From: Planctomycetes bacterium GWF2_41_51
GTDB lineage: Bacteria; Planctomycetota; Phycisphaerae; Sedimentisphaerales; UBA12454
Assembly (NCBI GenBank): GCA_001825665.1
Contig: MHXZ01000110.1
Location: 1-34,750, forward strand
Length of the DNA stretch: 34,750 nt
Direction of reading: 5' to 3'
Position 1 is the first letter of the stretch, and every line of letters starts with the position of its first letter. This document shows, piece by piece, positions 1 to 34,750 of this stretch. Under the pieces are notes generated by a model that was not told the origin of the DNA, made no database searches, and saw only the letters and a list, made by a program, of their open reading frames with translations. A program made the position numbers and the translations under genes.

Positions 1-132
1 GCACTTTGCGCCGCCATCTGCACAGGCAATTACGATATTTTTAACTGTTTCGAAATCGCTATGATAGAAAACGGGAATCAGACCGATTTTCTTCATCGCG
101 GTTAAAACTTCAAGCCTTGAATGTTTCGCCAT
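1..132 (-). CDS. KDPG/KHG aldolase family protein (N-terminal part)
   Basis: Only the first 44 codons are in the window; the gene runs off the left edge. The N-terminus reads MAKHSRLEVLTAMKKIGLIP followed by VFYHSD and a helix ending ACADGGAK. This matches the start of the 2-dehydro-3-deoxyphosphogluconate / 4-hydroxy-2-oxoglutarate aldolase family, a class I aldolase TIM barrel. Known members cleave 2-keto-3-deoxy acids to pyruvate and an aldehyde. The Schiff-base lysine lies beyond the edge and cannot be checked. The ATG has a GAGG ribosome site about nine bases upstream, and the gap to the preceding gene is 9 bp, so it is the last visible gene of the operon that begins at 9111. An aldolase in this position suggests that the operon ends in carbon-carbon cleavage (inference). 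Confidence 0.72.
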   Translation of the reverse strand, partial: MAKHSRLEVLTAMKKIGLIPVFYHSDFETVKNIVIACADGGAKC

Positions 133-141
133 TATCTAACC

Positions 142-1212
142 TCAATCCCAAATGCTATTATCATCGTTAAATGGTGAAGAAACAGCTTTACCATATTTTG
201 CTGACTGATACATAGCTAAAACAATTTCAAGTGTTGGACGAACCGATTTGACAGGTATTACAACTTCTTTATTATTTTTTATTGAATCAATCATATCCTG
301 AACAACAGCTGTATGGTCAACATGCCCGAAATCCGCTGCTCCGCCGGCACCAGTTGCCTGTGAAGCGTTGCCAATATTTCTTATTTCTGCATCTTCTGGT
401 TTTTCATCCTGAAATTTCCAGGTATGAACTTTTTCGCCAACCATAATGGCCGTGCCTTTTGTTCCATTGATTTCTATTCTTATATCCGTACCCGGCCAAA
501 GAGCCGTAGAAAGCTGAATCACACCTTTTGCACTATTGGCATATTCGATATGAGCAATCACATCGTCTTCAAGCTTTATGCCGGGATGGCCGATATTGGT
601 CATTTTCGCTTCCACTTTTGCCGCAGGTCCTGCCAAATATTGAAGTAAATCGATATAATGAAATCCCTGTGCAACTGTTACTCCGCTTCCGCTTTTTTGC
701 TGCCCTCTCCAGCCGCTGCTTGTATAATAATCCTGTCCTCTGTACCATTTCATATACGCATCGGCATGAAGCAGTTTGCCAAATCTTCCGCTTTCAATTG
801 CATTCTTTATAGCCTGTATAGCTTTTCTAACTCGGCATTGAACAAAGCAGCCAAACTTGACATTTGCCTTTTGACAAGCTTCAATCATTTCATCTGTTTC
901 GCCAAGACTCATGGCCGGCGGTTTTTCAGTCAAAATATGCTTGCCTGCCTGAGCTGCTTTAATAACTGTATCACGATGCAGATGGTTTGGCGTAGCAACG
1001 CAAACAACATCAACATTTTTATCTTCGAGCATTTGCTCAAGCGTCTCAAAAGTTTTAGCATTAAAATCTTGAGCAGTATTTTGAGCTTTTGCTTTATCTA
1101 TATCGAAAATACCAACAGCATATCCGCCTTTGGCATCTCTGATTGCTTTTAAATGAAAAGGAGCTATAAGACCTGCCCCAACTACCCCAAATCCAAATTG
1201 CTTATCCATCAT
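142..1212 (-). CDS. Gfo/Idh/MocA family oxidoreductase
   Basis: A predicted NAD(P)-dependent sugar or cyclitol dehydrogenase of 356 residues, the usual length for the family. The Rossmann motif GVVGAGLIAPFH is at residues 9-20, and the family signature EKP at 96-98 within HILTEKPPAMS. A GFHYIDLLQYLAG segment in the C-terminal domain carries the usual active-site His/Asp. Two ATG codons are adjacent at the start; a GAGG ribosome site sits better for the second (1209), so the protein may begin one residue later. It lies 8 bp after the zinc dehydrogenase and 9 bp before the aldolase gene. Substrate unknown. It is one of three Gfo/Idh genes in the operon, which suggests successive oxidation or epimerisation of one sugar skeleton (inference). 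Confidence 0.9.
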   Translation of the reverse strand: MMDKQFGFGVVGAGLIAPFHLKAIRDAKGGYAVGIFDIDKAKAQNTAQDFNAKTFETLEQMLEDKNVDVVCVATPNHLHRDTVIKAAQAGKHILTEKPPAMSLGETDEMIEACQKANVKFGCFVQCRVRKAIQAIKNAIESGRFGKLLHADAYMKWYRGQDYYTSSGWRGQQKSGSGVTVAQGFHYIDLLQYLAGPAAKVEAKMTNIGHPGIKLEDDVIAHIEYANSAKGVIQLSTALWPGTDIRIEINGTKGTAIMVGEKVHTWKFQDEKPEDAEIRNIGNASQATGAGGAADFGHVDHTAVVQDMIDSIKNNKEVVIPVKSVRPTLEIVLAMYQSAKYGKAVSSPFNDDNSIWD

Positions 1213-1220
1213 TTACCTCA

Positions 1221-2255
1221 TTAAGGAATTAATATTGCCTTTAACGCTTTTAATTTTTCTATATCTTCAAAAACTTTTTGCCAGTTCTCAAGCGGTTCTT
1301 TGTGAGTTATTAATTTTTCAGCAGGAACTCTGCCACTGCTTATAAGACTTATTGCTTTATCCCAGGAAGTATAAAAAGTCGAAAGATTGAAAACGACCGT
1401 TGCGACTTTAAACGCAAATTTGTCCCAATTGATATTTACGGTCTTTCCACCAGTAAGCCCTACAACACAGACTTTGCCCATCTTTTTTAGAAAATCGGGA
1501 ACCATTTCTATGGCTTTCGGCGCTCCGCTGCATTCAACAACCACATCAGCGCCCAAACCGTTCGTCAAATCCATAATAGCTTTAACAGGATCGGTCTCTG
1601 CAATGTTAATTAAATTATTAAGGCCTAATTCTTTTGCTTTAGCAAATCTTAACTCAACATCGCCGGGCGTACCGATTATCGCAACATCTCTTGCCCCTAC
1701 AGCTTTTGCCGCCATAGCTGCAATCAGGCCAATCGGCCCCGGCCCCTGAACAACAACAAAATCGCCAGCCTGAATTCCTGTTCGCTCCAATAAATCTGTA
1801 ACAATATTTGCGGTCGGCTCGACAACTGCCGCCTGCTCCCAAGTCATACTATCAGGGATTTTGTGAAGCAATTTTTCGGGATAACAGATGTATTCAGCCA
1901 TCCCCCCATCGATCCCCCATCCTGGGGATCGTTTGGCTGAGCAAATTTGAATATTACCAGTTCTGCAAAGATAGCAATTTCCGCAAGCCTTGGTATGCGG
2001 CTCGGCTACAACCTTATCGCCAACTTTAAATGTCTTGCAATCTTTGGCGGTTTCAATAATTTCACCTGTAAACTCATGCCCTAAAACTACCGGCGGCCAA
2101 TATGGAAAGCAATCATTTTTAACGTGAATATCAGTTCCGCAAATTCCACATGCAGCTATTTTAATTTTTACTTCACCCGATGATGGAATCGGCTCAGGAA
2201 TATCTCTGATTTCAATATTGCCAATTCCCTTTTGTGTTTTTACTAATGCTTTCAT
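1221..2255 (-). CDS. Zinc-dependent medium-chain alcohol/polyol dehydrogenase
   Basis: A 344-residue MDR-family dehydrogenase resembling sorbitol, L-threonine and L-idonate dehydrogenases. Catalytic zinc ligands are visible in CGICGTD (Cys37) and GHEFTGE (His60, Glu61). The structural zinc lobe has four cysteines at residues 91, 94, 97 and 105. The NAD-binding motif follows as GPGPIGLIAA near residue 171. It would oxidise a secondary hydroxyl of a polyol, sugar acid or hydroxy amino acid. The start ATG directly abuts the TAG stop of the upstream deacylase gene, which implies translational coupling. Substrate cannot be told from the sequence; context points to a sugar-derived intermediate. Confidence 0.9.
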   Translation of the reverse strand: MKALVKTQKGIGNIEIRDIPEPIPSSGEVKIKIAACGICGTDIHVKNDCFPYWPPVVLGHEFTGEIIETAKDCKTFKVGDKVVAEPHTKACGNCYLCRTGNIQICSAKRSPGWGIDGGMAEYICYPEKLLHKIPDSMTWEQAAVVEPTANIVTDLLERTGIQAGDFVVVQGPGPIGLIAAMAAKAVGARDVAIIGTPGDVELRFAKAKELGLNNLINIAETDPVKAIMDLTNGLGADVVVECSGAPKAIEMVPDFLKKMGKVCVVGLTGGKTVNINWDKFAFKVATVVFNLSTFYTSWDKAISLISSGRVPAEKLITHKEPLENWQKVFEDIEKLKALKAILIP

Positions 2256-3479
2256 CTAACTTCCGGAAAAATTCATAGAAAAAACTAATAATGCCTTTGC
2301 TGCATCAACTATATCTGACAATTTAATATGCTCATCTTTTGAATGAGCTACTTTTAATGTGCCGGGACCATAAACAACAGTTGGAATATTGTTCTGATTA
2401 TTATAAAACCATGCATCGCAGCTTGCCGGCATAGCATCAATTTCACTGTTTATATTTGTTGATTTATTCGCCTTAAGCAGTTCCTGGACAAATTTTTGTT
2501 GTGGATCTGTCACGCTGCAATTATGACGATAAGTGAAAGTTAATTTGAAATCATCGCTGCTGAAATTATTTAACAATATCTGATTCATTTCAGAAACAAT
2601 CTCTTCTTTAGTTTTGTTCGGCAAAAATCCAAGCACGCCTTCGAGCACAGCAACACTCGGAGCTGATGCAGGCCAATTACCAGCCTGTAATTTACCAAAT
2701 GTGATAGGCATCGGATTTTCATATTTATCAAATAATGCGATTCCTTTGGAATTTGTCAAAAGCTCTTTATGATACTGCGTAAGTGCGGTTATAGCTGTAT
2801 GCGCCATTAAAAGTGCGCTGCGTGTTTTGCCTGCCTGGCCGCTATGGCCTGCTTTGCCAAAAAATTCGATCTTAAACCAGACAGCACCTCTAATTGATGT
2901 GAGAACATTAAATTCAGTAGGCTCCAGTACAATGCAGCAATCTGCCTTTTCATTGGTTCTTGCCATAGCAAGACTTCCATTGCCTCCATTTTCTTCCTCA
3001 ACCACAAGATGAGCAATCAAGTCACAAGGAAGATTTATCTTAAATTCTTCAAGCAACTTGAATAAGAAATAAATTGTTGCAACAGAACCTTTGTCATCGC
3101 AACTGCCTCTGCCGTAGAATATCCCATTCTCAAATTTTCCGCTGAACGCATCCTGCATTCCCTCAGAAACAGGCACAACATCGGTGTGAGCATTTAAAAG
3201 AATTTTCTTTCCAGAAGGTTTTCCCTTACATACAACTCTAAGATTAAACCTGCCATTATAAGTTATATCAGGTATGGGACTGCTGTAATCATCATCTTCT
3301 TTAATTTTGTCAGAGAGAAAAATTTTTTCAACCTGCGCATTCTTTATTTTACCGAATTGTTCATATAAGAATTCCATTGCCTGATGTTCTTGGCCGCAAG
3401 TCGATGGAAACTGCAATAGCTTTGACAGGAAATCGCATATTTCAGGCAGCAATTTATCTATAGTTTTATTATCAATCAT
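2256..3479 (-). CDS. M20 family metallopeptidase / deacylase (ArgE/DapE-like)
   Basis: A 407-residue enzyme of the M20 di-zinc hydrolase family, whose members remove acyl groups from amino acids or cleave small amide bonds. Metal and catalytic residues are visible: NAHTDVVPV (His98, Asp100), the bridging Asp128 in GRGSCDDKGS, the catalytic Glu pair 161-162 in VEEENGG, and a late His in KVAHSKDEH. The dimerisation domain sits between. No signal peptide is seen, so it should be cytoplasmic. Its stop overlaps the zinc dehydrogenase start and its own ATG overlaps the TGA of the upstream aminotransferase gene by 4 bp. Placement after the aminotransferase and before the dehydrogenases suggests that it deacylates an N-acyl amino intermediate (inference). 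Confidence 0.88.
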   Translation of the reverse strand: MIDNKTIDKLLPEICDFLSKLLQFPSTCGQEHQAMEFLYEQFGKIKNAQVEKIFLSDKIKEDDDYSSPIPDITYNGRFNLRVVCKGKPSGKKILLNAHTDVVPVSEGMQDAFSGKFENGIFYGRGSCDDKGSVATIYFLFKLLEEFKINLPCDLIAHLVVEEENGGNGSLAMARTNEKADCCIVLEPTEFNVLTSIRGAVWFKIEFFGKAGHSGQAGKTRSALLMAHTAITALTQYHKELLTNSKGIALFDKYENPMPITFGKLQAGNWPASAPSVAVLEGVLGFLPNKTKEEIVSEMNQILLNNFSSDDFKLTFTYRHNCSVTDPQQKFVQELLKANKSTNINSEIDAMPASCDAWFYNNQNNIPTVVYGPGTLKVAHSKDEHIKLSDIVDAAKALLVFSMNFSGS

Positions 3480-4798
3480 AATTTTATCGTAGTTAAAACC
3501 TTTTCCATTATCTCAAGACTTTCATCAGCCTGTTCTTTATTTATTACAAGAGGTGGCGCAACCCTCAAAACATTTCCGTACATGCCAACAGAACCAACTA
3601 AAAGGCCATTTTCAGCAAATTTATTGATTATTGGTTTAATAAGTTCAGATGCAGGGTCTTTAGTTTTCTTATCTTTTACAAATTCAATTCCCATCACAAG
3701 TCCCATACCTCGAACATCGCCGAGATAAGCACATTTTTCCGCAATTTTATTCAAGCCTGCTTTTATGTACTCACCCATTTTATATGAGTTTTCAACAAGC
3801 TGCTCTTTTTCAAATATTTCGAGAACGGCAGTTACCGCTGCGCTTGCGACAGGATTGCCGCCATAAGTGCTGCTCATTTCGCCTTTGGCTAAACAGGAAA
3901 AAATTTCAGTTGTAGAACAAACAGCTGAAACCGAAACGCCGCTGCCAATACCTTTGCCAAGGACTACTATATCAGGCTCAAGGTTTTCATGTTCCATAGC
4001 CCACATTTTGCCCGTTCTTCCAAAAGAAGCCTGCACTTCATCGAGCGTAAAAAGTAATCCCTTGTCGCGCGTCCATTTGCGAAGTCTTGTCAGCCACCCT
4101 TTTGGCGGGAAAATAAAACCGCCCGCACCCTGGTATGGCTCAATTATAACACCTGCCAGAGAACCAGTCGAATTTGTAGCAATGATAAAATCAAGATAGT
4201 CAAAATATTTTTTGAAATCATCGCTTGGATCGCACAAACCGAGTGGGTCTCGATAAGGATTTGGAAATGGCGCTTTTATTGAGCCTGGAATCGTCGGGCC
4301 ATATTTTTTCTTAGGTCCTGCAAGTCCGCCAACCGATGCCGCACCCGGCGTTCTTCCATGAAATCCGCCTTCAAAGCTTATTATTTCAAAATTGCCGCTC
4401 TTGCGTTTCATTAATCGAAGTGATGCTTCAATTGCTTCGGAACCTGTTGAAAGGAAGAAACATTTATCCAGATGTTTCGGCAGCGCATTGACCAATTTTT
4501 CCGCCGCTTCAATTCGATAAGTATTTGCACATTCGTAATTATTGAGCAAATCTTCCGAAGCCGTTTGTGTTGCCCTTACAAGATGAGGATGACAATGCCC
4601 GACATTTGTTACAAGCACACCGCTTGTCCAATCTATAAATCTATTTCCATCAACATCCTCGACGATGCAGCCTTGTGCCTTTTTCCAAACCACAGGCGCC
4701 TGATAGCCGACAACATCCGCTTCATATTTATGCCATTTCTCGATTAGTTCTTTTCCTTTTAATCCAGGAAGCGAACCATTTACCATTGCATATTTCAT
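3476..4798 (-). CDS. Class III PLP-dependent aminotransferase
   Basis: A 440-residue fold-type I enzyme of the class III group (4-aminobutyrate, acetylornithine and diaminobutyrate aminotransferase relatives). Visible features are the phosphate-binding STGSEAIEASLR (118-129), the SFEGGFHGRT loop (141-150), the PLP-contacting DEVQ at 253-256 and the Schiff-base lysine in GKGIGSG (Lys282). Such enzymes usually move a terminal or omega amino group to 2-oxoglutarate or pyruvate. It overlaps the deacylase gene by 4 bp and follows the hydroxyacid dehydrogenase by only 2 bp. Together with the deacylase it could remove a once-acylated amino group from a sugar-derived compound. The exact amino donor is unknown. 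Confidence 0.9.
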   Translation of the reverse strand: MKYAMVNGSLPGLKGKELIEKWHKYEADVVGYQAPVVWKKAQGCIVEDVDGNRFIDWTSGVLVTNVGHCHPHLVRATQTASEDLLNNYECANTYRIEAAEKLVNALPKHLDKCFFLSTGSEAIEASLRLMKRKSGNFEIISFEGGFHGRTPGAASVGGLAGPKKKYGPTIPGSIKAPFPNPYRDPLGLCDPSDDFKKYFDYLDFIIATNSTGSLAGVIIEPYQGAGGFIFPPKGWLTRLRKWTRDKGLLFTLDEVQASFGRTGKMWAMEHENLEPDIVVLGKGIGSGVSVSAVCSTTEIFSCLAKGEMSSTYGGNPVASAAVTAVLEIFEKEQLVENSYKMGEYIKAGLNKIAEKCAYLGDVRGMGLVMGIEFVKDKKTKDPASELIKPIINKFAENGLLVGSVGMYGNVLRVAPPLVINKEQADESLEIMEKVLTTIKL

Positions 4799-4800
4799 AA

Positions 4801-5796
4801 TTATTTACCCCTGCGAATTTCATTAACAACACATCTTGCATCCTTGCCTTCAATCCCGGCAAGAATATCATCAACTATACTTTTCCGTATTTCCAAGCCG
4901 GCTTCCTCGGATGCCCAGCCGATATGCGGAGTCAAAATTACATTATCCATTCCAAAAAGCTCAAAGTCCGGCTTTGGCGGCTCAACATCAAATACATCAA
5001 TCGCGGCACCTGCAATTTTTTTATCCTGTAATGCTTTAGCCAGCGCCGGCGTATCCACCATCGGCCCGCGTGAAGTATTTACTATATAAGCCGTCAGCTT
5101 CATCAGGCTCAATGTATCTGCGTTTACGATATGTTTTGTATCATCTTTCAAAAGAGTATGGATTGTAATAAAATCCGATTCCTTGAACAAAGTTTCCTTA
5201 TCAACCCATTCGATATTTTTAATAGCAGCTTTTCTCTTCTCACTCAAATACGGATCGCAGCCGATAATTCTGAATCCAAAATGCTCCAGCTTGCGATGAA
5301 CGCGAGAACCGATTCGCCCGACGCCAAGAATGCCAAGAGTTTTGCCATGCATCCTGTAAATAGGAAATAGATTGCTAAAATCCCATTGCCCGGTCCTGCT
5401 TGATTCATCAAGTGTCTTTCTGCTCCATACAACTTTTCTGGCACATGCGAAAATCAATGCTATAGCGTGCTCGGCCACATCTTCTTTGCAATAATCAGGC
5501 TGATAGGCAAACTGAATTCCATATTTGGTACAAGCCTTAACATCAACATTATCATAACCAATTCCATGTCGAATGATTAGTTTGCAATTTTTAAGTTTCG
5601 AAATCAGTGATTCTGTAAATTTTACCATATTCACAACGATAATATCCGCATCGCTGATTTTGGCTAAAACTTCTTCTTCCGGCCTGAACTTCAATTGATA
5701 AACTTCAAAATTCACACCACCCACACTTGTTTTTTTAAGCTGCTCTGCTTCCCAATCTAGATTTTCTTCAATATAATCTGTAACTACTACTTTCAT
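4801..5796 (-). CDS. D-isomer-specific 2-hydroxyacid dehydrogenase
   Basis: A 331-residue NAD-dependent dehydrogenase of the D-2-hydroxyacid family (phosphoglycerate, glyoxylate and CtBP-like members). The dinucleotide motif GILGVGRIGS lies near 155-164. The catalytic triad is complete: Arg243 in NTSRGPMVD, Glu272 in DVFDVEPP and His291 in LTPHIGWAS. Substrate-side residues RHGIGYDNVD precede the NAD domain. It would interconvert a 2-oxo acid and a D-2-hydroxy acid. The ATG overlaps the TGA of the upstream Gfo/Idh gene by 4 bp, so it is translationally coupled. There is no C-terminal ACT domain, which argues against regulated serine biosynthesis and for a catabolic role. Confidence 0.9.
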   Translation of the reverse strand: MKVVVTDYIEENLDWEAEQLKKTSVGGVNFEVYQLKFRPEEEVLAKISDADIIVVNMVKFTESLISKLKNCKLIIRHGIGYDNVDVKACTKYGIQFAYQPDYCKEDVAEHAIALIFACARKVVWSRKTLDESSRTGQWDFSNLFPIYRMHGKTLGILGVGRIGSRVHRKLEHFGFRIIGCDPYLSEKRKAAIKNIEWVDKETLFKESDFITIHTLLKDDTKHIVNADTLSLMKLTAYIVNTSRGPMVDTPALAKALQDKKIAGAAIDVFDVEPPKPDFELFGMDNVILTPHIGWASEEAGLEIRKSIVDDILAGIEGKDARCVVNEIRRGK

Positions 5797-6887
5797 TTTT
5801 CAACCTTTGTCCATTTATTCTGCTGATCTGATTTATAAATTGCTTCAACTACGTTTAAAACTGAAACCGCCTCGTCTCCTGTTATGAATGGTTGTTTATT
5901 TTTTAATATCGCATCAATGAAACCTTCAAGATACGCCTTACCCATATAGCCGGAGTAGCCTCTAACTTTATCTAATTGGAAAGACAATTTTCTGGCCGCA
6001 GCTCCTGATAATTTTTCGGAATCACTGTAAACTTCCAATATATCCGTTTGTGCCGCTGCGCCCGAGCCTGCTTCTCCTTCATATTTTGGACAATAGCTGA
6101 TTACGCCTTTTGTGCCTTTAATGCCGATATAAAGGTCTCTGCCATTGGGAAAACAATCCGGCACAATATAACTTACCGATAAAACCCCAACGGTTCCTGC
6201 ATTAAATTTAAGCATCGCAACAGAGCTATCTTCAATATCATATTTGTCGGATGTTTTTATATTTCGCGCACATACTTCATCGATGCTGTCGCCAAGTAAA
6301 TAATGCAGCAAGTCAATCCAATGTACACCAAGGTTATACATCGGCCCGCCGCCTGATTTTTCTTTTTGAAGCATCCATTCAGAATTGCCGACTATATATC
6401 TTTCGACTCTGCCTGCCGCCAATCTTGCTTCAACTGATACGATTTTACCGACAAAGCCATCATCGATTATTTTTTTCATCGCTTCTATTACCGGATGATA
6501 CCGCCAGCAATAACAGGTCGTCAGTTTTACATTATTTTTTTGGGCAGCTTTTATAACTTTCTTTACAGATTCTGAACTTTCCGCTATTGGCTTTTCAACC
6601 ATCAAATGAATACCTTTTTCGGCACATTTAACAGCCGCATCAGCACAATCGCAATGCGGCAGAAATATCGCAGCAATATCGTTTTTTTCACTTGTGAGCA
6701 TTTCATCGAGATTAGAATATCCTTTTAAATTAAAATCTTTGCAGAATGTTTCAAGCACTTGGGAGTTTTGCTCATAAGCGCAAATAACTATTGTCTGCTT
6801 ACAATCTTCAAATAAAGGCATATAAGCCCTCGGATGAAGATGCCTTAAACCGATAATTGCCACGTTTAATATTTTATTTTTTTTCAT
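5793..6887 (-). CDS. Gfo/Idh/MocA family oxidoreductase with altered glycine motif
   Basis: A 364-residue member of the family. It keeps the EKP signature at 98-100 (HLMVEKPIAES) and the active-site segment NLGVHWIDLLHYLLG. Its N-terminal nucleotide-binding turn, however, reads IIGLRHLHPRAY instead of the usual GxGxxG. Similar His-containing variants occur in divergent family branches, so cofactor use may differ (inference). It is coupled by a 4-bp overlap to the 2-hydroxyacid dehydrogenase and lies 2 bp after the upstream Gfo/Idh gene. The next gene product is a longer paralogue with an intact glycine motif, so the pair could catalyse different steps. Confidence 0.88.
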   Translation of the reverse strand: MKKNKILNVAIIGLRHLHPRAYMPLFEDCKQTIVICAYEQNSQVLETFCKDFNLKGYSNLDEMLTSEKNDIAAIFLPHCDCADAAVKCAEKGIHLMVEKPIAESSESVKKVIKAAQKNNVKLTTCYCWRYHPVIEAMKKIIDDGFVGKIVSVEARLAAGRVERYIVGNSEWMLQKEKSGGGPMYNLGVHWIDLLHYLLGDSIDEVCARNIKTSDKYDIEDSSVAMLKFNAGTVGVLSVSYIVPDCFPNGRDLYIGIKGTKGVISYCPKYEGEAGSGAAAQTDILEVYSDSEKLSGAAARKLSFQLDKVRGYSGYMGKAYLEGFIDAILKNKQPFITGDEAVSVLNVVEAIYKSDQQNKWTKVEK

Positions 6888-6889
6888 AT

Positions 6890-8074
6890 TTATCCTATTA
6901 ATGGTACGTTGGTTTCCTTGCCTTTAAGCTGATCCGAAAGATATGCCGCGTAAGTTGTTGCGGTGGTATCGATCGCAAGTTCAATTCCAGACTGCGGAAT
7001 GGCGCCTGTTGAAATACAATTCATAAAATCCTGCATTTCATATTGATAACCAACGGTAATATTTTCATCAGGAGCAGCATTCGACCAGCCTTCTTTTGTG
7101 CTGCATTTTTCCACAACGTAAATATCTTCAAATTGCTGATTACGTGGATTATATGTATCAACTATATCAATCGGACTGATATTGCAGCGTGTCCTGTGAT
7201 TATTGGCAAACACTTCTACATAATCATACAACCCGCCCAATACTATCTCGCTGGTCAAAACATCCGCAACAGTTCCATCTTCAAAAGTAACGTGAATAAA
7301 ACCATAATCTTCCACATCATGGTAATCGGTTCTGATAAAACCTTTATCTTCATAATTTGGCAATCTTGTTATCTGATGCGTTCTGGCTGTAACAGTTTTC
7401 GGACGAATTGGTTTGCCGTTTCTGTTTATCCCTTCAATTCGCTTTAAATAAAGCATCGCTCCCAAAGGATGAACGCCTTTGCCAATCAACGAACCGCCGC
7501 CTGCATACCGCCAAATGCCATAAACAGCCGATGCCGAACCATTATGCGATTCATCACCAACCATTCGCAAAATCTGGGCATTGGTCTTTTCAATGATCTC
7601 ACGTTCTTTCTGAACACTCGGCGTGTAAACAAAATTTTCGGCATAACCAAAAAACACTTTATTTTTTTTCACAGCCGTTGCGATTTGGTTGAGAGTAATA
7701 CAAACACTATCAAGCATTCTCTGCTTGTCATCTTCATCGCCGTGATCAATTTTACTCGCATTTTCTGCGCCAAAATAACCTGTAAGAGGTTTTTCACAAA
7801 TTATACCTTTACCCATCTTGGCTGCCATTATTATGGTTTCGCTATGAACATAAGGCGGAGAGCATATATCAATAACGTCGACATTTTTTATCAGCGACTC
7901 GGCATCTTCAAAAACAGCAACGCCATATTGTTTGCCAAATGATTCTCTGCTTTCTTTGCGAAGACTCGTAACTCCTGAAATCTCCACTTCAATGCCGTAA
8001 ATGCGTTTGAGGCACTCATAATGAAATTTGCCCGCGAAACCTGCTCCAATTATGCCGACTTTTATTTTCTTCAC
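6890..8074 (-). CDS. Gfo/Idh/MocA family oxidoreductase
   Basis: A 394-residue member, slightly longer than usual. The Rossmann motif VGIIGAGFAGKFH is at 6-18 and EKP at 94-96 in IICEKPLTG. A GKGVHPLGAMLYL segment carries the C-terminal-domain His. An insertion rich in acidic residues (about 105-120) follows the signature. The start is GTG at 8074, giving MKKIKVGIIG; an ATG a few bases upstream is out of frame and the ribosome site is weak (AAGAG). It follows the epimerase-like gene by 11 bp. Substrate unknown; the family oxidises ring hydroxyls of sugars, cyclitols and their amino derivatives. Confidence 0.88.
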   Translation of the reverse strand: MKKIKVGIIGAGFAGKFHYECLKRIYGIEVEISGVTSLRKESRESFGKQYGVAVFEDAESLIKNVDVIDICSPPYVHSETIIMAAKMGKGIICEKPLTGYFGAENASKIDHGDEDDKQRMLDSVCITLNQIATAVKKNKVFFGYAENFVYTPSVQKEREIIEKTNAQILRMVGDESHNGSASAVYGIWRYAGGGSLIGKGVHPLGAMLYLKRIEGINRNGKPIRPKTVTARTHQITRLPNYEDKGFIRTDYHDVEDYGFIHVTFEDGTVADVLTSEIVLGGLYDYVEVFANNHRTRCNISPIDIVDTYNPRNQQFEDIYVVEKCSTKEGWSNAAPDENITVGYQYEMQDFMNCISTGAIPQSGIELAIDTTATTYAAYLSDQLKGKETNVPLIG

Positions 8075-8085
8075 GACATATTCTC

Positions 8086-9111
8086 TTAATATTTGCCATC
8101 TTGCGTTTCAAAATGTGTCGGCTTACCGCTTGTCTGCCCGCCCTTTTGAACCCAATCCGCAATCCATTCAATAATCCTTCCAATAGGAACCGATGGATTT
8201 CCAAATATGCTGTTTGCCTTAGCGGCATTATTCAAATAACCTTTGCCATTTTCTGTTCCTGTTATTTTAGCTTCCCTGCCGAGCAATTGACCAAAACGGT
8301 TCGCAATCCAGCGAACAGATAAAATCTCAGGCCCTGTAATATTTAATACCGAAGCCGGACTCGATGCACAATCGAAACTTCTTAAAACCTGGTCGCAACA
8401 ATCTCCCTGCCAGATACCATTCATAAAACCTGTTGTTACATCGACCGGCTCACCGTTCAATACCTTCGTTGCGATATCAACCAAAACGCCATATCTCAAT
8501 TCAAGTGCGTAATTAAGTCTGATTTGAACAACCTTTTCACCTTTTTCCGCCGCGTAGTAATCAAACATTCTCTCTCTGCCCAAACAGCTCATCGCATACT
8601 CACCAATAGGATTAGGTGTATCGGTTTCCGTTGAACCGCCGGTATATACATCGACAACCGGATAAACACACCCTGTTGAAAAAACTGCAATCTTAGATTG
8701 AGTAAAAACATCCGCCACATTATGCGGAATCATTACGTTAATTGCCCATGTAATCCATTCCGTCCCACTCGAGCCAAACTTTCGCCCTGCCATGTAAACA
8801 ATATTTTTAACCTTCGGAAGATTATTTACTTCTTTCCAATCAAGCATATTGCATTGGATTGTGGAAATGCCCTGCTTCTTTAAGTCGTCCAATGGCAGAA
8901 CATCAACAGCAATAACATCTTTTTTGGCTTTTGCCTGATCCACAGCCCTCTTTGCCATCATCGTCATTGTAGGCCCTATTTTACCACCGGCTCCGAGAAT
9001 CATTATATCCCCATCGAGGTTTTTTACATATTCCACCAAACCGGCCGACGGTCTCGAAAGCAATTCTTCTAACTGTTCTACATTCTCAATTCTTTGAGGC
9101 AAATTAAGCAT
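8086..9111 (-). CDS. NAD-dependent epimerase/dehydratase-like (extended SDR), first gene of operon
   Basis: A 341-residue extended short-chain dehydrogenase. The nucleotide motif ILGAGGKIG is at 38-46, VYMAGR at 105-110 and the active-site serine strand FSTGCVYP at 144-151. The place of the catalytic YxxxK is occupied by YAMSC (Tyr172, Cys176), so the usual lysine is missing. The longest frame begins with TTG at 9138; I chose the ATG at 9111 because GGAG stands 8 bases upstream of it. This is the first gene of the operon, 121 bp from the divergent tetR-type gene. It may epimerise or dehydrate a sugar acid; with the lysine lost, the chemistry is uncertain. Confidence 0.85.
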   Translation of the reverse strand: MLNLPQRIENVEQLEELLSRPSAGLVEYVKNLDGDIMILGAGGKIGPTMTMMAKRAVDQAKAKKDVIAVDVLPLDDLKKQGISTIQCNMLDWKEVNNLPKVKNIVYMAGRKFGSSGTEWITWAINVMIPHNVADVFTQSKIAVFSTGCVYPVVDVYTGGSTETDTPNPIGEYAMSCLGRERMFDYYAAEKGEKVVQIRLNYALELRYGVLVDIATKVLNGEPVDVTTGFMNGIWQGDCCDQVLRSFDCASSPASVLNITGPEILSVRWIANRFGQLLGREAKITGTENGKGYLNNAAKANSIFGNPSVPIGRIIEWIADWVQKGGQTSGKPTHFETQDGKY

Positions 9112-9157
9112 TTCTAAACTCCAAAAAACAAAATCCAACTATATGTTTGCTTTTACA

Positions 9158-9186
9158 AGATTAACATATTGGCTTTTAAAATGCAA
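9158..9186 (-). promoter_or_regulatory. Candidate promoter of the catabolic operon
   Basis: On the minus strand a -35-like TTGCAT (9186-9181) and a -10-like TAATCT (9163-9158) are separated by 17 bp, about 45 bp before the ATG at 9111. Each hexamer departs from consensus, so this is a moderate call. The -35 and spacer are covered by the palindrome at 9169-9186, which fits repression by the neighbouring regulator. Confidence 0.4.
9169..9186. promoter_or_regulatory. Palindromic operator candidate for the TetR-family regulator
   Basis: An 18-bp near-palindrome of the form TTG-NN-TTTTAAAA-NN-CAA, symmetric at 14 of 18 positions. It lies between the divergent operon and tetR-type gene and overlaps the -35 region of the operon promoter. 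TetR-family dimers bind palindromes of about this size and normally sit next to their own gene. Binding is inferred only. Confidence 0.45.
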
Positions 9187-9194
9187 CTATTTAT

Positions 9195-9223
9195 TTGCTT
9201 TTGTGCAGGATTTTTCGTAATAT
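9195..9223 (+). promoter_or_regulatory. Promoter of the tetR-type gene
   Basis: On the plus strand -35 TTGCTT (9195-9200) and -10 TAATAT (9218-9223) are exactly 17 bp apart. The start codon at 9233 follows the -10 by nine bases, so the transcript would begin within a few bases of the ATG. No Shine-Dalgarno sequence precedes that ATG, consistent with a leaderless mRNA. Confidence 0.55.
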
Positions 9224-9232
9224 GATGAAATT

Positions 9233-9874
9233 ATGAAAAGAAAGAATGAAGCTATTATTTTACCTGTTCAGCAGCGTTCAGTTAAAAGCAAAGAGAGTAT
9301 TCTCGCTGCCGCAGAAACTGTTTTCGCACAAAAAGGCCTTCATGGCGCCAGAATAGACGAAATATCACAACTTGCAAATGTAAATAAACAAAGGATTTAC
9401 GCATATTTCGGCTCAAAGAAGAAACTTTATCGACAGGTTTTGCTTAAAGTATATTCGTTAGCGTCAACCAATGAAAAAATCTTATCTTTAACTGAAAAAG
9501 ATGTCCCTGATATGACTCTTTTGATAATAGAAAGCTTTTTCGATTTTCATCAAAAGAATCCTCAATTTTGGCGCCTTTTAGCGTGGGAAAATCTCAATGG
9601 CGGCAAAAGTTTAAACACCGACGACTGGCAAAAAATACGTTCTTCGTACATCGCCCATATTCAAAAATTATACCAGATAGGACAGCAAAAAGGACACTTT
9701 AATAAAAATCTGGATTTTTCAACTTATATTCTTACCATATTTTCAGTAACATATTTTTATTATTCAAATCAGTTAACTATTTCACATCTTTTGAATTTGG
9801 ATTTAGAATCCAAAACAATGAGACAACAAATCACTCAACAAATAAATTCGATTTTTCTAAGTAAATGCAGATAA
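9233..9874 (+). CDS. TetR/AcrR family transcriptional regulator
   Basis: A 213-residue one-domain regulator. The N-terminal helix-turn-helix spans about residues 20-65: SILAAAETVFAQKGLHGARI leads into the recognition helix, with YAYFGSKKKLYRQVL closing the DNA-binding domain. The rest is helical and of the divergent ligand-binding type (FFDFHQKNPQFWRLLAWE). It is transcribed away from the nine-gene operon with 121 bp between start codons, the usual layout for a repressor of its neighbour; the ligand is probably a pathway intermediate (inference). There is no ribosome site before the ATG, and the promoter -10 ends nine bases upstream, so translation may be leaderless. It is the only intact plus-strand gene in the window. 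Confidence 0.92.
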   Translation: MKRKNEAIILPVQQRSVKSKESILAAAETVFAQKGLHGARIDEISQLANVNKQRIYAYFGSKKKLYRQVLLKVYSLASTNEKILSLTEKDVPDMTLLIIESFFDFHQKNPQFWRLLAWENLNGGKSLNTDDWQKIRSSYIAHIQKLYQIGQQKGHFNKNLDFSTYILTIFSVTYFYYSNQLTISHLLNLDLESKTMRQQITQQINSIFLSKCR

Positions 9875-9928
9875 TTTACTTTTATGCAAAATTTCTTAAA
9901 TTGTTTTTATTTATGCCGTTTATTTAAA

Positions 9929-9943
9929 TTGCCATAATGGCAA
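9929..9943. repeat. Perfect 15-bp palindrome, possible terminator stem
   Basis: TTGCCAT-A-ATGGCAA is a perfect inverted repeat between the convergent ends of the tetR-type gene and the broken symporter gene. It could form a short hairpin in either transcript, but no clear U-tract follows on either strand, so a terminator is only possible. Two bases further right, 9945-9958 is a second small repeat, GGTTT-ATGC-AAACC. Confidence 0.35.
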
Positions 9944-9999
9944 TGGTTTATGCAAACCTATATTGCTTTACGAAAACACTAAGGCCTTCAACTTAAAAG

Positions 10000-10932
10000 C
10001 TATCCGCCAATATGCAATGCAGCCAAAAATATTGCAAGTATTATAAAAACCACTATCCAGCAGCATATAAACCCTATGGTATCCTGCTTATCCCATTTAT
10101 GAAATTCCCAACTTGAATTCGGAAACAATTTAAGATAATCGAATCTATGTGGTTGAGAATAACTTTTTTCAATTTCAATTGCATCGAGCTGTTGGTTGGA
10201 TTGAACAGGCGTTTTCATTTTAACATAAAATCTGTCTAACATAATTTTTTCATTAGGTTTTGTAAAAAAGCTTACTATAAATAATATAATAAACGGGAAA
10301 ATCCCATCGAACAAAAAGCGAGTTGTCATCAATCCTGCCGGACTCAATGAATGAACATTCATCCCCAGTTTACTCATGATATAAACTTCTACACTGAAAA
10401 CTCCTATTCCAACTAATTTGGAATCTTTATTATATGGGTCTATATGGGCGACAGATTCAAAAAAAATTGATACAGGTTCAATTGCTAAGGTTTTTTGAAT
10501 TTTTTGTCCTTCCTTTTCTGCTAATCCAGCTACGACATCTTTTTGGGTCGCAATAAGGTTGATATTATTATATTGTTTGTCCGTGCAAACAGTTAATGAT
10601 TCAGATGTTCGCATTCCTGGTATTGCTGGAATAAGCCATGGCGCCAGTGTAATTACCATAATACATGCAACAACTTCAACAAGCACTGCCATTCTCGTCA
10701 GGCGGCGCCATATAAAAATTAAAAGAATAGGTGCTCCAAATGTTACAGATACCGCAATAATAAATTTCAAAAGAGCAATCACGCCGGTGGCATATAAAGC
10801 AACAAATATACCTAATATCAAAACAGCTGCTACTGTTAATCTTCCAACCCAAATGTAATGTTTTTCAGATCTGTTCGTTATAATTACAGAATACAAATTA
10901 CGAACAAACAATGCGCTGATACTTAGAGACAT
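10000..10932 (-). pseudogene. Sodium:solute symporter, 3' half only (broken gene)
   Basis: This 310-residue frame is the C-terminal half of an SSS-family symporter. It begins inside the transmembrane segment that precedes a cytoplasmic loop (ALFVRNLYS, then SEKHYIWVGRLT, an element typical after TM8 or so) and runs through several hydrophobic helices to a terminal one ending LAALHIGG. Intact relatives are about 600 residues, and the first half is absent. At the 5' side the sequence changes abruptly, within a few bases of 10930, to a transposase gene on the other strand. It has no promoter or ribosome site of its own. It is not a copy of the intact neighbour at 11761-13551; the two differ clearly in sequence. 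It may once have been the transporter for the catabolic operon (inference). Confidence 0.8.
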
Positions 10933-11472
10933 GGGTGTGATTTCTTTTCAATCGAGCTTTTTACTCCAAGAGGCCTTGTGCGGTACATGGTGTTATTCGC
11001 GATCAATCTTGCAACTCGTAAAGTTGAAATACTCGGCATAAAATCGAATCCAGATGGCATTTGGATGGAGCAAATAGCAAGAAATATGGTTGATTATGAA
11101 GAAGGATCTCTTAAAGGAAAAAAATATCTTATACATGACAGAGATCCACTATATACAGCGGCTTTCAGTGCCATCATAAGATCAGAAGGTATCGAGTGCG
11201 TGAAACTTCCACCACATAGTCCAAATCTAAATTCCTTTCCTGAACGATTTGTAAGAACTGTTAAAGAAGAATACCTCAATCATTCGATCCTGTGTTCGGA
11301 ACAGCAACTCAGATATGTGCTTTCAAAATTCCTTGATTATTATCATACCGACCGAATTCATCAAGGACTTGGTAGAATAATTGAGCCAATGCACGAGGAC
11401 AATACCGGTGATATATTCTGTGTTGAAAGATTGGGCGGACTATTGGAGTCTTACCACCGTAAAGCCGCCTGA
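10930..11472 (+). pseudogene. DDE integrase-core transposase, N-terminally truncated
   Basis: The frame is open from the stop at 10924-10926 and homology begins about CDFFSIELFTPRG. It carries the rve integrase-core residues: first Asp in CDFFS, second Asp in LIHDRDPLY, and Glu in NSFPERFV, followed by the typical C-terminal RIHQGLG and ERLGGLLESYH motifs. The catalytic core therefore looks intact, but the N-terminal helix-turn-helix half is missing. An internal GTG at 10978 gives a 164-residue frame, unlikely to be functional. The family is common in Planctomycetota and Acidobacteriota genomes as stand-alone transposases. I could not identify terminal inverted repeats. Confidence 0.8.
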
Positions 11473-11760
11473 CATATGTATTCAGTTTTTAGAAGCCTCA
11501 CGATACCATTCTAACCATAGCCCACTATTAAATTTTAAAATAGCATCCCACAACCATCATCGCCCACTTTTTCTTATATTCTTCAGATTGAATTTATCCG
11601 CAAATTGAAGTCATAATTCTTTAAGCATAAACTTAACGTCAGGAATTTTTGCCCAGTACGATATTTAACCATTTATTAACATCTGTTTGATTCGTTGTAT
11701 TTCTCATTCACAAAATTATCATAAACGCTTGATTATAGATTACTATCCTGTCGTAATGAA
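11473..11760. other. Non-coding stretch right of the transposase remnant
   Basis: This 288-bp AT-rich stretch holds no convincing gene on either strand. It should contain the right end of the insertion element, but no inverted-repeat partner exists on the truncated left side to define it. No remnant of the missing symporter 5' half was seen in it by translation of the minus strand. Confidence 0.5.
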
Positions 11761-13551
11761 TTATAACAGCTTCTTTGATCCCCAGAGTTTAATCAGTATC
11801 ACGGCAGTTACTGCCGCTAAACAGGTCAGTACCGTTGCCATAAATAATTTTTCATAAATCCAGAAACCCGTCGCAAAAATAGCACTGTAAACCAAAACAC
11901 ATCCTATAAACATACACAATATTCCCATCGGCAAATTAGGCTGAGATGCCTGACTTTCAATAGCCAAACCTTCCTTTTCCGCCGCCTTGACAACTCTTTT
12001 CCAGCCGGGACCGCCGGGATTTATCAGTTTTACAAAAGCTCTTAAAGTCTTATCATCCGTCGGACGCGTGAATATTGTAACAACCACCCAGGAAACAGTT
12101 GTTATCGCTACTCCAATCACTAACTGCTTCCATTGCTCAACCCGTTCAAAACCGAGGGCAGGATGGATAAACTCAAAATAAATCGCCACAAAAAAAGATA
12201 CCACCATAGCCGTGATTTCGCTGAAAGCATTGATTCTCCACCAGAACCAGCGAAGCAAGAATAATAATCCCGTGCCGGCACCTATCTGCAGCAGGATATT
12301 AAATGCCCTTAGCGCATTGCCAAGCCATAATGCGATTGCACTTGCGACTACCATCATCATAACCGTTGATATACGCCCTACACGAACCAGATGTTTTTCG
12401 CTTGCCTCAGGCCTGACAAAACGCCTGTAAAAATCATTAACCACATAAGAAGAACCCCAGTTCAAATGCGTCGACATAGTTGACATATATGCCGCGATAA
12501 GAGATGCCACAACCAAACCGAGTATGCCGTGCGGAAGGAATGTCAGCATCGCAGGATAGGCAAGGTCATTCTTTATTATAGAAGGATCAAGATGCGGGAA
12601 TGCGGTCGTCAAAGACTGAAGATCCGGAAAAATCACAAGCGAAGAAAGAGCAACGATAAACCATGGCCATGGCCTAAGCGCATAATGAGCTATATTAAAG
12701 AAAAGAGTCGAGCCGGTAGCGTGTTTTTCGTTTTTGGCAGCAAGCATACGCTGAGCAATATAACCGCCGCCCCCGGGTTCTGCACCCGGATACCAAACAC
12801 TCCACCATTGAACCGCAAGCGGAACTATCATCAGGGATATGACCATGTCTGTATTATTAAAATCAGGCAGAAAGTTCAGTTTTCCTCTGACCGCGGCATT
12901 AGTAATAAGATTGTGGATACTTCCGATTGACGGCTGTTTAATTGCAAAAAAAGCAGCCAGAACAGAACCTGCCATTGCGACTAAAAATAATAAAAAGTCC
13001 GTAAATAATACGCCGCGAAGACCTCCCATAGTACTGAATACGACCGTTACGGTCGCTGCGACAAGGACGCTTTTGATCGGACCGAAATTGAACATAACTC
13101 CGCCTATTTTGATTGCCGCCAGCGTAACGCTTGCCATTATCATAATATTAAAAAACACACCAAGATACAAAGCTCTGAAACCACGAAGAAATGCCGCCTC
13201 TTTGCCGCTGTAACGGATCTCGTAAAATTCCACATCGGTCATAACACCGGAACGTCGCCAAAGTTTGGCATATATAAAAACGGTAAGCATTCCCGTCAGG
13301 AGAAATGGATACCAGACCCAGTTGCCTGCTATGCCGTGTTGTCTCACAATATCTGTAACCAAGTTAGGGGTATCTGCCGAAAAGGTCGTAGCGACCATAG
13401 AAAATCCAAGGAGCCACCACGGCATTGTTCTGCCGGAAAGAAAGAACTCCGAGGAACTCTTGCCGGCTCGCCTGGAAACAGCAATACCTACAATCAATGA
13501 AATCACAAAAAAGAATATTATTACAGACCAGTCGATACAATGAAGAAACAT
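11761..13551 (-). CDS. Sodium:solute symporter (SSS family)
   Basis: A 596-residue integral membrane transporter with about 13-14 hydrophobic segments. The N-terminus (IDWSVIIFFFVISLIVGIAV), the family hallmark SSSEFFLSGRTMPWWLLG at about 33-50 and the ATTFSADTPNLV segment are typical of sugar- and amino-acid-type SSS carriers. A cytoplasmic loop NDFYRRFVRPEASEKHLVRV matches the corresponding loop of the family. It would import a small organic solute with sodium across the inner membrane. GGAG stands 6 bases before the ATG. It is flanked by long intergenic regions and so probably transcribed alone. Substrate is not predictable from sequence; neighbours handle amino-sugar-like compounds. Confidence 0.92.
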   Translation of the reverse strand: MFLHCIDWSVIIFFFVISLIVGIAVSRRAGKSSSEFFLSGRTMPWWLLGFSMVATTFSADTPNLVTDIVRQHGIAGNWVWYPFLLTGMLTVFIYAKLWRRSGVMTDVEFYEIRYSGKEAAFLRGFRALYLGVFFNIMIMASVTLAAIKIGGVMFNFGPIKSVLVAATVTVVFSTMGGLRGVLFTDFLLFLVAMAGSVLAAFFAIKQPSIGSIHNLITNAAVRGKLNFLPDFNNTDMVISLMIVPLAVQWWSVWYPGAEPGGGGYIAQRMLAAKNEKHATGSTLFFNIAHYALRPWPWFIVALSSLVIFPDLQSLTTAFPHLDPSIIKNDLAYPAMLTFLPHGILGLVVASLIAAYMSTMSTHLNWGSSYVVNDFYRRFVRPEASEKHLVRVGRISTVMMMVVASAIALWLGNALRAFNILLQIGAGTGLLFLLRWFWWRINAFSEITAMVVSFFVAIYFEFIHPALGFERVEQWKQLVIGVAITTVSWVVVTIFTRPTDDKTLRAFVKLINPGGPGWKRVVKAAEKEGLAIESQASQPNLPMGILCMFIGCVLVYSAIFATGFWIYEKLFMATVLTCLAAVTAVILIKLWGSKKLL

Positions 13552-13617
13552 TTATTACTCCAATCGAACATATTTCAGTACTACTTCCTTAAAAATACTT
13601 GCAAATCTAAAGTGTAC

Positions 13618-13631
13618 AAGCATTAGTGCTT
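13618..13631. promoter_or_regulatory. Inverted repeat upstream of the symporter gene
   Basis: AAGCA-TTAG-TGCTT is a perfect inverted repeat with 5-bp arms, 67 bp before the symporter ATG. An imperfect repeat, ACACCGATTCGGGGT (13634-13648), adjoins it. Both could be regulator sites. The remaining 13552-13828 stretch contains no gene that I can support. Confidence 0.25.
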
Positions 13632-13828
13632 TTACACCGATTCGGGGTATTTTTCGGACATTTACACATTACGCCATCTACATTTATTCCTGCTCGCTAT
13701 AAAAAGGCCTTTACAGCTTTATCATTGTATTTGCCTTTTCAATACGATTAAAGGTACAGCTTTAAACAAATAAATACGTACTTAAAACTATCGCATGAAA
13801 ATATTTCATCTGTAATTCCCTTCGCATG

Positions 13829-14758
13829 CTAGTGCATTTCAACGGAACATGAACCAATTGCTGGTCTGTAAAAATTAAACTGTACATTTGGATGATCGGC
13901 AAGCAAAGACATTGGAACTGAACTATCTGGAATTTTTTTGCCAATCATAAGCGTTGTAAGTCTCATTCCGAACGGATTATCATGTGTACCTGCGTGCCAG
14001 ATAGAAACTTTTTCAGCCTTCCATGTTTGAAGCGGACCAACAGTTATCGCTTTTGTTGGAATACCTGTAACTACCCCGCCGCCGCTGGTTCGAGCGTTTT
14101 GCATTATCGTTACAGGATGCAAATCTACAACTCGAGTTGAAAGCTGCCTGTATTCCTTTGGAGTGGGAGGATTGTCCGTATATCTGCCTTCTCGTTTTAC
14201 AGGATCATTGAACGCCCAGTGCTTTATATCGCCCTGCCCGCCCTGCATTACAGCGCATCTTACAGCTTCCCAGCTTTTGACATACTTTGCTGTATCAGCC
14301 TTTGGGAAATGAAGATTCTTATCAGGCATTCTCAATTTAGAAATTATCTTATTAAAGCACATCTCCCTGTCTGCTTTTTCAAATGACAATGGATGCTTTG
14401 CAGGTGCTTCTCTGCCATCAATAAACCATTCATCCATCCCCCAGAAATGGCAATTTTTCAAATTAAGTTCAAGCTCATTAACTAATCTTGCAACCAGCGG
14501 TAACTGTTCAGTTGGGCCAATTGGGCCGCATATACCGACAGGGTTATCCGCGGTTGCTTGTTTCCAGGCATTTATATATTCAAGTGCCTCCGCAAGATAA
14601 AAATCCTCAAGAGTATCATAAAACTTTACAGTAAAACCTTTTCTGCTCATCTGAAGCATGTCTTCTGCTGTCAGTTTTGCAGCATCGTTCAGAATTTTAT
14701 CATCAAGTGTTGTGTAATCCCACCAATCCGGTGCAAGCATACTAATTTTACGAGTCAT
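13829..14758 (-). CDS. NagB-like glucosamine-6-phosphate deaminase homologue, divergent
   Basis: A 309-residue member of the NagB/6-phosphogluconolactonase superfamily, with about 30 extra N-terminal residues compared with E. coli NagB (266). The FWGMDEW segment (105-111) matches the NagB region carrying the isomerisation base Asp72, here Asp109. [14 protein letters not shown] (173-186) aligns with GGVGNDGHIAFNEP: the His is kept (His180), the catalytic Asp141 position is Ile178 with Asp177 next to it, and Glu148 is Asp185. It would convert an amino-sugar phosphate to a ketose phosphate plus ammonia, but activity is uncertain. GGAG lies 10 bases before the ATG. A PIG-L deacetylase remnant ends 18 bp upstream, a pairing that fits amino-sugar degradation. 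Confidence 0.8.
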
Positions 14759-14776
14759 CTTATTTTTTCTCCGTTA

Positions 14777-14959
14777 CTAAATCTTTAAGTTCTGTTTTCC
14801 GGCATATTTACAATTGATTTTAAAACCTCTTTTTTGGGCAAAACGTTTCATAGACTCAATATATTCATCCATACCATGATGGGCCATTAGCCAGTCTCTC
14901 TGACTTTTATAGCAGCAGAGCATCTTTTCTTTCGTATCGATCAATATAATTTCAATGAG
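14777..14959 (-). pseudogene. PIG-L (LmbE-type) deacetylase, C-terminal remnant
   Basis: Reading the minus strand from 14959 to the TAG at 14777 gives about 60 codons containing MLCCYKSQRDWLMAHHGMDE and then YIESMKRFAQKRG and KYAGKQ. The SQRDW...HHGMDEY pattern and the following helix are typical of the C-terminus of PIG-L family GlcNAc deacetylases. The N-terminal metal-binding half (the HPDD motif region) is absent: a stop lies immediately upstream at 14960-14962, then AT-rich non-coding sequence. The usual AEGF-like end is altered. I read it as a truncated, non-functional remnant. It stands directly before the NagB homologue, so the ancestral unit probably deacetylated and then deaminated an amino sugar. 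Confidence 0.72.
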
Positions 14960-14960
14960 C

Positions 14961-14975
14961 TACAAATATTTTGTA
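14961..14975. promoter_or_regulatory. Inverted repeat TACAAA-TAT-TTTGTA
   Basis: A perfect inverted repeat with 6-bp arms and a 3-bp centre, just upstream of the PIG-L remnant and about 200 bp before the NagB-homologue start. Its size and symmetry suit a dimeric repressor site. The rest of 14976-15066 is AT-rich and has no gene; I found no well-spaced promoter pair in it. Confidence 0.35.
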
Positions 14976-15066
14976 CCAAACGCGAAGTATTAAACTCATT
15001 TAATATTTTTCATATATAATAATTTTTATTTTACATATTATAACTAATTATTGATGTCTATTAATA

Positions 15067-15099
15067 AAAAGTTTTAAAAATATATTTTTTAAAACTTTT
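15067..15099 (-). terminator. Rho-independent terminator after alanine racemase
   Basis: A perfect inverted repeat with 14-bp arms (15067-15080 and 15086-15099) and a 5-nt loop begins 9 bp after the alr stop codon. On the minus strand the stem is followed by a T-run (TTTTTATTAAT). The stem is almost all A/T with one G/C pair per arm, so it is weak by base composition, but length and position fit a terminator. Confidence 0.6.
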
Positions 15100-15107
15100 C
15101 TATATCA

Positions 15108-16262
15108 TTAGACCGCGGTTCTAATTATACGGTTGCCAAGGCGTGTTACCACTTCATAAGCAATCGTGTTCATTTGTCGAGCAATTGATTCCACACTGTT
15201 CGGAGCAGAAGGATCATTATCAATAATGACTACTTTTCTTCCAGGACAAACAGCACCTTTGTGATTTTCAACGTTTGATAAGTCAATTATCGTTTGATCC
15301 ATGCTGATAAGGCCAAGTACAGGAGCATTTATGCCATCTATAGTCATAATACCCTGATTTGAAAGTCGTCTATCATAGCCATCGCCATAGCCAATAGGAA
15401 CTATTCCGATTATCATTTCTTTATTAGCCTGTCGAGTGCAGCCATATCCAATGTAATCACCTTTTTTAATTTTCTTTACAACCGTTAAAAAACTTATGAT
15501 TCTCATACATGGTTTTAAAATCGAAAGAGTTTGTTCCTTATTCGGATTGTAACCATAAATCGCCAAGCCGGGTCTTACCAAATTATAATGGCAATTGACA
15601 CCATTCATTATTGCCGCAGAATTAGCGATATGAATTAAAGATATTTTAATATTGTGACAATTCAGTTCTTCATATAAGTTCTTAAACTGTTTAATCTGAT
15701 GTTTGCAATAAATATTATCCGATTCATCAGCTGTTGCCAAATGAGTACACAAACCTTCAATACAAATATTTGGCTGCTTATTGGCTTTAATCGCTATCGT
15801 TAGTAATTTTGATTTATCTAACCCCATGCGCGACATACCACTATCAAACTTTAAATGAACTTTAGCCTGTTTTTGAAGTGATTTTGCGACACCAACCAAC
15901 GATTTCATATCATTAGCCGTCATTAACATAATACGTATATCATTTTCAATCAGCCATTGTGCTATTTCAGTTTTTAACTTCCCATGATACATGCTGAATT
16001 CAGAACCAAGCAGTAAAATTGCTTTTTTCCAACCAATTTGTTTTAAATGCATCGCTTCACTAATTGTAGCTACAGCAACCATATCAATTCCAAAATCTTT
16101 AAATGCAGGCATTACCACGTCCATTCCGTGACCGTATGCATTGCATTTAACCGCAACACATATTTTACATCCAGAAGGAATACGTTTGCGTATCTCTCGA
16201 CAATTATATCTAATCGCAGATAGATTTATTTGCGCAATAATATGTTCCGGCCAACGACTCAT
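15108..16262 (-). CDS. alr: Alanine racemase
   Basis: A 384-residue PLP enzyme of fold type III that interconverts L- and D-alanine for peptidoglycan. The PLP lysine motif is VAVKCNAYGHG (Lys39), where most family members read VVKADAYGHG. The barrel continues with KFDSGMSRMGL, EGLCTHLATADE and NSAAIMN. The C-terminal domain has GYGCTRQ (catalytic Tyr) and IVPIGYGDGYDRRLSN. All the expected landmarks are present. The ATG at 16262 has only a weak GGTAAATTA ribosome site. It is a single gene ending at a hairpin terminator, with a 141-bp gap to the upstream Gfo/Idh gene. A catabolic racemase role is possible but nothing requires it. Confidence 0.95.
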   Translation of the reverse strand: MSRWPEHIIAQINLSAIRYNCREIRKRIPSGCKICVAVKCNAYGHGMDVVMPAFKDFGIDMVAVATISEAMHLKQIGWKKAILLLGSEFSMYHGKLKTEIAQWLIENDIRIMLMTANDMKSLVGVAKSLQKQAKVHLKFDSGMSRMGLDKSKLLTIAIKANKQPNICIEGLCTHLATADESDNIYCKHQIKQFKNLYEELNCHNIKISLIHIANSAAIMNGVNCHYNLVRPGLAIYGYNPNKEQTLSILKPCMRIISFLTVVKKIKKGDYIGYGCTRQANKEMIIGIVPIGYGDGYDRRLSNQGIMTIDGINAPVLGLISMDQTIIDLSNVENHKGAVCPGRKVVIIDNDPSAPNSVESIARQMNTIAYEVVTRLGNRIIRTAV

Positions 16263-16403
16263 TAATTTACCAAAAATGTTATCAATTTTTTATGTCAAAT
16301 TGTTTTTAAAGGCTGATAAGATAAATTCAGGCTTTGGGCAACAGGCCCAGATGTGCATTTTCCCTTTATATATTTAAACCTCGTTGCAATGCCTTGTCCC
16401 AGC

Positions 16404-17531
16404 TTACAGCAGGTTCTCGAAGAATTTGCTGGCCTTGGTCCAATCCAACGGCAGTGACACCGGCTGTTTGAGTACTGCCGACATCTGGGCTGCCCAGCCA
16501 ATCTCAGCGATCACCTGAGAATTAACAAAGCTTAGCGGCGATTTTGTTTTGCTCTTTATACATTCGATAAAGTGGCCTACCGCAGTGCCCGTCTGATGTT
16601 CTACAACGTTGCCGCTGTCGGGAGTAGTAGTATCTTCAGGCCATGCTAAATCACCGGAGTTTTGCTTATCCAACGGCCTTATCCATTTGCCACCAGTAAT
16701 TTTGTTTGACCAGTATCTTACTTTGTAAGGTCTGTCGATTTGTGATTCAAAAATAAATCCGCCTTCTGTGCCAAATAAATTATGATATGCATCATAGCCG
16801 TTGCCGTTGTCGATATTGCCAAAGCAGAAGCCTGTTGAGCCGTCGTCAAAATTGATCATAATATTCCAAATCGGCTCAGCTTCAAAGCCTCGTACTTTGG
16901 CAGGCATATTGGTCGCATAAACGCCTATGGGCTTTGCCTGGCTTGCCATCGCGAAAATCATTACGGAGATCGCATGATTGATTCCCATGCCGATCGCATC
17001 GCCCATAATGCTCTTATTGAGCTTCCAGACCTTGTCGCCGGCAATATTGACGGGATGGCGATAATTTATTTGTATCTGCGTTACCTGCCCAAAAACGCCG
17101 GCAGCAACCATGTCACGAAGTTGCTGCTCCATCGAATCAAAGTATAGTATGTAGTCGACGAAAGTAATGAGCTTTGGGTTGGCCTTTTCAAGTTCGATCT
17201 GTCGAAGAAAATCTTCAAATGTCGTCGCACAGGGTTTTTCGCTGAAAACATGTTTTCCTGCTTTCATCGCAGCGATTGATTGCGGGCCATGGAAACTGTT
17301 TGGGCTTACCAGCCAGACTGCGTCAATTTTCGGATTATTTACGATCTGGTCATATTCAGATACCAGCAGCGATTCAGAAAGACCAAGGCTCTTAAGTACT
17401 TCGGCTCCTCGCTGCTTATTCGGCTCAAGCAGTGCCAGTATTTCAGTATCATTACGCTCAGTGAGCCTTTTCATCTGGACGGAACCCATCCAGCCGGCAC
17501 CCACAAAACCGATTTTTATTTTTTTTGCCAT
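16404..17531 (-). CDS. Gfo/Idh/MocA family oxidoreductase
   Basis: A 375-residue member with an intact nucleotide motif FVGAGWMGSVQMKRL (9-23), the EKP signature in HVFSEKPCATT and an active-site segment GMGINHAISVMIFA containing the C-terminal-domain His. It follows the DegT-type aminotransferase by 4 bp and is the last gene of a four-gene set starting at 20575. Pairing of this type of dehydrogenase with a sugar aminotransferase is known both in amino-sugar/aminocyclitol synthesis and in catabolism, where the dehydrogenase makes the keto group exchanged with the amino group. Direction is not decided by the sequence. Confidence 0.9.
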   Translation of the reverse strand: MAKKIKIGFVGAGWMGSVQMKRLTERNDTEILALLEPNKQRGAEVLKSLGLSESLLVSEYDQIVNNPKIDAVWLVSPNSFHGPQSIAAMKAGKHVFSEKPCATTFEDFLRQIELEKANPKLITFVDYILYFDSMEQQLRDMVAAGVFGQVTQIQINYRHPVNIAGDKVWKLNKSIMGDAIGMGINHAISVMIFAMASQAKPIGVYATNMPAKVRGFEAEPIWNIMINFDDGSTGFCFGNIDNGNGYDAYHNLFGTEGGFIFESQIDRPYKVRYWSNKITGGKWIRPLDKQNSGDLAWPEDTTTPDSGNVVEHQTGTAVGHFIECIKSKTKSPLSFVNSQVIAEIGWAAQMSAVLKQPVSLPLDWTKASKFFENLL

Positions 17532-17535
17532 AACT

Positions 17536-18780
17536 CTATCTCAAAAATGCTCGTTCTACTTTATTAATCGCCGCGATAATACCTTCAATTTCCTGCTGTC
17601 CGTAGCTTTCGTTAATAAGCAAATTAAAATGCTCTTCTAAAACCTTTAAAGCATTGTCAACTTTAAATACAGGCTCTTTATTACCTTTGTACTCGGAACA
17701 ACTCCACGGAAAACCACTTTTGCCAAATACAGAGCGATCCTTGAACCATTTACCTTCGCAGGGAATATGTCGATAAGACGGCAAAACTTCTCCGATGCCT
17801 TCGGCTATCAGAGCTTTGCAGAATTCATCTTTAGTAACAGATAAATTACTTTGCAAAATTTTGAAACGCAAGAACCAATAAACACATCTGGTATCAGGAA
17901 CCTGCCAGCCCATCGATATAGCTTTGCTATTTTGAAGTCCTTCTTTTATCTGCTCACCGATTGCTCTTCTTTTTTCTATTATTTTCGGAAGCTTTTTTAA
18001 TTGCACCGTGCCTATAGTCGCTGAAAGCTCATTAAGATTGCAATTAAGGCCCGCAGTTACATTACTTTCAATTCCATCAAGTCCAAACGGTTTGCCTCTA
18101 TCTGCAAAACGTCTGCCCTGCCAATGCAATTTCTCATTTTGAGTATAAACAACACCGCCCTGACCACCAGTACAATGATGCTTGCCAAACATAGTGGAAA
18201 AGGCGGCAATATCTCCAAACGATCCAACTTTCCTGCCTTTATATTCTGCACCATGAGACTGTGCACAATCTTCAACAACGTAAAGGTTATACTTCTTTGC
18301 AAGTTTTATTATAGGTTCAATATCTGCCGGCTCACCAGCTATATGCGCAACAACAATAGCTTTAGTTCTCTCTGTAATAACAGCTTCTATCGTTTCAGCA
18401 CAAACGTTGTAGCTGCGTGGATCACTATCAGCCATAACCGGCACACAGCCAAGCATAACGACAGGCATTACACCACCCGGGTCAGTAATAGGAGGAACAA
18501 CGATTTCGGAAAATGGTTCAAGCTGTAATGCACCAAGTGCGCAAAATACAGCATTAGTCCCCGAGTTAACGCCGTCGGCGAAACCACCTTGCATAAAATC
18601 AACAAAATCCTTTTCATATTGCTTTTCTGCGGGCCCGTTATATCCAAACGCCTCCCCAGATTTGATAGCATCATCAAACAGACGCATAACAGCAAGCTTT
18701 TCTTCTTCGCCTATCAGCTTGCGCGCAGGCAAAGGTCTTTCGAAAATTAGTTTACCACCGTCTATTGCCAACCGTTCCAT
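17536..18780 (-). CDS. DegT/DnrJ/EryC1/StrS family aminotransferase
   Basis: A 414-residue PLP-dependent sugar or cyclitol aminotransferase. Visible features are NSGTNAVFCALGAL (cofactor-phosphate region), HIAGEPADIEPI, VEDCAQSHGAEYKGRKVGSF, and the Schiff-base lysine in MFGKHHCTGGQGGVV. Its C-terminal region (WYxxRF-type VYWFLRFK, YRHIPCEGKWF) resembles the subgroup that includes 3-amino-5-hydroxybenzoate synthase-like and inosose aminotransferase proteins; I cannot place it closer. AAGGA stands 8 bases before the ATG. It lies between an amidohydrolase (45 bp upstream) and a Gfo/Idh gene (4 bp downstream). No nucleotide-sugar biosynthesis genes are nearby, so a catabolic role on a free amino sugar or aminocyclitol is favoured (inference). 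Confidence 0.88.
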   Translation of the reverse strand: MERLAIDGGKLIFERPLPARKLIGEEEKLAVMRLFDDAIKSGEAFGYNGPAEKQYEKDFVDFMQGGFADGVNSGTNAVFCALGALQLEPFSEIVVPPITDPGGVMPVVMLGCVPVMADSDPRSYNVCAETIEAVITERTKAIVVAHIAGEPADIEPIIKLAKKYNLYVVEDCAQSHGAEYKGRKVGSFGDIAAFSTMFGKHHCTGGQGGVVYTQNEKLHWQGRRFADRGKPFGLDGIESNVTAGLNCNLNELSATIGTVQLKKLPKIIEKRRAIGEQIKEGLQNSKAISMGWQVPDTRCVYWFLRFKILQSNLSVTKDEFCKALIAEGIGEVLPSYRHIPCEGKWFKDRSVFGKSGFPWSCSEYKGNKEPVFKVDNALKVLEEHFNLLINESYGQQEIEGIIAAINKVERAFLR

Positions 18781-18825
18781 AATAATTTTCCTTTATAACG
18801 TAGATTTTAAAAAGAGAACTCAATT

Positions 18826-19716
18826 TCAAAACAAGTTTAAAATTCTGGAAACATTCCCAGATGTGATTTTATTAAACGCGGAAGGTGTAATTTTGCCCCG
18901 ATTCCGGGCATCCGTTAACCATTCGACGTGCTGCATATCATTATCAATCGCACAATAATCCTGTCCCAAAAGTATGCGGTCCTGAAACTCATCAATAAAT
19001 TTCCATGCATGCTCTGGGTCTCGTGAGAGGGCATTAAGGCCGCTGCCAGCTGAAATGTCTGCGTACAGATTCGGATAATTGCGCAGCAATCTTGGTACCG
19101 CGCCGCCAAGTGTGACTTTGCCTACGGGATATGAATTCTTATCTTCCAATTTTAAGTCACCGCTTATTTCGCTCCAGAAAGCCTGGCTGTGGCCTATAAT
19201 CGTTAAATTTGGAAATTTTTTCAGCACAAATTCCAAATATGGTAAATTCATGTAATCCAGAACACCATAGGAATTTTCATCCGGGGTTGTCGTGTGGAAA
19301 AGAACAGGGAACCCTACAATGCTGCAGGCTTCCAACAGTGCCAATAAACTCGGATCATACCAAAAAACGCGGCAAGCCATTTCGCCAAGCCCTTTACAGC
19401 CCAAAGCTTTGTACTGCTCAAGGTATCTCACGAACAAATCGGCATTAATCAGGTCCGGCCTGCACGGCAAACGCGGATCGAGGTTGCAGAACGGGATGAA
19501 TCTGCCCGGATACTTTTCACAAATGGACAATACCTCACCTATGCTTTGATGTTCCGCAGGCGCTTCAGCATTATTGAGCGGCAGAATTACAGCCTTATCG
19601 ACCCCTTTAGAATCCATTATGCTGATTTGCTCCTCGGCCGATAGAAATGGTTTCGTACCAAAACGAGAAATAATTTTTGGAGAAGTATACACATGCGCAT
19701 GAACGTCGATTATCAT
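18826..19716 (-). CDS. Amidohydrolase family protein (TIM-barrel metal hydrolase)
   Basis: A 296-residue member of the amidohydrolase-2 group. The metal-binding DVHAHV is at residues 4-9; later ligands are likely the His of LFHTTTP, the His of IIGHSQAFW and the Asp of LGQDYCAID. Family members hydrolyse lactones or amides, or decarboxylate aromatic acids, in the cytoplasm; no signal peptide is present. Its start lies 1 bp after the stop of the short Gfo/Idh gene, so the two are coupled. Between two dehydrogenases and an aminotransferase, a lactonase step after ring oxidation is the most natural idea, but it is only inferred. Confidence 0.85.
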   Translation of the reverse strand: MIIDVHAHVYTSPKIISRFGTKPFLSAEEQISIMDSKGVDKAVILPLNNAEAPAEHQSIGEVLSICEKYPGRFIPFCNLDPRLPCRPDLINADLFVRYLEQYKALGCKGLGEMACRVFWYDPSLLALLEACSIVGFPVLFHTTTPDENSYGVLDYMNLPYLEFVLKKFPNLTIIGHSQAFWSEISGDLKLEDKNSYPVGKVTLGGAVPRLLRNYPNLYADISAGSGLNALSRDPEHAWKFIDEFQDRILLGQDYCAIDNDMQHVEWLTDARNRGKITPSAFNKITSGNVSRILNLF

Positions 19717-19717
19717 T

Positions 19718-20575
19718 TTAACCCACTCTTTCCACTTTATGGCTCTTTAATGAGCGTGCCAATGCTTCAAGAATTTTTATTGGAACTAATAGATTTTCGT
19801 GCGTTTGGGGCTCCTGCCTCGTTTTGAACATACGAGTGAAGGTTTTCATGCCTCCCAGATACGGATTGGAATCAAATGTGATATTCTCGAATACGCCACC
19901 TTTTTCACCGACGGCACCAATCGAGAAACCGGGGCATCCTTCTTTAATGAAGTTCAGTGTTATTATTTTATTATCTGAGTAAATCAGTTGACCTGTCGCT
20001 CCATTTTGATTTTTAGAAATAGAAACCCGGTCAACATTAAAACCAAATGCCTGGAGAGCCATTTCGACCTGATGAATCCCATAGAAGAAAATACCTCCAT
20101 ACGGACTATCAACGTCGCATACTCCATATGTTGCTCCCGCTAAAACCGGTCCCATCCTGTTCTTCTTTAAAATAAACTGCCTGAATTTTTTTTGTTCAGG
20201 AACAACACTAAAACTTGTAACAGGTGATCCGGTCTGTTTTGCTAATTTAAGAAACTTTTCACCTTTAGCGGAATTAAAGCACAAAGGTTTATCGATAAAA
20301 ACAGGAATGCCCTTTTTAATAAAAGGAAGTGCCGCATCAAGATGGTACTTCGGATGGCGATGATCGACGATCAATGCGTCAATTTTGCCCAGCATTTCCA
20401 AAGGATTTTTGGCAATATTCGGTATTTTCCCCTCTTTTGCAACAGTCTGTGCCAGTTTTTTTGTTTCACCCCACAAAAACTCCACACTGCAGTTTTTTAC
20501 TTTTTTTTCAATGTTGATGGTTTTAGCGATAGCAAGTGAATGTGAATTCTCGCTTCCAATAATTCCTATTTTCAT
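19718..20575 (-). CDS. Short, divergent Gfo/Idh/MocA family protein
   Basis: At 285 residues it is 60-90 shorter than typical members. The N-terminus IGIIGSENSHSLAIAK replaces the GxGxxG loop with a Ser-Glu-Asn-Ser-His turn, and the EKP signature reads FIDKP (Lys-Pro kept, Glu changed to Asp). A GIFFYGIHQVEMALQAFG segment carries the expected C-terminal-domain His. This variant branch is familiar from planctomycete and verrucomicrobial gene sets but has no assigned function that I know of. AAGGA lies 6 bases before the ATG. It is the first gene of the four-gene set and starts 60 bp after the glutamate-type dehydrogenase gene ends. Confidence 0.82.
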   Translation of the reverse strand: MKIGIIGSENSHSLAIAKTINIEKKVKNCSVEFLWGETKKLAQTVAKEGKIPNIAKNPLEMLGKIDALIVDHRHPKYHLDAALPFIKKGIPVFIDKPLCFNSAKGEKFLKLAKQTGSPVTSFSVVPEQKKFRQFILKKNRMGPVLAGATYGVCDVDSPYGGIFFYGIHQVEMALQAFGFNVDRVSISKNQNGATGQLIYSDNKIITLNFIKEGCPGFSIGAVGEKGGVFENITFDSNPYLGGMKTFTRMFKTRQEPQTHENLLVPIKILEALARSLKSHKVERVG

Positions 20576-20635
20576 ATGTTTTCCTTAATCATTAAAAGTT
20601 AAGCACGACACATATTGAGTTTTAATATATTAAAT

Positions 20636-21907
20636 TTATGGTAGAAAACCTCGTGCCTCGAGCGCATCAACAACACGGCTTACCGCCTTGTCCATTGCTG
20701 CCTGTCTCAAGTTCAGCATTTTTATTTGCGCATAATTCAAAACTTCTGCGAATTTTGTATCCATCCTTTCCTTAAGACGACTTTCCACTTGGGAAAGTGT
20801 CATTTGTTCACGTTGCGTCTCCTGGGTGTATTCAAGATACGACACAAATACACCTCCGGCATTGCACAGAATGTCTGGAATTACGCATTTTCCGGCGAGA
20901 TTCAGAATTTCATCAGCTTCAGGCATTGTCGGTGCGTTAGCGCCCTCTGCTATGATTTTTGCTTTTATACCATCCGCGTTTTTCTTTGTAATCTGGGATT
21001 GGCTTGCAGCAGGTATCAGAATTTCGCAATCACAGGTAAGCACGGAATTATTATCTACTGTTTCAGCCTCTCTGAAATCTCTCATTGAACCAGTTTGCGA
21101 AATATGAGCAGCAAGTTTTGCCATATCGATTCCGTTGGTATTGAGCAGTCCGCCTTCAATATCTGATATTGCCACCACTTTTGCGCCGCATCGAGCTATT
21201 TCAAATGCCGCGACAGAACCAACATTTCCAAAACCTTGTACTGCAACCCTGGCATTTGCAATATCTATTCCAAGGTTCTTGCAGGCTGCCAATATACTAT
21301 AAACAACACCTTTGCCCGTAGCTTCGCGTCTGCCTACGATTCCACCAAGTATGACAGGTTTGCCGGTTACAAAACAACCGTCTGTTATTGATGTCCCGCT
21401 GGAATAGGCAATGCAGTCACGAATGTGACCCATATCAATTTCATTTGTACCCATGTCAGGAGCAGGAATGTAGATTTCCGGTCCGATATGCCGGCGTGCA
21501 GCACGGGTAAAAGATCGCAGTACGGCTTCTTTGTCAGCAGCAGATAACGATGCGGCATCGACACAAATACCTGATTTGCCGCCGCCAAATGGTACACCAA
21601 TCAAAGAGGTTTTCCATGTCATTTCCATTGCAAGGCCAGTAATGTCTTCAGCTGTAACGTTGTGATTCATGCGGATCCCGCCCTTAGCAGGCCCCATTGC
21701 ATCATTGTGCCGAACAATAAAAGCTTTAAAACTTAGCTTTCGTCCACTTGGAAGTAACGGATTAGCAGATATATTTATTACTTCCTTGGGTTCAGATAGT
21801 TTTTCCATGAACTGACTATCTACCCCAAGCCTTCCAGCGACCTGTTCAAGGTTGAATAAAGCCGTTTCGAGGATAGTCGATTTGGGCATTATAGTTTTTG
21901 TCGACAT
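20636..21907 (-). CDS. Glu/Leu/Phe/Val dehydrogenase
   Basis: An amino-acid dehydrogenase of 423 residues that interconverts an amino acid and a 2-oxo acid plus ammonia with NAD(P). Family landmarks are in order: GPAKGGIRMN, the glycine-rich PFGGGKSGI with the substrate lysine, PAPDMGTNE, and the dinucleotide fold VQGFGNVGSVAAFEIA. It closely resembles NAD-type glutamate dehydrogenases of the GdhA/RocG kind. The longest frame starts with TTG at 21931; I prefer the ATG at 21907, which has AGGA about 9 bases upstream. It could recycle the 2-oxoglutarate/glutamate used by the neighbouring aminotransferases (inference). Confidence 0.93.
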   Translation of the reverse strand: MSTKTIMPKSTILETALFNLEQVAGRLGVDSQFMEKLSEPKEVINISANPLLPSGRKLSFKAFIVRHNDAMGPAKGGIRMNHNVTAEDITGLAMEMTWKTSLIGVPFGGGKSGICVDAASLSAADKEAVLRSFTRAARRHIGPEIYIPAPDMGTNEIDMGHIRDCIAYSSGTSITDGCFVTGKPVILGGIVGRREATGKGVVYSILAACKNLGIDIANARVAVQGFGNVGSVAAFEIARCGAKVVAISDIEGGLLNTNGIDMAKLAAHISQTGSMRDFREAETVDNNSVLTCDCEILIPAASQSQITKKNADGIKAKIIAEGANAPTMPEADEILNLAGKCVIPDILCNAGGVFVSYLEYTQETQREQMTLSQVESRLKERMDTKFAEVLNYAQIKMLNLRQAAMDKAVSRVVDALEARGFLP

Positions 21908-22170
21908 GTTTGATTTTCCTGATTTATACAATTTTCTTCAGCTTCACCTTCGTCGCCATTTTACTCATTCCAAATATCAGGTTTTCATAGTTGTTCCACA
22001 ACTTATTGTCCTTCAAAAAAATGAAGCGATATGGCCCCGTTGCAGTCCAATTAAAGAATTGCATTTCGCCGACTTTACTACTTTTTTTGTGTGTAGATAA
22101 ATTGCAAATAGCGAACTCTGTCTCACGCGTTATCATATCTCGGTCAAACACTTGTTTCTGAAGTCATAAA

Positions 22171-23166
22171 TTACACGGCTGAAAAATATGTCGCTGCATC
22201 CATTTCACCCATTGTTTTGAGACCGGGGGAGGCGGACAGTATCGATTTTACTGCATTGAGTGTTATTGCACAAGTTGCAATGTCACCATTTACGCCTCCG
22301 GCAATGGTGGAATCAATATTTGGATTTCCATTGATCATGATACGATCATAGGATTGCGGCTCACCAACAGCAGCCCTGAATTCAAGCGTAATTACTTCCC
22401 TGCTGCCTACAAAGCCCCGCCCTGTCTGATACACTCCTCTTGCCATGCCTTTTAGAATTGGTTTGTAGCCGCTGTGAATATCAGTATCTGCGATAACCGG
22501 CTCAAGGCTTTCTTCGTTTCGATCCAAATTCCAGCCCATTCTGGCGGCAATAAAATCAACAGATTCCGGCAGACCTACATGGCGAAGTGTACCATTTCTG
22601 TGTTTTTCCCGAAATTCATCGAGCGTAAGACCGGCTCCGATTTTCTGCTGGAACGGCACACGTCGTATTGACGCATCCTGCACGCGCCAGACATGAATAG
22701 AATCGACTTTTTGGCATACACCTGTCAAAACTGTGGGCAAATATTCCATCAGAAAACCCGGATTGACTCCTGTGCCAATACAAGCAATACCGGATTGTTT
22801 ACAAATTGCATCCAGCCGTTTCGATATTTCGGGCTGTGTCCGCCTGGAAAACGCAAGTTCTTCACAGGTCGAAACAATATGCAAACCAGCTTTAGCTAAT
22901 TCAACAGCTTGAGGTTCGAATTTGACAAGGCTCGAGACGGTAGTAACAATAGCGACTTGCGCTTTCTTACCTTTCAACGCTTCTGTAAGGGAACTGCATA
23001 TAGGAATACCCAACGACCCAAGGCCGCAAAACTCACCGAGGTCTTTGCCCATTTTGGCGGGATCGGGATCAACCGCTCCCAAAATATTAAAAACTCTCCG
23101 TTCAAGGGCAAAACGCACAATTTTTTGTCCCAGAGGGCCCAGCCCGAGATGAACTACATTAATCAT
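22171..23166 (-). CDS. 2,4-diaminopentanoate dehydrogenase-like protein
   Basis: A 331-residue NAD(P)-dependent dehydrogenase with the N-terminal Rossmann motif VVHLGLGPLGQKIV and a dihydrodipicolinate-reductase-like fold. The conserved EELAFSRR and GTGVNPGFLMEYLP segments match the family that includes (2R,4S)-2,4-diaminopentanoate dehydrogenase of ornithine fermentation. That enzyme oxidatively removes the C4 amino group. No other ornithine-fermentation gene (aminomutase, thiolase) is visible, so another diamino or amino substrate is likely. A strong GGAGG lies 8 bases before the ATG. The 263 bp before the next gene hold no supported feature, but the same orientation allows co-transcription with the Glu/Leu/Phe/Val dehydrogenase. 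Confidence 0.8.
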   Translation of the reverse strand: MINVVHLGLGPLGQKIVRFALERRVFNILGAVDPDPAKMGKDLGEFCGLGSLGIPICSSLTEALKGKKAQVAIVTTVSSLVKFEPQAVELAKAGLHIVSTCEELAFSRRTQPEISKRLDAICKQSGIACIGTGVNPGFLMEYLPTVLTGVCQKVDSIHVWRVQDASIRRVPFQQKIGAGLTLDEFREKHRNGTLRHVGLPESVDFIAARMGWNLDRNEESLEPVIADTDIHSGYKPILKGMARGVYQTGRGFVGSREVITLEFRAAVGEPQSYDRIMINGNPNIDSTIAGGVNGDIATCAITLNAVKSILSASPGLKTMGEMDAATYFSAV

Positions 23167-23406
23167 AACTTGTCCTCCAAAACATTACGCCTGTATGCAT
23201 GACTTCGTAAAATCCGATGAGCACAAAATGGCCAAAGCAATTTTAAATTAAAAAAAATGATTTATATTTTACATTTTTTCCAGAGGATTTGATAAAACTC
23301 GTGTTTGAATATATCTGGCTACTTGAAATTTGCTGCAAACTGCCTTTCCATATAGAACACTTGACAGAACTTATATTCCTATTTTGCGGAATTACGCTCA
23401 GTTGGA

Positions 23407-24252
23407 TTAAAATTGACGACAATTGCCCCAGCTAGGATGATCCTGCTCAACACCAACAGGTTTAAATTCCGGTGATTCCGAGCTCTTCCACACAGCATGG
23501 CAGTCAACATAGAGCAGATTCATACCTTTGTTATGGAGAAACTTCTGAGGATGATACTTTTTCATCCACTCTGAGTTTGATAATGAATTTGCGGGATCTC
23601 TTACCGTTGAAGGAGAAGCAGCAAATGAACTTACGTTGTCAAGACATAAAATTGTACCTGAGCCATTTTTAATACGTTCTGCCTTTACCTGCAACACTGG
23701 CAATCTCGTGTTTGCCCCAGTAGGATCTGGTTGGCGCGGATAACAACCAAATTCACCGGATTTCCAACCGCCGCAGCCAAGCGCACGATGATTATATCCA
23801 AATGAAGGGGCCTCTCCAGAACAATACCAGTAATACCAGTTCGTGTCTTTGTTTACTTGATTGTACAAATATTCCTGTTTCGTCTTATTTGCAGATGACG
23901 ATTTTGTTGAAAAATATTTCTCGTAATTCGAGCACGTAAAAACTTTTCCATTTTTGGTGTAGGGAATAAGTTTCTGCTGCCAGAAGACAGTGGTAAGATC
24001 GTCGTTACTTTCTTTTCCTTCAGCCCTTCCAAACATAAAATCAGGCGGCAGAGTGCCTTTATTGTCACTAAGGTACATGGCCATACTCGTTCCAGTTGAT
24101 TTCATATTCGAGGCACAAACAATCCTTACGGCCTGTTCTCGGGCCTTGCTTAGTGAAGGCATCAGAATTGCCAGAAGCATTGCTATTATTGAAACCACAA
24201 CGAGGAGTTCAACCAAGGTAAAACCCATTGATTTGATATTTTTTCCGTTCAT
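23407..24252 (-). CDS. Prepilin-type cleavage/methylation domain protein
   Basis: A 281-residue type IV pilin-like/pseudopilin protein of the planctomycete kind. The processing site is G-FTLVELLVVVSIIAMLLAIL near residues 11-31, followed by the usual PSLSKAREQA helix. The C-terminal H-X9-DG element is present as HNKGMNLLYVDCHA, with the Gly replaced by Cys. The frame is open to 24339, but the ATG at 24252 has GGAGG five bases upstream and puts the leader at the right length, so I start there. It should be inserted in the inner membrane, cleaved by a prepilin peptidase, and exposed or assembled outside. Function in these bacteria is unknown; many copies per genome are usual. A strong promoter lies at 24390-24419. 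Confidence 0.92.
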   Translation of the reverse strand: MNGKNIKSMGFTLVELLVVVSIIAMLLAILMPSLSKAREQAVRIVCASNMKSTGTSMAMYLSDNKGTLPPDFMFGRAEGKESNDDLTTVFWQQKLIPYTKNGKVFTCSNYEKYFSTKSSSANKTKQEYLYNQVNKDTNWYYWYCSGEAPSFGYNHRALGCGGWKSGEFGCYPRQPDPTGANTRLPVLQVKAERIKNGSGTILCLDNVSSFAASPSTVRDPANSLSNSEWMKKYHPQKFLHNKGMNLLYVDCHAVWKSSESPEFKPVGVEQDHPSWGNCRQF

Positions 24253-24389
24253 CGTTCCTCCACCTTCTTGGATTTTGTAAAATAAATTCGAACCTTGTGA
24301 ACAAACAACTTTTGATATTTTCGTCTGTGACATTATCATTATCCCAGTTATTTATTTACTACGTGTTTAGCACTGCATCATACTTATAT

Positions 24390-24419
24390 AGTATAGCACG
24401 TATCATAGATGTATGTCAA
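24390..24419 (-). promoter_or_regulatory. Near-consensus sigma-70-type promoter of the prepilin gene
   Basis: On the minus strand -35 TTGACA (24419-24414) is a perfect match and -10 TATACT (24395-24390) differs at one base, with an 18-bp spacer. It is about 140 bp from the ATG at 24252. The spacer and -10 contain ACGTGCTATACTAT, a close relative of a motif in the PEP-CTERM gene promoter. Confidence 0.72.
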
Positions 24420-24463
24420 TATTTTAATCTAAAATTCTGTAACTTTTTTCTGTAGGGCTCGTC

Positions 24464-25795
24464 TCACGTGCTTTTATAGCCATCAAAGACCACATCCACC
24501 ATGTAATTTTTATCAATTATAGAATTACATTTCTGCATATAACGTTGAACGTATTTTTCAGCCAGTTTTTCAGGCAGACTATCGCGGTGCTTCTGTGAAA
24601 ATCTGATTGTCACAGCAGCATATTTGCTCGGAGGTACACGTTTTTTTGCGAAAAAGGCACCGTTGAGCAGAAGTTCCTCTTCCGGAACAGCATCTTCTAT
24701 ACGAACCTGCTTACATAGCCACGGCCTTGCATTATTCTGTTCCAAAAGTTCTGTCCATAAATTAATATCTTCTGGCCTTTGCACATAAAAAATCGCTATC
24801 AGCGGTACATTATGCTGTCTGGCAATTGAAGCAAATGCCGAAAGACCTGCCCTGACTTCAACCTTGTTTTTAACAGGATCAAGACGATGATATATTTCAT
24901 GGGATATGGCATCCCAGTTACGCGCATAATGCTGCGGGGAAACCCCCATACCCGTTAAATTCGCTCCTATACAATTCGAAGCACAGCCCCATAATGCTAT
25001 GTTTTCCGGCAAAAACTCACGAAGCCTCTGATAATGTTCCGCCGTCCATTGATAACGTAAATCAATCCACTGCTGACGATATGTATTTGCGGGATTTTCC
25101 CAGAAATCTTTTTCAGATGGGTCAGGCAATTCCATTTTCGTAGCATTGTAAAATTTTTCCCTACAATGAGAACACCCGCAGGTATATATATCGGGTAAAA
25201 ACTGCAGATCATCGGACATAAGGGCATCATACTTGACCTTTTCCACATGTCTTTCGATGAACGCCAGGTAAGCTTTCTGGTAATCAGGATTGTTTGGGCA
25301 GAAACATTCGTTGTTCCAGCCTTCATGGTAAACCGGTTTATTGTCCTTACTTGATATTTGCCGCCAATCGTTGAGCTTTGAACCATTGAAACTCAGTTCC
25401 TGACAATTATCAGGATAAAAAGGCACGTGATGCCTGTTCCTGATTCTAATTTCCCAGCGATCTTTTACATTCCGTACTCGGTGCACAAATGTTGCGGAAT
25501 GATGCTCAATGACTCTGAGACCATGAGCATGGCAGATTTCTGTAATTCTTGCCAAAATCTCAAGAACGCGATCAAGCACCGGAAGATAATCCCATCTGAA
25601 ATGGAATCCGAATATAACAACCGCATTAATCCCCGCCTTAGAGAAGATTTGCGCACGATTCTCCCATTTCTTTTCAACAGCATAATCAGGCCATTCAAGG
25701 TCTTCCCATGTAACCCACCATGATGCAAAATTGGCCTTTCTAATCCAGTCAAATTTCACTTTTTTATTTGATTCAATTGATTTAATCATTGTCAT
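24464..25795 (-). CDS. Putative TIM-barrel glycoside hydrolase-like protein
   Basis: A 443-residue cytoplasmic-looking protein with no signal peptide. Its N-terminal half has the layout of a beta/alpha-barrel hydrolase: ASWWVTWEDLEWPD, GINAVVIFGFHFRWDYLP, HGLRVIEHHSATF. A central MSDDLQFLPDIYTCGCSHCR combines two aspartates at a strand end with a Cys-X-Cys-X2-Cys motif, seen in uncharacterised barrel hydrolases related to GH42 or alpha-galactosidase-like groups. That places it as glycosidase-like, but no family number is assigned here. ATG at 25795 has GAG upstream (GAGCTGAATTT). It follows the dockerin gene across a terminator and precedes the prepilin gene, so it is probably transcribed alone. 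Substrate unknown. Confidence 0.6.
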   Translation of the reverse strand: MTMIKSIESNKKVKFDWIRKANFASWWVTWEDLEWPDYAVEKKWENRAQIFSKAGINAVVIFGFHFRWDYLPVLDRVLEILARITEICHAHGLRVIEHHSATFVHRVRNVKDRWEIRIRNRHHVPFYPDNCQELSFNGSKLNDWRQISSKDNKPVYHEGWNNECFCPNNPDYQKAYLAFIERHVEKVKYDALMSDDLQFLPDIYTCGCSHCREKFYNATKMELPDPSEKDFWENPANTYRQQWIDLRYQWTAEHYQRLREFLPENIALWGCASNCIGANLTGMGVSPQHYARNWDAISHEIYHRLDPVKNKVEVRAGLSAFASIARQHNVPLIAIFYVQRPEDINLWTELLEQNNARPWLCKQVRIEDAVPEEELLLNGAFFAKKRVPPSKYAAVTIRFSQKHRDSLPEKLAEKYVQRYMQKCNSIIDKNYMVDVVFDGYKST

Positions 25796-25893
25796 AAATT
25801 CAGCTCAAAAAAACCACACGCTTGTATTTCAAATTATCGGAACCATCTTCATTGCTGCTTAACAGTGTTCAAAAATAACAATTCCAAAAGCAA

Positions 25894-25914
25894 GGGGCTG
25901 TACAGTACAGCCCC
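25894..25914 (-). terminator. Rho-independent terminator after the dockerin gene
   Basis: GGGGCTGTAC-A-GTACAGCCCC is a perfect inverted repeat 14 bp past the dockerin-protein stop codon. On the minus strand it is followed by TTGCTTTTGG. The GC-rich stem and the position support a terminator, though the T-run is interrupted. Confidence 0.7.
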
Positions 25915-25927
25915 ATTTTCCCTTAAA

Positions 25928-27700
25928 TCAAGGATTATTATTCTGGAGCCAATCTTCAGCCAGGATGTTGAAATCCAAAGCGTCAACTGTTGAACTGTGA
26001 TTGAAATCAGAATCCAGTGTACCGGACATCAACCACTGATCTACAAACATGGACAAATCTTCAGAATTTACTTCGCAGTCATAATTCAAATCGCCGAGAT
26101 AACCCTGCCCGATCTTATGCACCTCATAACAATTGGCAGGATTGGTAATCACAACACCAACCACAAAGATGCCGAGCGAACTGGCAGATCCGCTGATCTG
26201 TTTCTTTGTTGTGTCGATCGAACTGGTAACGTCAACCCACTGGTCAGTCTGGTATTGATAAATCTTCAGGTCGGCTTCTGTCATTTCAAGTTGAGCCGAC
26301 AGCAGATCATCATAGCGGACCACGATGCCAACATTCGAAACCGAAGCGGTATTTTGAAAATCCCAGGCGCCTATGACACGAAAAGAATTTACCGGCAGAT
26401 CCGAGCGACCATCGCAAAGCAGATTGCCTGTTAAAGTTCCAGCCATTGACGAATCAAAAGTAATCCTGGCACTGTTGATCATATCGATATCAGTATCCTC
26501 GGCGGCTTCGCCCCAGTTGCATATGTTAGTTCCTGATGCAACCAGGATAGACGGAAGAACCAGCCGGCCTTTATTTTCAGCGTACCAACCGTTAGCACTG
26601 CCAACTGCGTTGTCGTTAGGTTCTTGAACAGAACTCATTGAAGAGAAATCCAAATCTCTCTCGATTCCATAACCATTGGCATCAATAATACCTGAGTTAG
26701 AGAGTGTACCGCCAAATGCAACAGTACCCCAGCCATTGAAAATACCCAAATTGGAACGCACCGTTATATTGGTATATGGGCCGTCCAAAGTGCCTGTCGT
26801 ATTTACATCTCCGAGATTGAACGTTGCTTCTTTAGCGAGACGGTCAAAGCCAATTATCAAATCAGTCGGATTTGTCGCCGTTACGAAATCCTCGAAGGTA
26901 ATAGTACCGCCATTCATGTTGAAAACACCATTGCAATCCTGATTAGCCAGAGCTAACTGGTTGGTAATAATCGAACCGCCATACATATTGAACTCAGCGT
27001 CACATCTCAAATCTACACCAGGCGACGAGTTACCAACAACAAGCCCGGCATTTGCTTCGCGGTTACATGTTGTCGTTAAGGTGCCGCCATACATATCATA
27101 TTTAGCGTCGGCATTATCGTGTACAAAAGCTCCGCCATATTCAGGCTGCTTTGAGCCAATTCTGATCTGGCCCATAAGATTACCACCATATTGCCATATA
27201 TTATTAATGTGTTCCTGAGCATTCAATTCACCCATTAATCTAACGGTGTAATTGCCGGGGTGAAGGTACAGGGTTCCGCCGCCTTCGCCGGGTTCGCCAC
27301 CGACATTAAAATAACCCAGGATTATCTGAAGGATATAAATATCTGCCCCATGGCCGATGGCATTAATTACCGGGTTGTCATTATCGTCTTTCTCACGGAT
27401 CATACAAGTTCTGTCATCGTCGACAAAAACAGTATCTCCCCACACTGTTCCATCCGGGTCAGTTTTTAGAACTCCCCAACGAGGAATGGAATACCATGGC
27501 ATTCCATAAACATCACACCATGGTGTCGTAAGATCGTAATACCAGTCACTGTTCAAGGGATCATCCGGGTCATCCAGGTTGTATGTTCGCCAGTCCTCAA
27601 AGAAATAGGATCTCTGTGGATCGTAAGCGAATAGCCAACTGGTATTTGCCATTATTATTAATCCAACAATAATGACTTTTATAAATAATTTATGATTCAT
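25928..27700 (-). CDS. Secreted beta-helix protein with C-terminal dockerin type I domain
   Basis: A 590-residue exported protein. The signal peptide is residues 1-25 (MNHKLFIKVIIVGLIIM then NTSWLFA), with cleavage before YDPQ. The middle contains G-rich repeats such as MYGGTLTTT, MYGGSIITN and MNGGTITFED, as in beta-helix passenger-like proteins. The end (524-590) is a dockerin with two calcium-loop repeats, GDLNYDCEVNSEDLSMFVDQ and SDFNHSSTVDALDF, each ending in a WL pair. Dockerins bind cohesin domains in surface or secreted complexes; no cohesin is in the window. The frame extends to 27769, but ATG at 27700 has GGAGAT just upstream and begins the signal peptide, so I start there. It is a clear paralogue of the next gene's product. 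Confidence 0.88.
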   Translation of the reverse strand: MNHKLFIKVIIVGLIIMANTSWLFAYDPQRSYFFEDWRTYNLDDPDDPLNSDWYYDLTTPWCDVYGMPWYSIPRWGVLKTDPDGTVWGDTVFVDDDRTCMIREKDDNDNPVINAIGHGADIYILQIILGYFNVGGEPGEGGGTLYLHPGNYTVRLMGELNAQEHINNIWQYGGNLMGQIRIGSKQPEYGGAFVHDNADAKYDMYGGTLTTTCNREANAGLVVGNSSPGVDLRCDAEFNMYGGSIITNQLALANQDCNGVFNMNGGTITFEDFVTATNPTDLIIGFDRLAKEATFNLGDVNTTGTLDGPYTNITVRSNLGIFNGWGTVAFGGTLSNSGIIDANGYGIERDLDFSSMSSVQEPNDNAVGSANGWYAENKGRLVLPSILVASGTNICNWGEAAEDTDIDMINSARITFDSSMAGTLTGNLLCDGRSDLPVNSFRVIGAWDFQNTASVSNVGIVVRYDDLLSAQLEMTEADLKIYQYQTDQWVDVTSSIDTTKKQISGSASSLGIFVVGVVITNPANCYEVHKIGQGYLGDLNYDCEVNSEDLSMFVDQWLMSGTLDSDFNHSSTVDALDFNILAEDWLQNNNP

Positions 27701-27732
27701 GTCGATCTCCTTAGAGCGTCTTGCAACGTTAT

Positions 27733-27763
27733 GTTTTGGGAGGACACAATGTCCTCCCAAAAC
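27733..27763 (-). repeat. Perfect hairpin between the paralogous secreted-protein genes
   Basis: Arms of 14 bp (27733-27746 and 27750-27763) are perfectly complementary around a 3-nt loop; the core is GGGAGGACA/TGTCCTCCC. It lies 16 bp past the PEP-CTERM gene stop and 32 bp before the dockerin-gene ATG. No U-run follows on the minus strand, so it could be an attenuating terminator or an mRNA-stabilising stem between co-transcribed genes rather than a simple terminator. Confidence 0.65.
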
Positions 27764-27779
27764 AATCAATTCATAATAA

Positions 27780-29243
27780 TTAGTGACTTCTTTTTCTTAA
27801 AAACGCAGCACCTATACCCAAAAGAATAAGGGTAACCGGCTCAGGAACACCTACTGCGAACGTCCCGAAGGAATCCGTCGATATGGATATCTGGTTAGCA
27901 AGCGAATCAACCGTACCCGCCATAGCTACCCAAGCACCATTAACAAGTTTGTATACATTGAGTGATGATTCATCAATGCCGAGTCCTGCGGCCTTGGCAT
28001 CATCAAATCTGAAGATAATATTGGCGTTTGCAAATGCCAGTTGGTCAATCTGCCAAACTGCCAGGAATGCCAAACCGTTATGAGCGGCAACATCGCTGCG
28101 ATCTTCAGCCAAAAGTGCCGCAGTAAGCTTGCCTTCAGAAGCACCTGTGAAGTTTACACGCAAACTGTTGACGAGATTGGTCGAAGTGAAATAGGAATCG
28201 TCACCCCAGTTATAGCTGCCATCACCGGCGGCAACTGTGATTGACGGCAGAAGAAGTCTGCCATGATCAACAGCATACCATCCGTTTGTGGTTGTATTAA
28301 TATTTTCATAAGTTTCAACGTGGTTAAATTGTGAGAGATCCAGGTCACGGTCAGTTCCATAACCATCGGCCTTGACAACGCCGTCATTCCAGAGCCTTGC
28401 AGCAGTTGAACCTGCGCCGCCCAGATCAAAAACGCCCCAGCCGCGCAGCATGGAATTGCGGCTATCAATTGCAAGACTTGCATCTTGGCTCATCTGAATA
28501 GTTCCTGTGCCGGCAGCATCGCCGAGGTTGAATTCGGATTGAACCGAACCTGCCCCTGAACCAATCGCACCGATATAGAAATTTCCGCCATACTGAACAC
28601 CATTGAGCGTGCCGCCTGTCATATTATAAATGCCGGTGCTGCCGCTCTTGCCGACTGCGAAAGCGTTCGTTGTTAAAGTACCGCCAATCTGATTCATTGT
28701 TACGTTACCACCGCCAGCGTCGCCAACTACGAAGCCGTCGCTCCTAGCTGTCATCTGACCGCCATTCAGATTGATCGTGGCGTCACCACCGATACGCACG
28801 CCAGTGCTCGAAAATGTACCGGCATTCTGGGTGACGGCAGCGTTTCCATTAATACCGATATTGGACTGGTTAGTTACCTCCAAGTTAGCACCGGCTTCTA
28901 ATTGCATGCTTCCCGCACAGCCCCAATATCCGATCCACAAACCTCTGGTGGAGGCATCGGTGTTGATAATAGCTGTATTAGCCATCGGATCGCTACCCCA
29001 GTTCCAGCCGTCCATAATGAAAACATTGTCACCGTTTTCGGTACTCGGTATATATGCAGGATCAAAGTGTCCCCCGGTGTTATTAAAGTCCATCCACGCG
29101 CTAATATTATTCCAATTTGCGGAAGTACCGCTCGGGTCATCCGAATCACCGGCACTGAAAAACATTGAATTACCGGCAAAAGACATGGACACTAAACTGC
29201 AAAGTAACAAAGCTGTAACTAAAAATCTTGACTTCTTCATCAT
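27780..29243 (-). CDS. Secreted beta-helix protein with PEP-CTERM sorting signal
   Basis: A 487-residue exported protein. The signal peptide is residues 1-23 (MMKKSRFLVTALLLCSLVSM then SFA), cleaved before GNSM. The body has Gly/Asn-rich repeats (LNGGQMTAR, MTGGTLNGVQ) of beta-helix character. The C-terminus (466-487) is the PEP-CTERM tripartite signal: VPEP, a hydrophobic helix (VTLILLGIGAAFL) and a basic tail RKRSH, a substrate for exosortase-type sorting. AGGAG lies 7 bases before the first ATG. A near-consensus promoter is at 29366-29394. The C-terminal third of the ectodomain is homologous to the next gene's product (RDLDLSQ.../RDLDFSS..., NGWYAVDHGRLLLPSI/NGWYAENKGRLVLPSI). Confidence 0.9.
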   Translation of the reverse strand: MMKKSRFLVTALLLCSLVSMSFAGNSMFFSAGDSDDPSGTSANWNNISAWMDFNNTGGHFDPAYIPSTENGDNVFIMDGWNWGSDPMANTAIINTDASTRGLWIGYWGCAGSMQLEAGANLEVTNQSNIGINGNAAVTQNAGTFSSTGVRIGGDATINLNGGQMTARSDGFVVGDAGGGNVTMNQIGGTLTTNAFAVGKSGSTGIYNMTGGTLNGVQYGGNFYIGAIGSGAGSVQSEFNLGDAAGTGTIQMSQDASLAIDSRNSMLRGWGVFDLGGAGSTAARLWNDGVVKADGYGTDRDLDLSQFNHVETYENINTTTNGWYAVDHGRLLLPSITVAAGDGSYNWGDDSYFTSTNLVNSLRVNFTGASEGKLTAALLAEDRSDVAAHNGLAFLAVWQIDQLAFANANIIFRFDDAKAAGLGIDESSLNVYKLVNGAWVAMAGTVDSLANQISISTDSFGTFAVGVPEPVTLILLGIGAAFLRKRSH

Positions 29244-29365
29244 TTTCTTACTCCTACCAAATAAATAAATTTTTTATTACACGAAACTTACTAAACTAGA
29301 ATGCCAAAACTGTTTGTTTCTTCTTTAAACCTCCTTTCAAAAACTTAATCTTACGACGTTACGCT

Positions 29366-29394
29366 ATTATACATACTATACTACGTTGAGTCAA
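29366..29394 (-). promoter_or_regulatory. Near-consensus sigma-70-type promoter of the PEP-CTERM gene
   Basis: On the minus strand -35 TTGACT (29394-29389) and a perfect -10 TATAAT (29371-29366) are separated by exactly 17 bp. The spacer contains ACGTAGTATAGTAT, which matches the prepilin-gene promoter motif at 11 of 14 positions. Confidence 0.78.
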
Positions 29395-29476
29395 CTTAAA
29401 AACTTAAACTTCCCCATTTCTTTGAAAAATTTTCAGGCAAGTAGTTTTTAATCAGAAATCTCCCGTCTGATGACAA

Positions 29477-29496
29477 AAAAAATGGAACCATTTTTT
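29477..29496 (-). terminator. Possible terminator of the acetyltransferase operon
   Basis: A 9-bp inverted repeat, AAAAAATGG / CCATTTTTT, with a 2-bp centre. The minus strand continues as T-run then GTCATC. It lies about 175 bp beyond the acetyltransferase stop. The stem is A/T-rich and the loop must open, so the call is weak. Confidence 0.35.
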
Positions 29497-29670
29497 CATT
29501 TAATTCTTTTATATATAAAGAGATATGTCATGGTTAAACAGGACGATTTAATGGAGTTCTAACGTCGGATTTTCATGATTTCTGAACTAAATTCAAGCGA
29601 TTTGTCCCCCTTGTCAAAAAATTCTTGCGGATGGATTTTCCTAAACCAAATTGCACCCTTATTTTTAGTG

Positions 29671-30774
29671 CTAAACCTTTATGAATATCTTTTTGCTATA
29701 CAATATGTATAGAAATATAATTTCGCAAATCAGTGTGCATAGACCGAGAACTATCGGTGACAAGCCGGTTCCAACAACTCTCATTACACCGCCAAAAATA
29801 AAATCAGTCATGTATTTAAAATCAATAATGCCTCGAGCACAGATATAGATCGTAAGGGGATTTAAACCGATCAGCATAAGTGGAAAAAACACTTTCTTTA
29901 CGCCCCATATATCGACAACAAGATAAAAAACTGTCAACAACAACAAAGACCAACCCGCGGTATAAAGGACAAATGAACTCGTCCAGAGTTTCTTAATTAT
30001 TGGAAAATACATTCCCCAGCACAAACCGGCACACAGACAGGCAATTCCAGCAACACTGATAATAAGACATTTACGGTAACTATTTATTTTCTGGTTCTTG
30101 AGCAGATTACCAGCCAGAGCCCCTGCAATCGCAAGCACTGAAGCGGGCAAGGTCATCAAGATGCCCTCAGGATCGCCAGAGCCCCAAAGCAACTGGCCCG
30201 GAACTATAAGTCTGTCGATGAATGAAGCAAAATTTCCGTCAGGCGTAAGGACGCCGGCTCCGTAGCCGGGAACAGGAACAAGTTTCATCAGAAGAAAATA
30301 AAAAAACAGGATGCCTGCGGCACAAATTGCCTGATATAACGGCCGAAAATTAATTACGATTATTGCCGACCAAAAATATGCCAAGCCTATGAGGCCTAGT
30401 ACGCTTGCATACCTGGCATCTGCAAATTTAAGATCCGTTGTAAGACCGTTATAAAATATTCCGAGCAGTATTAAAATCACCGCTCTCCTGATTACCTTTA
30501 AATATAAACTCCGTTTCTGGTGCGAGGACAGATATCTCTCAAACGAGAACGGCATTGCCACACCGGAAATAAATATGAAAAGAGGGAAAATCAGATCGTA
30601 GGCAGTAAAACCGATCCATTCGGTGTGTTCTAAATGCCTAGTGAGAGGCTGTAAACAAGGCCAGCCTAAATAGGAAATCAGGCCCCCTGCCAGAGAGCAG
30701 CCGCCAATAATCCAGAACATATCAAATCCTCGAAGGACATCAAGACAAGCAAGACGGCTATTTACTTCCTTCAT
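29671..30774 (-). CDS. Transmembrane acetyltransferase of the NagX/HGSNAT (DUF5009) type
   Basis: A 367-residue membrane protein with about ten hydrophobic segments. The N-terminus LACLDVLRGFDMFWIIGG and the following HLEHTEWIGFTAYDLIFPLF with its conserved His match the family of bacterial relatives of heparan-alpha-glucosaminide N-acetyltransferase. Bacterial NagX is proposed to acetylate glucosamine at the inner membrane. The open frame reaches TTG at 30786; the ATG at 30774 has GAGG 8 bases upstream and is chosen. It lies 67 bp after a DegT aminotransferase gene and downstream of a symporter gene, so an amino-sugar role fits the context. Acyl donor and substrate are not shown by the sequence. 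Confidence 0.85.
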   Translation of the reverse strand: MKEVNSRLACLDVLRGFDMFWIIGGCSLAGGLISYLGWPCLQPLTRHLEHTEWIGFTAYDLIFPLFIFISGVAMPFSFERYLSSHQKRSLYLKVIRRAVILILLGIFYNGLTTDLKFADARYASVLGLIGLAYFWSAIIVINFRPLYQAICAAGILFFYFLLMKLVPVPGYGAGVLTPDGNFASFIDRLIVPGQLLWGSGDPEGILMTLPASVLAIAGALAGNLLKNQKINSYRKCLIISVAGIACLCAGLCWGMYFPIIKKLWTSSFVLYTAGWSLLLLTVFYLVVDIWGVKKVFFPLMLIGLNPLTIYICARGIIDFKYMTDFIFGGVMRVVGTGLSPIVLGLCTLICEIIFLYILYSKKIFIKV

Positions 30775-30841
30775 ACAAATCCTCAAATTAAAACAGATTT
30801 ATCAAATTTTAAATCCTATCTAAAGTGAATTGATTGACATA

Positions 30842-32194
30842 TCACAGCTTGGCTTTCCGAACTTTTGCACCGCTTAATTCACCTTTGATCTCTTCCTTTG
30901 TGTCCCCCGGCAGCAGCTCATGAAAATTTTCAACAACTTTTTTTACTGCATTTACGTGCTGCTCGATGTATTCGGGTTTATAATGTTTAAACCAGGGGGT
31001 CATGAGCACTTCATTGTTAATCGATTCTGTAACAGGCAGACTTTCCGGTTTAAAAACGGACCTGTCCTTTTCACTCATGTTTGCAACGCGGGTCGGCACT
31101 CCATGGCCGTAAATATCAGCAGAAGTAAATACAGGATGCATGTGCAGCGGCTTATTGACACCAGGAAAACACAAACTACCCTCTGCACAAAGAGCATCAG
31201 TAAATCTTTTTAATGAAAGACCGCCAAGTTCTTCAGAACGATACTTTGCAGCCGGGATATACCAGCCGCCTTTTGTAGTTCCGCTATTGGGTTCTGGCCT
31301 GATTGGGTACAGCGCGGGCACATCTTTAAGAAGATCACAGTAATAATTCATCGCCTTATCTATTTCTGCAATTTGCCTATCATACAGTTTCAACTGCACA
31401 AGCCCGAATGCCGAACTCGCCTGGTGCATACGATATTTATAACCGCCATGCGGCAGACCGGAAAATTCCTGTAATTCTGTGGACTTTATATCATTATGTC
31501 TTTCATAATGGCCGAAAAGAACAGCTCTTTCATATACCTTCTGGTTATTAGTAAACATCATGCCGGCTTCACCGATCGCAAAAGACTTTGCGCTCATGAG
31601 CGAAGCTGCTGATGCCAGTCCAAAAGTGCCAACCTCTTTGCCTTTATACCTGGCGCCGTGAGCATGTGAAATATCCTCAAAAACCGGGATGCCGTGCTTA
31701 TCAGAAATAGCCATAATTCGGCCCATATCCGCTGGCATTGCCAGATAGTGTACGACAACAATAGCTTTAGTTTTTTGGGTTATTCTGCGCTCAATGTCAT
31801 CAGGATCAATACAAAGGGTATCAGAACAGACATCAGCAAATCGAACCGTTGCTCCGAGACTGAAAACCTGCAGGCACGTGGCCCAATATGTCAAACTTGG
31901 CGAAATAACTTCGTCCCCGATTCCCACGCCCATACCATACAAGGCTGTCTGGATCGCGGAGGTGCCATTATTAAATCCAATCGCATATTTTACACCGAGT
32001 TTCTTTGCGTATTCCTGTTCAAACTTTTTCGTAATATCAGTACCTGACATAGTACGATTACGAATTACTTCAAGAACAGCCTCTTCATGTTCCCTGGTTA
32101 CTATCGGCCACGTAAACATATCTTCTTCCGGCAACTGAACTGCTTTTTCACCACCGAATAGAGCTAATTTAGATTTTTGCGTTTCAGAAACCAT
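30842..32194 (-). CDS. DegT/DnrJ/EryC1/StrS family aminotransferase
   Basis: A 450-residue PLP-dependent aminotransferase. Landmarks: NNGTSAIQTALYGMGVGIGD (cofactor region), SPSLTYWATCLQVF, FEDISHAHGARYKGKEVGTF, and the Schiff-base lysine in SLMSAKSFAIGEAGMMFTNN. It is longer than the paralogue at 17536-18780 through a basic, Lys-rich tail (AKVRKAKL). The ATG has AAGG about 11 bases upstream. It sits between a sodium symporter gene (68 bp upstream) and the membrane acetyltransferase gene (67 bp downstream), probably in one transcript. No nucleotide-sugar synthesis genes are near, which favours action on an imported or degraded amino compound (inference). Confidence 0.88.
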   Translation of the reverse strand: MVSETQKSKLALFGGEKAVQLPEEDMFTWPIVTREHEEAVLEVIRNRTMSGTDITKKFEQEYAKKLGVKYAIGFNNGTSAIQTALYGMGVGIGDEVISPSLTYWATCLQVFSLGATVRFADVCSDTLCIDPDDIERRITQKTKAIVVVHYLAMPADMGRIMAISDKHGIPVFEDISHAHGARYKGKEVGTFGLASAASLMSAKSFAIGEAGMMFTNNQKVYERAVLFGHYERHNDIKSTELQEFSGLPHGGYKYRMHQASSAFGLVQLKLYDRQIAEIDKAMNYYCDLLKDVPALYPIRPEPNSGTTKGGWYIPAAKYRSEELGGLSLKRFTDALCAEGSLCFPGVNKPLHMHPVFTSADIYGHGVPTRVANMSEKDRSVFKPESLPVTESINNEVLMTPWFKHYKPEYIEQHVNAVKKVVENFHELLPGDTKEEIKGELSGAKVRKAKL

Positions 32195-32262
32195 TTTAAA
32201 AATACCTTCCGAAAATATTATAAAAAATTTGGATTTATGGCTAAGCCGGAATAACCTCTCAG

Positions 32263-34311
32263 TTATGTTTTTACTACAGCCTTTTCTCCAGAATCGGTTT
32301 TGACCTTCAAATCATCTTCTTTAACTCTGCCATCATCCTCCGCATCGGCAACTGCGCTACGCAATGCTTTAAACATATACCTCATATCCTTTATTCCGCC
32401 GATGCTGAACCAGATTGTTGTGATGGTTCCGAGAACAATAGTGAGAATCACGAAAAACAACCAGAATTTGCCCCACCATTCATCCGTGGTGCCTCTGATC
32501 AAATGGTATGCTGTAACTGCGACAAAGAATAGGAACCAGCCGAGTGTCCACGCTGTCAGACCAGAATGAAGCAGTTTGTCCATTCCGGTAAATTCCTTGC
32601 TGGGCAAAAGACTCCGCCAGCCAGAAACCGGCACAGCTTTTCCATCTATATGCTCACCTTTTATAGCGTAGGGACCGCGATGCAGCATGCGTTCCATATT
32701 AAATGCAGGTCTTTTCAATACCAGCCAATTCCATAGTGAAACACCTATGTAGGCAAGGATGGCAAATAAGACAGAAAAAAAACTGATCTGCATACCGTCA
32801 TAGGGAAATTTCTCTAAATTGGAATTTATAAAATGACTTGCGGGGAACCACTTCAGCAGCACCGGAGCCAGACTAGGCCAGGCAGTTTGAGTCATCAAAC
32901 CCAAAAATGCCAACCCGCCGCCAATTATCATGGCTGACCACGCAGCAGCAGTCGAGCCCCGTTTCCAGTAGAGCCCCCCCAGTAATACTGATCCTGCTCC
33001 ACCGGTGTAAATTGATCCGCTTAAAGTTAAATACATAAAGATATGATCGTTTTCTCTAAAAAACATGCTGAACAAGAATATGAATACCGCAACCAGCAGT
33101 ATCGAGAGTCTTAGCAGTAAAATGTGCTGTTTGGGCTCAAGCGATTTCTTACGAAACGGCAATATGACATCCTGAACGAAAATCGATCCCCAGGAATGCA
33201 GGTATGTATCATCTGTGCCTATCGCGGCAGCGAGCATCACCGCAGCAAATAACCCGATAATTCCAACTGGCAACATCTGCACCAGGGCAAGCGGCACCAT
33301 AGCTTGCGATCGTATCTCGCCTGCGGGCAGACCGCTGATAGTCTGCTGCACTGTCTGTGCTTTAGCGGCAAAATCAACATGGTGCAGAAATGTAAAAGCG
33401 CAAATGGGTAATATCAATATGAGCGTATTTTGAATCAGTCCCCGCCATGTACCAATAATGCCGGCCATTTTGGCCTCGTGCGCATTCTTGGCTGCGCAAT
33501 TGTAGCCCTGCGCACCCTGCCATGTTCTGACTGTATAAATGTATATAAAAATATTCATCATAAAGAACGCAAAGTTAAAACTGTTTGCATGGGCAGTCTT
33601 GAACGGATTCAACATTGAAGCATTCGGCGGCGCGGTTTTAAGACTCGTTAAAATCTGCGACCAATCAAAACTAAAATACAATGCAATTATAATTACAAGA
33701 TAAGCAATGTTGCAGAAAAATCCCTGCAGCATATCTGTTATCGCAACAACAACCATTCCGCCCAGAAATGTAAACAATAACGCTATCGACAATTCAATTG
33801 TCATAATAAAGATAAATGTCGATATTGCGAAACCGAAAACATGAAACTCCTGCGGCAAACCACAGAAAACTATGAAAAATCTGGCAGTCACAGCAGGGAA
33901 AATGCCCATATTGATTACGCCGGATAACCATGCCAGAACGCCGCAAAAAATACGAAATTTTTTGCTGTAGCGAACTTCAAACAGTTGTGCCAGCGTCATC
34001 ACGCGAGTTTCGCGATACCGATATATGATCCAGCCGCATAACATCATCAAAAGACCTATCGGCCAGAGAGCTATCGTCCACCAGTATGCAGTAAAGCCGC
34101 TTTCGTAATACATTGTAAACATTGCGATGAATGAAATAGCACCGGTTCCTGTTACGCCCTGTGAAATGCAAATTAAATAACGACCGGCACATCGATTAGC
34201 GGCGAGAAAATCTGCAACACTCCTCGTATATCGCTTTGTATATATTGCTACGCCGAAAAGTCCCAGCGCAAAAATCGCAACAATACTCCAATCTATAAAA
34301 TGCATGTTCAT
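32263..34311 (-). CDS. Large sodium:solute symporter (SSS family)
   Basis: A 682-residue transporter with about 14-15 membrane segments and a hydrophilic C-terminal tail (AVADAEDDGRVKEDDLKVK). The start IDWSVVAIFALGLF-like region is similar to that of the other symporter, and TRSVADFLAANRCAGRYLIC matches the first conserved loop of the family. TGTGAISFIAMFTMYYESGF follows. An extra C-terminal pair of helices near 605-660 lengthens it compared with the 596-residue neighbour. It would take up a sugar-like or organic solute with sodium. The ribosome site is weak (AGAAAG). It follows an unidentified gene by 72 bp and precedes the DegT aminotransferase gene. Confidence 0.92.
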   Translation of the reverse strand: MNMHFIDWSIVAIFALGLFGVAIYTKRYTRSVADFLAANRCAGRYLICISQGVTGTGAISFIAMFTMYYESGFTAYWWTIALWPIGLLMMLCGWIIYRYRETRVMTLAQLFEVRYSKKFRIFCGVLAWLSGVINMGIFPAVTARFFIVFCGLPQEFHVFGFAISTFIFIMTIELSIALLFTFLGGMVVVAITDMLQGFFCNIAYLVIIIALYFSFDWSQILTSLKTAPPNASMLNPFKTAHANSFNFAFFMMNIFIYIYTVRTWQGAQGYNCAAKNAHEAKMAGIIGTWRGLIQNTLILILPICAFTFLHHVDFAAKAQTVQQTISGLPAGEIRSQAMVPLALVQMLPVGIIGLFAAVMLAAAIGTDDTYLHSWGSIFVQDVILPFRKKSLEPKQHILLLRLSILLVAVFIFLFSMFFRENDHIFMYLTLSGSIYTGGAGSVLLGGLYWKRGSTAAAWSAMIIGGGLAFLGLMTQTAWPSLAPVLLKWFPASHFINSNLEKFPYDGMQISFFSVLFAILAYIGVSLWNWLVLKRPAFNMERMLHRGPYAIKGEHIDGKAVPVSGWRSLLPSKEFTGMDKLLHSGLTAWTLGWFLFFVAVTAYHLIRGTTDEWWGKFWLFFVILTIVLGTITTIWFSIGGIKDMRYMFKALRSAVADAEDDGRVKEDDLKVKTDSGEKAVVKT

Positions 34312-34383
34312 GAAATTACTTTCTATTTAGTGCTGTCACTCTTTTATCCAAATCATCCGGAATAATATATACAATCGATTCCA

Positions 34384-34750
34384 TTAGTGTTCATTCAGAT
34401 AATCATGGCCGTCAGTGGTATTAGCTGCAATAGCTGTTGGAGCAACAGCCTTGCCGTGATTCTTGCCCCAGAGATAAAACCCGTTATAGACTAACGGGCC
34501 GCGATCTCTTTCTATGTCGTCGGCAAAAGCATCTCTGAAATTGCTCTGCCACCAGTACATTATCGGAAATACTTTAAGATCGCAAGCTTCGATATCTTCC
34601 AGATGTGAAAAGTCGGACTTGGCAAGAGGATTCCACGCATAATATGCGCCATTGAAAAGCAAAGCCAGTCTCCGTTCCAGATCATTCCATAGCCACATAG
34701 TAATGTTTACGCCGTCTACATTATCACTGTTAACCGCATTCTGACACCAG
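34384..34750 (-). CDS. Unidentified protein, C-terminal part
   Basis: The frame is open to the right edge, so the gene starts outside the window; an internal ATG at 34698 is not its start. The visible 122 residues are rich in aromatic residues: WCQNAVNSDN, MWLWNDLERRLALLFNGAYY, AWNPLAKSDF, VFPIMYWWQSN, and the end TDGHDYLNEH. The pattern LALLFNGAYYAWNP recalls the end of the catalytic barrel in beta-hexosaminidase-like glycosidases, but this is only suggestive and I do not name a function. It lies 72 bp upstream of the large symporter gene in the same direction, so a glycan-processing role would fit. Confidence 0.45.
   Translation of the reverse strand, partial: WCQNAVNSDNVDGVNITMWLWNDLERRLALLFNGAYYAWNPLAKSDFSHLEDIEACDLKVFPIMYWWQSNFRDAFADDIERDRGPLVYNGFYLWGKNHGKAVAPTAIAANTTDGHDYLNEH

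Follow-up and report, generated by a model that had tools for sequence, protein, structure and literature searches.

A conserved eight-gene block beside a divergent tetR gene: a possible operon for degrading an amide-bearing sugar acid

Planctomycetes recycle complex polysaccharides, and although their Gfo/Idh gene clusters are many, few to our knowledge have a known substrate. Among described routes, the D-glucosaminate pathway combines a PLP ammonia-lyase with a KDPG aldolase, while the non-phosphorylating L-rhamnose and L-fucose pathways end in a 2,4-diketo-3-deoxy acid hydrolase of the FAH family. In the myo-inositol operon of Thermotoga maritima (TM0411–TM0416), a polyol is oxidised stepwise through keto intermediates (PMC5931981). 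The window analysed here, a whole contig of 34,750 nt (G000:C110), begins inside an aldolase gene and continues into a run of genes that an earlier note had matched to no familiar pathway; likewise, we found no matching characterised pathway in the open-access literature.

ORF and family analysis identified eight complete minus-strand genes (142–9111) spaced by −4 to +11 bp, ordered 5′ to 3′ as SDR, GfoA, GfoB, HADH, AT3, M20, ZnDH and GfoC and followed by an aldolase stub (Table 1). The individual spacings are 11 bp (GfoA–SDR), 2 bp (GfoB–GfoA), −4 bp (HADH/GfoB), 2 bp (AT3–HADH), −4 bp (M20/AT3), 0 bp (ZnDH–M20), 8 bp (GfoC–ZnDH) and 9 bp (aldolase–GfoC). The earlier note described a nine-gene operon with gaps of 11 bp or less and several 4-bp overlaps. 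The gap limit is exact and profile searches bore out all nine family assignments; however, the overlaps, though real, number only two, and the ninth gene is present only as a 44-codon stub. As this stub is cut by the contig start and the downstream end of the operon lies beyond it, the note's statement that the operon holds no kinase and no transporter is not assertable. Promoter and terminator scans gave results at shuffle level, and the profile search fixed no named substrate, as no operon enzyme scored above any NCBIfam cut-off.

Table 1. Features of the gene block and its surroundings (positions in the window)
Feature	Position	Strand	Remarks
KDPG/KHG (class I) aldolase, first 44 codons	1..132	-	cut off by contig start; NF005499 50.6 bits, far below the cut-off of 275 because just 44 residues are present
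GfoC, Gfo/Idh/MocA oxidoreductase	142..1212	-	nearest solved relative WlbA (3q2k/3q2i); 62 % identical in G441
ZnDH, threonine-3-dehydrogenase/sorbitol-dehydrogenase-like zinc dehydrogenase	1221..2255	-	69 % in G441
M20, ArgE/DapE-family metallo-amidase/deacylase	2256..3479	-	PF01546/PF07687; 54–55 % in G441
AT3, class III PLP-dependent aminotransferase-fold enzyme	3476..4798	-	PF00202; 72 % in G441
HADH, D-2-hydroxyacid dehydrogenase (phosphoglycerate dehydrogenase/glyoxylate reductase-like)	4801..5796	-	PF02826/PF00389; 72 % in G441
GfoB, Gfo/Idh/MocA oxidoreductase	5793..6887	-	EKP and GVHWID motifs; 59 % in G441, 66 % in L016, 59 % in L019
GfoA, Gfo/Idh/MocA oxidoreductase	6890..8074	-	EKP motif; GTG start; 67 % in G441
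SDR, extended short-chain dehydrogenase/epimerase-fold protein, first gene	8086..9111	-	PF01370
Divergent promoter/operator region between SDR and tetR	9112..9232	.	two copies of a 25-bp direct repeat
TetR-family regulator, divergent from the operon	9233..9874	+	PF17938/PF00440
Broken SSS-type Na+/solute symporter, C-terminal half	10000..10932	-	full-length relative (44 %) beside the second operon copy on C119

The eight complete genes recur in the same order, 54–75 % identical, in a distantly related Brocadiaceae MAG (G441), despite a GC content of 55 % vs 40 % between the two genomes. They are split there over two contig ends, so that the operon of this MAG is read across a contig gap. An order of eight genes conserved in a second genome excludes chance and marks the block as one co-conserved unit, which is presumably co-transcribed. 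The search for the nine-gene order elsewhere that the earlier note had proposed thus recovered eight of the genes; the aldolase is not part of the conserved order. Within the taxonomic order to which G441 belongs, AT3 was found in G441 alone. Orthologues of GfoB and of AT3 each occurred in one of 392 sampled genomes of the phylum, namely this one, and their rarity elsewhere suggests that the gene set travels together. Among 72,556 plasmid records, no relative of AT3, M20 or GfoC exceeded 60 % identity. GfoA was rejected as an operon marker: its relatives occur in 15 other genomes of the phylum, and none of the 12 neighbourhoods fetched holds such a cluster.

We tentatively read the block as a TetR-controlled, probably catabolic operon degrading an amide-bearing sugar acid with no visible phosphorylation, a reading to which we give somewhat less than an even chance. 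The substrate could be an amino uronate or amino aldonate bearing an N-acyl group, or a uronate joined to an amino acid through an amide. In the order and direction that we envisage, the Gfo/Idh enzymes and ZnDH would turn hydroxyls of the ring or chain into ketones, the SDR-fold protein would rearrange or isomerise an intermediate, M20 would hydrolyse the amide, AT3 would remove the freed amino centre (by transamination or elimination) or racemise it, and HADH would interconvert a 2-oxo acid and a 2-hydroxy acid. The last step would fall to a 2-oxo-acid cleaving enzyme, possibly the KDPG-type aldolase here, its place being taken in related clusters by an FAH hydrolase or a DapA-like aldolase. 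Several points count against this reading: the profile scores fix no substrate, the G441 operon is read across a contig gap, and the substrate is known for no paralogue of the complete set.

All three Gfo/Idh proteins carry PF01408 and the EKP motif; PF22725 lies above its cut-off in GfoB and GfoC, and the C-terminal domain match of GfoA falls below it (23.2 vs 27 bits). The best solved relative of HADH is 1wwk. GfoC, which may act on an acetamido-uronate, resembles over its full length the amino-uronate 3-dehydrogenase WlbA, an enzyme whose substrate is an acetamido-uronic acid nucleotide (158.8 bits, 32 % identity over 337 residues). Together with the intact motifs of M20, the nearness of GfoC to WlbA is consistent with a substrate of the amino uronate or amino sugar acid type that bears an amide, and the amino-sugar-acid degradation put forward in the earlier note stands as the best guess, although unproven. 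Matches to inositol models were also obtained, for GfoC to inositol 2-dehydrogenase (118 bits) and for ZnDH to scyllo-inosose 3-dehydrogenase IolM (209 bits). They would suit catabolism of an aminocyclitol or inositol derivative: following the IolG/IolM-type Thermotoga route, Gfo/Idh enzymes and ZnDH would convert the cyclitol ring into a diketone, with M20 and AT3 handling an acylamino substituent. We consider this unlikely, as both scores are far below their cut-offs (355 and 450), ZnDH fits threonine dehydrogenase models better (238 bits) and the visible part of the operon lacks a diketo-inositol hydrolase, keto-gluconate epimerase or kinase. The IolG/IolM equivalog assignments were rejected on these scores, as was an assignment of ZnDH to L-threonine 3-dehydrogenase, its best score standing against equivalog cut-offs of 380 and 458.

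In M20, the motif scheme tested (HxD, GRGxxDxKG, EE and a C-terminal His) is intact as HTDVVP, GRGSCDDKG, EEENG and AHSKDE, and the metal and catalytic residues are also kept in G441; its best NCBIfam scores (TIGR01910, 194 bits) are below every cut-off. Alignment of AT3 to GABA transaminases revealed conservation of the PLP lysine (LGKGIGSG) and the carboxylate-binding arginine (NVLRVAPPL). The omega-transaminase gate Glu is replaced by Ala both here (EPYQGAGG) and in G441 (EPYQGASG), vs EPIQGEGG in GABA transaminases. Among solved structures, AT3 is closest to an alanine/serine racemase, and its other relatives include a broad-specificity racemase and isoleucine 2-epimerase; the earlier label of class III aminotransferase is therefore right for the family, but aminotransferase activity does not follow from it. 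The usual targets of class III PLP enzymes are terminal or alpha amino groups rather than ring amines, and this, with the racemase as nearest relative, counts against our preferred reading. These relatives, the exchanged gate residue and the abundance of amino-acid enzymes in the M20 and ZnDH families could instead point to catabolism of an amino-acid conjugate (an opine, Amadori product or N-acyl amino acid), in which M20 frees the amino acid, AT3 racemises or deaminates it and the dehydrogenases process the polyol. Such a route appears distinctly unlikely: with six oxidoreductases and an SDR-fold protein, including three sugar-type Gfo/Idh enzymes, the operon has far more than it would need, and the racemases carry Asp, not Ala, at the gate position.

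The start of SDR at 9111 is supported by alignment, many relatives starting at the same Met. The protein has the extended fold with the NAD-binding glycine motif GAGGKIGP, and its AlphaFold model (pLDDT 93) is nearest to UDP-sugar 4-epimerases (TM 0.65–0.70). The catalytic YxxxK motif is, however, incomplete: Tyr is kept, but none of the 32 aligned members has the Lys, its position being occupied by Cys, Ser, Val or Ala, and the motif region mostly reads GEYAxSC. The term SDR epimerase-like in the earlier note hence holds for the fold only. As judged from these alignments, the lysine-less family is a new observation; of 397 genomes sampled from the class, 47 carry it. Used as an operon marker, SDR led mostly to DapA-like neighbours in other genomes, its partners elsewhere being either an FAH hydrolase (L016, L019 and L107) or a DapA-like protein in which a candidate Schiff-base Lys is invariant. 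No DapA-like partner was detected in the operon's own genome at the threshold used.

Between SDR and tetR lie two copies of a 25-bp direct repeat (9130–9154 and 9178–9202; core CAACTAWWTRTTTGC), representing candidate TetR operators. Across 4.83 Mb, the exact motif occurs only at these two sites and at two sites in a second operon copy on contig C119. The regulator is 97 % identical to its counterpart on C119, 60 % to that of L016 and 27–31 % to those of L019 and L107; in L016, tetR is also divergent from SDR, with a similar site (CAACTAAATATTTGCATTTT) between them. The divergent tetR, the repeat and the L016 site suggest local control, with binding of TetR to the repeats predicted from sequence. 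A genome-wide search with the operator motif for a co-regulated transporter or kinase returned two-mismatch matches no commoner than the control. The setting looks catabolic, as the earlier note had it, given the divergent TetR and an SSS transporter gene directly after GfoB in L016, a planctomycete SDR-FAH-GfoB cluster. This bears on whether the operon might instead build an amino sugar or aminocyclitol for a surface glycan or small molecule, as the likeness of GfoC to WlbA, the match of GfoB to a UDP-GlcNAc 3-dehydrogenase model (123 bits), both biosynthetic, and the UDP-sugar epimerase-like fold of SDR would allow. We regard biosynthesis as very unlikely, since TetR control and the L016 transporter are typical of uptake and use, the deacylase and aldolase point to breakdown, and no nucleotidyltransferase, glycosyltransferase or acyltransferase is present.

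The broken symporter gene reported next door by the earlier note is real and encodes an SSS protein of which the C-terminal half is present. It adjoins an integrase-core fragment (10978–11472), beyond which lies an intact SSS gene (11761–13551). A full-length relative of the broken symporter (44 %) adjoins the second operon copy on C119, where the SDR and GfoA copies have dN/dS values of about 0.07 and 0.11, indicating strong constraint.

The aldolase stub was the basis for the earlier proposal of cleavage to pyruvate plus an aldehyde acid, which is left unsupported, since the gene is absent from the conserved block of G441. No aldolase lies beside GfoC there, and the aldolases of genomes G440–G442 are not adjacent to the clusters. 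The end of contig C74, which follows an unrelated flavoenzyme operon, matches 119 bp of the stub at 99 % identity, and a profile search found no complete PF01081 KDPG aldolase in the assembly; the likely cause is a gene present in two copies, at which the assembly broke off. What is conserved of the operon does not include final aldol cleavage, and that only a stub of a non-conserved gene is present also weighs against our preferred reading. There is close to an even chance that the aldolase lies downstream by accident and that the true operon is the eight-gene block feeding general metabolism, a view compatible with our preferred reading and with every other alternative. Its absence beside GfoC in G441 and its near-identical counterpart behind the flavoenzyme operon favour this view; however, the gap to GfoC is just 9 bp, and the FAH or DapA-like 2-oxo-acid enzymes that partner SDR in other genomes lead one to expect a cleaving partner. 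Such a partner is plausible on the evidence of these related clusters, but not fixed.

Returning to amide-bearing sugar acids, a more specific proposal, which we hold with considerable doubt, is that the operon encodes a way of degrading an amide-bearing amino uronic acid that has not been described before. The substrate might come from surface glycans of archaea or bacteria, for instance, and the route would combine sugar oxidation (three Gfo/Idh enzymes and ZnDH) with amide hydrolysis, class III PLP chemistry and an SDR family that functions despite its missing YxxxK lysine. The locus lends itself directly to testing, its eight genes forming a self-contained set accompanied by a regulator and candidate operators of its own, and solving one SDR-family member would assign a function to a family often found beside a DapA-like or FAH partner.

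Comparison with the described systems reveals partial likenesses. Stepwise polyol oxidation through keto intermediates, as proposed here, is shared with TM0411–TM0416, as is, judging by the IolG/IolM models, the pairing of Gfo/Idh with zinc dehydrogenases. That operon lacks an M20 and a PLP enzyme, however; conversely, the hydrolase and kinase that it possesses are not seen in the window's operon, whose homologues score well below the equivalog cut-offs. With the WlbA/WbpB-WbpE system of UDP-2,3-diacetamido-2,3-dideoxy-mannuronate biosynthesis, the operon would share a Gfo/Idh C3-dehydrogenase of an acetamido-uronic acid and 3-oxidation followed by PLP chemistry. There, however, the separate 3-aminotransferase WbpE is of the DegT family, whereas the PLP enzyme here is class III, nucleotide-sugar enzymes are absent and a deacylase takes the place of an acetyltransferase. 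The FAH proteins of the related SDR-GfoB clusters L016 and L019 recall the L-rhamnose and L-fucose pathways (L016: 207 bits with 2,4-didehydro-3-deoxy-L-rhamnonate hydrolase, below the cut-off of 500), but the operon itself lacks FAH, and those pathways have no step for an M20 or PLP enzyme. GfoB and GfoC match DgpA structures of glycoside 3-oxidation weakly, although the operon has no DgpB/C-type lyase. Finally, a PLP enzyme and a KDPG-type aldolase acting on an amino aldonate would parallel D-glucosaminate degradation, from which the operon differs in its class III PLP enzyme, in showing no PTS or kinase and in the addition of three Gfo/Idh enzymes and a zinc dehydrogenase.

The window is a complete contig (C110) of a 4.83-Mb planctomycete assembly in 138 contigs, and its predicted operon comprises eight complete genes in the order SDR (an SDR-fold protein), GfoA, GfoB (both Gfo/Idh/MocA oxidoreductases), HADH (D-2-hydroxyacid dehydrogenase), AT3 (class III PLP enzyme), M20 (amidase), ZnDH (zinc dehydrogenase) and GfoC, with spacings, in that order, of 11, 2, −4, 2, −4, 0 and 8 bp. 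Pfam and NCBIfam profile searches of the operon proteins bore out the gene families that the earlier note had assigned from the sequence. The operon has a GC content of 40.4 %, against 41.7 % for the remainder of the window.

A KDPG/KHG-type aldolase gene begins 9 bp downstream of GfoC and is truncated by the contig start after 44 codons. Its beginning matches the end of another contig, C74, with 99 % identity across 119 bp; there it closes an unrelated operon behind an old-yellow-enzyme (Oxidored_FMN/pyridine-nucleotide oxidoreductase) fusion, a short SDR and an FAD-binding protein. Both contigs end inside the gene and no PF01081 protein was found in the assembly; this is most simply explained by a gene present in two nearly identical copies, at which assembly halted. 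The aldolase is therefore assigned to the operon by position only, and the visible operon ends at the contig start.

In the Brocadiaceae MAG G441, SDR-GfoA-GfoB-HADH-AT3 runs to one contig end and M20-ZnDH-GfoC starts from another, from which we infer an identical eight-gene set and order, provided that the two ends adjoin. The proteins share 54–75 % identity with those of the window, the G441 operon has a GC content of 55 % and no aldolase was found behind its GfoC. Under strict thresholds, GfoB and AT3 orthologues occurred in one of 392 sampled genomes of the phylum, namely the window's own.

That genome also carries, on contig C119, a second, partial and broken copy of the operon start (85 % nucleotide identity), consisting of tetR, an SDR gene that carries a single frameshift, and GfoA in truncated form. 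The dN/dS values between the copies (0.07 for SDR, 0.11 for GfoA) show that both genes were under selection during most of their divergence. Because a run of N lies between its tetR and SDR, the C119 copy may instead reflect strain variation or an assembly error. A full-length symporter adjoins it, 44 % related to the broken symporter of the window. The 121-bp region between SDR and the divergent tetR holds a 25-bp direct repeat, its copies 48 bp apart; exact matches to a pattern from the repeat core occur at only four sites genome-wide, two of them in each operon copy, and a similar site occupies the equivalent position in L016. The repeat is a good candidate operator.

Locations of the operon, related loci and neighbouring features
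Feature	Location	Strand	Remarks
Eight-gene operon	window 142-9111	minus	
Direct repeat	window 9130-9154 and 9178-9202		
Broken symporter	window 10000-10932		
Second amino-compound cluster	window 13829-23166	minus	
SSS (Na+/solute) symporter	window 32263-34311	minus	
Operon-start copy on C119	L023:12576-14550		
Unrelated operon on C74 ending in the aldolase start	L004:4428-10014		
SDR-FAH-GfoB, divergent tetR, then SSS transporter	L016 (same contig as L103)		planctomycete of the window's order
SDR-FAH-GfoB with HADH remnant, divergent TetR-type gene	L019		MAG labelled Neomarinimicrobiota
SDR-FAH, divergent tetR	L107		
DapA-like protein	L018:11051-12157		
Stand-alone GfoA relatives	L049:9096-10376; L050:8931-10112		63-65 %

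The SDR has an extended SDR fold (predicted-structure pLDDT 93) and is nearest to UDP-sugar 4-epimerases. The YxxxK lysine is absent in 32 of 32 aligned members, so ordinary redox or epimerase chemistry cannot be assumed; K111, part of a KFG motif, is conserved in each of 29 members. The family is present in 47 of 397 sampled genomes of the class. In three loci (see table) the SDR stands beside an FAH-family hydrolase; in many other planctomycetes a DapA-superfamily protein comes next. These DapA-like proteins have a GCVIPAHPLAL-type start, a weak Pfam DHDPS match and no NCBIfam match, and K184, invariant among 16 aligned (the L018 protein and 15 relatives), is at the expected Schiff-base position. 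Thus the SDR is frequently accompanied by an enzyme for which 2-oxo-acid cleavage is expected, and the window's KDPG-type aldolase may be a further partner of this sort.

The stand-alone GfoA relatives lie outside any such operon, one adjoining a beta-keto acid cleavage enzyme-like protein (N-terminus read by eye). The SSS symporter towards the far end of the window is 42 % identical to that of the SDR-DapA cluster in MAG GWC2_45_44 (L018). The second amino-compound cluster encodes an alanine racemase, a Gfo/Idh protein, a DegT aminotransferase, an amidohydrolase, a short Gfo/Idh protein, an archaeal-type glutamate dehydrogenase and a 2,4-diaminopentanoate dehydrogenase-like protein (234 bits against a cut-off of 400), and is followed by an intact SSS symporter.

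We tentatively propose that the operon, under TetR control, degrades an amino sugar acid that carries an amide; the route would combine oxidation, hydrolysis of the amide, PLP chemistry and cleavage of a 2-oxo acid, with phosphorylation absent from the visible part. Rival readings are action on aminocyclitols, action on amino-acid conjugates and, with lower probability, a biosynthetic role. The catalytic and metal motifs of M20 are intact. The nearest relatives of ZnDH are threonine and polyol dehydrogenases. GfoC is 32 % identical to WlbA, the protein in PDB entries 3q2k and 3q2i. WlbA is a dehydrogenase in UDP-diacetamido-mannuronate biosynthesis (PMC10622841). As for the PLP step of the proposed breakdown, AT3 keeps its PLP lysine and its carboxylate-binding arginine, and has Ala at the gate-glutamate position of GABA transaminases in the window and G441 operons alike. 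Its nearest solved relatives include racemases as well as transaminases, and class III PLP enzymes also include a decarboxylase and lyases (PMC8154272), so transamination would be just one option for AT3.
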